Assembly (NCBI GenBank): GCA_028700325.1
Contig: JAQVSV010000005.1
Coordinates: 1 to 58,759 of the forward strand
Origin: Elusimicrobiaceae bacterium
GTDB taxonomy: Bacteria; Elusimicrobiota; Elusimicrobia; Elusimicrobiales; Elusimicrobiaceae
DNA length: 58,759 bases
Reading direction: 5' to 3'
Both the position numbers and the translations under genes were made by a program. Within the stretch, counting starts at the first letter, position 1, and every line of letters begins with the position of its first letter. Below, one piece after another: positions 1 to 58,759 of this stretch. The notes under the pieces were generated by a model. It saw only the letters and a program-made list of their open reading frames with translations, had not been told where the DNA came from and made no database searches.

Positions 1-154
1 AACCATTTGGCGACCGCAGGCCCGCCGGAAAAAGTTTCGGCCCGCGCAAACCGTTTGACAAAGACCGCAAGCCGTTCGACAGGGACAGAAAACCCTCTGA
101 CCGCGACCGCAAACCATTTGGCGACCGCAGGCCCGCCGGAAAAAGTTTCGGCCC
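1..154 (+). repeat. Direct repeat, 43 bp identical, period 111 bp
   Basis: Bases 1-43 recur identically at 112-154. The offset of 111 bases is exactly 37 codons, so the repeat preserves the reading frame of the basic tail of the methyltransferase. Between the copies lie shorter degenerate DRKPFD-type units. The first copy may continue left of the window. This is a coding repeat, consistent with expansion of a low-complexity RNA-binding tail. Confidence 0.85.
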
Positions 155-1724
155 TCACCCGTTCCGTTCCGAGGAACGGCCGCGCCGGCCCTTTGATAAA
201 GATAAAAAACCCTTCGCCCGCGAGCAAAAACCTTTCAATCGCGTAGCCAAGCCACGCCGCTCTTTCGAGCATGACGACAGACCCCGCCCGGAACTTAAGG
301 AAACCGGCATCTATCATTTAAACATGAGCCGGGTTCTGCCGCCGGAAGAACAGGAAACCCTTAAGGTAACCGCGGAACGGTTCGTTCCGGGCGGCGAATC
401 CGTTTGTGAAACCGAACGCGGCAACAAAAAAGTGCTCGTGCCTTATGCAGCGACAGGCGACGTGCTCGAAATAAAGACCACTGGCACCAATTCCAAAGCG
501 ATGCACGAGGGCACGATCCTGCATGTGCTCCAGCACGGGCATGGGCGCACCGAACCGGAATGCCCGCTCCATTTCACGCCCGGAAAGACTTTCTGGTGCG
601 GCGGCTGCGATTTCGGACATCTCACCTATGACGAGCAGCTGAAAGCCAAATTTGAAATCGTGGAGGAGTCGTTCCGGCGGGCGGGTCTCGCGAACATAGC
701 GGTCCGCAAGCCGCTTGCCTCCCCGGTGGACAAACGCTACCGCAACAAAAACCAGATACCGGTAGTGCACAAGGCCGACGGCCGGGTGCTTACCGGGTTC
801 TACCAGCCGGGCACGCATCGCATCGTACCGTTTGAGGACTGCATCGTGCAGCCCAAACTCACCATCGAGATCCTGCGCGTGTTGCGCGAACTGGTGTCAA
901 AAGCGGGCTGGTCCACTTACGATATTGACTCCGGGCGCGGCTGGCTCAAGCACTTTTTCATCCGCACCAACTCCAAAAGCGAGGCGGTGGTGGTGCTGGT
1001 GGCCTCTTCCGGAGACGCGCCGGGGATAGAGCAGATAGTCCGGAAACTGACCCGCGCGGTGCCGGCTGTAGTTTCGGTTTACCTCAACGTGCAGATCGAG
1101 AAAACGCCCGTCGTGCTGGGGCATGAATGGATTCACCTGCACGGCAAATCGCTGCTCACGGAAACGCTGTGCGGGATGGAGTTCATGATGTACCCCGGCT
1201 CGTTTCTGCAGGTAAACAACCGCGCCGCCGAAAAAATGTTCAACATTGTAGGCGATTTTCTGGCGATGGGCGAAAAAACGCCGTTTCTGTATGACATTTA
1301 CTGCGGCGTGGGCGTGATCGGGCTTCTGCACTGCAACGGGTACGAGCGACTGATAGGGATTGAGGAAAATCAGGGCGCAGTCGCCTGCGCGTACAAAAAC
1401 GCGGAAAACAATCACATTGAGAACGCGTCGTTCATAGCGGGCAAGGCGGAAACGGTTTTCGCGGCCGACATCTACAGCAAGCTCAGCCGCACCGCCACCG
1501 TGATTGTGGATCCGCCGCGCAAAGGCTGCAACATCGCGCTGCTGACGCGGTTTAAGCATCCGTCCATCCGCAAGATCATCTATGTATCATGCAATCCAGA
1601 AACATTCGCGCGGGACGCGCAGGTGCTGATGACCTGCGGGTTCGACCTGAAAATTGTCCAGCCGATAGACATGTTTCCGCAGACGGCGCACATTGAACTG
1701 ATCACTTATTTCGAACGCAGCTAG
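3..1724 (+). CDS. rlmD: 23S rRNA/tRNA (uracil-5-)-methyltransferase, RlmD/TrmA family, 5'-partial with basic repetitive N-terminal extension
   Basis: Class I SAM-dependent RNA m5U methyltransferase. Counting from the Met codon at 324, a [4Fe-4S]-type cysteine cluster is visible at C80, C92 and C95, with a likely fourth Cys in FEDC. The C-terminal half has the SAM-binding fold (DIYCGVGVIGLL), VDPPRKG, and the catalytic-Cys motif SCNPETFARD. The family normally starts near residue 324's position with a TRAM-like strand, but the same frame is open without a stop from base 3 to 324. That stretch encodes a basic, disordered tail (units such as FGDRRPAGKSFGP and KPFDKDRKPFD). No Shine-Dalgarno lies close before the ATG at 324. 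I therefore read one protein whose true start is left of the window. A separate start at 324 cannot be excluded. Whether the target is 23S U1939-like or tRNA U54 cannot be told from sequence. Confidence 0.85.
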   Translation, partial: PFGDRRPAGKSFGPRKPFDKDRKPFDRDRKPSDRDRKPFGDRRPAGKSFGPHPFRSEERPRRPFDKDKKPFAREQKPFNRVAKPRRSFEHDDRPRPELKETGIYHLNMSRVLPPEEQETLKVTAERFVPGGESVCETERGNKKVLVPYAATGDVLEIKTTGTNSKAMHEGTILHVLQHGHGRTEPECPLHFTPGKTFWCGGCDFGHLTYDEQLKAKFEIVEESFRRAGLANIAVRKPLASPVDKRYRNKNQIPVVHKADGRVLTGFYQPGTHRIVPFEDCIVQPKLTIEILRVLRELVSKAGWSTYDIDSGRGWLKHFFIRTNSKSEAVVVLVASSGDAPGIEQIVRKLTRAVPAVVSVYLNVQIEKTPVVLGHEWIHLHGKSLLTETLCGMEFMMYPGSFLQVNNRAAEKMFNIVGDFLAMGEKTPFLYDIYCGVGVIGLLHCNGYERLIGIEENQGAVACAYKNAENNHIENASFIAGKAETVFAADIYSKLSRTATVIVDPPRKGCNIALLTRFKHPSIRKIIYVSCNPETFARDAQVLMTCGFDLKIVQPIDMFPQTAHIELITYFERS

Positions 1725-1743
1725 CCGGAAACATTGACCTCTG

Positions 1744-1778
1744 AAAAAAACCGCCGGGATAATCCGGCGGTTTTTTTT
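1744..1778 (+). terminator. Rho-independent terminator after the methyltransferase gene
   Basis: A 7-bp GC stem (ccgccgg at 1751-1757 pairing with ccggcgg at 1764-1770, loop gataat) is followed by eight T at 1771-1778 and preceded by a run of A at 1744-1750. The A and T runs on both sides allow it to work in both directions, which suits its place between the convergent methyltransferase and pbpC genes. Confidence 0.9.
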
Positions 1779-1884
1779 CAGGCCGCGCCAGCCCGGTATG
1801 CAGCAAAATAACCGAGAATCCGCCCGTTACGGCAACACCGCCCATCACCCTTGAAAACAAGCGGCGGGCGTGTTCAATACCGGG

Positions 1885-4122
1885 TTATCTGCCCGGATCC
1901 GGTTCCGGCACAGGCTCGCCATAACCTATCACCCTGAATCTTGCCGGCCTGGTTTTTACGGTTTTCCCGCCGCATTCCTGCGTAAAATACACGGAATGCG
2001 CGCCGGGCTTCAAACCCCACCACGCCTGCCCGGCGCTGGAGGACACTGCCGCGCCGTCCACCCGCCACTGCACGGGCGCTGAACACGGCGTAGCGGCCTG
2101 CAGTTTGATCTCCTGCGAAGCTGCGGGGTAGGCGGGTTCAAGCACGAATACGTCCCCGTCTTTCGGAAACGACACCGAAACCGTTTTCACAAAAGCGCGG
2201 GCCGGCGTTACCATGCCTTCTGGTTTATGAACCGGGCAGCCGGCCTCCGGCAAACGACTGGCGTAAAACAGTTCGTTTGCCGTCGCCGGACAGAAATGAC
2301 CGGCCGCGCGCCCCGAATCAGGACAGATTTCCGCTTCGGCAAGACCAGCCGGGCGCGCGAACCCGCCGGACGGATACCTGCGCTGCAGCATAAACGCCGC
2401 CAGCCTCAGCAGCGGGCCGGCTCCGGTAACGCCGGAAACCCTGCGCATGGGGCTGGCGTCGAAATTGCCCGCCCAGACCGCCACCGTCCACCCCGGCGTG
2501 TACCCCACCGCCCAGTTGTCCTTGTAATCCTTGCTCGTGCCGGTTTTTGCGGCGAAAGGAAACGGCATATTAAACGGCGAATCAAGCGAAAAAGCCGCTT
2601 CCCGTGCATGATTGTCGGACAGAATATCGGTGATAATATACGCCGCCCGTGCGTCCAGCGCGCGGCGCGGCAAGCCGGCGCGCCGCCCGAACACCGACCA
2701 CGGCAGATACTCCCCCCCGCGCGCAAGCGCGGCGTAGGCGTTAGCCAGCTCAAGCAGAGTAACCTCGCCGTTGCCCAGGCTCAGGCCCGCGCCGTAATGC
2801 CGGGCGTCCAGCCGCAAAGAATCGAACCCGAAATCATGCAGTGTTTTCAGCACGGCATCCGGGCCGAGCTGCTCCGCCAGATAAACCGCCGGAATATTAT
2901 AGGAACAGGCCAGCGCCTGCCTCACACTGACCGGCCCGTGAAACCGCCTGTCGTAATTTTCAGGCGAGAAGCCGTGCGCGAAAACGGCGGGCGAATCGGC
3001 GAGCCGGTCGGACGCGCGCCACCCGCGCTCAAGCGCAAGTCCGTACACAAAAGGCTTGAGCGCGGAACCGGGCTGGCGTAAAGCGGTAACGCCATCGACC
3101 TGGCCGGAATTCCGCTCGCTGAAATAATCCGCCGAGCCGACCCACGCCAGCACGCCGCCGGTTTTGTTGTCAAGCGCGACCAGCGCGGCGTTGGTGACGT
3201 TTTTATCACGCAATTTTTTGATATACGATCCGACGGCGCGCTCCAGCCCGCGCTGGAGCTCAAAATCAATCGAGGTACGGATCTTCCCGTCCGGCGGACG
3301 GCGGCCCCGCGCGTCCGCCGCATACCGGCGCAGCGCGAAATCGCAGAACTGCGGCGCGAAAAACCCGGCGGAACGTTTGCGGATTATTATTTTCTCGCTT
3401 AACGCGGATTCGTAAAGCGCGCGGTCTATGTAGCCGGCGGCTAGCATTCTGCCCAGCACCGCGTCGCGCCGGCGCAGGGCTTGCGCGTAATGGCGCACCG
3501 GGTCATAGCGGCTCGGGCTCTGCGGGATACCGGCAAGAAACGCCGACTGCGACAGTGTCAGCCGCTGCGGAGCCAGCTCAAAAAACAGTTCGCTGGCCGC
3601 ACCGATCCCCGCCGCGTTATTTGAAAAGTTAACGGTGTTAAGATACCGCTGAAGTATCTCCTGCTTGGTCATGCCGCGCTCCAGCCATAAGGCGCGCGCC
3701 ATTTCGCGCAGCTTGCCCGGCACCGTGCGTTCGCGCGGCGTTATCGCACGGGCCAGCTGCTGCGTTATGGTGGACGCGCCCGACACGGTTTTCCCGGCGC
3801 GCGCGTTCTGCCACAGGGCGCGGGCGATGGCGCGCACGTCCACGCCGGGATGTTCGAGAAACCGCCTGTCCTCCGCCGCCAGAAACGCAAGCAGCGCCCA
3901 GGCCGGAACGTCCGCCAGCTTCACCGGCGCGCTGTAACAGCCGGCCGCCGACAGATAGCGGCGCAAAGGCTCGCCGCCGGCCGCCGCGACGGTGACCGAA
4001 TAATCCGCCGGCCCTGGCGGCGGCGCAGGCCGGGCCGGCCATATAAATAACGCCGCGGCGGACAAAAAAATCCCCGCCGCGGCGCATAAAACGGCTGTCT
4101 TCCTGCCAGCCGGCGGTTTCAT
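1885..4122 (-). CDS. pbpC: Penicillin-binding protein 1C (bifunctional transglycosylase/transpeptidase)
   Basis: 745-residue class A PBP of the PBP1C type, anchored by an N-terminal membrane segment (about 10-28). The GT51 glycosyltransferase domain shows AAEDRRF with catalytic Glu84 and the ASTITQQLAR motif. The transpeptidase domain shows the three penicillin-binding motifs: S353-A-L-K356, S407-Y-N409 and K526-T-G528. The last 100 or so residues match the BiPBP_C extension typical of PBP1C. It would polymerise and cross-link peptidoglycan in the periplasm, or act in repair. The start overlaps the end of the upstream alpha-2-macroglobulin ORF by 4 bases (ATGA), so the two are translationally coupled, as in the well-known yfhM-pbpC pairing, where the macroglobulin is thought to trap proteases that enter through damaged wall. 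Confidence 0.95.
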   Translation of the reverse strand: MKPPAGRKTAVLCAAAGIFLSAAALFIWPARPAPPPGPADYSVTVAAAGGEPLRRYLSAAGCYSAPVKLADVPAWALLAFLAAEDRRFLEHPGVDVRAIARALWQNARAGKTVSGASTITQQLARAITPRERTVPGKLREMARALWLERGMTKQEILQRYLNTVNFSNNAAGIGAASELFFELAPQRLTLSQSAFLAGIPQSPSRYDPVRHYAQALRRRDAVLGRMLAAGYIDRALYESALSEKIIIRKRSAGFFAPQFCDFALRRYAADARGRRPPDGKIRTSIDFELQRGLERAVGSYIKKLRDKNVTNAALVALDNKTGGVLAWVGSADYFSERNSGQVDGVTALRQPGSALKPFVYGLALERGWRASDRLADSPAVFAHGFSPENYDRRFHGPVSVRQALACSYNIPAVYLAEQLGPDAVLKTLHDFGFDSLRLDARHYGAGLSLGNGEVTLLELANAYAALARGGEYLPWSVFGRRAGLPRRALDARAAYIITDILSDNHAREAAFSLDSPFNMPFPFAAKTGTSKDYKDNWAVGYTPGWTVAVWAGNFDASPMRRVSGVTGAGPLLRLAAFMLQRRYPSGGFARPAGLAEAEICPDSGRAAGHFCPATANELFYASRLPEAGCPVHKPEGMVTPARAFVKTVSVSFPKDGDVFVLEPAYPAASQEIKLQAATPCSAPVQWRVDGAAVSSSAGQAWWGLKPGAHSVYFTQECGGKTVKTRPARFRVIGYGEPVPEPDPGR

Positions 4123-7100
4123 TTCGCCAACGGCAGGATTTTCACCCTGCCGGTGGCGGTCCGGCCGAACACGTCAGGCTCGTACATGCACGACACAAAC
4201 CCGGCCGGCGCGCCATAATCGCCTTCCGCCACCGCCTGCACCATATAAGTGAACTCATGCTGGCCGGCGGGCAGGAACTCGGCGAACGCCGCAATACGGT
4301 CGTCATACCGCTGCACCTTGTGAAAACCCGGAGCATAATCTCCGGAAAACCAGCCCGCGTCCGCGGAACCGGCGGAGGCGACGCCCGCCTGGCCGGAAAG
4401 ATCGGTGTTCACGATTTCAAAACCGGCCGCGACAAAATCCTCAAGTGCCACGAAGTAGCGATCCTGCGCGGTATTGACCGACACCGTGACCTCGGCCCTC
4501 ACGCCGGGGCGCAGTTTCCCGCCGCCCGGCGCCTTCACTGCCCGCGTAACGGAGAAACCGCGTGCGAGCGGAGTTTTATACGCGGCCGGCACGGTTTTAA
4601 GTGCCATGGTGTAATAAAGCCGGCCGTCGCCGTCTTTTTCAAACCGTACGGGCACGGAAGCGGAGGAACGCGTCAGCATAAGCGCGTCGAACGCGGCGGT
4701 GGCCAGAACCGGCGCGAGATTCTCGAACCGGACACGCATAAGCGCGTCAGCCCCGGCAGTCACTTTCGCCGTAAAAGCCTGTTCCGGTTTTTCATAGGCC
4801 GAATAATAATATTCAAGCGCGCGAAGGGCGGCGGCGTTGTCGGCGGTGTTGTTCCACCGCCCGTTTTTCTGCTGGCGGACGAGCCAGCGGGCGACCTTGC
4901 CCGCGGCGGGAAACGTGCCGTCCGACTCCAGCAGCGCCTGCATGCAGAGCGCGGTTGTTTTTACCGCGCTCGCGTGCGAGCGCGCCGAAAAAGCCGTTTC
5001 GCCGAAAAACGCCGCGTCACCGCCGATGTTTTGCCGGTTGAGCAGCATGCGCGACAGTTCCGCGCGCTGTTCGTCCTTCACGCCAAGCCTGGAAGCCGCG
5101 CGCAAAAGACAGGAAACGCCTTCGCCGGACAGCGTGTCCCGCGCTCCGTAAAGCCTCGCAAACGCGTCCGGCCAGAAACTGCCGTTAAGCGCAAGCGCGT
5201 ACAGGGCATAAGCGGCGCTGTCGCCGCTGCCGTTTTTAATCAGGCCCTGCAGATAATTCACAGCGCCGGCGATGACCGGCGGGTCGGCCCGGTAGCCGCG
5301 TTTTGACGCGGCGGCGTAAGTTTCCAGCACATAGGAGGTAAGCCACGGGTCGGAATAGGAAGAATCCTCCCAGTATCCGAACCCGCCGCCCGGTCCTTTA
5401 TAGGAAGCGAGATTGGCAAACAGCTCGGACGCCTGTTTTTTCAGCGCGTCAGTATCCTGCGCAAGCCAGCGCCGGGCGAATTTTTCCGACACCAGAAGCG
5501 GCGCGAGTTTCGACAGTTTCTGCTCCAGACACTCATAGCGGTACCCGAGCAAATATTCCGCCGGCAGTTTAAGACTCGCCAGCGCGGTCGGCGACAGGAC
5601 AACCGCCAGCTCCGCGCTCAGCGCGTCAGCCGGACGCTTGAGAGTCTGAACGCCGGATCTTGCGATCGCCATCGAAACCGCCGTCGTTTCCGGCAGCTCG
5701 CCCTGCACTACGGGTATTTCCTGTTCCAGCCCGTCGCTCTCTTCGCCCGCCCGCGCAGTGAAAACCAGCGCGGCGGGGCCGGTTGATATTGCGCTGAAAG
5801 ACCATTCCAGCCGTTTGGCCGCGCCCGCTTTCAGAGTAACCTCACTCGGCGCGTTCGCGGCGGCCGCCAGCGCGCCAGAAACGTTCATTTCGACTCTGGC
5901 GGAAACCGTGGCGGTTGAATAGTTTATCAGCACCGCGCCGGCCTTGAACGTGTCGCCTTTTCTGGCGAAGCGAGGCAGCGCGGCTTTAAGCATGAGCGGC
6001 TTGGAAACCCTGATAGTGTCCGTGGAACTGCCGAACCGCGTTTCAGACGCGGCGACGGCGATTATCCTGTACGAAGTAAGCGTGTCCGGCAGCCTGAACG
6101 CAACACGCGCAGAGCCTTTGCGGTCGGTCATCACCGCCGGCATCCATGCGGCAAGCGGTATGAAATTCGAGCGTATGTCCACCCCGCCCGCGGCGCCGCC
6201 GCCTCCGCCGCCCCGGTTCTCGCCTTTCTCTCCGAAATTGCGCTGGCCCAGCACGAGCGGACGGGAATCGGCCGTTTTAACTCCGAGCGGGCGGGTTTCG
6301 TAAACCGCGCCGAACGGGTCGGGCGTGCCGTAATCCGTCAGATTAAGCACGCCCTCGTCAACCGCGTAAAAAGCCACTTCCGCAGGCGTGCCGTCGCCTT
6401 CCGCGTCCAGCGTGCGGATCTCGACAGCCGCCTCCGCGCCCGGCCTGTATTCTTTCGTTTCGGGCTTTAACCGCACGATTAGCCGGTTCTCGTCGGGGCT
6501 TACCGGAATGTTGATATACCCGAATTTGGCTTTCGGCTTGCCCGCGTCGAGCGATGACGCTGTCGGCTTGGCCGTTCTGCCGTTAACAAGCACCACGCCG
6601 ACATAAATATTCGGCACATGCCCGGCGCGCAGTTTCAGCTTGATTTCCTCGGCGCCGCCACTGATGCGCTCCACACGGCTCTCCACCACGCCCGCGCTTT
6701 CCACGGTGATCAGCGCCCACGCCTTTTCAAAGGGGGACTTGATCATTATTTTCGCGGTGTCGCCGGGTTTGTACCCGCTTTTATCGGCCGCAAGCGCGAC
6801 CAGATCGGTGTCGTCGCGTTCCCACGACACCCCCCCGTCGCCGGGCACATAAAAAGTGAAAGCCGTGGCGTTTGCGCGGCCGCCGCGCTCGCCGTTCAGC
6901 GCCAGGCGGTACGAACCCGGCGGCAGATCCTGCGGTATGGGCCAGCGGTATTCGCCGGAGCCGGACGTGTACGAAAACGTGGAGACCGGAATGATTTTTT
7001 CTTCCGACACGATTTCCAGCCGCCCCGACAGGCCCGCCCGCGCCGCGTTGCGGTACTCCCTGCGGGCAAGACCCGCCGTAACCGCCACGCCGGGCGCTGG

Positions 7101-8498
7101 CGCGCCGTCAGGCCGCACGGAAACGATGCCCGCAAAAACCGGCGTCGTGCTTTTTTCCACCCGCCACGGCCCGGCCACGCCCAGATAAAAATCCGCCGGA
7201 TGCAAAGTGGCGGCGGTTCTGGAAAACAGTCTCTGCATATCGGGGCTTAACACCGACGCTTCGGCTATCAGGCTGTACGGGCGCGTTACCGTAGCGGTGA
7301 CCCCGGCCACGGAAAACGACAGCCTGCCGTTTTCATCAAGCCGGCCCCGGCCGGCGGCCAGAACACGGTCCGGCGTATAATCCGCGTTCACGAAAGTATA
7401 GGAGCCCAGCCCGCAGGGCGCGAACGGCGCGGGCGAGAGCAGGAGCGACCATTCCGCCTCCGCGCCCGCCATAGGCGCGCCGGCCAGATACCAGCCGTCC
7501 ACAGCCGCCGAAAAAGTGTCGCCCCGATAATAGTTCTTCTGAAGCGGCGTAACCGAAACCGCGAACTGCGCCCGCTTAAACGCCTCCACCTGAAAATTCG
7601 CCTGCTCATCCACCTTGGGGCCGGCGGGATCGGGGTTGGACAGCCGCACGCTCCAGAACCCGGGTCCGGCGGTTTTGGAGAGCGGGAAGCTGAAATCGAA
7701 CGAGGAGCTGTCCGACACGGACGCCGTAAAACTGGACACTGTCGCATTCCCCCCGTCAGCCACTGTCACCGCAAGCTCGCGCACTCCGGCGTAAGTCACG
7801 CCTTTTTTGCCGTACCGGCGCAGGAACCCTTTGACGCTGACCGTTTCACCGGGCCGGTAAAGCCCGCGATCGGTAAAAACAAGCGTCCTGGCCGTGCCGG
7901 CCGGTTTTTCAAACCGGGCGGGCAGCCCGAAACGCCAGGGCTCCAGGCCGGAAGCGAAATCAAGCGACAGCGCCGCGATATCGCCTTTTTTTTCGGCGAA
8001 AGCCCACAGATCCGGCGATTCCCATTCACTGTCCGCGGCCAGCCCGAGCGCGCCCCAGCCGGGCAGTTCGGCCAGCCCGTCGCCATCGGTGCGCCCGGTC
8101 CAGACCACGTTGTTTTTTCCGTCGCGCAGGGTGATATTGACCCGGCCCAGCGGCTCGCCTGCGCTTAAATCGGTAGTCCACACCAGCCCGTTCACGGGCG
8201 AGGATTTCACGGTAAGCCCGATACCCGTAACGTTATCGAACGCCCACGCCCATTTGGCGCGCGAAGGCAGATACACGCCGGTAAACACGAACGGCGTTGC
8301 AGTGGAAAGATCTATCCCGCCGTAACAGCCGCTGTTGACGCGCGCGCGCGGTTCCAGCGCCTTCGGCTCCACTCCTTCCGGCAGGGCCGGAGCGCCGCCG
8401 GCTGAGGCTTTCATGCTGCCGTACTCGGTTATGAAATCCCCTTCCGCCACGGACTTCTGCGCATACAACACCTGCGGCACGTTCATTGCGCTGTACAC
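4119..8498 (-). CDS. yfhM: Alpha-2-macroglobulin-like protein, main part (downstream of an in-frame TAG)
   Basis: 1459 codons from a GTG at 8498 that lacks any upstream Shine-Dalgarno. It holds most of a bacterial alpha-2-macroglobulin: MG-type beta domains, the MG2 motif GLYRPGETV (about 212-220), a Gly-rich bait-like stretch (about 764-772), RSNFIPLAAW, and the thioester motif C990-L-E-Q993 in YRYECLEQKLS, identical in form to the CLEQ of the E. coli protein. Such proteins covalently trap proteases in the periplasm. There is no signal peptide on this ORF. The signal peptide and Ig-like domains are on the ORF just upstream in the same frame, separated only by TAG and three sense codons. The intact protein would be about 1839 residues, the usual size. 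Without readthrough or reinitiation this part would be unexpressed or cytoplasmic. Confidence 0.85.
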   Translation of the reverse strand: MYSAMNVPQVLYAQKSVAEGDFITEYGSMKASAGGAPALPEGVEPKALEPRARVNSGCYGGIDLSTATPFVFTGVYLPSRAKWAWAFDNVTGIGLTVKSSPVNGLVWTTDLSAGEPLGRVNITLRDGKNNVVWTGRTDGDGLAELPGWGALGLAADSEWESPDLWAFAEKKGDIAALSLDFASGLEPWRFGLPARFEKPAGTARTLVFTDRGLYRPGETVSVKGFLRRYGKKGVTYAGVRELAVTVADGGNATVSSFTASVSDSSSFDFSFPLSKTAGPGFWSVRLSNPDPAGPKVDEQANFQVEAFKRAQFAVSVTPLQKNYYRGDTFSAAVDGWYLAGAPMAGAEAEWSLLLSPAPFAPCGLGSYTFVNADYTPDRVLAAGRGRLDENGRLSFSVAGVTATVTRPYSLIAEASVLSPDMQRLFSRTAATLHPADFYLGVAGPWRVEKSTTPVFAGIVSVRPDGAPAPGVAVTAGLARREYRNAARAGLSGRLEIVSEEKIIPVSTFSYTSGSGEYRWPIPQDLPPGSYRLALNGERGGRANATAFTFYVPGDGGVSWERDDTDLVALAADKSGYKPGDTAKIMIKSPFEKAWALITVESAGVVESRVERISGGAEEIKLKLRAGHVPNIYVGVVLVNGRTAKPTASSLDAGKPKAKFGYINIPVSPDENRLIVRLKPETKEYRPGAEAAVEIRTLDAEGDGTPAEVAFYAVDEGVLNLTDYGTPDPFGAVYETRPLGVKTADSRPLVLGQRNFGEKGENRGGGGGGAAGGVDIRSNFIPLAAWMPAVMTDRKGSARVAFRLPDTLTSYRIIAVAASETRFGSSTDTIRVSKPLMLKAALPRFARKGDTFKAGAVLINYSTATVSARVEMNVSGALAAAANAPSEVTLKAGAAKRLEWSFSAISTGPAALVFTARAGEESDGLEQEIPVVQGELPETTAVSMAIARSGVQTLKRPADALSAELAVVLSPTALASLKLPAEYLLGYRYECLEQKLSKLAPLLVSEKFARRWLAQDTDALKKQASELFANLASYKGPGGGFGYWEDSSYSDPWLTSYVLETYAAASKRGYRADPPVIAGAVNYLQGLIKNGSGDSAAYALYALALNGSFWPDAFARLYGARDTLSGEGVSCLLRAASRLGVKDEQRAELSRMLLNRQNIGGDAAFFGETAFSARSHASAVKTTALCMQALLESDGTFPAAGKVARWLVRQQKNGRWNNTADNAAALRALEYYYSAYEKPEQAFTAKVTAGADALMRVRFENLAPVLATAAFDALMLTRSSASVPVRFEKDGDGRLYYTMALKTVPAAYKTPLARGFSVTRAVKAPGGGKLRPGVRAEVTVSVNTAQDRYFVALEDFVAAGFEIVNTDLSGQAGVASAGSADAGWFSGDYAPGFHKVQRYDDRIAAFAEFLPAGQHEFTYMVQAVAEGDYGAPAGFVSCMYEPDVFGRTATGRVKILPLAK

Positions 8499-8507
8499 AT
8501 GTTTGGG

Positions 8508-9638
8508 CTAGAACATGTTTTCCAGCACGCCAAACCCTCCGGCAAACGACACGCGCGGGCAGTAATCCCCTGCGGTTACGCTAAACGTCCTGTCGGCCGG
8601 CAGGGTGTTGCCGAACACGTCCTTAAGCCCCTTTGTCAGTGTAAAATCATAGGTGCGGCCCGGCTCGAAATCCAGCCAGTCAAGCTGATATGAATAGGCC
8701 CGCTCCGCCGGCCGCGCGAAGCCAAAACCGCCGGATATATATGCCGGCACGGCGTTTTTTTTCAGCCCGTCCGGCACAGCCAGATGCTCCGCAAAATCCG
8801 AATATCTGACCGGATTTGACAGTTTCACCGCATAATTCGCCGGCAGACACCCGCTGGAAGCGCTTACGCCCTTGAATTCCAGCCCGCCGTAAGTGTAAAA
8901 ACGGACACCCTCCGCAAGCCGCGCGCCCGCGCCGCCCGCGCCCGGCAGACCGGCGGCGACTGCAAGGAAATATTCCGAATCCGGCTTGAGCGCAAGCACC
9001 GGCTTGACCGCCAGCACCGTGGCGGTGGACGGCGGGATTTCACCCTCGTTCGTTATATACGGCGGAAAAAGTTTTTCCACTTCCTCCGGCTTCGCCTTGC
9101 GCACACCGCAGGGTATTTTCGAACCGGACGAGTCGGCCAGCGTGATGAAATTGCGCGCGGCATCATATCTGACCGGCTGATTGAACCGCAAAAACACCGT
9201 CGGGTACCGCGACACCCAGCGCGCGCCGTTTTGCGGATCACTGCCGAGTAGCCGCACCAGCGGCGTGACAAACGCGCGCCGCACCTCACCGGCAAGCGCC
9301 GAGCCGGAAACGGCTTTGACGCCTTTTGGCACCGTCACCTTATATACGCGTGAAAATTCGAACGGTTCGTCCGGAGTAAATACGGCGGTCGCCGTATCAG
9401 CCCAGCGGCAGACGCCGCTGACCGCAGGCTCCAGCAAAAACGGGCAGGGTAATTTATGGGACGCTGCGCCCAGCGCGACCATCGGCTCGCTGAACATCAC
9501 GGTAACGACGCCCGGCGTTTCCCCGTCCCGCAGCAAGCCGTCGGGCGAAACCGACAGCACCCGCACCTGCGCCCAGCCGCAGGCGGCGAAAACCATATTC
9601 AGCAAAACGGCAACCGCAAACGCATGAATCTTTTTCAT
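8508..9638 (-). CDS. yfhM: Alpha-2-macroglobulin N-terminal part: signal peptide and Ig-like (Big_5) domains
   Basis: 376 residues ending in a TAG at 8510-8508. It starts with a signal peptide (KKIHAFAVAVLLNMVFAACG); an AAC could serve as a weak lipobox, or signal peptidase I could cut after GWA. The remainder resembles the Big_5/MG1-preceding domains found at the N-terminus of YfhM-type macroglobulins (VSPDGLLRDGETPGVVTVMF and related strands). The ORF stops in the middle of the linker to the next domain (FGVLENMF, then TAG). The downstream ORF continues in the same frame, so both are parts of one ancestral gene. A good Shine-Dalgarno (GGGAG) lies 7 bases before the ATG and a promoter lies further upstream. 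The stop may be a nonsense mutation, a sequencing error or a recoded codon. Confidence 0.85.
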   Translation of the reverse strand: MKKIHAFAVAVLLNMVFAACGWAQVRVLSVSPDGLLRDGETPGVVTVMFSEPMVALGAASHKLPCPFLLEPAVSGVCRWADTATAVFTPDEPFEFSRVYKVTVPKGVKAVSGSALAGEVRRAFVTPLVRLLGSDPQNGARWVSRYPTVFLRFNQPVRYDAARNFITLADSSGSKIPCGVRKAKPEEVEKLFPPYITNEGEIPPSTATVLAVKPVLALKPDSEYFLAVAAGLPGAGGAGARLAEGVRFYTYGGLEFKGVSASSGCLPANYAVKLSNPVRYSDFAEHLAVPDGLKKNAVPAYISGGFGFARPAERAYSYQLDWLDFEPGRTYDFTLTKGLKDVFGNTLPADRTFSVTAGDYCPRVSFAGGFGVLENMF

Positions 9639-9685
9639 AATTTTCTCCCGAACCCGCCGCCGCGCGCACAGACTGGCGATATAAA

Positions 9686-9715
9686 AGTATATTCAATGCC
9701 GCGGTTCCCGGTCAA
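9686..9715 (-). promoter_or_regulatory. Sigma-70-like promoter of the macroglobulin-pbpC operon
   Basis: On the minus strand TTGACC (9715-9710) is followed after 18 bases by TATACT (9691-9686). The start codon is at 9638, with GGGAG as ribosome-binding site just upstream. This is one of the clearest -35/-10 pairs in the window. Confidence 0.65.
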
Positions 9716-9721
9716 ACGCGC

Positions 9722-9757
9722 TTGACAGGCGATATCCTATATTATTTCATTATATAG
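9722..9757 (+). promoter_or_regulatory. Candidate promoter of the TPR-peptidase operon
   Basis: A perfect -35 hexamer TTGACA (9722-9727) is followed by an AT-rich stretch up to 9757, but no strong -10 sits at the standard 17-base spacing (the best is TTCATT at 18 bases). The TPR gene starts at 9790 behind a strong GGAGGT at 9780-9785. The -35 lies back to back with that of the macroglobulin promoter. Confidence 0.35.
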
Positions 9758-9789
9758 ATCCCTTTATTCAGACAGCATCGGAGGTAGCA

Positions 9790-11751
9790 ATGCGGTTGTT
9801 GACCTTTGTTCTTATATTTTCCGCGCTGGCAATGCCCGCCCGCGCCGACACCGCGCAGGAATATTACGACAGGGCGCTCGCGAACGAAATTCCCACAAAA
9901 CGCGTTAAACTGCTCGGCAAAGCCATAAACGAGGACGCCGCTTTCGCGCCGGCCTATTTTCTGCGCGCGCAGGCGGTTATGGATTTGAACGACTGCGACG
10001 CCGCCCTGCCCGATCTCGATAAAACCGTCGCGCTCGGCTACGCGCCGGTTCAGGCGCGCTATTACCGCGGCTCCTGCCTGCTGGAACTGGGCCGGAGCAC
10101 CGCCGCCATAGCGGATTATTCGGCCGTGATCTCCTCCGCGCCCGACTCGCCCTCCGCTTACTACCGCCGCGCCGTGGCCTATATCGCGCTTAATGACGTT
10201 ACGGGCGCCATGTCCGATCTCGACCGGACGCTCTCGCTCGACCCCGGCTATCTGCCCGCCTATCCCCGCCGCGCGCGCCTGAACTATCGCATCGGGAAAT
10301 ATGAAGCCGCGGCGGCGGACTGCACCGCCGCCATCAAAGCCGGCTTTGACAAACAGCTGCTCACGGAACGCGGCAATTCCTACCTGGCGCTCGGCCAGTT
10401 CGACTCGGCGGCGCAGGATTATAACGCGATTTTGGCCGGCCAGCCGAAAAATTATCCCGCGCTGGCGGGACTGGCGCAAGCCTATATCGGGCTGAAAAAC
10501 GCGACCGCCGCCGTAGCCGCGTCGGACGGCGTGATAGCGGCCTATCCGGCTGACAAAACCGGGTATCTTCTGCTCGCCCGCTCTTACGAACTGAATGCCG
10601 ACACGGCAAGCGCGGCCGCAGTTTACTCCTCGATGACCGGACAGTTTCCGGCAGCGCCGGAACCCTGGCTGGGGCTGGCGGAACTGAATTTCGCTTCAGG
10701 CGACGCCGTTGCCGCGGTCAGCAATTCCTCCGCCGCCATCGCGCTTTCAAACGCACTGCCGCAGGCTTATTATCTGCGCGGCAAAGCGCTGCTGCAGCTG
10801 GGCGATCAGGACGGCGCGCGCCGGGACCTGCTTGAAGCCGGAAAACTGCGCCCGGCCGATATAATGATAAAACTTTTGCTGGCCCGGATTTATTTCAGCG
10901 GGCCGGACACGCAGGCCGGGCTGGACGAAACCCTCGCCGCGCTCAAGCTGGATTACGCCGCGACGCTGGCCGAGCTTGGCGCGGCCGAATCATCCGGCGT
11001 CATCTGCGGTTTGAATCTCGCGCTGGGAGCTTTTGAAATGGACCGCCGCGACACCGCCAGAGCGAAAACCTGTTTCGACAAGGCGATCGCCGCGGCTCCG
11101 GATTTCTGGATGGGGTACAGCTTCCGCTCCCAGCTGCTCAGAATGACCCGTAAATTCTCGCCCGCTCTGGCCGATATAAACAAAGCCGTCAGGCTCGACG
11201 GAGGGAACTGGCAGCTGTATCTCGAACGCGGCAAACTGTATTACGAACTGCGCCAGAACGACAAGGCCTACCGCGACTTCACCCAGGCCGCCCGCCTTAA
11301 ACCCGATTACGCGGAAATATACAATTACACCGGCCGGATGTTTCTGCGGGTAAAGATGTACGGCAAAGCGGAGGAGGAGTTCACGAAAGCGCTCTCGCTC
11401 TTCGCTTCCGCCGACGTCTACGCCAACCGCGCGCTGGCCCGGCTGCGCCAGAACAACCCCGAAGGCGCGCGGGAAGACCTGGAAAGCGCGCTCAAACTCA
11501 ACCCGGACGATCCCAAAACCTATATCGGGCTGGCGTGCTACTACTGGTCCGCCGGCAACGACCGCGCGAAAGCGCTCTCCAATCTTGAACAGGCGTTCAA
11601 GGCGGGGTTCACCCGCTATAACCTGCTCACCCACGCAAGCGGCTACGGCAATTACCTGTCGGGCATAGATTCCGACCCGGATTATGTCGCCCTGCTTGAA
11701 AAATACAGTTCTCCGGCGCAGGCGCAAGCACTGTCCGCGGACTATGAATAA
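9790..11751 (+). CDS. Exported tetratricopeptide-repeat protein
   Basis: 653 residues with a signal peptide (RLLTFVLIFSALAMPARA, cleavage before DTAQ). Nearly the whole mature protein consists of TPR units (for example AYYRRAVAYIALNDVTGAMSDLDRTL and AEIYNYTGRMFLRVKMYGKAEEEF), about 14-16 in number, a fold used for protein-protein contact. No enzymatic domain is visible. Its partner is unknown. The start is fixed by GGAGGT 5 bases before the ATG. The next gene begins within about a dozen bases of its stop, so the two form an operon, but the M20 peptidase does not by itself explain the role of the TPR protein. Confidence 0.85.
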   Translation: MRLLTFVLIFSALAMPARADTAQEYYDRALANEIPTKRVKLLGKAINEDAAFAPAYFLRAQAVMDLNDCDAALPDLDKTVALGYAPVQARYYRGSCLLELGRSTAAIADYSAVISSAPDSPSAYYRRAVAYIALNDVTGAMSDLDRTLSLDPGYLPAYPRRARLNYRIGKYEAAAADCTAAIKAGFDKQLLTERGNSYLALGQFDSAAQDYNAILAGQPKNYPALAGLAQAYIGLKNATAAVAASDGVIAAYPADKTGYLLLARSYELNADTASAAAVYSSMTGQFPAAPEPWLGLAELNFASGDAVAAVSNSSAAIALSNALPQAYYLRGKALLQLGDQDGARRDLLEAGKLRPADIMIKLLLARIYFSGPDTQAGLDETLAALKLDYAATLAELGAAESSGVICGLNLALGAFEMDRRDTARAKTCFDKAIAAAPDFWMGYSFRSQLLRMTRKFSPALADINKAVRLDGGNWQLYLERGKLYYELRQNDKAYRDFTQAARLKPDYAEIYNYTGRMFLRVKMYGKAEEEFTKALSLFASADVYANRALARLRQNNPEGAREDLESALKLNPDDPKTYIGLACYYWSAGNDRAKALSNLEQAFKAGFTRYNLLTHASGYGNYLSGIDSDPDYVALLEKYSSPAQAQALSADYE

Positions 11752-11762
11752 GGATGAAAAAA

Positions 11763-12995
11763 ATGACAAAAGAACTCTACGCTAAAATTGACTCGTATCT
11801 TGACTACGCCGTAGATTTGCAGACCCGCCTGACGGCGATCCCCGCGATTGACCCCGCCAACGGCGGCACCGGCGAATACAAGAAATCCCTGCTGGTTGAA
11901 GAGGAAACGAAACTGCTAAACCCGGACGAGCTGATCCACATTGACGCGCCGCAGGCAATAGCCGAAGGCGGCGTGCGGCCGAACATGGCGGTGAAATTTT
12001 ACGGCAAAGACCGCTCCAAAACGCTGTGGATAATGACACACCTGGATATTGTGGAACCGGGCGATCTGTCGAAGTGGACGTCCGACCCCTACACCCTGCG
12101 CCGCGAAGGCAACCGCATTTACGGCCGCGGCGTGGAAGACAACCAGCAGGGACTGGTGTCGTCCATGCTGGTGGCCAGGGCGTTGCGCGAGGCGGGCGTA
12201 GTGCCGCCGGTAAATTTAGGACTGCTGTTTAACGCGGACGAGGAAACCGGCTCCGGTTTCGGCGCGGATTATGTGGTTAAAATGCGGCCCGAACTGTTTG
12301 GCAAAAACGATATGGTGCTCATTCCGGACGGCGGCATGCCCGACGGCACCATGATAGAAATAGCCGAAAAATCCATCATCTGGGCGAAATTCACCGTGAC
12401 GGGCAGGCAGATCCACGCGGCCAGCCCCGACGGCGGAATAAACGCCTGCCGCGCCGCCAACGAGCTTGCCGTGGAACTGGACCGCGCGCTGCACGCAGAA
12501 TTCACCGCGCAGGATCCGCTTTTCAATCCACCCGTAAGTACTTTCGAGCCGACAAAAAAAGAAGCCAACATCGAAAGCATAAACATCGTGCCGGGCCGGG
12601 ACGTGTTTTATTTCGACTGCCGAATCCTGCCGTCTTATGACCTCGCCGCAATCAAGGCCGTGTTTAAAAAAGCGTGCGACGGGATTGCCGCCAGACGCGG
12701 CGTGACGGTCGAAACAACTTACGCGCAGGAACTGCAGGCGCCCAAGCCCACCGCGGCGGACGGCAGCCTTGTGCGGCTGCTGCAGGCGGCGGCGAAAGAA
12801 ATTTACCGGGTGGACGCAAAACCCATGGGCATCGGCGGCGGCACCGTGGCGGCCTATTTCCGCGAACTGGGCTATCAGGCGGCGGTGTATTCAAAGCTCG
12901 ACGAATCCGCTCACCAGTTCAATGAATACTGCCTGCTCGACAATCTGCTCGGCGACGCAAAGGTAATGCTGCACTGCCTGTTAAACAGCCGCTGA
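11763..12995 (+). CDS. M20-family metallopeptidase (dipeptidase/deacylase type)
   Basis: About 410 residues. Zinc ligands of the ArgE/DapE/ACY1 (M20) fold are visible: THLD (His with following catalytic Asp), the bridging Asp in GVEDNQQG, the catalytic Glu pair in NADEETGSG, and the late His in ESAHQFNEY. The lid-domain stretch IHAASPDGG is also present. It hydrolyses peptide or acyl-amino-acid bonds in the cytoplasm; the substrate is uncertain, and dipeptidase is the likeliest reading. An ATG at 11754 sits directly on the AAGG, so the ATG at 11763, with AAGG nine bases upstream, is preferred. It lies in an operon with the TPR gene. Confidence 0.85.
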   Translation: MTKELYAKIDSYLDYAVDLQTRLTAIPAIDPANGGTGEYKKSLLVEEETKLLNPDELIHIDAPQAIAEGGVRPNMAVKFYGKDRSKTLWIMTHLDIVEPGDLSKWTSDPYTLRREGNRIYGRGVEDNQQGLVSSMLVARALREAGVVPPVNLGLLFNADEETGSGFGADYVVKMRPELFGKNDMVLIPDGGMPDGTMIEIAEKSIIWAKFTVTGRQIHAASPDGGINACRAANELAVELDRALHAEFTAQDPLFNPPVSTFEPTKKEANIESINIVPGRDVFYFDCRILPSYDLAAIKAVFKKACDGIAARRGVTVETTYAQELQAPKPTAADGSLVRLLQAAAKEIYRVDAKPMGIGGGTVAAYFRELGYQAAVYSKLDESAHQFNEYCLLDNLLGDAKVMLHCLLNSR

Positions 12996-13015
12996 GAAAC
13001 GCGTTGAACCTGAAA

Positions 13016-13045
13016 CGGCGGGCCCGCAGCGGGCCCGCCGTTTTT
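13016..13045 (+). terminator. Rho-independent terminator after the M20 peptidase gene
   Basis: A perfect 11-bp GC stem (cggcgggcccg at 13016-13026, loop cag, cgggcccgccg at 13030-13040) is followed by five T (13041-13045). It ends the plus-strand operon before the convergent mazG gene. Confidence 0.85.
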
Positions 13046-13072
13046 AACGGGTAAAACAGCTTTCTGGAAAAA

Positions 13073-13492
13073 TCAGCGCTCCGGGCGCGGTTTTTTGCTG
13101 CCTTTTTCGCTGTTTTTTTCCTTTTTCTTGATCTCTTCCCAGCGAACAAGCACCTGTTCGGGCGTGTCGAGTTTTTCATCGCCGAACACATGGGGATGCC
13201 GCCTCACGAGCTTGCCCGTTATGCCGGCAACCACATCCGTTATGTCAAACCGGCCGGCCTGACGCGCTATTTCGGCATGGAACACAACCTGCAGAAGCAC
13301 GTCGCCAAGCTCCTCGCGCAGATTATCCCAATCGGCGTTTTTTACGGCCTGCTCCACTTCGCCCGATTCCTCGCGCAGATACTCCAGCAGGCTTTCGTGC
13401 GTCTGTTTTTTGTCCCACGGACAGCCGTTCTCGGCCCGCAGGCGGGCCATTACCTCCACCAGCTTCTCAAACTCCGAACCAGCTTTTCCCAT
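13073..13492 (-). CDS. mazG: MazG-type nucleoside triphosphate pyrophosphohydrolase
   Basis: 139 residues, a single all-alpha MazG domain, half the length of the two-domain E. coli enzyme. The signature GCPWDKKQTHESL and the Mg-binding Glu/Asp motifs EESGEVEQA and EELGDVLLQVVFHA are intact. It hydrolyses NTPs or dNTPs to the monophosphate and PPi and is usually viewed as a house-cleaning enzyme. The tail (KKKEKNSEKGSKKPRPER) is basic and probably unstructured. The gene is divergent from the operon starting at 13531; only some 38 bases separate the starts, so the promoters overlap. AAAGG lies about 8 bases before the ATG. Confidence 0.9.
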   Translation of the reverse strand: MGKAGSEFEKLVEVMARLRAENGCPWDKKQTHESLLEYLREESGEVEQAVKNADWDNLREELGDVLLQVVFHAEIARQAGRFDITDVVAGITGKLVRRHPHVFGDEKLDTPEQVLVRWEEIKKKEKNSEKGSKKPRPER

Positions 13493-13495
13493 AGA

Positions 13496-13524
13496 TAGAC
13501 CTTTCGCGCGTAAATATATACAAT
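13496..13524 (+). promoter_or_regulatory. Promoter placed for a leaderless mRNA of the 13531 gene
   Basis: TAGACC (13496-13501), 17-base spacer, TACAAT (13519-13524). Transcription would start around 13531, exactly at an ATG that opens a clean signal peptide. No Shine-Dalgarno lies before either ATG (13525 or 13531), which agrees with leaderless translation. Confidence 0.5.
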
Positions 13525-13530
13525 ATGGCT

Positions 13531-14865
13531 ATGAAAATCGCCAATTGCGTTCTCATTTTACTATTTTTAGCCGCGCCGCTGCGCGCCGAAACCGGTCAGG
13601 TGGTGAAAACACATGATGACGAGGTGCTTATAGACATCTCGGAATTCCGGGAGAAACCGGTTGCCGGCTCGCCGTTCGTGATTTATGAGCCGGGCGAAGA
13701 ACTGGTCAATCCCTCCACCGGAAAAAAACTCGGCGCGGAATTAAAGCGACGGGGCAAAGGCTCGCTGACCGAAATTCATGACACCTACGCCAAAGGCAGA
13801 ATATCGGAATCAAGCGCGGTCATCAAGCCGGGTTTCGTGGCGGAATTTGAAACTGCGGTAAAACGGCTGACGGAACCGGCGGCCCCGCCGGCCAATACAC
13901 TGCCGGCGCAGACGCCGGTCTGGGAAAGCGAACCGGTGCCCGGCATAACGGTAGACGCCGCGCCTGGAGATTTTGACGGCGACGGCCTGACCGAACTCGC
14001 CGTGGCGCAGGCGGCGCTAATTTCCATTTTCCGGCGGGACGGCACGCAACTGGTCGCCGTTTCATCGGCGGCGCTGCCGGCGATACAGCGTATCGTCTCG
14101 ATTGAAACGCTTAAAGCGGGCCAGGCGGACCTGAAAACCGACGCGCTGATAATAAACATCTTCGACAGCGCCTCCAATCAGGTGGAAGCGGGCATTTATG
14201 CGCTCGAGAACGGAACCCTGACCCGCAAGGACCAGCTGAAATGGATCGTGCGAGCGCTCAACGCCGCGGGCGACGCGCCCGCCTATTATACCCAGGAGAT
14301 ATACCAGAGCCAGGGGTTCCGGCTGTCATTTATCAAACCGCTGGAGTACCGCGACGGGTTCAGAACCGGGTCCGCCCGGCTCACGCTGCCGCGCGCAGAC
14401 TGGCTGTACGGCCTGACCGTCACCGATCTGGACGGGGACGGCAAAAACGAATCCGTCTACACCACGCCCGGCGGCAGCATAAGCGTGCAGTTTGAAAAAC
14501 GCGCCAAACACGCCGACACCCGCACCGGATTCAGCAGAACGCCCAACCGCGCAAACATAAAAAATACCCAGCTTTATTTCAACCTGCGCCTGCCGGTCGT
14601 GAAAACCGGCAAAACCGCCGGCATTTACGGGGTGAGCAACATCCCCGCGCACATGCTGTCGGAAGCGTTCGGCAAATACTCGGACGCTGACCTGTGCCGG
14701 TTCGCCTGGAACGGCGCGATCCTGACAGAAACCGGCCGCACACGGCTGGGCGGCGCGGTCTGGAACATAAACTACGGCTCGTTCGGCGGGCTGGAGCCGG
14801 GCCTGATCATCCCGGTGACAACGATTGACGACGCCACCATAATAAAAGTGTTCGGATACCAATGA
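13531..14865 (+). CDS. Exported protein with FG-GAP/VCBS-like calcium-binding repeats
   Basis: 444 residues with a signal peptide (KIANCVLILLFLAAPLRA, then ETGQ). Two DxDGDG-type loops are visible, GDFDGDGLTELAV (about 147-159) and TDLDGDGKNESVY (about 300-312). These are typical of beta-propeller FG-GAP/VCBS repeats that bind Ca2+. The N-terminal part (VVKTHDDEVLIDISEF, SPFVIYEPGEELVNPSTGKKLG) resembles the flagellar-assembly or SH3-like beta modules of exported proteins. No catalytic site is recognised. It would act in the periplasm or at the cell surface. It is first in an operon and its stop overlaps the next start by 4 bases (ATGA). The start at 13531 rather than 13525 is chosen from the promoter position. 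Confidence 0.75.
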   Translation: MKIANCVLILLFLAAPLRAETGQVVKTHDDEVLIDISEFREKPVAGSPFVIYEPGEELVNPSTGKKLGAELKRRGKGSLTEIHDTYAKGRISESSAVIKPGFVAEFETAVKRLTEPAAPPANTLPAQTPVWESEPVPGITVDAAPGDFDGDGLTELAVAQAALISIFRRDGTQLVAVSSAALPAIQRIVSIETLKAGQADLKTDALIINIFDSASNQVEAGIYALENGTLTRKDQLKWIVRALNAAGDAPAYYTQEIYQSQGFRLSFIKPLEYRDGFRTGSARLTLPRADWLYGLTVTDLDGDGKNESVYTTPGGSISVQFEKRAKHADTRTGFSRTPNRANIKNTQLYFNLRLPVVKTGKTAGIYGVSNIPAHMLSEAFGKYSDADLCRFAWNGAILTETGRTRLGGAVWNINYGSFGGLEPGLIIPVTTIDDATIIKVFGYQ

Positions 14866-16139
14866 CATTGACCCTGCGGCCACTGATAACGGCTCTGCTC
14901 GCGGCGTCGCTGTTTGCGGCGGCCGTGCCGGCTCCGGCCCAGAATTTCAAACCCGTTGACCGGCAGAAACCGCAGAAACACCGGCCGCTCCCCGACGAGG
15001 ACGCCGAACCCGACATTGACGCGGACACGGCCGACGCGGCCGACACCGCGGACGATATCGCGGGCAATGTGCCCGACTATGCGCCCGGCTCCGATTATAC
15101 GGCGCCAGGCGCAACATCCGCCGGTCTTAAAATCCCCGAACTGGCGACCGATTTCAAGGGCTGCGGCTATCTGTTCGCTGTCGAAGCCGGCGATTCGTCA
15201 TGGGAAACGATTGCGCGGGCGGCGATTAACCGGCTGTCGCCGCGCGTGACGGCGGAAACGGTGCTGAGGTCGGACAATCTGTCGGCGGTGCAGGCGGCGA
15301 TTGACAGCCTGCAGGCGCGGGCGGTGAAAAAGATTGTGGTAATCCCGTTTTTTCTCAATTCCAATTCCGACTCGCTCAACCGCCTGAAACACATGCTGGG
15401 CCTGCGCGCGGCCGCGGCCGACGCGGATAAATCGCCCGGCGGCGGAGTGCCTACCAGCGATTCCCAGAAAGCGCTTTTGAAATCGCAGATTACGATCACG
15501 TCCGCGCTCGACGACTCGCCGGCCTACGCGCTCGCCGTCTCGCGTTCTGTCAGGAACTACCGCCGCAGCAGGCCGCTGGCGCTGCTGCTGGTCGGAGCGG
15601 GACTCAATAACGATATGGCGAACCGCGCCAAACTCGACATAATGAACCGGATCGCCGCGCAGGTGACGGCAAGCTCCGCCTGCGCCATAGCGCAGGCGTT
15701 CGTGCTCAGGCCTCGCGGCGACGCCAGGCGCGACATCGGCAAACCCGAACTGAAAATTGACGCCGCCAGTTTCTCCAAAAGCGGCATTTACGGCAAGGAC
15801 GGGCGGCTCCTGAAAGAAACCGACGAATCTTCCAACGAACAATCCAGCGCGCAGCAGCTTAAAAAAACCGCGCGGAAACTGGCGGCCCATTACTCCATAG
15901 TGGCGGTCGGCTATTCCATATCAAGCCACGAGCTGGACAAACTGGTGCAGGACAACATGGACGGCCTGTTTTACAGCTGGCTTGGCAACGCCGCGCTTGA
16001 CGAAGCGGGCGTGCAGGCCTGGCTGGTTACGAAAATAAACGAAGGGGTGGACCTGCCGGCCATAGAGCCGCAGAGCCGGCAGTCCGGCGGTCTCTCTTCA
16101 CGGGAAAGCTATGAAAAAGCAATTAAAGACTGGCAGTAA
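14862..16139 (+). CDS. Exported CbiX-like (sirohydrochlorin chelatase fold) protein, probably non-catalytic
   Basis: 425 residues. It has a signal peptide (LTLRPLITALLAASLFAAAVPAPA) followed by an Asp/Ala-rich linker (about 40-85). The remainder resembles two tandem halves of the CbiX/CbiK class II chelatase fold: KKIVVIPFFLNSNSDSLNRL matches the strand-and-loop of CbiX (usually VVVPLFLSPGxHxxxDIP), and ALLLVGAGLNNDMANRA matches the usual LVGHGSRDPEAN. The active-site His of the HGS motif is replaced (VGAG; VEAG in the first half), so metal insertion is unlikely; tetrapyrrole or metal binding remains possible. Cytoplasmic location is normal for this family, so export is odd. The overlaps with the genes on both sides (4 and 29 bases) mark translational coupling. 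Family assignment is by pattern only and moderately sure. Confidence 0.55.
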   Translation: MTLTLRPLITALLAASLFAAAVPAPAQNFKPVDRQKPQKHRPLPDEDAEPDIDADTADAADTADDIAGNVPDYAPGSDYTAPGATSAGLKIPELATDFKGCGYLFAVEAGDSSWETIARAAINRLSPRVTAETVLRSDNLSAVQAAIDSLQARAVKKIVVIPFFLNSNSDSLNRLKHMLGLRAAAADADKSPGGGVPTSDSQKALLKSQITITSALDDSPAYALAVSRSVRNYRRSRPLALLLVGAGLNNDMANRAKLDIMNRIAAQVTASSACAIAQAFVLRPRGDARRDIGKPELKIDAASFSKSGIYGKDGRLLKETDESSNEQSSAQQLKKTARKLAAHYSIVAVGYSISSHELDKLVQDNMDGLFYSWLGNAALDEAGVQAWLVTKINEGVDLPAIEPQSRQSGGLSSRESYEKAIKDWQ

Positions 16140-16854
16140 CGCCGAGCTGGCGGTAGGCAGCGCGGGGTTTGTGCGGCTGGTGGATTTCATGGGCGGGGAC
16201 AACCGGGTCGTCGCTTCCGCGCGGGTGACTTTCGCGGGCGAATCGAAAGGCGACGAACGCGACAAAAAACTTATCCGCTATCTGCTGGAACATGCGCACC
16301 TTTCGCCTTTTGAACACAGCGTGTTCCAGCTGCACATCAAATGCCCCATTTTCGTGGCGCGGCAGTGGATGCGGCACCGCTGGGGCTCCTATAACGAGGT
16401 AAGCGCCCGCTACACCAGAGTGGCGGACGAGTTCTTCATACCGGAACGGTTTCGCGCGCAGGACACGCATAACAAACAGGGCTCGGTGCAGTCGGACGAC
16501 CTGCCACAGGCCGAACTGCTGAGCGCCTATCGCGCCGCGCTCGAGCAGAGTTATGCCGCCTATAACAAACTGCTGGAGGCCGGAGTGGCGCGCGAGATGG
16601 CGCGGATGCTGCTGCCGGTCGGCCAGTATACCCAGTTTTACTGGACGGTTAACGCGCGCAGCCTGATGAATTTCCTGTCGCTGCGGGCCGACTCGCACGC
16701 GCAGGCCGAAATACGCGACTACGCCGACGCGCTGCTTTCACTGCTGGCCGAACGTATGCCCTGGACGCATGAAGCGTTCCTGAAAGTGTTCGGCGACGGC
16801 GAAAAACTGTCCGGGCCGGCGGCGGAAATTGACCGGCATGTAAGAAGTTTCTGA
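16111..16854 (+). CDS. thyX: Flavin-dependent thymidylate synthase ThyX
   Basis: 247 residues. The ThyX signature is intact: R88-H-R90, S93, NE at 95-96 and SARYT at 98-102 (the RHRX7S motif). It methylates dUMP to dTMP with methylene-tetrahydrofolate and NAD(P)H via FAD, without the Cys nucleophile of ThyA. The N-terminal VRLVDFMGGDNRVVASARVTF aligns with the normal start of the family, supporting the ATG at 16111 even though it overlaps the preceding gene by 29 bases. GGGAAAG lies just upstream. No thyA is present in the window. Confidence 0.95.
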   Translation: MKKQLKTGSNAELAVGSAGFVRLVDFMGGDNRVVASARVTFAGESKGDERDKKLIRYLLEHAHLSPFEHSVFQLHIKCPIFVARQWMRHRWGSYNEVSARYTRVADEFFIPERFRAQDTHNKQGSVQSDDLPQAELLSAYRAALEQSYAAYNKLLEAGVAREMARMLLPVGQYTQFYWTVNARSLMNFLSLRADSHAQAEIRDYADALLSLLAERMPWTHEAFLKVFGDGEKLSGPAAEIDRHVRSF

Positions 16855-16861
16855 GGCATTC

Positions 16862-18292
16862 ATGGCAAACCGAATAATTCCCCTGGCGGCGCTGCTGTTT
16901 ACTTTGAGTCCGGCCGGCGCGGCCGATACGGCGGCAAAAACGGACAGCCCGGCGCGGCAGTCCGCGCAGGACACGGCCATAAGCAGCGCGCTCGGCGCGC
17001 TTGAATACGGCACGGTGGAAGGGCCGGGAGTGCGTTTTTACTGCCGAGTTTCGGGCACCTCGACGGCGGAGGGGCTGGTGGACGTTTTCGCTCCGTTTGA
17101 CGGACGCGTGGGCGAACTGAGCGCGGCGCTGTTTAACTGGGTGGACAAAGACCAGGTGCTGGGAGTGGTGGCTTCGGTCGAACTGTCGGCCATGATGGAC
17201 GCCTCTTCGAGCAAAAACACCACCCGCAACCGCTGGAAGAACATGTACGACTACTACCAGGTGCGCGCGCCGGTGGCGGGCGTGATCGTCGGCCTGTACG
17301 CGAAGAACAAACAGGACGTGTACGAACAGGAAAAGATTTTCACCATCGCCAAAAACATTTATGTGATCGCCAAGACCGGAGAAAGGGTGTATGTGCCGCT
17401 CAAGGCGGGCATGCTCGCCCAGCTGAAAAATGAAGACGGCGTAACCGTTACGGCGGTATTGCGCAATTTCGTGGAAATAGGCAAAACCGGCCAGTATCAG
17501 CTGCGGCTGGAAGTGACGGGTGAAGCATGGAAAATCCGGCCGGGGATGGTTTTTGAAGGTGATCTGCTGCTTTCCGACAATCCGGAGGCGGCGATGGTTC
17601 CGGTGGAGTCGGTCATTCATAAAGACGGCCGTTCCTATCTGCTGTCGCTGATCGAGGTGGAGCCGGGCTCGCGCAACGACTGGTATACCGAAGTATACAA
17701 TGTGTTTCCGGGCGAAGTGTACATTACGCCCGCCTCGCTGCTGAAAATAGATAATTCTCAATACCGGGCTGCCGCAGAGGCGAAAGCGGGCGAAGGAATT
17801 CACAAGCCGGAAATAACCGGCGCGCAGCCGGCCGCGGGCAAAAAACTCGACGGGAGCGATCCTGCCGGCAAACCGGATTCCGGGAGCAAAACCGGTTCCC
17901 GCCGGAAAAACCGCCGGGAAAAAGCGTCCGCCGCGAAAAACAGCGTGGTTGCGGGCACGGCGAATCAGCCGGCGCGGCAGGATCAGCCGACCGCTTCCGC
18001 AAGCTCGATTATAACCAGCGCGGCCTTTCGGTCCGCCGCCTACGCCAAATCTTCCAGAACCGGAAAAAAGAGGTCAAAAACGAAAACCTCTAAAAAACCG
18101 GCCGTGAAGCAAGCCGCGCCGGCAAGCCCGCCAGCGCCCGGCAAACAGCAGGCGCAGCCGACCGGCGCGGTGCAGTCGGCCGTAACCATCCCGCACAAGC
18201 TCGGCCCGATGCCGAACCCGACTTACGGCGACGTCGGCGGCGAGCAGGGCGGCTATGCGCCCGCCGGGACCGGCGAGGAACAGAGCGAATAA
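16862..18292 (+). CDS. Exported HlyD/membrane-fusion-like protein with basic disordered tail
   Basis: 476 residues. It has a signal peptide (NRIIPLAALLFTLSPAGAAD). The middle (about 50-290) shows the split biotinyl/lipoyl pattern of membrane-fusion adaptors: VDVFAPFDGRVGEL ... VDKDQVLGVVASVEL on one side, and YYQVRAPVAGVIVGLYAKNKQDVYEQEKIFTIA on the other, with only a short insert in place of a long coiled-coil hairpin. A beta-barrel-like part follows (GQYQLRLEVTGEAWKIRPGM). The last 170 residues are rich in Lys, Ala, Pro and Ser and look unstructured. No transporter partner is encoded next to it; the complete RND pump with its own adaptor lies 17 kb away. The role is unknown. It starts 7 bases after thyX. 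Confidence 0.6.
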   Translation: MANRIIPLAALLFTLSPAGAADTAAKTDSPARQSAQDTAISSALGALEYGTVEGPGVRFYCRVSGTSTAEGLVDVFAPFDGRVGELSAALFNWVDKDQVLGVVASVELSAMMDASSSKNTTRNRWKNMYDYYQVRAPVAGVIVGLYAKNKQDVYEQEKIFTIAKNIYVIAKTGERVYVPLKAGMLAQLKNEDGVTVTAVLRNFVEIGKTGQYQLRLEVTGEAWKIRPGMVFEGDLLLSDNPEAAMVPVESVIHKDGRSYLLSLIEVEPGSRNDWYTEVYNVFPGEVYITPASLLKIDNSQYRAAAEAKAGEGIHKPEITGAQPAAGKKLDGSDPAGKPDSGSKTGSRRKNRREKASAAKNSVVAGTANQPARQDQPTASASSIITSAAFRSAAYAKSSRTGKKRSKTKTSKKPAVKQAAPASPPAPGKQQAQPTGAVQSAVTIPHKLGPMPNPTYGDVGGEQGGYAPAGTGEEQSE

Positions 18293-18305
18293 CGCAAGGA
18301 CTATT

Positions 18306-18998
18306 ATGAGCGAAACCCAGCAACTGCGGTTCTCCAGTTTCATTTTCATCAAAGTGTCGCCGGAATTCCGGCGCCTGATTTCGAACGAAAAAATCGCGGC
18401 CAAGCAGGAACTGGAGGGGGCGGTCGCTTTTCATCAGGACGAGATTTTCCTGCGCACCTACTCCCTGCAGGGCCTGCGGGCCGACTGCGACATGCTGCTG
18501 TGGCTCATCTCGACCGACGTGGAACACCTGCAGCAGGCGTGGGCGCAGATTTCGTCTTCCGGCGCGGGCAAGTATTTTATCGAAAAATACAGTTATCTGG
18601 GGTTTTTCGAGCTGAAGCAGGAACATCTGCAGTGCGATCTGGAATGCGGAGTCATACCGGCGGGCCTGTTCGGAAAATACCGCTATATGCTGATGCATCC
18701 GCTCACGCGCACTTTCAAATGGCATCAGATGAGCGCGGAGGAACAGGATCAGTTTCTGATCGAGCGGCGGGAAGTGCTGGAGCAGTTTCCGTCGGTAACG
18801 GAACACCAGTTCGCGTCGTTCGGGCTGGACGACCAGGACTCGATAGTGCTGCGGGAATCCAACGAACTGCACGCGCTGGCCCATGTAACGGAGAAACTGC
18901 GCGAAAAACGGATCAAGAATTTCGCGAAAGCGGACACGCCGTCCTTTTTCTGCGTCGGCAGCGACCTGCGCGATATTCTGGACCGGCTGGGCAAATGA
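18306..18998 (+). CDS. Chlorite dismutase (Cld/HemQ-superfamily) protein
   Basis: 230 residues from the ATG at 18306 with AAGGA upstream; an in-frame start 51 bases earlier would overlap the previous gene. The pattern FSSFIFIKVSPEFRRL, YSLQGLRADCDMLLWLIS, KYRYMLMHPLTRTFKWHQMSAEEQ and TEHQFASFGLDDQDSIVL follows the ferredoxin-like halves of the chlorite dismutase family, whose cytoplasmic members include coproheme decarboxylase ChdC (HemQ). His residues in the WHQ and TEHQ segments are candidates for haem contact, but I cannot place the proximal ligand with certainty. Known roles are coproheme decarboxylation, chlorite breakdown or dye-type peroxidase activity. No other haem genes are in the window. 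It is the last gene of the operon. Confidence 0.7.
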   Translation: MSETQQLRFSSFIFIKVSPEFRRLISNEKIAAKQELEGAVAFHQDEIFLRTYSLQGLRADCDMLLWLISTDVEHLQQAWAQISSSGAGKYFIEKYSYLGFFELKQEHLQCDLECGVIPAGLFGKYRYMLMHPLTRTFKWHQMSAEEQDQFLIERREVLEQFPSVTEHQFASFGLDDQDSIVLRESNELHALAHVTEKLREKRIKNFAKADTPSFFCVGSDLRDILDRLGK

Positions 18999-19119
18999 CC
19001 GCCTGACCGCGCGGAGCTGGCGGGCATACAGGGACGGCGAACCGAAGCGTGCGGGAAAACTCCGCCGTAACGCCCGCTGACGCCGGGCGGAACGGAAAAT
19101 AAACTTGCAAGGAGGCATC

Positions 19120-20328
19120 ATGAGAATACTAGGCGTAATAATGGCGGGCGGAAAAGGCGAACGGCTCTATCCGCTTACAAAAGAACGCTCCAAACCGGCG
19201 GTTCCGTTCGGAGGCAAATACCGGATCGCGGATTTTGTGATGTCTAATTTCGTCAATTCCGGGATTTTCGCGTCCTATGTGCTGGTGCAGTACCTGTCGC
19301 AGTCGCTAATAGATTACCTGCGGCAAAGCTGGCCCACGCGCGGCCTCACCAACGACCATTTCATCACCGTAGTGCCGCCTCAGATGCGGATGGGCGAGGT
19401 GTGGTACCGCGGCACGGCGGACGCCGTGCGCCAGAACCTGAGCCTGATCACGGATTTCGCGCCCGATCTGGTGGCCGTGTTCGGAGCCGACCACATCTAC
19501 CGGATGGACATCGGGCAGATGATAGATTTCCACCTGAAAAACAAGGCGGACGTGACCATCGCGGCCCTGCCTGTTCCGCTTAAGGAAGCCACACAGTTCG
19601 GCGTCGTCGCGGTGGACGCGAAAAACAGGGTGACCGGCTTTCTGGAAAAGATACCGAACCCGCCGCCGATCCCCGGAAACCCGACGATGGCGTACGCCTC
19701 GATGGGCAACTATATTTTTTCCTACGACGCGCTCGTCAAAATACTGCACGAGAAATACGCCGAATCGCCGGGCCTTGATTTCGGCAAAGGCATCATGCCG
19801 ATCATCCACAAACGCTATAACGTGTTCGCATACGACTTTCCGTCGCAGAAACTGCCCGGCATACAGGATTACGAGGAAGAAGGCTACTGGCGGGACGTGG
19901 GCACCATCGCCGCCTTCTGGGAAGCCAACATGGATCTGCTGGGCACCAAGCCCAAAATGGATCTGAACAATCCCAAATGGCCGATCCATTCCGGCAGCCA
20001 TAACTCGCCGCCGGCCAAATATGTGGGCGCGGAAATAAAAGATTCCATGATAAGCGACGGCTGCGTTATCAAGAACTCCGTCATCAAGCACAGTATCCTG
20101 GGCCGCGGCGTGGTGGTGCGCGAGAAATGCGAGATTGAAGACTGCATTATCATGGACTACTGCGAAATCAAGCCCGGCACACGGCTGAAAAAAGCGGTCG
20201 TTGACAGGTTCAACGTGCTCGGGCCCAAACTCACCGTCGGGCATGATCCTGCGGAAGACGCGCAGCGCTACTACATTGATCCGTCAGGAATAGTGGTCAT
20301 CCCGCGCGGCAAAACCAAGTTTCTATGA
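19120..20328 (+). CDS. glgC: Glucose-1-phosphate adenylyltransferase
   Basis: 402 residues from the ATG at 19120. The strong AAGGAGG at 19109-19115 decides this start against an in-frame TTG at 19105. The nucleotidyltransferase core shows GVIMAGGKGERLYPLTKERSKPAVPFGGKYRIADF, the GTADAVRQN loop and FGADHIYRMD with its metal-binding Asp. The C-terminal third is a left-handed beta-helix of hexapeptide character (SVIKHSILGRGVVVREKCEIEDCIIMDYCEI). It makes ADP-glucose from ATP and glucose-1-phosphate, the committed step of glycogen synthesis. Its stop overlaps the start of the GH57 gene (ATGA), which ties glucan synthesis and glucan processing in one operon. Confidence 0.96.
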   Translation: MRILGVIMAGGKGERLYPLTKERSKPAVPFGGKYRIADFVMSNFVNSGIFASYVLVQYLSQSLIDYLRQSWPTRGLTNDHFITVVPPQMRMGEVWYRGTADAVRQNLSLITDFAPDLVAVFGADHIYRMDIGQMIDFHLKNKADVTIAALPVPLKEATQFGVVAVDAKNRVTGFLEKIPNPPPIPGNPTMAYASMGNYIFSYDALVKILHEKYAESPGLDFGKGIMPIIHKRYNVFAYDFPSQKLPGIQDYEEEGYWRDVGTIAAFWEANMDLLGTKPKMDLNNPKWPIHSGSHNSPPAKYVGAEIKDSMISDGCVIKNSVIKHSILGRGVVVREKCEIEDCIIMDYCEIKPGTRLKKAVVDRFNVLGPKLTVGHDPAEDAQRYYIDPSGIVVIPRGKTKFL

Positions 20329-22613
20329 CCCGCCGGCACCTCGCCGTTCACGGGCACTTCTACCAGCCGCCGCGGGAGAACCCGTGGCTGGGCTGCGTGG
20401 AAGCCGAGCATAACACCGGCGGGATGCATGACTGGAACTCGATCATCACCGCCGAATGCTACGGCCCGCTGGCGGCCGTGCCCGTAGCGCGGCGGGGCAA
20501 AACCGCGGATGAACTGCTCAACCTGTACACGCAGATCAGCTTCAATTTCGGCCCGACGCTTTTAAACTGGCTGGAATACCGGCACCGCAGCCTTTATCTG
20601 GCCATACTGCAGGCTGACCGGGAGTCGGCGAAAAAGCGGTCCGGCCACGGCAACGCGCTGGCGCAGGTTTATAACCATGTCATCATGCCGCTGGCCTCGC
20701 AGCGCGACAAGCGCACCCAGATCATATGGGGCCTGGAGGATTTCCGCTACCGGTTCGGGCGCGAGCCGGAAGGCATGTGGCTGGCGGAAACGGCGGTGGA
20801 CGAAGCCACGCTCGAAGAACTTTGCCTGCACGGCCTGCGCTTTGCGCTGCTTGCGCCGCGCTCGCTGGCGTCAAAACGCATGAGCGGCGTGCGGACGAAC
20901 GAACCCGTCCATCCCGACGACTATACCCGCCCCTACCGCTGGCATTGCCGGCAGCAGAAAGGCAAATTCATAGACCTGTTTTTTTACTCGCCCCAGCTGG
21001 CCGACGCGATGCGCGCGGGCGGCTGCTCCAACCCCGGAGTGCTGCCGGAGCAGACCCGGCTGCTGCTGCCCGCGGGAGTCAGGGAGCCGCGGCTGCTAAG
21101 TTACGCGTCCGACGGGGAAGACTACGGGCACCACTTTAAAACCGGCCACCTCGCTCTCGCCGGCGCGCTCTGCGCCGTTGAAGCGAAAGGCCTGGCCAGG
21201 ATAACCAATTACGGCGAATTCCTGGATATCTGCGGCGCGCCGCGGTTCGAGGCGGAGATAGTGTCGCCTTCGGCCTGGAGCTGCCCGCACGGCGTCGGCC
21301 GCTGGACCGACGACTGCGGCTGCACTTCGCCCGACCAGCCGAAAGGCTGGAACCAGAAATGGCGCCGGCCGCTGCGCGAAACGTTCAACCGGCTGGCGGA
21401 AAAACTCGACGGCTTTTACGAAACGGAAAGCGCGGCTGTTTTTACCGACAGCCGGGCGGCGCGCGAAGGGTATATCGCCTGCCTTAACGCCGACCGGATG
21501 CGCCGGCTGCGCGGCTACGTCAAATCCTGCCTCAGGCCCTCCGCCGCGCCGCAGGATCTTAAAAAGGGCCTGAAACTGCTTGAAATGCAGCGCAACCGGC
21601 TTCTCATGTTCACCAGCTGCGGCTGGTTTTTCGACGAGCTTTCCGGCCTGGAGCCGGTTCAGACAATGAAATACGCCGCGATGGCCTGCGGCCTGGCGGC
21701 CGAACTGGGCTGCAACGCCGAACAGGAACTGGAAGCGGGGCTGGCACGGTGCCCGTCAAACCTGCCGCGCTTTAAAAGCGGCGACCGGGTATACCGCGCG
21801 CTCGTAAAACCCGCCGCCATCACTCCGGCCCGTGCGGCCGCGCACTACAGCCTTGCGCTAACCTGCCGGCTGGAACTGCCGTTCGAGGACGGCACGGCCT
21901 TTCATTATAAACTGACGGACGAAGGCATTGCGGCCGCGCATATCCGCGCGTATCTGGTCCGCACCGAAACCTCCGACACAATGGAACAGCGCCCGTTTTC
22001 AATATTCGTGCTGAAAAAAAGCGCCGACAAATACTGCGCCGCCGGCGCGGACTGTTTTGCAGCCCCCGCGCACAATCCCGCCGCACACGCAAAATTTTTC
22101 GACCGGCTCCAGTCCGAGCCGGACCGGGCGCAGGAAATACTGGCCGGCGCGGGCTATGAACATTTCACGGAAACCGCGCTGCTGGCCGACTGGCGGCGCG
22201 CCAATCCCATGTTCGCCAATCCGGCCCCGGCGGAAAAGGACAGACTGCTGCAGCACTGGACTGAAACGCTCGCCCGGGCCCGCTATGCCGATCTGCTTAC
22301 CCCGGCGCTCATGGCGGAGCTCGACGCCATGCGCGCGGCCGGGCTGCGGCCCGCCGCCATTCCGTGGCTGGACCAGCTTTCGGCGTTATGCGCCGACCGC
22401 TTTTCCCTGGCGCTGGAATCCTTTTCGGCGGCCCGGCTGGCGGCGGTTCTGCCGTGGCTTGAATATTTTTCAAACGCCGGCCTTTCAAACTGGCGCGCGC
22501 TGCTCGCGCTGCGGAATTTTCTGCCGGGCCTGTCCGCCACGCGCACCGACCCGGAATTTACGCGCCTGCTGCGCCAGGCGGCGCCGCTTATGGGAGTGAA
22601 AACAATCAGCTGA
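20325..22613 (+). CDS. Glycoside hydrolase family 57 protein with C-terminal DUF3536
   Basis: 762 residues. The N-terminal GH57 barrel starts at once with HGHFYQPPRENPW. A His-containing segment (NFGPTLLNWLE) follows, and EGMWLAETAVDEATLE carries the presumed catalytic Glu near residue 155. The segment YASDGEDYGHHFK lies where GH57 enzymes have the acid Asp. The second half, including WSCPHGVGRWTDDCGC, resembles DUF3536, found on GH57 proteins annotated as alpha-amylase or amylopullulanase. No signal peptide, so it acts in the cytoplasm, likely on alpha-glucan made through GlgC. Exact activity (hydrolase, branching or transferase) is not decided by sequence. Confidence 0.88.
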   Translation: MTRRHLAVHGHFYQPPRENPWLGCVEAEHNTGGMHDWNSIITAECYGPLAAVPVARRGKTADELLNLYTQISFNFGPTLLNWLEYRHRSLYLAILQADRESAKKRSGHGNALAQVYNHVIMPLASQRDKRTQIIWGLEDFRYRFGREPEGMWLAETAVDEATLEELCLHGLRFALLAPRSLASKRMSGVRTNEPVHPDDYTRPYRWHCRQQKGKFIDLFFYSPQLADAMRAGGCSNPGVLPEQTRLLLPAGVREPRLLSYASDGEDYGHHFKTGHLALAGALCAVEAKGLARITNYGEFLDICGAPRFEAEIVSPSAWSCPHGVGRWTDDCGCTSPDQPKGWNQKWRRPLRETFNRLAEKLDGFYETESAAVFTDSRAAREGYIACLNADRMRRLRGYVKSCLRPSAAPQDLKKGLKLLEMQRNRLLMFTSCGWFFDELSGLEPVQTMKYAAMACGLAAELGCNAEQELEAGLARCPSNLPRFKSGDRVYRALVKPAAITPARAAAHYSLALTCRLELPFEDGTAFHYKLTDEGIAAAHIRAYLVRTETSDTMEQRPFSIFVLKKSADKYCAAGADCFAAPAHNPAAHAKFFDRLQSEPDRAQEILAGAGYEHFTETALLADWRRANPMFANPAPAEKDRLLQHWTETLARARYADLLTPALMAELDAMRAAGLRPAAIPWLDQLSALCADRFSLALESFSAARLAAVLPWLEYFSNAGLSNWRALLALRNFLPGLSATRTDPEFTRLLRQAAPLMGVKTIS

Positions 22614-22615
22614 TT

Positions 22616-23575
22616 ATGCCAATAAAAAAAATACGACTGGAAACCCGGGAACAGGCCGTCTGCGTGCTGGGCGTGCAGGACGAGCAGCTGCGCCGGCTGG
22701 AACGCGATTACAAGGTTGAGCTTTTCGTACGGCACGAGCCGGGCGAAGCCGGCGGAGTGGACATAAGCATAAAAGGCCCCATCTCGCGGGTGGACAAGGC
22801 GCTCAACGCCATCACCGACATAATTTCGCAAAAAGAAATGCTCGCGCACGCCGAGCCGACGCAGCCGGGCGACAAACCAAGCCCGATCAGCAACGGCGTA
22901 ATTTACCACCCGTCGCGCGGGCTGCCGGTGAAACTGCGCAACGCCGCGCAGACGGAGTACGCCAACATGATTTTCGGCAGCGACATGGTGATCGGGATCG
23001 GCCCGGCCGGCACAGGCAAAACCTTCGTCGCCGCGGCGGCGGCCATGCGTTCTCTGGAAATGAATCTGGTTGACCGGATAATACTCACAAGGCCCATCGT
23101 GGAAGCCGGAGAAAAACTGGGGTTTCTGCCGGGCGACCTGTATGAAAAAGTGCACCCGTACCTGCGCCCGCTTTACGACGCGTTCCAGACGCTCGCCGGC
23201 CCCGAGCGCTTCCGCAACCTGCGCGAAGACGGCGTGCTGGAAATCGTGCCGCTCGCCTACATGCGCGGCCGCACTCTTGAAAACGCGTTCATCATACTCG
23301 ACGAGGCGCAGAACACCATGCCCGAACAGATGAAAATGTTTCTCACGCGCATGGGCATGAATTCAAAGGTGGTCGTGACCGGCGACATCACCCAGATAGA
23401 CCTGGAAGACAAGAATAAAAGCGGCCTGTTCCAGATCACCCACATTCTCCAGCATACCGAGGGCATAAAGTTCTTCCGGTTCAACAAAGAAGACATCGTG
23501 CGCCATCCGCTGGTGAAAGAAATCCTCGCCGCCTACGAAAACTGGGAAAACAAAAAAACCAAGAAACCCATGTAG
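22616..23575 (+). CDS. ybeZ: PhoH-like ATPase (YbeZ type)
   Basis: 319 residues. A KH-like N-terminal part (about 10-75) is followed by a P-loop ATPase core: Walker A GPAGTGKT (129-136), RPIVEAGEKLGFLPGDLYEKV, Walker B ILDEAQNT and the TGDITQIDL segment. This protein is regularly found next to ybeY and is believed to work with it in RNA turnover or ribosome maturation. Here too ybeY follows after 18 bases. The gene starts 2 bases after the GH57 stop, so it is probably co-transcribed with the glucan genes. Confidence 0.94.
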   Translation: MPIKKIRLETREQAVCVLGVQDEQLRRLERDYKVELFVRHEPGEAGGVDISIKGPISRVDKALNAITDIISQKEMLAHAEPTQPGDKPSPISNGVIYHPSRGLPVKLRNAAQTEYANMIFGSDMVIGIGPAGTGKTFVAAAAAMRSLEMNLVDRIILTRPIVEAGEKLGFLPGDLYEKVHPYLRPLYDAFQTLAGPERFRNLREDGVLEIVPLAYMRGRTLENAFIILDEAQNTMPEQMKMFLTRMGMNSKVVVTGDITQIDLEDKNKSGLFQITHILQHTEGIKFFRFNKEDIVRHPLVKEILAAYENWENKKTKKPM

Positions 23576-23593
23576 CGCCGGGCGGACGCATTT

Positions 23594-24049
23594 ATGAAAA
23601 TCAACATCTTCAACAATTCCGGGCTTGCCGCAAAAACATTGCCCGACCCCGGACTGCTCAGGCGGACGGCGCGAAGCGGGCTGGGGCCTCTGGCCCGCCT
23701 TGCGGGCGAGCTGAACATCGTGTTCGTAACCGCCGCAGAAATAAAAAAGCTCAACCGCCGGTATCTTTCGACGGGCGCGCTGACCGACGTGATTTCGTTC
23801 AATTACGAATTGCCCGCGCAGGCGGCCCGCGAACCGGGTTTCCCGTTCGGCGACATTTTCATTTGCGCCGAATCGGCGCGATTGCAGGCGAAAAATCTGG
23901 GGCACAGCGTCAAAAAAGAACTGCTGCTGCTGGCGGCGCACGGCGCGCTGCACCTGGCCGGAATGGATGACTCGACAAAAGCGGAGCTTGCCGCCATGGA
24001 CTCCGCCGCGCTCGCCATACTCGCCAGCCTTGCGCCGCGCCTTGGATGA
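23594..24049 (+). CDS. ybeY: Endoribonuclease YbeY (rRNA maturation factor) with altered third metal ligand
   Basis: 151 residues. YbeY fold with TDVISFNYELP and GDIFICAESAR strands and the motif HGALHLAGMDD. The family motif is HGxLHLxGYDH, in which three His bind zinc. Here H116 and H120 are kept but the third position is D126 (codons gga atg gat gac). Asp can bind zinc, so function may persist, but this is unusual. YbeY takes part in 16S rRNA 3'-end maturation and 70S quality control. Position directly after the PhoH-like gene is the conserved one. A poor Shine-Dalgarno (GGCGGA) precedes the ATG. Confidence 0.9.
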   Translation: MKINIFNNSGLAAKTLPDPGLLRRTARSGLGPLARLAGELNIVFVTAAEIKKLNRRYLSTGALTDVISFNYELPAQAAREPGFPFGDIFICAESARLQAKNLGHSVKKELLLLAAHGALHLAGMDDSTKAELAAMDSAALAILASLAPRLG

Positions 24050-24241
24050 GGCCTTCCCCGCCCTGCGGCATCAAGCCGGCCCGCCGGACGGCACAAACCC
24101 GGCGGCTGGCTGAATGGATGAATTCCGGCGGAGTCCGCGCCCGTGGCAACTCCGTATTTTCCCGCAGATAACCCTCACCAGGCGCAACAAGCCGAGCCAC
24201 GGCCCGAAAACAGGCCCGGATCCGCTGAGCGAACAATATGA

Positions 24242-24277
24242 CGGACCGCCGCGCGGCCATTGCCGCGCGGCGGTCCG
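24242..24277. terminator. Perfect 16-bp GC-rich inverted repeat between convergent genes, possible terminator
   Basis: cggaccgccgcgcggc at 24242-24257 pairs with its exact complement at 24262-24277 around the loop catt. It is followed on the plus strand by GTTTG only, so there is no real U-tract in either direction. Its place between the convergent ybeY and phosphoesterase genes suggests transcription termination. The remainder of the 247-base gap (24050-24296) holds nothing I recognise. Confidence 0.55.
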
Positions 24278-24296
24278 GTTTGAAAAAAGCCGGCTG

Positions 24297-25190
24297 TCAG
24301 GAAGCGGGGCGCAGATTCACTATTTCCGGCTTGCCGGCGCGCAGTTTAAGATAACCGCGCCCGCCGCCATACCCGACGTAAACACCCACGTCCACGGCGA
24401 TAATATTGCCGTCGTCGCTCACCGACACTTCGCGCAGCGGCGTATGCCCCACCACCTGCTTGAGCCGGAGCGGATTTTCCGAATAAAACAGATCCTCGAT
24501 ATCCTCCCAGAAAATTCCGCCGAACCGGTGCGGCCCGCCGCGCGAAGACCCGACATAGAAAATGGGATGCGAATAATCGTTCTTTTCAACCGCGTTGATG
24601 AAAATGGAATTTATTTCCGCCGCCAGCGCGTCCTCACCGGCTGTGCCGCCAGCGGAAAAAATCTCCTGCAGCCCGGCGGTCAGCCCGGCGTGAGTGAACA
24701 GATAGCCCTGCCTGCTCAACGCGGCCGCAATTCTGCCGTCATGCACGGCGGTTCTCAAGGCCTCGGTAAACGGCGCTATCTGGTTTTTGGATAAAGTCGT
24801 GATCGCGTAATTGCCTTTAAGCAATTCCAGCTCGTGGTTGCCCAGCAGCCTCACCACCGATCCGCCCGCCCGACCCGCCTCGCGCTGAAGCCGTGCCAGC
24901 AGATTCTGCACCTCAAAAGGCCTGGGCCCCCTGTCCACCACGTCGCCTATCTGCACAAGTGTGGCGTTTCCGCCGCGCCAGGCTCCGCGCGCATCGGCCA
25001 GGCCGGCATGCCGGAGCAGTTCCAGAAACCCGTCATATTCGCCATGCACGTCGCCCACCGCCACCAACGTGCGACTGCGGCGCGCCGCGCGGCCCTTGCC
25101 GGCGGGTTTTCGGCAGACCGCCGTTTTATACAGGGTCTGCGCAAACGGTTTTTTTCTGCGGCCGGCGGATGAATTGTAATGCGGTTTCAT
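24297..25190 (-). CDS. PPP-superfamily metallophosphoesterase (protein phosphatase / Ap4A hydrolase-like)
   Basis: 297 residues. The metallophosphoesterase motifs are intact and in order: GDVHG (about 49-53), GDVVDRG, GNHELELLKGN, then a later His in THAG and GHTP. The arrangement with VDRGPRP and the NHELE box fits the PPP family (bacterial Ser/Thr phosphatases, Shewanella-like phosphatases and ApaH-like proteins). The N-terminal 43 residues are strongly basic and have no obvious fold. Substrate unknown; it might counteract the Ser/Thr kinase at 46.4 kb, but nothing in the context ties them. It is monocistronic and divergent from leuS. Confidence 0.82.
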   Translation of the reverse strand: MKPHYNSSAGRRKKPFAQTLYKTAVCRKPAGKGRAARRSRTLVAVGDVHGEYDGFLELLRHAGLADARGAWRGGNATLVQIGDVVDRGPRPFEVQNLLARLQREAGRAGGSVVRLLGNHELELLKGNYAITTLSKNQIAPFTEALRTAVHDGRIAAALSRQGYLFTHAGLTAGLQEIFSAGGTAGEDALAAEINSIFINAVEKNDYSHPIFYVGSSRGGPHRFGGIFWEDIEDLFYSENPLRLKQVVGHTPLREVSVSDDGNIIAVDVGVYVGYGGGRGYLKLRAGKPEIVNLRPAS

Positions 25191-25314
25191 AGGTTAAGCG
25201 AATCTGCGGCGGTCCGCCACGATACCAGATAGACTAGCACATTCTGCGCGCGCTGTAAAAGCCGGCGCGAACAGCGGAACCCGCAATGTGCATAATGGTA
25301 ACATAACGCTCTTT

Positions 25315-25323
25315 TGCTATAAT
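25315..25323 (+). promoter_or_regulatory. Extended -10 promoter of leuS, placed for a leaderless mRNA
   Basis: TGCTATAAT: a perfect -10 hexamer (25318-25323) with the TGn extension. No convincing -35 is seen, as is common with extended -10 elements. Only seven bases separate it from the leuS ATG at 25331, so the expected transcript begins at the start codon. The same nine bases recur before the tolC-like gene (33788-33796). Confidence 0.65.
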
Positions 25324-25330
25324 TACAGAG

Positions 25331-27859
25331 ATGACCATTCAAACAACCAATTCCGATCTTTTCAGACAGCTCGACAAACTCCAGCAGAAACGCTGGGCCG
25401 ACGCAAACCTTTTCAAAACACCCGCCAGTCCGGCCGCGGGCAAAAAATTTTATTGCCTTGACATGTTCCCCTATCCGTCCGGAGCGGGCCTGCATGTGGG
25501 TCACCCGGAAGGCTACACCGCATCCGACATCATCACCCGCTACAAACGCATGAACGGCTACACCGTGCTTCATCCCATGGGGTGGGACGCGTTCGGGCTG
25601 CCCGCTGAAAATTACGCCATCCAGACCGGCATCCACCCCGACATCACGACCCGCAAAAACATTGACACCTACCGCCGCCAGATCAAATCCATCGGCCTGT
25701 GCTACGACTGGGACCGCGAGATAAACACCACCGATCCCGAGTATTTCAAATGGACCCAGTGGATCTTTCTCCAGCTGTTCAAACGCGGGCTGGCTTATGA
25801 AAGCACGATACCGATCAACTGGTGCCCGTCGTGCAAAACCGGGCTCGCCAACGAAGAGGTTTTTGGCGGGAAATGCGAGCGGTGCGGCTCCGCCATAGAA
25901 GAAAAGGACATGCGGCAGTGGATGCTGAAAATCACCGCCTACGGGCCGCAGCTGCTGGAAGGACTGGAGGGGCTCGACTGGCCCGAATCCACCATGCACA
26001 TGCAGAAAAACTGGATCGGCCGGTCGGACGGCGCCGAAGTGAGTTTCCAGGTGTCCGGGCGGAACGAAAAAATCACGGTTTTCACCACCCGCCCCGACAC
26101 GCTGTACGGAGCCACCTACATGGTGCTGGCGCCCGAACACCCGCTGGTGCCGCAACTGCTCACGCCGCAACAAGCCGCGCAGGCCCAGGCATACATAAAA
26201 GCCGCCGGCGAAGCGACGGAATACCAGCGCACCGACATCTCAAAAGAAAAAACGGGCGTGTTCACGGGCTCGTTCGCGGTCAACCCGCTAAACGGCAGAA
26301 AAATCCCGGTCTGGATTTCCGATTATGTGCTGATCGGTTACGGCACCGGCGCGATCATGGCGGTGCCCGCTCACGACGAGCGGGATCACGAGTTCGCCAA
26401 AAAATTCGGACTTGAGATCACAGAAGTCGTGCAGCCGGAAGGCGCCGCGGAGCCGGGCTGTTTCACCGGCGAGGGGATAGCCGTCAATTCCGGCATTCTC
26501 GACGGGCTGAAAACGCCCGACGCGAAAAAGAAAATCATCGCGCATCTGGAAAAAGAGGGGTCTGGAAAAGCCCGCACAACCTACCGGCTGCGCGACTGGG
26601 TGTTTTCGCGCCAGCGGTACTGGGGCGAACCGATCCCGATAGTGCATTGCGGAAAATGCGGGCCCGTGGCGGTGCCGGAAAGCGAGCTGCCGCTGCGCCT
26701 GCCGGATATGGAGCAGTTCGAGCCGTCGGGTACCGGCGAAAGCCCGCTCGCGCTCGCGCACGGCTGGCTCGACACCGTCTGCCCTGAATGCGGAGGCACG
26801 GCAAAACGCGAAACGAACACGATGCCCCAGTGGGCGGGTTCGTGCTGGTATTACCTGCGCTATATTGATCCGAAAAACACCGGGCGGATCTGCGCGCCGG
26901 ATCTGGAAAAAGCATGGCTGCCGGTAGACTGCTATATCGGCGGCGCGGAACACGCGGTGCTGCACCTGCTCTACGCGCGGTTCTGGCACAAGGTGCTGTT
27001 TGACGCGGGTCTGGTTTCCACGCCGGAACCGTTTAAAAAACTGCGTCATCAGGGCATGATACTGGCCTATTCCTACCGTGACGGGCGCGGCGCGTACCAT
27101 AGTGTTGACGAGGTGGATTTTTCCGATCCGCAAAGCCCCCGCCTCAGGGCGACCGGCGAAACGCTGAGCCCGATGGTCGAGAAGATGTCCAAATCGAAAC
27201 ATAACGTGATCAACCCCGACTCGGTTATAGCCGAGCACGGGGCCGACGCGTTCCGCATGTACGAAATGTTCATGGGCCCGTTCGACGCGTCGAAACCGTG
27301 GGACGTGCACGGCATGGAAGGCGTGGTGCGGTTTCTGAAGCGCGTGTGGTACTGGACGCAGGAGCTCAGGCTCGACAGTGCGGCCGCGCTGCCGGACGAG
27401 CTGGAAACCCTGCTTCACAAAACCATCGCCAAGGTCACCGCCGATATCGAGGAAATGCGCTTTAACACCGCGATTTCGGCGATGATGATTTATTTCAACG
27501 ACCTGCAGAAATTCAAGACGGTGCCGCCCGCACACGCGGAAAGTCTGCTCAAGCTGCTGCATCCGTTCGCACCGCATGTGACGGACGCGGCCTGGCAGCA
27601 CCTCGGACACTCCACCTTTCTGCTCAACGAACGCTGGCCCGTTTACGAGTCCGCCCGGCTGGTTGAAAACGAACGGGAGATCGGCGTGCAGGTAAACGGC
27701 AAACTGCGCGACCGGATCAGGCTGCCGGTCAACATCGCCAGAGAGGACGCGGAAAAAGCGGTGCTGGCGGCCGGGCGGATACGCAGGCACCTTGAGGGCA
27801 AAACGCTGGTCAAAGTCATTTATGTGCCGGGCAGGATGGTCAGCATAGTCGTAAAATAA
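25331..27859 (+). CDS. leuS: Leucyl-tRNA synthetase
   Basis: 842 residues, normal length. HIGH-type motif HVGH at 55-58 in PYPSGAGLHVGHPEGY, KMSKS at about residues 618-622 (EKMSKSKHN), the editing CP1 domain in between (TTRPDTLYGATYMVLAPEHPL, VPAHDERDHEF), and Zn-binding Cys pairs (CPSCKTGLANEEVFGGKCERC). It charges tRNA-Leu in the cytoplasm. First in the order leuS-lptE-holA, the same as in many Gram-negatives. No Shine-Dalgarno precedes the ATG. Confidence 0.97.
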   Translation: MTIQTTNSDLFRQLDKLQQKRWADANLFKTPASPAAGKKFYCLDMFPYPSGAGLHVGHPEGYTASDIITRYKRMNGYTVLHPMGWDAFGLPAENYAIQTGIHPDITTRKNIDTYRRQIKSIGLCYDWDREINTTDPEYFKWTQWIFLQLFKRGLAYESTIPINWCPSCKTGLANEEVFGGKCERCGSAIEEKDMRQWMLKITAYGPQLLEGLEGLDWPESTMHMQKNWIGRSDGAEVSFQVSGRNEKITVFTTRPDTLYGATYMVLAPEHPLVPQLLTPQQAAQAQAYIKAAGEATEYQRTDISKEKTGVFTGSFAVNPLNGRKIPVWISDYVLIGYGTGAIMAVPAHDERDHEFAKKFGLEITEVVQPEGAAEPGCFTGEGIAVNSGILDGLKTPDAKKKIIAHLEKEGSGKARTTYRLRDWVFSRQRYWGEPIPIVHCGKCGPVAVPESELPLRLPDMEQFEPSGTGESPLALAHGWLDTVCPECGGTAKRETNTMPQWAGSCWYYLRYIDPKNTGRICAPDLEKAWLPVDCYIGGAEHAVLHLLYARFWHKVLFDAGLVSTPEPFKKLRHQGMILAYSYRDGRGAYHSVDEVDFSDPQSPRLRATGETLSPMVEKMSKSKHNVINPDSVIAEHGADAFRMYEMFMGPFDASKPWDVHGMEGVVRFLKRVWYWTQELRLDSAAALPDELETLLHKTIAKVTADIEEMRFNTAISAMMIYFNDLQKFKTVPPAHAESLLKLLHPFAPHVTDAAWQHLGHSTFLLNERWPVYESARLVENEREIGVQVNGKLRDRIRLPVNIAREDAEKAVLAAGRIRRHLEGKTLVKVIYVPGRMVSIVVK

Positions 27860-27877
27860 GCCGTACGGAGAGGGAAT

Positions 27878-28495
27878 ATGGCCAAACAAATCAAGCTGGC
27901 GTTTTTCGCGGCGCTCGCGCTGCTGGCGGCGGGCTGCGCCGGCGACTCGGGGGTTATCTACCAGCCTTATCCGCAGATACTGCCACAGTCGGTAACGAAT
28001 CTGGCGGTTCAGCCGTTTATAAATAAAACCGAGTATTTCGGGCTGGAAGACCGGCTCAACATCGCCATCACCAACGAATTTCTGCGAAACGGCAATTTCC
28101 CGGTGGTGCCGCAGCCGCAGGCCACGGGCGTAATAATGGGCGAGATACGGCGCTACATACTCGTGCCAATCCAGTATGACGCGGCGATGGTGCCCACCTC
28201 CTACAAACTGACAGTGCTGCTCAAGGTGCAGTTTTACGACCGCAAATCCAACACCCTGCTGTGGGAAGAACCGGCGCTGGAAGGCACCGTGGTGTACACC
28301 GCCTCGGTGCTGTCCGGCGGCATAACGGAAGATCAGGCGCGCGATCAGGTGTGGAGCATTCTCGCGCGCGACATTGTCACGCGCACGGTAACGGGCTACG
28401 GCTCGGTGTCCAGCGCGTCGGAAAGGAAGATTTCTCCGACCGATCCCGTTTCCACCTCCACCGCGCCGGTTGAATACCGGTCGAGCGGACAGTAA
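27878..28495 (+). CDS. lptE: LptE-like LPS-assembly lipoprotein
   Basis: 205 residues. Lipoprotein signal with the lipobox LAAGC (AFFAALALLAAGC). The mature part follows the LptE pattern: SVTNLAVQPFINKTEYFGLEDRLNIAITNEFLRNGNFPVV, a further strand-rich middle, and a C-terminal helix (TEDQARDQVWSILARDIVTRTV). LptE plugs the LptD barrel and helps deliver LPS to the outer leaflet. The location between leuS and holA is the conserved one. GGAGAGGGA lies just before the ATG. The C-terminal 25 residues are Ser/Thr-rich. LptD is not in the window. Confidence 0.85.
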   Translation: MAKQIKLAFFAALALLAAGCAGDSGVIYQPYPQILPQSVTNLAVQPFINKTEYFGLEDRLNIAITNEFLRNGNFPVVPQPQATGVIMGEIRRYILVPIQYDAAMVPTSYKLTVLLKVQFYDRKSNTLLWEEPALEGTVVYTASVLSGGITEDQARDQVWSILARDIVTRTVTGYGSVSSASERKISPTDPVSTSTAPVEYRSSGQ

Positions 28496-28499
28496 TCCG

Positions 28500-29516
28500 A
28501 TGGGCACGGTCACCCCGGAAAAACTGGCCGGCGGCCTGCGCGCGGGCAACATCAAACCGGTTTATTTTCTGGGCGGCGAGGAAATTTACCGGAAAAAACA
28601 GATCATCGCGCAGTTGAAAAAACTGATCAGTCCGGACGATTTCAATTATTTTTCCTGCGACGGCGACAAAACCCCCTCGCAGGAAATCCTGTCGCTGGCG
28701 CAAACCCCGCCGGTTTTCGCCAATGAACGGCTGATTGTCATAAACCGCGCGGAAAAAATAAAGCTCAAGGACAAAAAATCGCTGATCGAGTATCTGGGCA
28801 ATCCGCTCGGCACTACCTGCCTGGTGCTGGTTTCGGAGGAGCGAAAGAAAACCGACGCGCTGCTGAAAGCCTGCGAAGAAGCGGGCGAAGCGGCGGTTTT
28901 CTACGGCCTGCGGGAAAACGAGGCGCACTCGTGGGTAATGGCGCGGGCGGAGAAAGCGGGCCTTTCGATAACGGCGCAGGGCGCGAAACTGCTGGTTGAT
29001 TCGGCGGGAACCGATCTCACCGCCCTGAGCATGGAAATAGACAAGCTGGCCATTTACCTGTCCGGCACGGCGGGGCTGATAACTCCGGAACTGGTGCTGG
29101 AAAGCCTGGGTTTTTCAAAAGAGGAAAACCCCTATGAACTGGCGAGCCTCATCATGCGGCGCGATCAGAAGGGCGCCATGTCGCTGATTGACAGATTGAT
29201 CGAATCAGGTTCAACACCCGTGCAGCTGCTTAACATCATAACCGGCACGCTCGTAAAGCTGATCAAAGTCAAACGGCTGGAAACGGCGGGGCTGGACCAG
29301 CAGTCCATAGCGGCGCAGGCGGGCCTGAATTTTTTCGAGCGTGATTTTGTGGCGCAGGCGCGCGACTTCGCGCCTGCGGCCGCGCTGACTGACGCGCTGG
29401 CCAGATCGCTGGAATATGACCGGGACTTGAAAACTTCGTCCGGCTCGGAACCGGGCGTGACGCTGAAATCGCTGGTGTTTAAAATACTGTCGGGCGGACG
29501 GGCAAAACGTTCCTGA
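28500..29516 (+). CDS. holA: DNA polymerase III delta subunit
   Basis: 338 residues from the ATG at 28500, four bases after the lptE stop; an in-frame start at 28470 would run into lptE. The typical HolA start is present (IKPVYFLGGEEIYRKKQII). So are the degenerate AAA+ features (no Walker A), TTCLVLVSEERKKTDALLKA, the domain II helix rich in charged residues, and the C-terminal collar domain (FERDFVAQARDF). Delta opens the beta clamp in the clamp loader together with delta' and DnaX; dnaX is at 56-57.8 kb. The neighbouring rpsT is also a common companion. Confidence 0.92.
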   Translation: MGTVTPEKLAGGLRAGNIKPVYFLGGEEIYRKKQIIAQLKKLISPDDFNYFSCDGDKTPSQEILSLAQTPPVFANERLIVINRAEKIKLKDKKSLIEYLGNPLGTTCLVLVSEERKKTDALLKACEEAGEAAVFYGLRENEAHSWVMARAEKAGLSITAQGAKLLVDSAGTDLTALSMEIDKLAIYLSGTAGLITPELVLESLGFSKEENPYELASLIMRRDQKGAMSLIDRLIESGSTPVQLLNIITGTLVKLIKVKRLETAGLDQQSIAAQAGLNFFERDFVAQARDFAPAAALTDALARSLEYDRDLKTSSGSEPGVTLKSLVFKILSGGRAKRS

Positions 29517-29626
29517 TAATCCGCGCTCCGCGGGCCCGGCATTCAAACCCGTTGCCAGAAACAGCGGCTTCCGGTTTTGCGCCGCAGACGGCGTTTTTGA
29601 AAATCGAACCGTATTTTGCGGACAGA

Positions 29627-29667
29627 CAAAAACCTGCGCGGCAGTTGCCTGCCGCGCCTGTTTTTAA
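29627..29667. terminator. Bidirectional Rho-independent terminator between holA and rpsT
   Basis: The stem gcgcggcag (29636-29644) / ctgccgcgc (29649-29657) with loop ttgc is flanked by AAAAA on the left and TTTTT on the right, giving a U-tract on both strands. It serves the convergent holA and rpsT genes. Confidence 0.85.
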
Positions 29668-29691
29668 AATCCGTACAGCGGGTTTAAGCTC

Positions 29692-29970
29692 TTATTTGGA
29701 AGAAGAAGCGGTCAGCTTGCTCAGGCGGGATTTTTTCCGCGCCGCGGTTTTCCAGTGAATAAGGCCCTTCTTGGCGGCCTTGTCCCATTTGGAAAAAGCC
29801 TCGGTAAGGACTTTCCCGGTTTCGGGTTCTTTCTTTTCAACAGCGGTCGTGACCGCCTTTGCCGCCGTGCGGATCATTTTGCGCATACCGCGGTTAAACG
29901 CGGCCCGGCGCTCAGACTGGCGGTGAGCTTTGATACCACTAGTGTGTCTTCCAGTTTTAAGTTTTGCCAT
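29692..29970 (-). CDS. rpsT: 30S ribosomal protein S20
   Basis: 92 residues, basic and helical: KTGRHTSGIKAHRQSERR, RGMRKMIRTAAKAV, and the KAAKKGLIHWKTAARKKSRL end, which matches the family's conserved IHxNxAxRKKSRL segment with Trp-Lys in place of Asn-x. It binds 16S rRNA and is needed for early 30S assembly. It faces holA; rpsT near holA is seen in many bacteria. Confidence 0.95.
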   Translation of the reverse strand: MAKLKTGRHTSGIKAHRQSERRAAFNRGMRKMIRTAAKAVTTAVEKKEPETGKVLTEAFSKWDKAAKKGLIHWKTAARKKSRLSKLTASSSK

Positions 29971-29977
29971 AAATTAT

Positions 29978-29983
29978 TTTATA
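29978..29983 (-). promoter_or_regulatory. Candidate -10 box of rpsT, seven bases before the start codon
   Basis: On the minus strand TATAAA (29983-29978) is followed by seven A/T bases and then the ATG at 29970. No Shine-Dalgarno lies at normal distance (GGAG is 18 bases away). The spacing equals that at leuS and would give a leaderless mRNA. The area is very AT-rich, so chance is possible. Confidence 0.4.
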
Positions 29984-30009
29984 ACTCCGTTACATAGTGT
30001 ACACTTTTT

Positions 30010-31584
30010 ATGGATATCAGGTCAACCGCTCGGGACGAGAAATTCGCTGAAAACGCCGGCGCGTTCGGCGCCGCGACCGCCGTTTCGCGCGTTTTAGGCT
30101 ACCTGCGCGACGCGGGCATAATGTATCTGTTCGGCGCGACCGCGCTGACCGACGCGTATTACGCGGCGCTGAGGATCGCCAATTTTTTCCGCCGCACCGC
30201 CGGCGAAGGCACCATAAACGCGGCCTTCATGCCGCTGCTGGCGCAGGAAAACGCGGTTTCGCGCGCGCGCGGGCATGAATTTTTCGCCGCGGTCTGGACC
30301 GCGGGCCTGGCCGCGACGGCATTTTTTTCCCTGCTGGCTGCTGTCTTCGCCGCGCCGCTGGTGCGCGCGCTGACATGGGGACTGTGCGGCCAGCCGGAAA
30401 TTTTCGGGCTGACGGTAACGCTCACGCGGATAATGATGGCGCAGGTGATTTTCGTCATGCTGTCGGCTTTATGCCAGGGCGCGCTTTATCTTTCGATGCG
30501 TTTTTTTCTGCCGGCAATCGCGCCCGTCACCTTTTCGCTTTCCATAATCGTTTACCTTATAGCCGCGGCGGCGCTGCCCGGCCCGGACCCGGAAACCCGG
30601 GTCCGGGGGCTGGCGCTGGCCGCCGTGGCGGGAAGCGCGCTTCAGCTTGCGCTGCTTGCGCCCGCCGTGAAAAAACTGGGTTACAGTCTGAGGCTGACAA
30701 ACCCGCTGCGCACGCCGGCGGTAAAAACCGCGCTTGCCATGATGCTGCCCGCGCTGGTCTGCTCGGCCGGCGACCAGATTTCCATGTTTACCGGCATGTT
30801 CTTCGCCAGTTTTCTGCCGCAGGGTTCAATCACGGCGATTTATAACTCCGCGCGCATAATGCAGTTGCCGCTCGCGCTGTTCGGAGTGGCGGCCGCCAAC
30901 TCAGCGCTGGCCCATTTAACCGTAAGCGCGCAGTCGGGCGACCGGGCGGAATTCCGTTCCACCTACTCGCTCGCGGTGCGCCTGACCGGATTCATGCTTA
31001 TACCGGCCATGGCGGGCATTCTGGTTCTCGACCTGCCGCTTGTGCGCGCTCTGTTCGAGCACGGGCGCTTTTCATTCGAGCAGAGCGAAGTAACCGCCTC
31101 CGCGCTCCGGTGGCTTGGGCCGGGCCTGGCGGCGCACGGCGTGAACAAAATTTCCGTAATGGCGTTTTACGCGTTAAAAGACTGGAAAACCCCGTTCAAA
31201 ATAATTCTGGCCCAGACCGCGGTCGAAATCGCGCTGTGCATGGCGCTGCTGGGGAAAATGGGCGTGGCGGGACTGGCGCTGGCGTCATCGGCGGGCGCAT
31301 GGTCCGGCGCGCTCCTGCTTACGCTGGCGCTAAGAAAAAAGTTCGGGCCGCTCGGTTTCGCGGGGATATTGCGCGCGTACGCGCGATTTATCCTTCTGGC
31401 GGGCGCGATGGCCGGGCTCTGCGCCATGGCGTTGCATTACGCTCAGCCGCTCGGCACGGCGCTTGCAGCCGCCTGCGCCGTCTGCGCGGGCGCGGCCGGC
31501 TACGCGGGGCTGGCTCTGGCTTTTAACACCGGCGAAGCCAAACTGTTTCTGGCCGCCGGAAAGAACCGGGAGAACACCCGATGA
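30010..31584 (+). CDS. murJ: Lipid II flippase MurJ
   Basis: 524 residues, polytopic membrane protein of the MurJ/MviN (MOP) family with about 14 hydrophobic segments. Recognisable start ATAVSRVLGYLRDAGIMYLFGATALTDAYYAALRIANFFRRTAGEGTINAAFMPLL and MQLPLALFGVAAANSALAHL. It flips lipid II across the inner membrane for peptidoglycan synthesis. There is no clear Shine-Dalgarno; the start lies only 40 bases from the divergent rpsT. Its stop overlaps the next start (ATGA). Confidence 0.95.
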   Translation: MDIRSTARDEKFAENAGAFGAATAVSRVLGYLRDAGIMYLFGATALTDAYYAALRIANFFRRTAGEGTINAAFMPLLAQENAVSRARGHEFFAAVWTAGLAATAFFSLLAAVFAAPLVRALTWGLCGQPEIFGLTVTLTRIMMAQVIFVMLSALCQGALYLSMRFFLPAIAPVTFSLSIIVYLIAAAALPGPDPETRVRGLALAAVAGSALQLALLAPAVKKLGYSLRLTNPLRTPAVKTALAMMLPALVCSAGDQISMFTGMFFASFLPQGSITAIYNSARIMQLPLALFGVAAANSALAHLTVSAQSGDRAEFRSTYSLAVRLTGFMLIPAMAGILVLDLPLVRALFEHGRFSFEQSEVTASALRWLGPGLAAHGVNKISVMAFYALKDWKTPFKIILAQTAVEIALCMALLGKMGVAGLALASSAGAWSGALLLTLALRKKFGPLGFAGILRAYARFILLAGAMAGLCAMALHYAQPLGTALAAACAVCAGAAGYAGLALAFNTGEAKLFLAAGKNRENTR

Positions 31585-32906
31585 CCGCAAACCGCGCCGG
31601 GCTCGCGGCCCTGCCCCACAGCCCGGGCGTTTACATAATGCGCGCGGGCAAGGGCGAGATAATCTATATCGGCAAGGCGATAGATCTGGCCAGGCGGGTT
31701 TCGCAGTATTTCCAGCAGTCGCGCGCGGGCGAAGGCGGCTGGAAAATACCGGGCCTGATGGCGTTGCTGCGCCGGATTGACTATCTGCCCTGCCAAAGCG
31801 AGCGGGACGCGCTCGTGCTGGAAGAGCGGCTGATAAAAGAACACCAGCCGTTCTTTAACAGAATGCTCAAAGACGGCAAGACCTACCCGTTCGTAAGGCT
31901 GAATTTAAACGAACCGTTCCCGCGCCTGAGCGTTACGCGCGAAAAACGGCGCGACGGAGCTCGCTATTTCGGCCCTTACCCGCACGCCGCGGAGCTTAAA
32001 GGACTGCTGCGGCATCTGTGGTCGGCAGGAATCATTCCGCTGCGGCCGTGCAAATGGAATTTTTCGCCGGAGCGCCCGCTCGCGCGGAAGAAAACAGACT
32101 CCTGCGTGTATTACCATACCGGTCAGTGTCCCGCGCCCTGCGCGGGCGGCATCTCGCCGCGGCAATACCGTGAAATAGCGGAACGGGCGGAACTGTTCCT
32201 GGAAGGCCGCCATCAGGAACTGGCCGACCGATTCCGCGCGCTGATGAGCGCGGCGTCAGAACGGCTCGATTACGAACAGGCGGCGCGCTACCGGGATTTT
32301 CTCGAAACCCTGCGGCATATGCGCGAGCGGATAAAAATTTCGCGCTGCACCGGTTCCGGGCTGGAAGCCAAACTCGCCAAAAGCCGGGCCGCCATGCGGC
32401 TGGCCGAAACGCTGGGCTTAAAACGCCCGCCGGTCCATATCGAAGCGTTCGACAATTCGCACCTGTTCGGGGAACAGGCGGTTGGCTCAATGGTCTGTTT
32501 CACGGGCGGCGAAAAGAACCGCCCGCACTACCGCCGGTTCCGGATAAAAAGCGCGCTGCCTGAGCGCGGCGGGGATGATTTTCTCATGATGCGGGAAATA
32601 GTTACAAGGCGGCTCGCCGCGCTGGCAAAAACCGGCGAACCACCGCCGGATCTGCTGCTTATTGACGGCGGGCCCGGCCAGCTGGCCGCCGCCGCAAAAG
32701 CCGTTGCGGCCAGCCGCCTGCGCGTAGCGCTTGTCGCGCTGGCCAAACGGGAGGAGGAACTGTTCGTGCCGGGACGCGGCAAAAGCATCCGGCTCGACCG
32801 GTCGGACCCGGCATTAAGGCTGCTCATGGAAATACGTGACGAAGCGCACCGTTTCGCCATAACCTATCACCGCCGGCTGCGTGATAAAAAATTACTGGAG
32901 GATTAA
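31581..32906 (+). CDS. uvrC: UvrC-like excinuclease subunit lacking the C-terminal helix-hairpin-helix domain
   Basis: 441 residues against about 600 for normal UvrC. Present: the GIY-YIG nuclease (GVYIMRAGKGEIIYIGKAI, about 16-34), a Cys-rich region (CVYYHTGQCPAPCAG), a UVR helix pair (ERLDYEQAARYRDFLETL), and the UvrC RNase H-like nuclease with EAFDNSHLFG, LLLIDGGPGQL and the late His in RDEAHRFAITYHRRL. The protein ends right after this domain (KKLLED), where family members continue into (HhH)2. The stop is a clean TAA followed by the next gene's GGAGG and ATG, so this does not look like a frameshift. UvrC makes both incisions in nucleotide excision repair. DNA binding may be altered here. 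Whether another full uvrC exists is unknown. Confidence 0.88.
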   Translation: MTANRAGLAALPHSPGVYIMRAGKGEIIYIGKAIDLARRVSQYFQQSRAGEGGWKIPGLMALLRRIDYLPCQSERDALVLEERLIKEHQPFFNRMLKDGKTYPFVRLNLNEPFPRLSVTREKRRDGARYFGPYPHAAELKGLLRHLWSAGIIPLRPCKWNFSPERPLARKKTDSCVYYHTGQCPAPCAGGISPRQYREIAERAELFLEGRHQELADRFRALMSAASERLDYEQAARYRDFLETLRHMRERIKISRCTGSGLEAKLAKSRAAMRLAETLGLKRPPVHIEAFDNSHLFGEQAVGSMVCFTGGEKNRPHYRRFRIKSALPERGGDDFLMMREIVTRRLAALAKTGEPPPDLLLIDGGPGQLAAAAKAVAASRLRVALVALAKREEELFVPGRGKSIRLDRSDPALRLLMEIRDEAHRFAITYHRRLRDKKLLED

Positions 32907-32907
32907 A

Positions 32908-33399
32908 ATGAAACTAGGACTGATAGCGGCAGCCGCGGCGCTGATTGCGATCTGCGGCTGCGGAGACCCGGCTGCGACGGATGGCAAAATCGTATCCATT
33001 TCATACGCGCTGAAAGTGAACGGCCGGCAGGTGGACACCGCCTCCGGCGACAGGCCGTTCGTTTTCACGATGGGCGACAAAAGCACCATCCCCGGCATGG
33101 AAGAAGCGCTGAAGAACAAGCATAAAGGCGATAAAATCCATATTCTGATCCCGCCGGAAAAAGCCTACGGCGCCCATAACGGCGCCTATGTGAAGGAAGT
33201 GCCGCTTTCCGCGCTGAAAGGCTTGCAGGTAAAAGCGGGGGACAACATAGCGGCGCGCACGGCCGACGGCAAAGCGCTGCCGGCAAAAATAATCGCGCTC
33301 GGCAAAACCGCCGCGACCGTTGACTTCAATCATCCGCTCGCCGGACAGACTCTGGAGTTCGATCTGACGGTTCTGGATGTCAGGAACAGCCGGCGATGA
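32908..33399 (+). CDS. SlyD-like FKBP-type peptidyl-prolyl isomerase, probable lipoprotein
   Basis: 163 residues from the ATG at 32908, chosen because GGAGG sits 6 bases upstream. The N-terminal signal ends in ICGC, a likely lipobox. FKBP core: ISYALKVNGRQVDTASGDRPFVFTMGDKSTIPGMEEALKNKHKGDK, then PPEKAYGAHNGAYVKEVP. An insert-in-flap-like chaperone region and the closing NHPLAGQTLEFDLTVLDV are diagnostic of SlyD-type FKBPs. It would act as foldase/chaperone outside the cytoplasm, whereas typical SlyD is cytosolic. It overlaps the next gene by 4 bases. Confidence 0.88.
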   Translation: MKLGLIAAAAALIAICGCGDPAATDGKIVSISYALKVNGRQVDTASGDRPFVFTMGDKSTIPGMEEALKNKHKGDKIHILIPPEKAYGAHNGAYVKEVPLSALKGLQVKAGDNIAARTADGKALPAKIIALGKTAATVDFNHPLAGQTLEFDLTVLDVRNSRR

Positions 33400-33773
33400 A
33401 AAAATCCAGACCGGCCCTGTGCCTTCCGCCGGGCGTCACAAAAGCGCAATTGCAAAAACTGCTGCCGGAAGCCGTGCTTGCCGCAATGCCGGACTACCCG
33501 CCTTTTTACCAGCGGGTATGGCTGGCGTGCGCGCTGATCCCGAAAGGCGAAACCCGAACTTACGGGCGGATTGCCGCGGCGGCCGGCAATCCGCGCGCGG
33601 CGCGCGCGGCTGGCGCCGCGTTAAAGCGCAACCCGTTCGCGCCGGCGGTGCCGTGCCACCGCGTGATCCGCCAGTCGGGCGAGCCGGGCGGTTATTCGGC
33701 GCCCGGCGGGCCGGCTAAAAAAATCGCATTGCTGGCGGCTGAACGCGCGGCGAAAATATCGAAGGAAAGCTAA
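33396..33773 (+). CDS. ogt: Methylated-DNA--protein-cysteine methyltransferase (Ogt/ATL family)
   Basis: 125 residues. The DNA-binding helix-turn-helix and the active-site motif P86-C-H-R89 with V90 are present (FAPAVPCHRVIRQSGEPGGYS). Cys87 is the residue that accepts the alkyl group from O6-alkylguanine, so this is a methyltransferase rather than an alkyltransferase-like protein, which has Trp there. The N-terminal domain is minimal, as in short family members. It is last of the murJ-uvrC-fkpB-like-ogt overlapping operon; two DNA-repair genes are thus joined with lipid II flipping and protein folding. Confidence 0.88.
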   Translation: MKKSRPALCLPPGVTKAQLQKLLPEAVLAAMPDYPPFYQRVWLACALIPKGETRTYGRIAAAAGNPRAARAAGAALKRNPFAPAVPCHRVIRQSGEPGGYSAPGGPAKKIALLAAERAAKISKES

Positions 33774-33787
33774 ACCCGGAAAAGAAT

Positions 33788-33796
33788 TGCTATAAT
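33788..33796 (+). promoter_or_regulatory. Extended -10 promoter of the efflux operon
   Basis: TGCTATAAT, with the hexamer at 33791-33796, lies 39 bases before the tolC-like ATG at 33836. Thus the mRNA has a leader of about 33 bases with AGGGGA as ribosome-binding site. The -35 region overlaps the end of the ogt gene and is poor. Confidence 0.6.
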
Positions 33797-33835
33797 TTCC
33801 AGACAATATCACCGTCTTTTCAGGGGAAATCGGAA

Positions 33836-35263
33836 ATGCCTTTTTTAAAAACAGCACTGTTGGCGGCAGCCGGGCTTCTGCCCGCCGCGCCGCTATACGC
33901 CCAGACCGCCGCGCCGCAACCGCCGATGTATCCGGTGGCCGGGTATACCGCGGCCGTGGTATCCGGCCCGCCGCAGGGGCTAGACAATCTGGTCACATCG
34001 CAAGTCATCGAAAAATTCGATCTGCCGCAAAAACACGTTGTAAAAGACGGCGACGAACTGACTCTCGACCAGTGCCTTTCGATCGCGCTGGACCAGGATC
34101 CCGACTTACTGGCTTCCCGGTTCTCGGCGCAAGCCGCGCAGGCCGCGCTCAAAGGCTCGAAATCCGCCTATTATCCGGCCATAAACGCCCAGGTTTACGC
34201 CCAGAAATACGGTGCGCCCTACACCAACCCGCAAGACCCGTATGTAACCACCCAGCAGCAGAAGTACACGCTGGGCGGTGGTGGCATTTCGCTGAAACAG
34301 CTGCTGCTTGATTTCGGCAGCCGCTCCGGTTCGATAGGCGCGAGTTCGGCGGGCTACAAAGCCTCGCTTTATGATCTGGAAAATCTGGCCACGCAAATCG
34401 CCCGCGACATCAAGCAGTATTACTACGACGTGATCCGGGCCAAACGCGCGCTGGACGTCAATATCGAAACGGTGTCGCAATACGAGCAGCATCTGGCCGT
34501 AGCGCAGGCCCAGTTCGGGCAGGGCAGCAAACCGAAATATGACGTGACCAAAGCCGAAACCGATTTAAGCGGCGCGCAGCTGGGTCTGATTCGCGCGCGC
34601 AACGAATACGAACTCGCCCGCATCCGGCTCAACAGCGCGATGTTCCTCACCAAGCCCGGCAGATACAGCGTCCGGGACACTCTCGATTACACCGATTACA
34701 GCATCGCGCTTGACGATATTCTTAACAAGGCTTATGAGAACCGGCCCGATCTGAAGGCGCTGGCCCAGCAATACGCGGCGGCGGAATTCGAGGTGCGGCA
34801 GGCCAGGTCGGACTATTACCCTTCGTTTTACGCCAGCGGCGCGTACAACGCGGCGGGGAGCGAAACTCCGGCGTCGCAGAACTGGAACGCCGGCCTGTCG
34901 CTCGAACTGAACATTTTTCAGGGCATGAAAACCCGCGCGGCGGTGGAACGCGGCAACGCGCGGCAAAACGCGCTCAAGGCGCAGCTTTACTCGAAAGGCC
35001 GCGATATTTATATGGAAGCGCAGAAATCACTGCTTGCGCTGTCGGAAGCGGAGGAACGGATCTCCAACGCGGCGGCGCAGGTAAAAGAAGCGTCGGAGAA
35101 TCTGGAGATCGCCACGGTGCGGTATCAGACCGGCATCAGCACTCCTATTGAACTGACTGACGCGACGGCCTCCTACAGCGATGCGAAACTACAGTTCATC
35201 ACGGCGCTGTATGATTACAAAATCGCGCAGGCCGACATTGAAAAAACCATGGGGTCAAGATAA
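33836..35263 (+). CDS. TolC-family outer membrane efflux protein
   Basis: 475 residues. Signal peptide (LKTALLAAAGLLPAAPLYAQ) and two homologous halves of the OEP family: LTLDQCLSIALDQDPDLLASRFSAQAAQAALKGSKSAYYPAINA at the first repeat and LDDILNKAYENRPDLKALAQQYAAAEFEVRQARSDYYPSFYASGAYN at the second, with coiled-coil segments between. It forms a trimeric channel through outer membrane and periplasm for the MFP/RND pair directly downstream. Its TAA shares a base with the next ATG (TAATG), so translation is coupled. Confidence 0.93.
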   Translation: MPFLKTALLAAAGLLPAAPLYAQTAAPQPPMYPVAGYTAAVVSGPPQGLDNLVTSQVIEKFDLPQKHVVKDGDELTLDQCLSIALDQDPDLLASRFSAQAAQAALKGSKSAYYPAINAQVYAQKYGAPYTNPQDPYVTTQQQKYTLGGGGISLKQLLLDFGSRSGSIGASSAGYKASLYDLENLATQIARDIKQYYYDVIRAKRALDVNIETVSQYEQHLAVAQAQFGQGSKPKYDVTKAETDLSGAQLGLIRARNEYELARIRLNSAMFLTKPGRYSVRDTLDYTDYSIALDDILNKAYENRPDLKALAQQYAAAEFEVRQARSDYYPSFYASGAYNAAGSETPASQNWNAGLSLELNIFQGMKTRAAVERGNARQNALKAQLYSKGRDIYMEAQKSLLALSEAEERISNAAAQVKEASENLEIATVRYQTGISTPIELTDATASYSDAKLQFITALYDYKIAQADIEKTMGSR

Positions 35264-36366
35264 TGAAAAAAGTCCTTATTCTCGTTCTCGCCGTTCTGCC
35301 GGCGCTGGCCGCCTGCAAAAAAAAAGAGGCGCAGGAAACCATCCCCGTAGTGCCGGTGAAGATGGCGCGGGCGGAAGTGAAAACCATGCCCATCCAGATA
35401 ACCGCCGTGGGCGCGATCGAATCCTATAACCAGGTGGACATCATACCGCGGGTTGACGGCCAGATCCAGGCAATAAACTTCAGGGAAGGCAGCGAAGTGA
35501 AAAAAGGCGATCTGCTGGTCACCATTGACCCGGCGGTATACCAGGAAGCGGTTTCCAAGGCGCAGGCGCAGCTTCAGCAAGACCTTTCCGAACTGGAGTA
35601 CGACCGGGCCGACGCGCAGCGTTACGCGAACCTGCTCAAGGAAGGCGCCGTAGCCACCGCCGACGCGCAGCAGCACCAGACCTCTTTTTTAAAACAGCAG
35701 GAACAGGTCAACGCCGACAAGGCGGCCCTGGCGCAGGCGCAGCTGGATCTGGGCTACTGCAAGCTGACCGCGCCGGTCAGCGGAGTGACGAGCGGGTATC
35801 TGGTCAACATGGGCGCGATAGTGAGCAGGAACCAGACGAAAATCCTGACGCTGAACCAGATCAAGCCTATTTACGTCACCTTCTCCGTGGCGGAGAAATA
35901 CCTTGGCGCCATACGCAAAGCGCACAGCAGAAAACCGCTGGCGGTCACCGCCGTGACATCGGACGGCGAAAGCAAAACCGGCACGCTGAGCTTTATCAAC
36001 AATACCGTAGACCCCAACACCGGCATGATCCAGCTCAAAGCGAGTTTTCCCAATCTGGACAAGGACCTGTGGCCCGGCCAGTTCGCCAACGCCACCATTA
36101 CGCTTGACGAGCAGGCGGACGCGGTGGTTATCGCCGCCAACGCCGTTCAGCCCGATAACGCGGGCAAAAACTTTGTTTATGTAGTCGGAGCGGACAGCGT
36201 GGTGCAGGCCAGGCCGGTAGTAGTGGACCGCACTATCGGCAATCAGGTGGTCATCTCTTCGGGCCTGGCGGGCGGCGAAAACATCGTCACCGACGGGCAG
36301 CTAAAACTGCGCAGCGGCTTCAAAGCCGTGGAAAGCGCCATTGATTTAAACGCGCCGGCAAAATAA
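35263..36366 (+). CDS. RND efflux periplasmic adaptor (membrane fusion) lipoprotein
   Basis: 367 residues. Lipoprotein signal with lipobox LAAC (LILVLAVLPALAAC). The MFP pattern is complete: ITAVGAIESYNQVDIIPRVDGQIQAINFREGSEVKKGDLLVTID (lipoyl half), an alpha-hairpin (about 90-150), LDLGYCKLTAPVSGVTSGYLVNMGAIVS (second lipoyl half), a beta-barrel and a membrane-proximal domain. It joins the RND pump to the TolC-like channel. The Cys-Lys-Lys-Lys after the lipobox suits inner-membrane retention, but sorting rules in this organism are unknown. Confidence 0.95.
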   Translation: MKKVLILVLAVLPALAACKKKEAQETIPVVPVKMARAEVKTMPIQITAVGAIESYNQVDIIPRVDGQIQAINFREGSEVKKGDLLVTIDPAVYQEAVSKAQAQLQQDLSELEYDRADAQRYANLLKEGAVATADAQQHQTSFLKQQEQVNADKAALAQAQLDLGYCKLTAPVSGVTSGYLVNMGAIVSRNQTKILTLNQIKPIYVTFSVAEKYLGAIRKAHSRKPLAVTAVTSDGESKTGTLSFINNTVDPNTGMIQLKASFPNLDKDLWPGQFANATITLDEQADAVVIAANAVQPDNAGKNFVYVVGADSVVQARPVVVDRTIGNQVVISSGLAGGENIVTDGQLKLRSGFKAVESAIDLNAPAK

Positions 36367-36395
36367 ACCGCGCCGCATAGCTAAGGACGACCCAA

Positions 36396-39300
36396 ATGAA
36401 TCTTTCAGAGCTCTGGATAAAACGGCCCGTAATGACCGTGCTGGTGATGGTTTCGATCCTGTTTTTCGGGAGCGTGGCTTACCAGTCACTGCCGATAAAC
36501 AACCTCCCGGAAGTGGAATTCCCCACCATTCAGGTAAGCGCGAGCCTGCCCGGGGCGATACCGGAACAGGCTGCCGCCACGATGGCGACCCCGCTGGAAA
36601 AACAGTTCACGTCAATAGAGGGGCTGTCGTCAATGAGTTCCAAGAGCGTGGCGGGCAACACCACCATCACGCTCCAGTTCGACCTTGACCGCAATATTGA
36701 CGCCGCCGCACAGGACGTCAACACCGCGATCTCGGCGGCGAGCGGCTACCTGCCGTCGGACATGCCGTCCCCCCCGACTTACAAAAAAATCAATCCGGCG
36801 GACACGCCGGTAATATACTTCGCGCTCGCCTCCGACACGCTGCCGATGACCACCGTGGACGATTACGCCGACACTTTCGTATCGCAGTATCTGTCCACCG
36901 TAAAAGGCGTGGCGCAGGTGCAGATTTACGGCGAGCAGAAATTCGCGGTGCGGGTGCAGGCGAACCCGGACCTGCTGTCGGCAAAAAACGTTTCGATAAG
37001 CGAAGTGGCAAACGCGATCGCGCAAAGCAATTCCGACATCCCGACCGGCGTGCTCGACGGCGAGACCAAGGAATACATGATAGACGCCGCCGGCCAGCTC
37101 ACCAAAGCCGAAGACTACAGCGACGTCATCATCAAGTATCTCGGCGGCCAGCCCGTCCGGGTAAAAGACATCGGCTCGGCCCAGAACGGGCTGCAGGACG
37201 ACAAAAGTTTCGCCTGGCACGTCAGCAAGGAAGCGGTAAAGCGCGGCATCGTGGTCGCTATCCGGAAACAGCCCGGCACCAACACCGTGGCGGTGGTCAA
37301 CAACATCAAGCAGATCCTGCCTCACATTCAGGCCCAGCTGCCGCAGGCGATAGAGTTTTACACGATTTTCGACCAGTCGGTATTTATCAGGGAATCCATT
37401 CAGGATGTGCAGTTCACGCTGCTGCTGACCATCGCGCTGGTGATACTGGTCATCTTCCTGTTCATCCGCGCGCTGCGTCCTACCATAATACCCACGGTGG
37501 CGGTGCCGCTGTCGCTGGTGGCGACGTTCATAGTGATGTACGCGCTCGGATTCAGCCTTAACAACCTGTCTTTAATGGCGCTGACGCTCGCGGTGGGCTT
37601 TGTGGTGGACGACGCGATCGTAGTGCTTGAAAACATCATCCGCCATATGGAAATGGGTAAGGATTCCATGACCGCCTCGCTGGACGCGTCCGGCGAGATC
37701 GGTTTCACGGTGCTTTCGATGACGCTGTCGCTGGTGGTGGTGTTTATCCCGATCATCTTTCTGGGCGGGATAGTGGGCCGGCTTTTCCGGGAATTCGCGG
37801 TCAGCATAGGCGCCGCGATTCTGGTGTCGGGCTTCGTGTCGCTCACACTGACGCCGATGATGGCGGCGCGTGTGCTCAAAGGCTGGAAAGAGCCGAAAAA
37901 CGAATCCGGCCTTTACGGAAAAATTGAAAATTTGTTCAACGCCATGCAGGCGTTCTACGCGCGCACGCTCGCCGCGGCGCTTGACAAACGGTGGATTTCC
38001 GTCGTTCTTACCGGCGTGGTGCTGGTTCTGACGGCCTGGCTGTTCGCGGTTATGCCCAAAGGCTTCATTCCCAACCAGGACATGAATTATTTTATGGTCT
38101 ATACCCAGACTGCCGACCAGACCTCGTTCGAGGACATGGTGCGCCACCAGTCGGCTGTAGCGGAAGTCGCACGCACGATCCCGGAGGGAAAGGACATGAT
38201 CTCCGTAGCCGGCATGGACTCCGTCAACGCGGGTTTCATGTTCATCGGGCTGGAGGAGCTGGGCCGCCGCCACCGCAGCGTGGATGAAATCATCAGCGAA
38301 TACCGCAGGAAACTCAACGCGGTGCCGGGCATACTGTGCTATCCTTATAACCCGCCGCCGATCCAGATCGGCGGCAAACAGACCAACGCGCTGTGGCAGT
38401 ATGTGCTGCAAAGCCCTTATCTGCAGGACCTGTACACCTATACTCCGGTAATGATGCAGAAACTGGCCGCCATTGACGGTTTGACTGACCTTAACACCGA
38501 CCTCAACGTCAAGCAGCCGAAGCTGTCGGTTGCCATCAACCGCGACAAGGCGTCTTCCTACGGGCTGACCGTGACCGACATTCTCACGGCGTTTCAGTCG
38601 GCCTACGGCACGCGCAAGGTGTCCACCATATACAGCACCACCAACCAGTACTACGTTATAGTGGAACTGCAGAAAGAATACCAGCGCAACCCCGACCAGC
38701 TGTCGAAACTCTACGTTAAATCGGCCGACGGGAAACTGGTGCCGGTTACCGCGTTCACCCAGATCACGGAAACCAGCTCGCCGATCAGCGTAAACCATTC
38801 TGGCCTGATGCCGGCGGCGACAATCTCGTTCAATCTGAAAAAAGGCATGTCCATCAGCCAGGCGATGCAGAAAATCAAGGCGGCGGAAGGAAACCTCCTG
38901 CCGGTTTCGGTCAACACCCGGTTTGAAGGTTCGGCGCAGGCGTTCAAGGATTCGTTCTCCGATATGGGGTTCCTGCTTTTTGTCACCATCCTGATCATTT
39001 ATGTGGTGCTGGGCATCCTGTACGAGAATTTCATTCACCCGATCACGATCCTCACCGCGCTGCCGCTGGCGGCGTTCGGCGCGCTGATTTCGCTGCTGGC
39101 GTTCGGCAAGGAGCTGGATATCTACGCGTTTGTAGGCATTATCATGCTGGTCGGGCTGGTCAAGAAAAATGGGATCATGATGGTGGATTTCGCGGTGGCG
39201 GCCGAAAAAACCGGAAAAACCGCGCGGGAAGCCATATACGAAGCCTGCGTGGTGCGGTTCCGCCCGATCATGATGACCACGCTGGCGGCTTTGCTGGGCA

Positions 39301-39473
39301 CCCTGCCGATCGCCATGGGCTTCGGCGCCGGCGGCGACGCGCGCCAGCCGATGGGCATCGCGGTGGTGGGCGGGCTGTTCTTTTCGCAGATGCTCACTCT
39401 ATATGTGACCCCGGCGTTTTACATTTACTTCGACGGGCTCAACAGGCGGCTCGGCGGACACGCGAAAAAATAA
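36396..39473 (+). CDS. RND multidrug efflux permease (AcrB/MexB type, HAE1 family)
   Basis: 1025 residues, 12 transmembrane segments in the RND arrangement with two large periplasmic loops. Landmarks: the start LWIKRPVMTVLVMVSILFFG, PVIYFALASD, the TM4 segment with adjacent acidic residues for proton relay (LALTLAVGFVVDDAIVVLENI, which has the DD pair), GIVGRLFREFAVSIG, and the late segment VVRFRPIMMTTLAALLGTLPIAMGFGAGGDARQPMGIAVVGG. It exports hydrophobic drugs, detergents or metabolites using the proton gradient. Substrates cannot be told. AAGGA precedes the ATG. No local regulator gene is seen. Confidence 0.96.
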   Translation: MNLSELWIKRPVMTVLVMVSILFFGSVAYQSLPINNLPEVEFPTIQVSASLPGAIPEQAAATMATPLEKQFTSIEGLSSMSSKSVAGNTTITLQFDLDRNIDAAAQDVNTAISAASGYLPSDMPSPPTYKKINPADTPVIYFALASDTLPMTTVDDYADTFVSQYLSTVKGVAQVQIYGEQKFAVRVQANPDLLSAKNVSISEVANAIAQSNSDIPTGVLDGETKEYMIDAAGQLTKAEDYSDVIIKYLGGQPVRVKDIGSAQNGLQDDKSFAWHVSKEAVKRGIVVAIRKQPGTNTVAVVNNIKQILPHIQAQLPQAIEFYTIFDQSVFIRESIQDVQFTLLLTIALVILVIFLFIRALRPTIIPTVAVPLSLVATFIVMYALGFSLNNLSLMALTLAVGFVVDDAIVVLENIIRHMEMGKDSMTASLDASGEIGFTVLSMTLSLVVVFIPIIFLGGIVGRLFREFAVSIGAAILVSGFVSLTLTPMMAARVLKGWKEPKNESGLYGKIENLFNAMQAFYARTLAAALDKRWISVVLTGVVLVLTAWLFAVMPKGFIPNQDMNYFMVYTQTADQTSFEDMVRHQSAVAEVARTIPEGKDMISVAGMDSVNAGFMFIGLEELGRRHRSVDEIISEYRRKLNAVPGILCYPYNPPPIQIGGKQTNALWQYVLQSPYLQDLYTYTPVMMQKLAAIDGLTDLNTDLNVKQPKLSVAINRDKASSYGLTVTDILTAFQSAYGTRKVSTIYSTTNQYYVIVELQKEYQRNPDQLSKLYVKSADGKLVPVTAFTQITETSSPISVNHSGLMPAATISFNLKKGMSISQAMQKIKAAEGNLLPVSVNTRFEGSAQAFKDSFSDMGFLLFVTILIIYVVLGILYENFIHPITILTALPLAAFGALISLLAFGKELDIYAFVGIIMLVGLVKKNGIMMVDFAVAAEKTGKTAREAIYEACVVRFRPIMMTTLAALLGTLPIAMGFGAGGDARQPMGIAVVGGLFFSQMLTLYVTPAFYIYFDGLNRRLGGHAKK

Positions 39474-39524
39474 AACCCCTTTGCCGCCGCTGTAAAAAAC
39501 GGATGCGCCGCATATCGCCTGCGA

Positions 39525-39556
39525 AAAGCCCCGGCTGATATATCAGCCGGGGCTTT
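39525..39556. terminator. Bidirectional terminator between the RND pump gene and pilC
   Basis: A perfect 14-bp stem (aaagccccggctga at 39525-39538; tcagccggggcttt at 39543-39556) around the loop tata. The A-rich left and T-rich right ends give short U-tracts on both strands. Placed between convergent genes. Confidence 0.8.
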
Positions 39557-39581
39557 CATTAAGAAACAAACAACCCGCGCG

Positions 39582-40811
39582 CTAGCCCATATCGCCGGCC
39601 AGCTGGCCCAGCGACAGCATCGGCAGAAACATGGCTATAACGATCCCGCCGATCACCACGCCCATGACCACAATAATGATAGGCTCGATCATCGAAGTAA
39701 GTCCCTTGACGGCGGTATCCACTTCCTGATCATAGAAATCCGCTATTCTGACAAGCATCGCGTCAAGGCTGCCGGTTTCCTCGCCCACGCCGATCATCTG
39801 CACGACCATCGGCGGAAAAATACTGGATTTTTTCAGCGGCTCCACCAGCCTGCCGCCCTCCTTGACCGATTCGCGGCAATCCATCACCGCCCGCTCGATA
39901 ACCACGTTGCCGGCAGTCGCCGCCACCGTCTCCAGCCCCTGCAGGATCGGCACGCCGGAGCGGATCAGCGTGCCCAGCGTTCTGGTAAACTTCGCGATCG
40001 CCACTTTTTTAAGCAGAATGCCGAACACCGGCATCCTCAGTATGTTAAAATCCACAATCGCCCGGCCCTTTTCGGTGGCGTACAGCTTCTTGAACGCGAA
40101 CCATGCCGCGAACGGAAACAGGATAACCGCCACGATCTGGCTTTTCAGAAAATCCGATATCGCTATTACGACCCGCGTCGGGAACGGCAGAGCCGCGCCA
40201 AAACTTCCGAAAATATTTTTGAAAGTCGGAATGACGAACACCATCAGAAACACCGTTACCACGCCGGCAATCAGGCCGACCACCAGCGGATACATCATCG
40301 CCGATTTGACCTTGCCCTTGAGGTTTTCCGCCTGTTCCAGATAAGCGGACAGCCGCTCCAGAATCGTGTCCAGGATACCGCCCACCTCGCCGGCCCGGAT
40401 CATCGAAACATAAAGCGTGCTGAACACCTTGGGATGCTTCTTCATGGCGTCGGCGATGCCAAGCCCCGCTTCGATATCCGTTTTTATGGACTGCAGCACC
40501 ATGCGGAACACCGCTGTTTCAGCCTGCGCCTCCAGAATGCCCAGGCCCTGCACAATCGGCACGCCCGCGCCGACCAGCGTGGAGAGCTGGCGCGAGAAAA
40601 TGACCAGTTCCTTGGATTTCACCTTCGGTTTGAAAATGTTTATTCTGTCAATAAACCTGTCAAACTGGGACGGCACTTTTTCATGGATTTCAAACACCGA
40701 CAGTTTGGCGATATTGCGCAGCCGTTCCATCGCCAGTTTCTGGTCCGGCGCCTCTATGATGCCGCTGACAATAAGCCCCGCGGCGTCTCTCGCCTGATAT
40801 TCAAACTTCAT
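39582..40811 (-). CDS. pilC: Type IV pilus inner membrane platform protein PilC (GspF family)
   Basis: 409 residues. Two repeated GspF domains (about 70-195 and 270-400): LVIFSRQLSTLVGAGVPIVQGL ... FSTLYVSMIRAGEVGGILDTILERLSAYLEQ, and FTRTLGTLIRSGVPILQGLETVA ... FPPMVVQMIGVGEETGSLDAMLVRIADFYDQEV. Three or four transmembrane segments follow the usual places. It is the platform on which the pilus motors PilB/PilT turn. It lies 13 bases downstream of pilT; pilB, the pilins and the secretin are not in the window. Confidence 0.95.
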   Translation of the reverse strand: MKFEYQARDAAGLIVSGIIEAPDQKLAMERLRNIAKLSVFEIHEKVPSQFDRFIDRINIFKPKVKSKELVIFSRQLSTLVGAGVPIVQGLGILEAQAETAVFRMVLQSIKTDIEAGLGIADAMKKHPKVFSTLYVSMIRAGEVGGILDTILERLSAYLEQAENLKGKVKSAMMYPLVVGLIAGVVTVFLMVFVIPTFKNIFGSFGAALPFPTRVVIAISDFLKSQIVAVILFPFAAWFAFKKLYATEKGRAIVDFNILRMPVFGILLKKVAIAKFTRTLGTLIRSGVPILQGLETVAATAGNVVIERAVMDCRESVKEGGRLVEPLKKSSIFPPMVVQMIGVGEETGSLDAMLVRIADFYDQEVDTAVKGLTSMIEPIIIVVMGVVIGGIVIAMFLPMLSLGQLAGDMG

Positions 40812-40824
40812 AATGCCTCACTCG

Positions 40825-41901
40825 CTAGCCGGCGCTGGACAGCCCGCGTTGCAGATATTTTTTCAGATCTTCCGGATCAGGCGAGCGGGTAACGGCTTCC
40901 TGATAGGTTATCTTCTGCCTGAGATACAGCTCCGACAGGGCCTGGTTCATGGTCACCATGCCGTATTTCCCGCCGGTCTGCATCGTGGAAATCATCTGCT
41001 CGACTTTCTGCTCCCGCACCAGATTGCGGATGGCGGAAGTCACAATAAGCACTTCGCAGGCCAGTTCGCGGCCTTTGCCGTTTGCGGCGGCAACCAGCTG
41101 CTGCGCCAGCACCGCCTGCAGCACGAACGACAGCTGCACCCGGATCTGCTCCTGCTGATGCGGAGGGAACACGTCAATAATACGGTTGACCGTCTGGGCG
41201 GCATCGTTGGTATGCAGTGTGGAAAACACCAGATGGCCCGTTTCCGCTATGTTAAGCGCGGCCTGAATGGTTTCAACATCGCGCAGCTCTCCGACCAGTA
41301 TCACGTCCGGATCCTGCCGCAGGATATGGCGCAAGGCAACGGCGAAATTCTCGGTGTCCGCCCCGACCTCGCGCTGATTGACCATGCTGCGTTTGTGCCC
41401 GTGCACGTATTCGATCGGGTCTTCCACCGTGACGATATGGTATTTATACTGCTCATTGAGATAGTCTATCATGCTGGCCAGCGTGGTGGATTTGCCCGAA
41501 CCGGTGGGCCCGGTGATAAGGATAAGCCCTTTTCTGAGCTTGAGCATATCATACACCACAGGCGGAAGGTTCAGCTCTTCGAAAGTTTTAAACTGCGACG
41601 GAATCGCCCGGATCGCGGCGCCCACCAGTCCCCTCTGCCGGTACACGTTCATTCTCAGCCGGCCCATGCCCTTGATGCCAAACGCGAAATCCAGCTCGTT
41701 TTTCGCTTCAAAACGCTGCCGCTGCACGTCGGTCATAAGCGAAAAAATAAGGTTCTGGCATAAATCGCCGGTCAACCGCTCGAAAGGTGTCGGCAGAAGA
41801 TCGCCGTTAATCCTTAATATCGGCGGAGTGCCGGCCGTGATATGCAGGTCGGACGCGTTTTTATCGTGCATCATTATAAACAGATCGCTCATTGTAACCA
41901 T
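40825..41901 (-). CDS. pilT: Twitching motility retraction ATPase PilT
   Basis: 358 residues from the ATG at 41901, preferred because GGGAG lies 9 bases upstream (an alternative ATG is at 41916). ASDLHITAGTPPILRINGDL is the PilT start. Walker A GPTGSGKS, the Asp box (VTVEDPIEYVH), Walker B LVGELRDVETIQAAL, the His box FSTLHTNDAAQTVNRIID, and the AIRNLVRE segment typical of retraction motors (AIRNLIRE in most PilT) are all present. The hexameric cytoplasmic ATPase pulls pilus subunits back, driving twitching and DNA uptake; comEC at 53-55 kb makes the second role plausible. Confidence 0.96.
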   Translation of the reverse strand: MVTMSDLFIMMHDKNASDLHITAGTPPILRINGDLLPTPFERLTGDLCQNLIFSLMTDVQRQRFEAKNELDFAFGIKGMGRLRMNVYRQRGLVGAAIRAIPSQFKTFEELNLPPVVYDMLKLRKGLILITGPTGSGKSTTLASMIDYLNEQYKYHIVTVEDPIEYVHGHKRSMVNQREVGADTENFAVALRHILRQDPDVILVGELRDVETIQAALNIAETGHLVFSTLHTNDAAQTVNRIIDVFPPHQQEQIRVQLSFVLQAVLAQQLVAAANGKGRELACEVLIVTSAIRNLVREQKVEQMISTMQTGGKYGMVTMNQALSELYLRQKITYQEAVTRSPDPEDLKKYLQRGLSSAG

Positions 41902-41924
41902 ATAATGGTCTCCCATGGAAACTG

Positions 41925-44849
41925 CTATTCGTCCCGGCTGGTCTTGCGTTTTTTATATTCGTCGTCCATCAAGCTGTCGTAATGAGAACGTTCATCGGCG
42001 GAAATTTCGTCAATGAGGGCGCGCGCCCTGCTTCGTCCGGCGTGAGGATCTTTCGGCAGCGGCAGCTGATCCGGCACGGAAGCCGCTTTTTTCTTTTTCT
42101 TTACGGCCGGCCTGGTTTTTACAGCCGGCTTTCCGGACGCCGACCGCGCCGCGTTGGAATAGTCCGGCTCGCTCGCCGAGGGGGACAGCTTATTGGCCTT
42201 GCCCGACGGGCTTGAGAACATGCCGTCGTCACCGCCGAGCAGTTCAACGGCTTTGTTGTTGATGCCGCTCTTTATCTTCCGGGCATCCGTATCAACCACA
42301 AAACCGTACTGTAGCGGCTCTTTTCGCGGCTGCAGCAGTTTATAGTACACATAGCAGGTGCTGCGGTAGCAGGATTTGCTTTCCCATTTTTCCTCATACG
42401 GCTCGCCGCCCAGCCCGGCCACCAGGGTATTGGCAAACCAGTTCTCAATGGTGCCTTTCCCGCCGGGCAGACTATGCTGCTTGACTATTGAAACAGCCAA
42501 CTCGCTTTTCGCGGCGGCGTCCAGACCCGGCGGTTCGCCGGACGGCTGCGCCGCCGTCGCCGCGGCGGGAACAGCCGAGGTCGAAACCTGCGTGCCGCCT
42601 GCGTCAGGCTGCGTCGCCGTCGCCGCCGGATCCTGTTCCGCGGCGGCTTTGCCGCGCCCGCGCAGCAGAAAAACCGCCGCAAGCAAAACAACGGCCGCGA
42701 GGCCGCCAGCCAATACGACAACAAGCATTTTCTTCGCGCCGGGAGCGGCTCCGCCGGGCTGGGTAACATTCGGCGCCGTCAGCCTGGCATTTCTCACTTC
42801 GGCCGCTACATGCACGGTACGCAGGTCATTCTGCGTACCTATGCCAACGCCGCCGGTAACGCCGGAAAAATGCGTTCTGGTCATGCGGATGGAAGACTGC
42901 TCCTGTGCGGGCAGCGCCGCTGATGCGGTCATCTGGCCCGATTGCATGGAAGTTTTCGTAAAGGCTTCGGTAAACAGATTGCCGGGCAAAACATCCGGAA
43001 TCATCTGGGTTTTATTCTGCCCTGCGGTTTCTTCGGTCATCGCCGGAAAAACCTTCGGTTCGCCCGTGGCATTCAGCCGCTCTGTCCGGCTCAATGCGGC
43101 GATACGGGCCTGAATATCGCCCATAAACGGGCCGGACTCCTGCGAATCCCTGTCCGCTTTCGCCGCCGGGCCGGCCGAATCCGCGATAGACGCGGAATCT
43201 TCGCTTTGAACGGCCTGCGGAGATTGCGGCGGCACCGTAGGCCGGGGCGGCGGCGCTGTAAACTGGGGCGGCACCGTAGGCCGGGGCGGCGGCGCCGTAA
43301 ACTGGGGCGGCACCGTAGGCTGTGGCGACGGCGAAAGATTGGGCGAGGTCACCAGATCTTCCCGCATCACTACCGGCGGCATATCGCCCGAAACCGCAGA
43401 TGAACCGTCTTCCATATCACGGCTTATCGTGTCGCGTGCCAATGCCGACAGATCCATATTCCTGGCCGGCGGCAGATTGTCATCGGAAGAAGCAGACGAT
43501 GCGGAATCAGACTCCGGCCGGGCGCCCGCCTGACCGGCCCGCTCTTTTTCCGGCTCGTCGGCACGGTATAATTCCGTATCCAGCAGGCTTGGCGAAACCA
43601 TCTGCTGGGGAAATTCCATGTCGCTTATGGACGTGTCATCATCTTCAGACTCCTGCCGGCTGGAATCCGACGAAACTGCGGGCTGCGCTGCCCGCGTGAT
43701 ATGGCGCCGCGAAAACCCGGATTGCGGCTCCGCTTCATCCTCAAACTCATCATCCGGCCCGGCGGAATACTCCGGCCGCCGGTAAACAGGCCGCCGCGCA
43801 TGACTCTTTTGCGGCCGTTCCCGCGTTTGGGCGCGCATATAATCGGCCGCCGTTTCTTCCTCCTCGTCCGGTTCAGACGAGTCAAAAGAAAACCGCGTTG
43901 AATCCTGCGCCAGTTCCTGTAAAATCTCGTTTTCTTTCAGCGTGGCGACCCAGCCGGGCGCAACTTCGCCAAGCGCTCTGGGGAATTTCTTCTCCGGGCC
44001 GGCCAGCCCGCCGTCTGCGCCTGACCGGTCAGCCGGTAAAACGCCGCGCGGCATTTTTTCACGGCATCCCGAATCCTGCCCAGCCGCTTCACGCGCCGTT
44101 TTGGCGCCAGAATACTGCTGCCCCGTGCCGTCTTCCGGCTCCAGCACCGCGCCGTCAAATTTTATCAGCTGCCGGGCTTCCTGTTCGGAATAACCGAGCG
44201 TCCTGAGCATTTCAATCGTATCCGGGTCAGACGACATGTCCGGGCTCTCGCCTTCCACACCTTCCGCGCGTTCCGCTTCCGCGGTAGCGCCGGGCCCGTC
44301 GTCAGTTCCGCCGTCCGCTTCAGGCACGCCGTCCGGTTCGCTTCCGTCCGGCAGGATCTCCCGCGAAGCCTGCCCGTCCGCTTCCGGGTCCGCCGCCGGG
44401 GCGACCGCCTCGGCGTAAACCTGTTCCAGCTCGTTTTCAAATCCGCCGCCGGAACCGGATTCTTCCGCGCCGGCTTCCCCGGAAGAACCTGCGGCAGCGG
44501 CCTTCATATCACCGCCATCGCCCGAACCGGCTGCAGCCGTGATATCAGCCTCCGCACCGGAAACCACTTCCTGCCCGCCGGGTCCGGCTTGAGAATCAGT
44601 ATTTAAACCGGTAAATTCACCCGTCGGACCGGCGCCGTCCGCGTTTTCCTGCGTTCCGGGCTCGTCCTGACCCGATAAAGCGGCCTTCAATTCCCCGAAC
44701 TCCGACGCGCATACCCAGTCCGCCCCGCTCTCGCCCAGCCTGTCTTCGGGGCAAACAAGCGATGTCAGCCGGAAATCATCCCGGCTGACAAGCTCATCTG
44801 CGTCAAACGGCCCAGTGATTTCGCCCCGGGCGTACAACCAATAATTCAC
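41925..44849 (-). CDS. Large single-pass membrane protein with N-terminal GYF_2-like domain and proline-rich repeats, unknown function
   Basis: 974 residues from a GTG at 44849 with GGAG six bases upstream; the ORF extends further, but that would overlap gltX. Residues 1-65 resemble a GYF_2 domain (YWLYARGEITGPFDADELVS ... ADWVCASEFGELK). Then comes about 640 residues of acidic, Ser/Pro/Glu/Gly-rich low-complexity sequence with a short UBA-like stretch (DTIEMLRTLGYSEQEARQLI) and a PTVPPQFTAPPPR repeat. One transmembrane segment follows (about 705-728, KMLVVVLAGGLAAVVLLAAV), then a compact C-terminal domain with a Cys pair (SCYRSTCYVYYKL), and a basic tail. Topology would put the disordered part in the cytoplasm. 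It lies between gltX and pilT, 23 bases before pilT, so a link with pilus function is possible but unproven. Confidence 0.7.
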   Translation of the reverse strand: MNYWLYARGEITGPFDADELVSRDDFRLTSLVCPEDRLGESGADWVCASEFGELKAALSGQDEPGTQENADGAGPTGEFTGLNTDSQAGPGGQEVVSGAEADITAAAGSGDGGDMKAAAAGSSGEAGAEESGSGGGFENELEQVYAEAVAPAADPEADGQASREILPDGSEPDGVPEADGGTDDGPGATAEAERAEGVEGESPDMSSDPDTIEMLRTLGYSEQEARQLIKFDGAVLEPEDGTGQQYSGAKTAREAAGQDSGCREKMPRGVLPADRSGADGGLAGPEKKFPRALGEVAPGWVATLKENEILQELAQDSTRFSFDSSEPDEEEETAADYMRAQTRERPQKSHARRPVYRRPEYSAGPDDEFEDEAEPQSGFSRRHITRAAQPAVSSDSSRQESEDDDTSISDMEFPQQMVSPSLLDTELYRADEPEKERAGQAGARPESDSASSASSDDNLPPARNMDLSALARDTISRDMEDGSSAVSGDMPPVVMREDLVTSPNLSPSPQPTVPPQFTAPPPRPTVPPQFTAPPPRPTVPPQSPQAVQSEDSASIADSAGPAAKADRDSQESGPFMGDIQARIAALSRTERLNATGEPKVFPAMTEETAGQNKTQMIPDVLPGNLFTEAFTKTSMQSGQMTASAALPAQEQSSIRMTRTHFSGVTGGVGIGTQNDLRTVHVAAEVRNARLTAPNVTQPGGAAPGAKKMLVVVLAGGLAAVVLLAAVFLLRGRGKAAAEQDPAATATQPDAGGTQVSTSAVPAAATAAQPSGEPPGLDAAAKSELAVSIVKQHSLPGGKGTIENWFANTLVAGLGGEPYEEKWESKSCYRSTCYVYYKLLQPRKEPLQYGFVVDTDARKIKSGINNKAVELLGGDDGMFSSPSGKANKLSPSASEPDYSNAARSASGKPAVKTRPAVKKKKKAASVPDQLPLPKDPHAGRSRARALIDEISADERSHYDSLMDDEYKKRKTSRDE
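43231..43325 (-). repeat. 39-bp in-frame tandem repeat encoding PTVPPQFTAPPPR
   Basis: Copies begin at 43231, 43270 and 43309 (the last incomplete); period 39 bases or 13 codons. The two full copies differ by a single base (gcgctg/gcgccg). The repeat lies within the proline-rich cytoplasmic region of the GYF_2-like membrane protein and is a probable site of copy-number variation. Confidence 0.85.
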
Positions 44850-44862
44850 TCGCGCTCCAGTT

Positions 44863-46329
44863 CTACTCCGCGCACAGCGGCTTTGCCGACTCAAGTCTGC
44901 GCAATACCGTTTCGCGGCCTAGATATTCAAGCATCAAAAACAGGGTCGGCCCCTGAGTGCGCCCGCTTGCGGCCACTCGCAGCGGATGAAAAACCTGCCC
45001 GGCTTTCAGTCCGCTGTCGGCTGCGAACCTGCGGGCTGCCGCCTCCAGTTCTTTTTCTTTAAAATCTGCCTGCTGCCCGTAAACAGCCGCAATGCCGCGC
45101 AGCACCGCTTTCGCGCCCGGCTTTTTAAGCACTTTTTCCACGGACTCAGGATCAAATTCAACCTGTTCCGTGAAAAAGAAATCCACCAGCGGAGGAATTT
45201 CCGTAAGCAGTTTGTATTTTTCCTGCTCAATAGCCACGATCTTCACAAGTTTTTCCCGGTCGCCGGACACATCCACGCCGGCCTTCGTCAAAAACGGCAA
45301 CGCCCGCCGCGCCAGTTCATCAGCCGGCATTTTGCGGATATATTCGCCGTTCATCCACTTTAGCTTAACGGGATCGAAAACAGCCGGATTCTTCTGGCAC
45401 CCGGCGATATCGAACTTCGCTTCCAGTTCGCCCGGCCCGAACAGCTGCTGGCTTTCCGTGTTGGACCAGCCGAGCAGAGCAAGATAATTCATCATCGCTT
45501 CCGGCAAAAACCCTTCCGCCTCGTATTCGAAGATGCCGGTGTGCCCGTGCCGCTTGGAAAGCTTGGTGCCGTCCGGCCCGTGGATCATTGACAGGTGCAT
45601 GAATTCCGGCATTTCAAACCCCAGCGCCCTGTAAAGGTTTATCTGATGCGCGGTATTGGAGATGTGGTCGTCGCCGCGCAGGATATGCGTGATTTTCATC
45701 AGGTGATCGTCAATAACGCAGGCGAAATTATAGGTAGGGTACCCGGAGTATTTCTGCATGATGAAATCATACAGCAGTTTATTTTCGAATTTCACTTCGC
45801 CGCGGATCGGATCGTTGAAAACGGTGGTTCCCTCCGCCGGCATTTTAAAACGTATGACGGGTTTGCGGCCCTGCGCCTCCAGTGCGAGGCGCTGCTCCGC
45901 GGTAAGATCCCGGCACCGCCCGTTATAACGTGGCGGGCGTTTTTCAAGAGTCGCACGGCGGCGTTCCTCTTCCAGCTCTTCCGGCGTGCAGTAGCAGTAA
46001 TAGGCCTTGCCTTCGGCCAGCAGCCTGTCGGCGTAAGCCTTGTAAACGCCCTGTTCGGCGCGTTTGCTCTGGTAATAGGGGCCGTAATCACCTTTTTCGC
46101 CGCCTTCGATACAGGGGCCTTCGTCCCAGTCCAGGCCGAGCCATTTCATGCCGCGGAAAATAGACTGTTCAAACTCCGCGTTCGACCGGAGTTCATCCGT
46201 ATCTTCTATACGGAGAATAAACACGCCTTTATGCCTGCGCGCCAGCAGCCAGTTAAACAATGCCGTACGGGCACCGCCCAGATGCAGGTTGCCCGTGGGC
46301 GACGGTGCAAATCTAACTCTGATAGTCAT
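44863..46329 (-). CDS. gltX: Glutamyl-tRNA synthetase
   Basis: 488 residues. HIGH-type motif in FAPSPTGNLHLGGARTALFNW and KLSKRHG (about 253-259). The EGPCIEGGEKGDYGPYYQS part and the C-terminal anticodon-binding domain of class Ib enzymes are in place. It charges tRNA-Glu; whether it also charges tRNA-Gln (non-discriminating, with GatCAB) cannot be decided. No Shine-Dalgarno precedes the ATG; the mRNA leader is predicted to be very short. Confidence 0.96.
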   Translation of the reverse strand: MTIRVRFAPSPTGNLHLGGARTALFNWLLARRHKGVFILRIEDTDELRSNAEFEQSIFRGMKWLGLDWDEGPCIEGGEKGDYGPYYQSKRAEQGVYKAYADRLLAEGKAYYCYCTPEELEEERRRATLEKRPPRYNGRCRDLTAEQRLALEAQGRKPVIRFKMPAEGTTVFNDPIRGEVKFENKLLYDFIMQKYSGYPTYNFACVIDDHLMKITHILRGDDHISNTAHQINLYRALGFEMPEFMHLSMIHGPDGTKLSKRHGHTGIFEYEAEGFLPEAMMNYLALLGWSNTESQQLFGPGELEAKFDIAGCQKNPAVFDPVKLKWMNGEYIRKMPADELARRALPFLTKAGVDVSGDREKLVKIVAIEQEKYKLLTEIPPLVDFFFTEQVEFDPESVEKVLKKPGAKAVLRGIAAVYGQQADFKEKELEAAARRFAADSGLKAGQVFHPLRVAASGRTQGPTLFLMLEYLGRETVLRRLESAKPLCAE

Positions 46330-46345
46330 GGCTTAATAATAACAT

Positions 46346-46351
46346 ATTATA
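46346..46351 (-). promoter_or_regulatory. -10 box of gltX
   Basis: Minus-strand TATAAT (46351-46346) lies 16 bases before the gltX ATG in an AT-rich island of an otherwise GC-rich region. No good -35 is seen. The leader would be about nine bases long with no ribosome-binding site. Confidence 0.45.
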
Positions 46352-46417
46352 TTTACGCTTGCACAAACACAGCCAGCGCAAGTGAATGCGAATCGGGCAG
46401 CTTGCGCAAAAACGCGC

Positions 46418-48916
46418 TTAAATGGTTTTCAGTATTTCCCAAAATTCCGAAGCGGTTGCAATGCGTTCGTTATAGTCTTCACAGAGCGCCATTTCAAGAA
46501 GCTGATCTACCGCTTTGGGCAAAGTTGAATCTATCTGGGTGGGTGCGATTATATATTCGCTGTCCGGGTGAACGCCTTCCAGTTCCCAGGGAATATGTCC
46601 GGTAATCGCCTCATAAAAACAGATCCCTAGCGAATAAATGTCCGACTCCGGCCTCACAAGCCCCCGCCGCTGTTCCGGCGCCATATAGGCCGGCGTGCCG
46701 GACACGGTGGCCGCCGGTTTGGCGTCCATCTTCCTGGCCACTCCGAAATCCATAACCTTCACAATGCCCGTGGAAGCAAGCATGATGTTCGACAGCTTCA
46801 GATCCCGATGAATAATTCCGTTTTTATGAGCGTAAGTCAGGGCTTTGCAAATCGCCTCGAATATCGGTTTGGCTTCGGCAAGCGGCATCTTGCCGTCAGC
46901 GTCGAGCTTGTGCTCCAGCGTTTCGCCGTCCACATACTCAAACACCAGATACAGGTCGCCTTTCTCCCGGAAAACCGTGTAAATGTCCACTATATTCGGA
47001 TGGCGCAGGGAAGCCACCGTGCGCGCTTCGTTAAGCAGCTGCTCGCGGGCGTCGTCGCTCATGCCCAGTTCGGTGTGCAGCTGCTTTATGGCAACCTTGC
47101 GGCCCAAAACCTTGTCCTCGGCCAGAAACACCTGCCCCATGCCGCCTTCGCCGAGTTTTCTGATGACCTCGTAATTCTGCATTTCGCTTGGAAGCGCCGC
47201 GTCGAACTCTTTGCCGCTGTTGCGGCGGAAAAACTGCACGAGCCAGATTAAAAAACCCACTGTCGTCAGCAGGCCGACTCCGATCGCGTACAGCCGCCAC
47301 TGCAGCGGCAGACTGACCTCCGCGGCAGGCGCCGGTTTAACGGCGCCAGGCTGCTCGGCCACGGCGGCAAGCGCTATGGAATCAAGCCCCAGTTCCGGAA
47401 GCAGTGAATAATCCGCCAGCCGGTCGCGGTATTCCTGATAACCGCGCACAAGCAGTTCTTTATACTTGTCCCGGTCGCGCGGAGTCTTGGCGTGCAAAGC
47501 GGCGGTTTGAAGCTCGTCGAGCATCAGCCGGGCCTCGCGCATTTCTCCCGCGGTGTCGCCGCTGCTTTTGTAAAGCAGCCGCCGGATATTGTGCATCTGA
47601 AAACGCACTCCGGCCAGATTGGGGTCCGTCCCGGCAAGCGACAGCGCTTTTTCCGTATCCAGCATGATCGCGTCGGCATTTTTGTCGCTGGACGCTTTGT
47701 ACATATACACCGCGCGCGCCGCATAGCCGGACGGATCGGACGGATTGGCCGCTATCGCCCGTGAAGCCTCCAGCGCCGCGCGGGCGGGATCATAGCTTTC
47801 CTTTTCCTTGGCATTGCGCAGATACTGCTCGGCCAGCTGAGCCTGCGGCGTCACGTTAACCGCACCGGCGGCGTTTCGCGCGGAACCGCCGTTTGACCGG
47901 GCGGCGGAACCGGAGTCGCTCCCCCTGCCGTTACGCTCGCCGTTTTCAAAGGCCTGCCGGCCCGCGTTCAGCGGCCTGCGCTTGCCTTTCGCATACGCGC
48001 CTTCCACCATAATCGGAGAACCGTCGTCGCGCATGCTTTCAAATCCGCCGGCAAGCAGTGTCTGGCCAGCGACGCCGCTGGCCAGTCTGGCCAAGCCGGA
48101 CTGGCTGTTGACCGGAACAGAACCGGAAGAATTGGCGCCCGGCTGAGAGGAAGATGAAGAAGAGGGAGAAGCGGAAGAATCCGTCCCGGTTGACGTTTCG
48201 TCCGAACCGGAATCATCCGTCTGGCCGCCGTGATGGTTGGAACCGGAATTATGCTGTCCGGGCCGCCTCTGGCGAATGCTTGCCATCTCGCGGTTCTCTT
48301 CAGCGAGTTTCTGGCTTAGCGCGGGCAGATATTCCCAGCATTTGTCATTGGGGATCTGGGCTTTGCGGCATAATCTGGGCACCGTCAGCGCGATAGTGTT
48401 GCCTGATGCGCCGCCGCTCGCGCTGTCGTTTACAATCTGCACAATCGAATTCCAGCCGCGCTGCCAGTTGTCATTCTGCGGGAAAAGCACTTCCGGCGGA
48501 AACTCCTGCAAGTTAACCGGTTTGCCCGTTTCTCTGAATTCAATGACGCTGGCCGACATTTCGGCCACTTCTTTAACCAGATTGCGGCCGGTGGCGTCCT
48601 GAGCGTATACGGCGCAATTTCTTGGAACCGAGGCGCTGCCGCATTCCACCAGCGTATCATACCAGAACTTGTGCTTGAGTTTCTCCAGTTCGGCCCTGCC
48701 GGACGGCTTGAAAACGGCAGGATTCTCCTGCCTGAGCTTTAACAGAAAATTCCGGTACGCAAGCTGGGAATTTTCGCTGTTGGCGCATTTGCCCTCTTCA
48801 ACCGAAATCTTGAGCATGCATTCCTGTTCGCTGGCACCGGGAAGCCCTTCCGTCTGGGCATGCACGCAAACCGAGGCGCAGGCACACAAAGCCGCCGCGA
48901 GAATCAAGCGATGCAT
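46418..48916 (-). CDS. Membrane Ser/Thr protein kinase with exported N-terminal half and C-terminal kinase domain
   Basis: 832 residues from the ATG at 48916, which gives a perfect signal peptide (HRLILAAALCACASVCVHAQ); other in-frame starts exist at 48943 and 49030. The exported part has a Cys-containing domain (about 22-215), a Ser/Gly-rich linker (about 220-280) and TPR-like helices (about 360-470). A transmembrane segment (about 540-562, LYAIGVGLLTTVGFLIWLVQF) is followed by a complete Hanks-type kinase (581-832): GEGGMGQVFLAE, VAIK, HRDLKLSN, VMDFGVAR and YMAPEQ. All catalytic residues are there, so it should be active in the cytoplasm. The order is the reverse of the common PknB design, in which the kinase is N-terminal and the sensor C-terminal. 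The exported half may sense a periplasmic signal. Confidence 0.85.
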   Translation of the reverse strand: MHRLILAAALCACASVCVHAQTEGLPGASEQECMLKISVEEGKCANSENSQLAYRNFLLKLRQENPAVFKPSGRAELEKLKHKFWYDTLVECGSASVPRNCAVYAQDATGRNLVKEVAEMSASVIEFRETGKPVNLQEFPPEVLFPQNDNWQRGWNSIVQIVNDSASGGASGNTIALTVPRLCRKAQIPNDKCWEYLPALSQKLAEENREMASIRQRRPGQHNSGSNHHGGQTDDSGSDETSTGTDSSASPSSSSSSQPGANSSGSVPVNSQSGLARLASGVAGQTLLAGGFESMRDDGSPIMVEGAYAKGKRRPLNAGRQAFENGERNGRGSDSGSAARSNGGSARNAAGAVNVTPQAQLAEQYLRNAKEKESYDPARAALEASRAIAANPSDPSGYAARAVYMYKASSDKNADAIMLDTEKALSLAGTDPNLAGVRFQMHNIRRLLYKSSGDTAGEMREARLMLDELQTAALHAKTPRDRDKYKELLVRGYQEYRDRLADYSLLPELGLDSIALAAVAEQPGAVKPAPAAEVSLPLQWRLYAIGVGLLTTVGFLIWLVQFFRRNSGKEFDAALPSEMQNYEVIRKLGEGGMGQVFLAEDKVLGRKVAIKQLHTELGMSDDAREQLLNEARTVASLRHPNIVDIYTVFREKGDLYLVFEYVDGETLEHKLDADGKMPLAEAKPIFEAICKALTYAHKNGIIHRDLKLSNIMLASTGIVKVMDFGVARKMDAKPAATVSGTPAYMAPEQRRGLVRPESDIYSLGICFYEAITGHIPWELEGVHPDSEYIIAPTQIDSTLPKAVDQLLEMALCEDYNERIATASEFWEILKTI

Positions 48917-49116
48917 TAACAAGTCAAATTTCAACTCAAGCATAAAAATCCCGGTTTCCGATGCGGCTGTTACGGCAGAAATATCGCACGCTGTCGCATC
49001 TGCCTCGCGGCGCACAGCCTGTCTATTCATTTATGATAGGCATTATGTCCCAGCCCGTCAACCGCCAAAAGACCATGCCGCATATAGGCCTTTTGACCCA
49101 TGCGGATTCCGGCGGT

Positions 49117-50226
49117 TCAGTTAAATACCCAGCATATTTTCACGGCAGGCACAAAAGAGCCGGCGGAAGAACCGGCAAACACTCCGTCTTTCTGCCGTAT
49201 ATTCAAATAGCGCAGTTCGGCGGCCAGCACCGCCTCTCCCACCTTCGCCTTTACGCCGGCTCCGCCTGAAAACATAAGTCCTTCCGACCCGGCCTTATGG
49301 CCCTCGCCCAGCACCGAATCGTTTGACACGTTGTAGCTTATATCGGTAAACGCCGCTCCGATTCCGGCCCGCGCATAGGGCCGGAACCGGCCTGCCGGAT
49401 TGAATTCGTAGCCGCCAGTTACCTCAACAACGGTGATCCCGCCCGATGTCTTGATAGCGGAAGCCGGGAAAGCATGGGTTTTTGTGCCAAGCGACAGGAG
49501 TTCGGCATGCAAGCCCAGACACAACCCGGACCTGAACCTGAACAGGTATTCCGCGCCCAGCGCAAACCCGGTTTTGCCGGGCGACACGACGCTTCCGCCA
49601 TACGGGCCGAGATCAAGGCTGATATCGTTGAGCCACGGCCCTAAAGACAATTCAAGCACGCCCGATATCCCGCGCCCGAAAAACCCCCGCTTGACACGCC
49701 CGTCGGCGGTTATTTCCGCGTAAGGCGGCGGCTGCGGCAAAGGCTCGGCCTGTCCGGCCTGTTGCACGGCCGGCCCGGTCACAGGCGCCGAAGACGGCTG
49801 TGCGGCTGCCGCCGGCGGCTCAAACGCCGCGGCTGCATAAGTTGACACCGCGGCCAGCTCCGCCGGCACGCCCGGCACGGCGGTAACAGGCTCCGCTTTC
49901 GCAATGTCCTGCCGCGCGATCACCATGCGCCTTCCGCCGGTTGTTGCAAGCACCATCGAATCCGCGCTGAGATCCTCGATAGCGCCCTCATAAACCGTCC
50001 CGTCATTCATGGTGACCCTGAAAACGTCTTTCTCGATACGGTCAATGCCGGACCGGGGAATGACAAACGTGCCCGACGCCGTGACCAGTTCCACGCTCCC
50101 GTCCGAACCGCCTGCGATCGAACCGGACACCGCCGCGCCCGATTTAAGATACACCGTTTCGGCCCCGCATGTCCCCTGTATGAAAAACACTGCCAGCGCG
50201 GCTGCCGCAATTAGACAATAACGCAT
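49117..50226 (-). CDS. Exported protein with C-terminal outer-membrane beta-barrel-like domain
   Basis: 369 residues from the ATG at 50226, chosen for GGAG five bases upstream. A signal peptide (RYCLIAAAALAVFFIQGTCGAE) is followed by two SH3-like beta units (VYLKSGAAVSGSIAGGSDGSVELV; VTMNDGTVYEGAIEDLSADSMVL), then a Pro/Ala-rich linker (about 130-175). Last comes a domain of alternating amphipathic strands ending in Phe-Asn (FVPAVKICWVFN) with ELSLGPWLNDISLDLG, GFALGAEYLFRFRSG and FRPYARAGIGAAFTDISYNVS, typical of small eight-stranded OMPs (OmpA/OmpW-like). Function unknown. Confidence 0.7.
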   Translation of the reverse strand: MRYCLIAAAALAVFFIQGTCGAETVYLKSGAAVSGSIAGGSDGSVELVTASGTFVIPRSGIDRIEKDVFRVTMNDGTVYEGAIEDLSADSMVLATTGGRRMVIARQDIAKAEPVTAVPGVPAELAAVSTYAAAAFEPPAAAAQPSSAPVTGPAVQQAGQAEPLPQPPPYAEITADGRVKRGFFGRGISGVLELSLGPWLNDISLDLGPYGGSVVSPGKTGFALGAEYLFRFRSGLCLGLHAELLSLGTKTHAFPASAIKTSGGITVVEVTGGYEFNPAGRFRPYARAGIGAAFTDISYNVSNDSVLGEGHKAGSEGLMFSGGAGVKAKVGEAVLAAELRYLNIRQKDGVFAGSSAGSFVPAVKICWVFN

Positions 50227-50310
50227 ACCTGCTCCACCGATCCGTCTCCCGCGTTTCAACCCGTCCGCCGTCCTGCGCCGGACGATGCAAAACAGCCCTG
50301 CGCTTTCCGT

Positions 50311-50330
50311 CGCGGTGTTTTAACACCGCG
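50311..50330. terminator. Inverted repeat downstream of the small membrane protein gene, possible terminator
   Basis: A 20-base perfect palindrome cgcggtgttttaacaccgcg lies in the 132-base gap between the barrel-protein gene and the small membrane protein gene. No T-run follows on the minus strand, so it is a weak terminator at best and might instead be a protein-binding or attenuation site. Confidence 0.35.
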
Positions 50331-50358
50331 GCGGAAAACACAACCGTTGCGAACGACT

Positions 50359-50823
50359 CTATTTACAGCATTTTTCGTTTACCGAATCGCGTATGTCGCG
50401 CACATTCTGCGCGGCTTCGACAGTAATTTTGATGCATTCGCTCATGGCATAGAAAATCATCGCGATAATGGCGCACGCGATGAAATTCACCAGCGACGAC
50501 AACGCGACAATTTTCCAGAACTGGCCCATGTATTCGGCCGGCACCTGTGAATAATCCTTCACGCGCAGAAAAACTGAAACCAGGAAATAAACCACCGGCA
50601 ACGCGCTCGCGAATTTAAACCCGATCGCTATGTTTCTGAGCGGAATATGCTCCAGCTCCCGTTCCGACCCGATCCGGCCCTTCCCGCAGCAGCAGACTGA
50701 CTCGCGGCAGGAATCTTCCTTTCTGTCCGCTCCGTTCTCCTCGACGGCAGCGGTTTCCTCTTTTGCCGTTTCCTCCGGCTTTATTTCCGTTTCTTCGGCT
50801 TTGACTTCATCATTTTGCGGCAT
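50359..50823 (-). CDS. Small membrane protein with two transmembrane segments and Cys clusters, unknown function
   Basis: 154 residues, with AAGGAGA 5 bases before the ATG. The first 45 residues are Glu-rich and probably unstructured. A Cys-rich patch follows (CRESVCCCGKG), then two transmembrane helices (about 73-90 and 103-125: FASALPVVYFLVSVFL; VALSSLVNFIACAIIAMIFY), an amphipathic helix and a C-terminal CC. It somewhat resembles DUF4282-type two-helix proteins, but I am not sure. The Cys residues could bind metal. It follows recN on the same strand after about 55 bases. Confidence 0.7.
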   Translation of the reverse strand: MPQNDEVKAEETEIKPEETAKEETAAVEENGADRKEDSCRESVCCCGKGRIGSERELEHIPLRNIAIGFKFASALPVVYFLVSVFLRVKDYSQVPAEYMGQFWKIVALSSLVNFIACAIIAMIFYAMSECIKITVEAAQNVRDIRDSVNEKCCK

Positions 50824-50877
50824 GTCGTTCTCCTTGTACGGTTATGCTAAAAGCCGCCGGGTACGGCGGCGTAAAAT

Positions 50878-52536
50878 TTATATTACGCTGTTTTTCAACA
50901 GTTCGCGCGCGAGGCGGAGCGCCGCATCACCGGCGTCCCTGGAACCGAGCATACGCGCTATTTCGCGCACCCGCGCGTCGCCGTCAAGCCGTTTGACCGA
51001 AGCGTTCGTGACGCCCGCGGCGGATTTCTTCTCCACATTGTAATGGCCCGCCGCGCAGGCGGCCACAGTCGCCAGATGCGTAACGCACAGCACCTGATGA
51101 ACCCGGCCTATGCGGGCGAGCTTCTCGCCGACCAGCGCGCCGGTCTCGCCGCCGATCCCGGCGTCAATCTCGTCAAACACCAGCACCGGCACCCGGTCCG
51201 CTCCGGCCAGCACAGTTTTAAGCCCCAGCATCACGCGCGACAGCTCTCCGCCCGACGCGATGTTCTTAAGCGGCATGAGCGGACTGCCGGGATTGGCCGA
51301 AAACAGAAATTCCACCCGGTCCGCTCCGCTTTCGCGGATATCGCTCCCGTCCATCTCCACCGACACCGCAAAATCCACGTCCGCAAACCCCAGCGGCCTG
51401 ATCTGCGCGATAATCCTGCCGCTCAGTTTCCCGGCCGCGCTCATGCGGGCCGCGTGCAGCTTCTCGCATAACGGCAGCAGTTTCGCGTTGATGGCTTCCA
51501 GCTCGGCCCGGACTTCCGTTTCTTTCAACTCCGAAAAATCCAGCTCCTCTGTTTTACGCCTGAGCCCGGCGGCAAACTCCAGCACGTCATCCAGCCCCGG
51601 CCCGTACTTGGCTTTAAGCCGTTTGAGCCGCTCGTCACGCGCCAGCAGACGGTCGAGTTCCGCCGGATCCGCGTTCACGCGCGCACCGTAATCCTTGATG
51701 CCGGCGGCGGCATCCTCCAGCGCGGCAAGCGCTCCGGCAAGCGTTTCCCCAAGAGCGGCAAGTTCCGGATCCAGCGCGGCGAGTTCCGCGATCAGCTTGA
51801 CCGCCTCGCCGGTTTTTTCCACGGCGGAACCTTCCGCGTCGTACAGAATCTCGCGGGCGAGCGCGCATTGCGCCGCCAGTTTATCGGCGTTTTTCGCGCG
51901 CGGCAGAGCCGTTTCCAGTTCCAGGTCCTCCCCGTCAGTAACGCCGGCGGACTCGATTTCGTCCAGCTGGAACCGGTACAGATCAAGAAGCCGTTCCTTC
52001 TCGCCGCGGCTCATCGTAAGCGCTTTCAGCCCGTTCTCCAGTTCCCGCATCCGCCGCACAAGCGCGGCGATTTCACCGGTTTTCCCGTCCAGTCCGGCGA
52101 ACCGGTCGAGCAGTTCAAGGTGAAGCGCGGGCCGAAGCAGCGTCTGATGATCATGCTGGCCGTGAAAATCCACCAGTTCCGCGCCTATATCGGCAAGCGC
52201 CGACACCGTAACCGGGACGGACCCGATAAACGCCCGCCCTCGCCCTTTCGCGTCCAGCTCGCGCCGCAGCAGCAGACGCCCGCCGCCGATTCCGTATCTG
52301 GAGCAGACGGCTGAGTCCAGCCGGCAGTTTTCAAAAACCGCCGTCACTTCCAGCTTCGCCGCGCCGGGCCGTATCGCCGAAACGCCTGCACGCACGCCCA
52401 GCACAAACCCCAGCGCGCCCACCAGCACCGACTTGCCGGCCCCCGTTTCGCCGGAAAATACGTTCAAGCCCGGGCCGAATTTTATATCCAGCGAATCAAT
52501 CACGGCGTAGTTTTTAACGCTTAGCTGGCTGAGCAT
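50878..52536 (-). CDS. recN: DNA repair protein RecN
   Basis: 552 residues, SMC-like ATPase. Walker A GETGAGKS (29-36) in NVFSGETGAGKSVLVGAL; FHGQHDHQTLLRPALHLELLD; long coiled-coil arms (about 150-350); the ABC signature SGGELSRVMLGLK; Walker B VLVFDEIDAGIGGETG; and the closing VTHLATVAACA with its His switch. RecN helps repair double-strand breaks and compacts DNA ends. It begins 6 bases after the nadK stop; recN and nadK are neighbours in many bacteria. Confidence 0.96.
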   Translation of the reverse strand: MLSQLSVKNYAVIDSLDIKFGPGLNVFSGETGAGKSVLVGALGFVLGVRAGVSAIRPGAAKLEVTAVFENCRLDSAVCSRYGIGGGRLLLRRELDAKGRGRAFIGSVPVTVSALADIGAELVDFHGQHDHQTLLRPALHLELLDRFAGLDGKTGEIAALVRRMRELENGLKALTMSRGEKERLLDLYRFQLDEIESAGVTDGEDLELETALPRAKNADKLAAQCALAREILYDAEGSAVEKTGEAVKLIAELAALDPELAALGETLAGALAALEDAAAGIKDYGARVNADPAELDRLLARDERLKRLKAKYGPGLDDVLEFAAGLRRKTEELDFSELKETEVRAELEAINAKLLPLCEKLHAARMSAAGKLSGRIIAQIRPLGFADVDFAVSVEMDGSDIRESGADRVEFLFSANPGSPLMPLKNIASGGELSRVMLGLKTVLAGADRVPVLVFDEIDAGIGGETGALVGEKLARIGRVHQVLCVTHLATVAACAAGHYNVEKKSAAGVTNASVKRLDGDARVREIARMLGSRDAGDAALRLARELLKNSVI

Positions 52537-52542
52537 ATCCGC

Positions 52543-53388
52543 CTATTCGCCCCATTTCAGCTTGTCGCTGAGCACGTCAAAATAATTATATTCTGGCGGC
52601 ATGAGCATTTTTACCGTCCGGTCGGATATGCGGATTACCGCCTCATCCCCGTCGTTCATCGTATAGTTCACCTGTCCGTCAACGGAAAAAACCGGATGCC
52701 GGCGCTCGAAACCGCCGGAAAAATCCGGCCGGACGCGCAGCGTCATGCAGGAAGGCAGCACCAGCGGCCGCTGGGTAAGCGTGTGCGGACAAATCGGAAG
52801 CAGCAGCAGCGCCGCCAGCGCCGGATGCACAACAGGGCCGGACGCCGCCAGCGCGTAAGCCGTGGAGCCGGACGGCGTGGCCACGATAAGGCCGTCGCAG
52901 AAATAGGTTTTGGCGAACACTCCGTCAATATTCGCCGCCAGTCTTATGGCGCGCGACGACATTGATTTGATGACACAGTCATTAAGCGCCACCGATTCCG
53001 GCTGCACCGTTTTTCCGCCGTTTTCGACCCGTCCGGACAAAAGACTGCGCCTCATTTCACCGAACCCGCCTGAAAAAATCTGGTCAAACCGGCTCTCAAA
53101 CTCCTGCGCGTGCAGCACGCTTAAAAACCCCAGCGTGCCCGCGTTAAGCGCAAGCAGCGGTATGTCAAGCCCGCCGAGATCGCGCGCGGCGTGCAGAACG
53201 GTGCCGTCGCCGCCTATGGAAATGACAAGATCAGCCTCCTCTTTCCATTCCGCGTGCTCATAGCAGGCTATGCACGAATGCTCCACTCCGCGGCTGCGCA
53301 GCACATTCGACACGCGGTCGCTCCACAGAAGCGAGGTTTCCTTGCGTTCATTGAAAAATACGGCTATTTTGTTATACCTGTATGGCAT
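52543..53388 (-). CDS. nadK: NAD kinase
   Basis: 281 residues from the ATG at 53388 (GGAG six bases upstream); the frame is open 33 bases further but without better start. The GGDGT motif (59-63, ISIGGDGTVLHAARDL), ALNAGTLGFL, a LND in the place of the conserved NE/ND segment, and SGSTAYALAASGPVVHP complete the NadK fold. It phosphorylates NAD+ to NADP+ in the cytoplasm. Part of the comEC-nadK-recN gene row. Confidence 0.95.
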   Translation of the reverse strand: MPYRYNKIAVFFNERKETSLLWSDRVSNVLRSRGVEHSCIACYEHAEWKEEADLVISIGGDGTVLHAARDLGGLDIPLLALNAGTLGFLSVLHAQEFESRFDQIFSGGFGEMRRSLLSGRVENGGKTVQPESVALNDCVIKSMSSRAIRLAANIDGVFAKTYFCDGLIVATPSGSTAYALAASGPVVHPALAALLLLPICPHTLTQRPLVLPSCMTLRVRPDFSGGFERRHPVFSVDGQVNYTMNDGDEAVIRISDRTVKMLMPPEYNYFDVLSDKLKWGE

Positions 53389-53445
53389 CGTCGCTCCGGT
53401 CACGCGGTCCGGCGGATACACCGCTACCCGGAATTATATCAAATA

Positions 53446-55458
53446 TCATTGCGCGCGCGTATTCTGTATTATCAGCCCGGCGGACCGGTTTTTAGCGCCC
53501 ACAACCAGTTCGGCGCCGCCTGCGGCGACGCGGTAGGAAAGCGCGTCGCTTGCGGCGTTTCCGCTATAAAACGGCAGGGAATAGTATTCGCCGGTCCCGG
53601 CCGCGCGCGCGCGCCCTTTTTGCGCGGTAACGCGCACGGCGCCCGCAGAAGTTTGAAACACGGCGGTCTCGCCCGGCCACAGCCGCCGCACGCTCACGCC
53701 GCGCGCCTTGAGCCCGCTTACGACGCGTTCAAGCGCCGCGTCAAGCGGCCCGTATGGAAGAATCACGTTTTCAACCGGGGTGACGCGGTCAAGCTCCGCC
53801 AGTCCGCCGCAATAGCCCGGCGCGAGTGACACGGCCAGAAACACATTCACCCGCTTGCGTCCGGCGGCGAGCACCGCCCTGGCCGCGTCCGTGCCGTCGC
53901 AGCCGGAACCGGAAAGTGCGGTCGCGCCGGCCGCGGCCCTGAAAACCACAATTCCCCCGCCCCGCGCCGAGGAAATATAATAGCTGTCCCGCGCCGGCCA
54001 CGCCAGCCAGAGAAGAAACGCCGCCATGCCTGACCCCGCAATCCTTTTCCACGGGAACACGCCCGCTTTAACCAGCCGGAAATTAAGCAGCGTAAAAACC
54101 ACGCAGTAATATAACGCGGTAACGCCCCAGCCCGGAGAACGGACCCACAGGCAGGAAACCGGCAGGCCAGCGAAAAAATCCGCCAGTTCAAGAAAGATAT
54201 CCGCGGCGAGCGCGGTAACAGCCGCGCTCGCGAAAAACGGAAATTTGAACGGCAGCAAAGCCAGCCCCGCCGCAAGAAATCCGCAAAACATCAATACGCC
54301 CGCCAGCGGCACCAGCAGCAGGTTCGACACCGCCGCCGCCAGCGAGATCCGCTGGAAATACAGGGCCAGCACCGGCAGCAGAAGAAGCTGCGCGAAACAG
54401 CTCATGAAAAACACGGTCGTGAAATACCGCGCGAGCGGCCGGCGTTTCGGGTCAGGCGGAAACGCCGCCAGGCCCATGATGATGCCCGCGCTGGCCAGCA
54501 TTGACATGATGAAATCGGCCCTGAGTAGCGCACGCGGATCAACCGCCAGTATCCCCAGCGCGGCAATCAGCAACCCGTTGAGTATGCCGCTCTCGCGCCC
54601 CAGCAGATACCCAGCCGAGCCGGCGCAGGCCATGATCAGCGCGCGCAGAAGCGGCGCGTCGGCTCCGGCGCATACGGTATAAAAACCCGCGCATAGAACC
54701 GCAGGAACGACGGCGTACTGCCGCCGCACCATAAACAGCCCGCACAGAAAATAAACCCCTAACGTTACAAATCCCACATTCGAGCCGGACGCCACCAGCA
54801 GATGCATCGCCCCGCTGTCGCGGAAAACCCCGGCCAGCCGCCCGGTCAGGCCCGTGCGGTCGCCCAGCGTTATTCCGCCCAGAACCGCGCTCTGGGCAGG
54901 CGTGAACACGGCATTGAAAACCCCCAGCACATGCCCGCGCACGGCATTGACCGCGCGGTAAAACAAGCTCGGCTCCGCTGTCACCGCCGCCTCCGCAGCG
55001 GCAAGCGTCAGGCCGATCCCCTTTGCCGCCAGATACCGTTTCCGGCTGAACCCGCCGGCCGACGCGTCGCCCCGCGGCTCATCCAGCTCGCCAAGCACTC
55101 GCACCCGGCTTTTAAACGCCGGCGCGCCTTTAAGCGAATCCGCGCCGGAGCGGACGGGCCCGGCGCACCCCGCAAAAACCGCACAGCCTTCCTCCGCGCC
55201 GCCGGACTGCGGCACGACCGTGACGCTGATCAGGCCGGAAAAAGGTTTGCCGTCAAGCCGGTCCGCCGCAAGCGCGAACGTGTATCCCGCGCCGTACGGG
55301 CGCGGAAAGTCCATGACCAAGCCTTCAATTTCCGCGGGGCCGGCTTCAATGCCGCTCTGGCTGGAAAACGGCGGAAAAACCGCAAAAAAAACCGCCAGTC
55401 CGAGCGCGTAAAAGACCAGCGCGAGGAAAAGCGGCCTGCGATAAAATGACTGATGCAT
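53446..55458 (-). CDS. comEC: ComEC/Rec2 DNA-uptake channel with degenerate beta-lactamase-like tail
   Basis: 670 residues. A DUF4131-like N-terminal region with two membrane helices and an OB-like extracytoplasmic part comes first. The competence domain (about 180-480) follows with VFTPAQSAVLGGITLGDRTGLTGRLAGVFRDSGAMHLLVASGSNVGFV and several transmembrane helices. The C-terminal 170 residues follow the metallo-beta-lactamase-like pattern of ComEC, but the HxHxDH metal-binding loop reads VSLAPGYCGGL, with no histidine. The enzyme that normally degrades the non-transported strand is thus likely inactive. ComEC passes single-stranded DNA through the inner membrane. PilT/PilC at 40 kb could supply the pilus for uptake. 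Confidence 0.9.
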   Translation of the reverse strand: MHQSFYRRPLFLALVFYALGLAVFFAVFPPFSSQSGIEAGPAEIEGLVMDFPRPYGAGYTFALAADRLDGKPFSGLISVTVVPQSGGAEEGCAVFAGCAGPVRSGADSLKGAPAFKSRVRVLGELDEPRGDASAGGFSRKRYLAAKGIGLTLAAAEAAVTAEPSLFYRAVNAVRGHVLGVFNAVFTPAQSAVLGGITLGDRTGLTGRLAGVFRDSGAMHLLVASGSNVGFVTLGVYFLCGLFMVRRQYAVVPAVLCAGFYTVCAGADAPLLRALIMACAGSAGYLLGRESGILNGLLIAALGILAVDPRALLRADFIMSMLASAGIIMGLAAFPPDPKRRPLARYFTTVFFMSCFAQLLLLPVLALYFQRISLAAAVSNLLLVPLAGVLMFCGFLAAGLALLPFKFPFFASAAVTALAADIFLELADFFAGLPVSCLWVRSPGWGVTALYYCVVFTLLNFRLVKAGVFPWKRIAGSGMAAFLLWLAWPARDSYYISSARGGGIVVFRAAAGATALSGSGCDGTDAARAVLAAGRKRVNVFLAVSLAPGYCGGLAELDRVTPVENVILPYGPLDAALERVVSGLKARGVSVRRLWPGETAVFQTSAGAVRVTAQKGRARAAGTGEYYSLPFYSGNAASDALSYRVAAGGAELVVGAKNRSAGLIIQNTRAQ

Positions 55459-55462
55459 CGGT

Positions 55463-56053
55463 TTACAGATCGGTTCTGCCCTTGAGTGCGTAGCCCAGAG
55501 TCAGCTCGTCGGTATAATCGAGATCTCCGCCCAGCGGCACGCCGTAGGCGATGCGCGTTATCCGCGGCACCAGCCCGCGCAGGAGGTCGGCGATATAAAG
55601 CGCTGTGGCCTCGCCTTCCGTATCGGGATCGGTTGCGATGATCACTTCCCCGAGGCCGGGTTCCGCTTTTACCCGGCTGACCAGCTCTTTAAGCCGCACG
55701 GAATCCACGCCCAGTCCGTCAATCGGCGAAACCGGGCCGCCCAGCACATGATAATAACCCCTGAACGCGCCGGTTTTCTCCACGGCTTCCACGTCCTGCG
55801 GATCCTCGACCACGCAAAGCAGCTCCTGATTGCGGCGCGGATCGGAGCAGATTTCGCACAGCTCGTTTTCCGCGTATGAAAAACAGCGGCGGCAGACCCG
55901 CACCGACGCCTTCAGCTCCCGCAGCGCGGCTATGAAATCCTCCGCGACCGGACCGGGCGCCTTGAGAAAATAAGCCGTATACCGCTCCGCCTGCCGCGGC
56001 CCCACTCCGGGCAGGCGGCGCAGCGCTTTGATCATGCGGTCAAAACTTTTCAT
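55463..56053 (-). CDS. recR: Recombination mediator protein RecR
   Basis: 196 residues from the ATG at 56053, which gives the standard start (SFDRMIKALRRLPGVGPRQAERY, helix-hairpin-helix). Zinc finger Cys54, Cys57, Cys66, Cys69, then a Toprim domain (ELLCVVEDPQDVEAVEKTG ... IIATDPDTEGEATALYIADLL). With RecO/RecF it loads RecA on SSB-coated DNA. It overlaps the end of dnaX by 14 bases, the classic dnaX-recR pairing; the intervening ybaB gene of many bacteria is absent. Confidence 0.95.
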   Translation of the reverse strand: MKSFDRMIKALRRLPGVGPRQAERYTAYFLKAPGPVAEDFIAALRELKASVRVCRRCFSYAENELCEICSDPRRNQELLCVVEDPQDVEAVEKTGAFRGYYHVLGGPVSPIDGLGVDSVRLKELVSRVKAEPGLGEVIIATDPDTEGEATALYIADLLRGLVPRITRIAYGVPLGGDLDYTDELTLGYALKGRTDL

Positions 56054-57824
56054 TATCGCCGCCGGATTCCGGCCGGACCACCTTGCCGGGAATGATTTTA
56101 AGCAGCCGCGCCAGCGCCGGTTCTGTCGCGGCGGCGGATCCGCCGGCGAGATCTTCCCAGTGGTACTGCCCTTCAACAAACGGCGCCTCTTCGGTAAGCT
56201 GCGTGCCGCAATCGGACACCGGTTCCGAAACGATTTCCTCCACATGCGGTTTCTGAACCGCCTCGCCAAACGAAAATTTCAGCCGCAGCGCGCGCCCGGC
56301 CGCTTCGGCCGCCAGCGCGTTCAGCCGTTCGGCATTGCGTTCCGCGGCATCAAGCTGAAACCGCGTGGAAAAAACCATATTCCACTCATTCGGCCCTAAC
56401 GCCACCCGGCACTTCGACATTATTTCGTAAAGCAGCGGATAGCCCTCGGCAAGCGTGTCCAGCAGTTTCTTCCAGGCGGTTCCGTCGGCCAGCCCGCGGT
56501 CGGTTTCCGCCTCTTCCGCCGGGCCGGGCCGGAAAACAGGTTCGGATCCGGCGGCTGAAGCCGGAGCCGCGGAACCCGACGGCGGTTCCGCAGCCTGTTT
56601 TGAAACGGCAGCTTCGCCTTCCGCGCGGCCGCATGACGACGCGGCGGCCGTTTCCGGCGCGGAAGCGTGTTTAAAATTTCCGGAAGCGAGCCGGCTTTCC
56701 AGCGTTTCAAGCCGGCGCACCATGCCCTCGAAATCCGGCACGGCCTGCATCACGGTAAACAGACCGGTCTCAGCCTGCACCAGCGGCATGTCGGAAAACC
56801 GCACCTCGTCCGAAATCTTGCCGACCCGCCTGACAAAACCCGCCAAAAACGCGGGCGGCGCGGCTTTAACCAGTTCGGCGGCGCCGTCAAACGGCGGCTT
56901 GCCGTACCCCAGCCTGAAATAAAACAGTTCCGCCAGCCCGGCTTTCAGATCCCGCAGAAACGCGGCCGGGTCGTACCCTTCGCGGCGCACCGTTTCAAAA
57001 GCGTCGTGCAGTTTTCCGCCGTCGCCGGCGAGCAGCGCGGCGCACGCCATTTCAACCAGTTCCGCCGGCATGTACCCGAGCATTTCGCCGACCAGCTGCG
57101 CGCTCACATGGCCCGGCGCGTAGGAAACCGCGCGGTCGAGCAGGGTCTGCGCGTCGCGCAGCGCGCCGTTGGCGGCTTTGGCAATAAGCGCCAGCGCGGC
57201 GTCTTCAATATCGAATTTTTCCTTGCCGCTGATAAACTTCAGCCGCCCGAAAATATCTTCCGCGCCGATTGTCTTGAACCGGAACCCCTGGCACCGCGAA
57301 GTGATCGTCACCGGCACCTTGTGATGCTCCGTGGTGGCAAGAATGAACACTACATGCGGGGGCGGCTCCTCGATGGTTTTCAAAAGCGCGTTGAACGATG
57401 CGTCCGACAGCATATGCACTTCGTCCAGAATGAACACCTTGTAACGGTCGCGCCCGGCTGAAAGCGACACGGTGTCTATAATCACCTCGCGCACTTTTTC
57501 CACCTGGGTGTTGCTGGCGGCGTCTATTTCCAGCACGTCCATATCGCTGCCGGCGGCGATTTCCAGGCATTGCGGACACTTGCCGCACGGACTGACCACC
57601 GGTTTCTCCGCTCCGCCGCCCGTGCAGTTGAGCGCCTTGGCCAGAATGCGCGCGCTGGTCGTTTTGCCGCACCCGCGCGGCCCGTGGAACAGGTACGCGT
57701 GCGCAATCCGGCCGAGCCTGAGCGAATTTTCCAGAGTTTTGGAAATCGCGCCCTGCCCGACAACGTCTTCAAAAGTCATAGGCCTGTACTTGCGGGCCAG
57801 ATTGATGTGCTGCGTTTCAGCCAT
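56040..57824 (-). CDS. dnaX: DNA polymerase III gamma/tau subunit
   Basis: 594 residues from the ATG at 57824 (GGGAG upstream); the frame is open further but nothing there is conserved. ARKYRPMTFEDVVGQ, Walker A GPRGCGKT (48-55), zinc Cys67, Cys80, Cys83 and Cys86, Walker B FILDEVHMLS, the sensor SRCQGFRF. Domain III and a Pro/Ala/Glu-rich linker (about 380-450) follow, then a C-terminal region where tau contacts polymerase and helicase. No A-rich slippery heptamer suited to producing gamma was seen, so only the long form is expected. Confidence 0.95.
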   Translation of the reverse strand: MAETQHINLARKYRPMTFEDVVGQGAISKTLENSLRLGRIAHAYLFHGPRGCGKTTSARILAKALNCTGGGAEKPVVSPCGKCPQCLEIAAGSDMDVLEIDAASNTQVEKVREVIIDTVSLSAGRDRYKVFILDEVHMLSDASFNALLKTIEEPPPHVVFILATTEHHKVPVTITSRCQGFRFKTIGAEDIFGRLKFISGKEKFDIEDAALALIAKAANGALRDAQTLLDRAVSYAPGHVSAQLVGEMLGYMPAELVEMACAALLAGDGGKLHDAFETVRREGYDPAAFLRDLKAGLAELFYFRLGYGKPPFDGAAELVKAAPPAFLAGFVRRVGKISDEVRFSDMPLVQAETGLFTVMQAVPDFEGMVRRLETLESRLASGNFKHASAPETAAASSCGRAEGEAAVSKQAAEPPSGSAAPASAAGSEPVFRPGPAEEAETDRGLADGTAWKKLLDTLAEGYPLLYEIMSKCRVALGPNEWNMVFSTRFQLDAAERNAERLNALAAEAAGRALRLKFSFGEAVQKPHVEEIVSEPVSDCGTQLTEEAPFVEGQYHWEDLAGGSAAATEPALARLLKIIPGKVVRPESGGDNEKF

Positions 57825-57870
57825 AACAGACTCCCGTGAAACTGCCGAAAAAAACTTTCCGCCGCCCCGG

Positions 57871-58347
57871 TCAGCGCCGCAAATGCCGCCTCCGCGAAGC
57901 GCGCAGCCGGCCGGCCTCGCCGTACAGCTTGTCAAGGCAGAACTCCCCGCCGCCCGCCACGATGTATGGCACCATCCCGCCCGCCACGGCAAGCGCCGCC
58001 GCAAAAACCAGCATGTTGGCATGTCCAAACAGCAGAAAAGGCAGCGCGCATAAAGAAACCAGCAGTAAAACCGCCGCTCCTATCCGGGCATAGAACCCGA
58101 GCAGCAGCGACACCGCGCCCGAAAAAACAAGCAGAATGCCCGACACGCAGAAAACCCCGCCCGACGGCAGCCCTATGGCCGCGCAGGCCGAGGAAAAATC
58201 CCCGTAATGCCTGATCTCGCCCAGCGCCAGCGACATAAAGGCCAGCCCCGTCATCATCCGCCCGGCCAGCAGCGCCACCGCCAGCACCCGGGCCTGAAGA
58301 AACCAGAGCTCCGTGAATTTCGTTTTTTTCGTGATCTCAACGCCCAT
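57871..58347 (-). CDS. DoxX-family membrane protein
   Basis: About 158 residues from the ATG at 58347; a TTG at 58410 in the same frame is the only longer choice and neither has a good Shine-Dalgarno. Four hydrophobic segments in the DoxX pattern (RVLAVALLAGRMMTGLAFMSLALGEI; VFCVSGILLVFSGAVSLLLGFYARIGAAVLLLVSL; MLVFAAALAVAGGMVPYIVAGGG). The C-terminus is basic (RLRASRRRHLRR). Function of such proteins is poorly defined; some belong to membrane oxidoreductase complexes. It runs into dnaX after 46 bases. Its start region abuts the terminase fragment on the opposite strand. Confidence 0.65.
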   Translation of the reverse strand: MGVEITKKTKFTELWFLQARVLAVALLAGRMMTGLAFMSLALGEIRHYGDFSSACAAIGLPSGGVFCVSGILLVFSGAVSLLLGFYARIGAAVLLLVSLCALPFLLFGHANMLVFAAALAVAGGMVPYIVAGGGEFCLDKLYGEAGRLRASRRRHLRR

Positions 58348-58362
58348 GCACCCATCCGATAA

Positions 58363-58759
58363 AACCAGAATATCCGTTCCGTCCGGCGCGCGCCGCAAAA
58401 ACCTGTTCAAAACGGAACGCCGGGAATCACGACCCGGCGGCGCGACGGGCCCGGTATCCTAAGCGGGATTGTGGTGCGCGTCGCCGGAATCACCGGACGC
58501 GTCCGCGGCATGAAATACAAGCGTCCAGACGGGCGGAGCGTCCGTCCCTCTCTTGTCATCATAGACGATCCGCAGACCAACGAATCTGCCGGAAGTTTGG
58601 AACAGACGCGCAAACGAGTTCGGGTTTTGGCCGGCGATATTTTGGGGTTGGCCGGGCCGGGCGAAAAGATTTCCGGCATTATGCCTTGCACAATTATCCG
58701 TCCCGGCGACATGGCCGACACGATTCTTAATAAACAGACGCATCCCGACTGGAACGGCG
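58363..58759 (+). CDS. Phage terminase large subunit, fragment (N-terminus missing, runs off right edge)
   Basis: An open frame of 132 codons from after a TAA (58360-58362) to the window end, without a good start. From about 58444 it matches the middle of phage terminase large subunits: DGPGILSGIVVRVAGITGRVRGMKYKRPDG, then RPSLVIIDDPQTNESAGS (Walker B with DD) and ISGIMPCTIIRPGDMADTIL (coupling/motif III region). The Walker A and the first 150 or so residues that should precede it are not found in any frame on the left, where doxX lies. Codon use differs from the neighbours (more TTG, CGA, GTT, ATT). It could be a prophage remnant, a fresh phage insertion point, or an assembly chimera. The first part (58363-58440) is not clearly terminase. 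Confidence 0.7.

What the first reader, a model, noticed from the sequence alone, without database searches (positions are those of the whole stretch)
8496..8520. Alpha-2-macroglobulin gene interrupted by a single in-frame TAG
The ORF at 9638-8508 (signal peptide, Ig-like domains) and the ORF at 8498-4119 (MG domains, CLEQ thioester) are in the same frame with only TAG CCC AAA CAT between them. The join lies inside a normally continuous region. Together they give the usual length of about 1839 residues. The second ORF is intact over 1459 codons, including its active motif, so there is no sign of decay. The downstream GTG has no ribosome-binding site, and without the upstream signal peptide the product could not be exported. 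Either the stop is read through or is very recent, or it is a sequencing error. Two ACATGT palindromes flank the TAG (8497-8502 and 8513-8518) and could form a short stem.
Basis: partly seen in the sequence, partly recalled or inferred. Interest (0 to 1): 0.65.

Follow-up and report, generated by a model that had tools for sequence, protein, structure and literature searches.

The report
Bacterial alpha-2-macroglobulin gene broken by stop
A gut-type bacterium's gene for a large protease-trapping surface protein carries a stop codon about a fifth of the way in; the genome has only the ordinary machinery for stopping at that codon and 89 related genomes lack the stop, so this is most likely an ordinary broken gene (or, less likely, an assembly error) and not a new kind of translation.

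Summary
In detail: on the minus strand an in-frame TAG (8510-8508) separates a 376-codon ORF with a signal peptide from a 1,459-codon ORF, and together they encode one bacterial alpha-2-macroglobulin (YfhM type), followed by pbpC. Dedicated read-through is not supported. The genome has an intact release factor 1, no CUA-anticodon tRNA among 43 tRNA genes and no PylS above threshold, and TAG ends several conserved genes in this window at the expected place. In 89 distinct related genomes that cover the junction, none has a stop or indel there. (1) TAG is not the only anomaly: it sits in the near-invariant motif G-x-GVLE[SG]YL[PSK]xRxP, where the window also loses Tyr (89/89 in relatives) and Pro (88/89). 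(2) The break lies close to the border of the two N-terminal domains (MG0/NIE). Downstream parts (bait region, CLEQ thioester, MG10) are intact, and divergence elsewhere matches other single-genus lineages. Most likely this is a private, recent nonsense lesion that abolishes the exported protein; assembly error is the main rival. A template-switch origin (hairpin over the patch) is possible but unproven. No same-species sequence was available.

The parts
8508..9638 (-). 5' part of the alpha-2-macroglobulin gene: signal peptide, Big_5 Ig-like domain (residues 26-125) and the MG0-like region; ends at the in-frame TAG (376 aa)
8508..8510 (-). in-frame TAG, residue 377 of the joined frame; relatives have P 66, S 13, K 7, N 1, A 1, Q 1 in this column
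8496..8516 (-). seven-codon patch M F * P K H V inside the family motif YL[PSK]xRxP; Tyr375 (89/89 in relatives) and Pro381 (88/89) are lost
8497..8518 (.). perfect inverted repeat, 7-bp arms, 8-nt loop that contains the TAG; also the 8-bp direct repeat ACATGTTT at 16-bp spacing; the 25-bp stretch 8496-8520 is unique in the genome with up to 3 mismatches
4119..8498 (-). 3' part: bMG3, MG2, bMG5, bait-region domain, A2M domain, thioester domain with CLEQ, bMG10 (1,459 open codons)
1885..4122 (-). pbpC-like gene (transglycosylase, transpeptidase, BiPBP_C), intact; its ATG overlaps the A2M stop codon (ATGA)

Best explanation
One ordinary bacterial alpha-2-macroglobulin gene (yfhM-pbpC operon type) carries a private and probably recent nonsense lesion. 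Ribosomes stop at TAG 8508-8510 and release a 376-aa exported fragment (MG0-like part only). The remaining 1,459 codons, with the bait region and thioester, are not exported, because any restart inside them would lack the signal peptide, so the protease trap is lost. The lesion is a small patch (stop plus two invariant residues changed within seven codons) and not one altered codon; it may have arisen in one template-switch event at the local inverted repeat. Shown: the sequence, its absence from 89 relatives, standard decoding of TAG. Inferred: loss of function, recency, single origin of the patch.
For: Same frame, same gene: domains of one A2M on both sides, 89/89 distinct relatives continuous and without indel at the site, pbpC downstream in relatives. 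TAG acts as a stop: RF1 and RF2 both present, no CUA tRNA, no PylS above cut-off, and TAG ends NadK, PhoH, GltX, the TrmA-like gene and T2SSF at or near the end of their domains. Tyr375 and Pro381, invariant or nearly so, are lost next to the stop, and the 8 residues from 375 are the most deviant stretch of the whole protein against 17 relatives. GC3 of both parts (0.71, 0.74) is close to that of neighbours (0.73-0.79), so no long decay. An intact paralogue (2,001-aa frame) on contig C21 could reduce the cost of loss. In-frame stops in bacterial genes that mostly persist for short times are reported as common (PMC7918605).
Against: No reads and no same-species or same-genus genome, so an assembly error cannot be excluded. 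The window protein departs from 31 of 210 columns that are invariant in 17 relatives, as do other single-genus lineages (39/252, 23/236), and three departures within seven residues are not significant by permutation (104 of 300), so the patch may partly be ordinary divergence. Undoing an inversion at any position does not restore the motif beyond removing the stop, so a simple spacer inversion is not the origin.
Confidence: 0.64

Rival explanations
1. Assembly or consensus artefact: the 20-bp patch is not in the organism, and the gene is intact like those of its relatives.
For: Draft genome in 128 contigs; all 89 relatives intact; the rest of the gene and its neighbours are undamaged; a hairpin sits on the spot.
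Against: Other long genes in the window are intact (LeuRS, AcrB, GltX). The patch keeps frame and length. Both halves are about equally far from relatives (about 33% identity just before and just after the join), so there is no sign of a chimera of two organisms. Short-read errors seldom alter several codons in 21 bp (own knowledge).
Confidence: 0.22
2. Split gene: the N-terminal part and the A2M body have become two proteins, the second made by re-initiation at GTG 8498 or ATG 8486, close to a domain border.
For: The break lies about 20 residues after the start of a separately crystallised E. coli A2M fragment (4zjh_A: chain residue 25 aligns with window residue 380), so both products could fold. 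GTG starts 10 nt after the stop. Other same-frame gene pairs across TAG exist here (NadK|RecN-like, PhoH|YbeY).
Against: No ribosome-binding site before either start and no signal peptide on the second product; A2M acts in the periplasm (PMC4498604). No relative is split. Tyr375 and Pro381 are lost.
Confidence: 0.08
3. Functional read-through: the TAG is decoded at useful frequency and full-length A2M is made.
For: 1,459 intact codons downstream with normal composition; stop codons can be leaky without a dedicated suppressor in some bacteria (PMC7918605).
Against: RF1 present, no CUA tRNA, no PylS; TAG is a normal stop in several conserved genes; the stop is conserved in 0 of 89 relatives; no significant RNA structure; invariant residues beside the stop are also lost.
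Confidence: 0.05

Closest known systems
Bacterial alpha-2-macroglobulin of the YfhM/ECAM type (PDB 4ziq, 5a42, 4rtd, 4u48) in operon with pbpC
   Same: Domain set Big_5-MG3-MG2-MG5-BRD-A2M-TED (CLEQ)-MG10 and pbpC directly downstream
   Different: Interrupted by TAG at residue 377 and lacking Tyr375 and Pro381 of the motif found in its own order
Transient in-frame stop codons in bacterial coding genes (Belinky et al. 2021, PMC7918605)
   Same: A stop inside an otherwise open gene, private to one lineage
   Different: Accompanied by neighbouring changes at invariant positions; no close relative with which to measure dN/dS
Template-switch multinucleotide mutations at inverted repeats (PMC8604942, PMC7202029)
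   Same: A perfect short inverted repeat lies exactly on a cluster of changed codons
   Different: No parental sequence is known, so homogenisation of the arms is not shown; the inversion test was negative

Membership tests
Bacterial alpha-2-macroglobulin (YfhM type) | MG domains, bait region, A2M domain, bMG10 | tested here: met
   Pfam bMG3, MG2, bMG5, A2M_BRD, A2M, TED_complement, bMG10, all over cut-off
Bacterial alpha-2-macroglobulin (YfhM type) | CXEQ thioester motif | tested here: met
   CLEQ in the joined frame
Bacterial alpha-2-macroglobulin (YfhM type) | Neighbour pbpC | tested here: met
   window 4122-1885, ATGA overlap; also next to the gene in relatives
Bacterial alpha-2-macroglobulin (YfhM type) | One continuous exported polypeptide | tested here: not met
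   TAG at residue 377; 89/89 relatives continuous
TAG reassignment or pyrrolysine read-through | tRNA with CUA anticodon | tested here: not met
   none among 43 tRNA places; the genome is a draft, 99.34% complete
TAG reassignment or pyrrolysine read-through | PylS | tested here: not met
   22 bits against a cut-off of 178
TAG reassignment or pyrrolysine read-through | RF1 lost or altered | tested here: not met
   prfA 438.9 bits over cut-off 423.25, PAT and GGQ present
TAG reassignment or pyrrolysine read-through | TAG avoided as terminator | tested here: not met
   TAG ends 9 of 36 main ORFs (this A2M fragment included), among them NadK, PhoH, GltX
Template-switch mutation | Change makes the inverted repeat more perfect than in the parent | not testable with these tools
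   no same-genus sequence held

The most novel reading that the evidence does not exclude
The A2M of this lineage is made as two polypeptides broken near the MG0/NIE border, or by regulated low-level read-through of TAG, as a way to control how much protease trap reaches the periplasm.
Probability: 0.05. Interest if true: 0.55.

Novelty: new member of a known kind. Interest (0 to 1): 0.15.

Why it matters
Mostly a caution: a long intact frame after a stop, with no nearby pseudogene debris, can suggest recoding, but the release factor, tRNAs, stop usage and relatives point to an ordinary nonsense lesion. If real, it is a case of loss of the large periplasmic protease trap in a lineage that keeps pbpC and a second A2M paralogue.

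Tried and rejected
Transposon footprint or 16-bp tandem duplication (suggested by the 8-bp direct repeat around 8 bp): rejected, because the distance from the invariant Glu373 to the invariant Asn386 is unchanged in 89 relatives, so there is no net insertion. A recombinase or mobile site copied elsewhere: the 25-bp stretch is unique in the genome with 3 mismatches allowed. Spacer or segment inversion: 4,095 inversions scored; the best gain comes mainly from losing the stop. Codon-level parsimony, with the ancestor limited to family residues: 8 substitutions at least, and models with indels cost little less, so no clear single event. A chimera of two organisms at the join: similar identity to relatives on both sides. 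Significant clustering of lost invariant residues: not significant by permutation. Search for a closer copy in genome contigs (only distant relatives, at most 28% identity) and viral contigs (none).

Full report
Observation. On the minus strand, ORF 9638-8508 (376 aa) ends in TAG, and ORF 8498-4119 (1,459 aa) continues in the same frame after TAG CCC AAA CAT. Read through, the frame has 1,839 residues with the TAG at residue 377. Pfam finds Big_5 in the first part and bMG3, MG2, bMG5, bait region, A2M, TED and bMG10 in the second. The gene is followed by pbpC (4122-1885), whose ATG overlaps its stop. This is the yfhM-pbpC arrangement known from E. coli (PMC4498604).

Whose genome. The window is a contig of a 2.21-Mb draft genome in 128 contigs, the only held member of its genus. 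One relative is a single contig of 1,643,562 bp, the size I recall for Elusimicrobium minutum Pei191, so the family is probably Elusimicrobiaceae (from memory, not tested).

Is it one gene in relatives? Yes. In 40 relatives, 18 orthologues of about 36-43% identity have uninterrupted frames of 1,852-1,953 aa or run off a contig edge. In a search of 149 genomes of the order with a 400-residue piece across the junction, the only stop inside any match was the window's own TAG. Aligning the junction from 89 distinct genomes gives no stop and no indel.

The site itself. The TAG lies in a strongly conserved motif: G370 89/89, E373 89/89, Y375 89/89, L376 87/89, R379 85/89, P381 88/89, N386 89/89. The TAG column varies (P 66, S 13, K 7, N 1, A 1, Q 1). 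The window reads ENMF*PKHV: Tyr375 and Pro381 are gone, while F376, P378, K379 and H380 are each found in some relative (one, L102, has YFPPKHP). The 8 residues from 375 are the most deviant stretch of the protein against 17 relatives, though the stop itself contributes about a third of that score. As a control, the window departs at 31 of 210 invariant columns, much like two other single-genus lineages (39/252 and 23/236), and a cluster of three within seven residues is not significant by permutation (104/300). So the patch is suggestive but not proof of one event.

Inverted repeat. ACATGTT-CTAGCCCA-AACATGT covers the patch. Perfect 7-bp inverted repeats with 3-12 nt loops number 160 in the window, so the repeat alone is unremarkable. 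The 45-nt single strand folds as DNA with outer pairs too and beats 198 of 200 shuffles; as RNA (141 nt) it is ordinary. Template switching between short inverted repeats makes multinucleotide changes (PMC8604942; PMC7202029) and would fit, but without a parental sequence it cannot be tested. Inversion was tested and does not explain the patch.

Decoding. RF1 is present with PAT and GGQ, and RF2 with SPF and GGQ. Of 43 tRNA places, all were typed and none reads TAG. PylS is absent above threshold. TAG ends conserved genes at the right place in this window: the TrmA-like gene (profile 354/357 at residue 463 of 466), NadK, PhoH, GltX (Anticodon_2 to residue 482 of 488), T2SSF. Two of these TAGs (NadK|RecN-like, PhoH|YbeY) also separate genes in the same frame, so a same-frame continuation after TAG is not in itself a sign of recoding.

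Consequence. The second ORF has no ribosome-binding site at GTG 8498 or ATG 8486 and no signal peptide. Bacterial A2M works in the periplasm, so the trap should be lost. Profile alignment puts the break near the N-terminal domain border: chain residue 25 of the separately crystallised E. coli fragment 4zjh_A aligns with window residue 380. The two bacterial N-terminal domains are named MG0 and NIE (PMC12939704); that 4zjh spans NIE-MG1 is my recollection. A split at a domain border is therefore physically conceivable, but no relative shows it. A second A2M gene with an open frame of 2,001 aa lies on contig C21.

Verdict. One A2M gene with a private nonsense lesion (0.64), an assembly artefact (0.22), a split gene (0.08), or functional read-through (0.05). 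In-frame stops in bacterial genes are reported as widespread and mostly short-lived (PMC7918605). Interest is low.

Noticed in passing
window 8490-8535, L004-L153: The motif G-x-GVLE[SG]YL[PSK]xRxP is nearly invariant in 89 A2M genes of this order, but the aligned stretch of E. coli YfhM keeps little more than the Pro and the later Asn; its role is unknown to me.
   Followed up: partly
G000:C21:185-4393 (L002): A second, distant A2M gene (2,001-aa frame) in the same genome; similar second copies occur in many relatives, so this lineage carries two A2M types.
   Followed up: partly
window 52536-52545 and 23573-23594: Two other TAG codons separate same-frame neighbours (NadK then a RecN-like gene; PhoH then YbeY); these are real gene ends.
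   Followed up: yes
window 41925-44894 and 14862-16139: ORFs of 989 aa and 425 aa, in gene-dense surroundings, without any Pfam match at E 0.001.
   Followed up: no
window 46418-49030: 870-aa protein with a Ser/Thr kinase domain only at its C-terminal end (620-859); the first 600 residues match no Pfam family.
   Followed up: no
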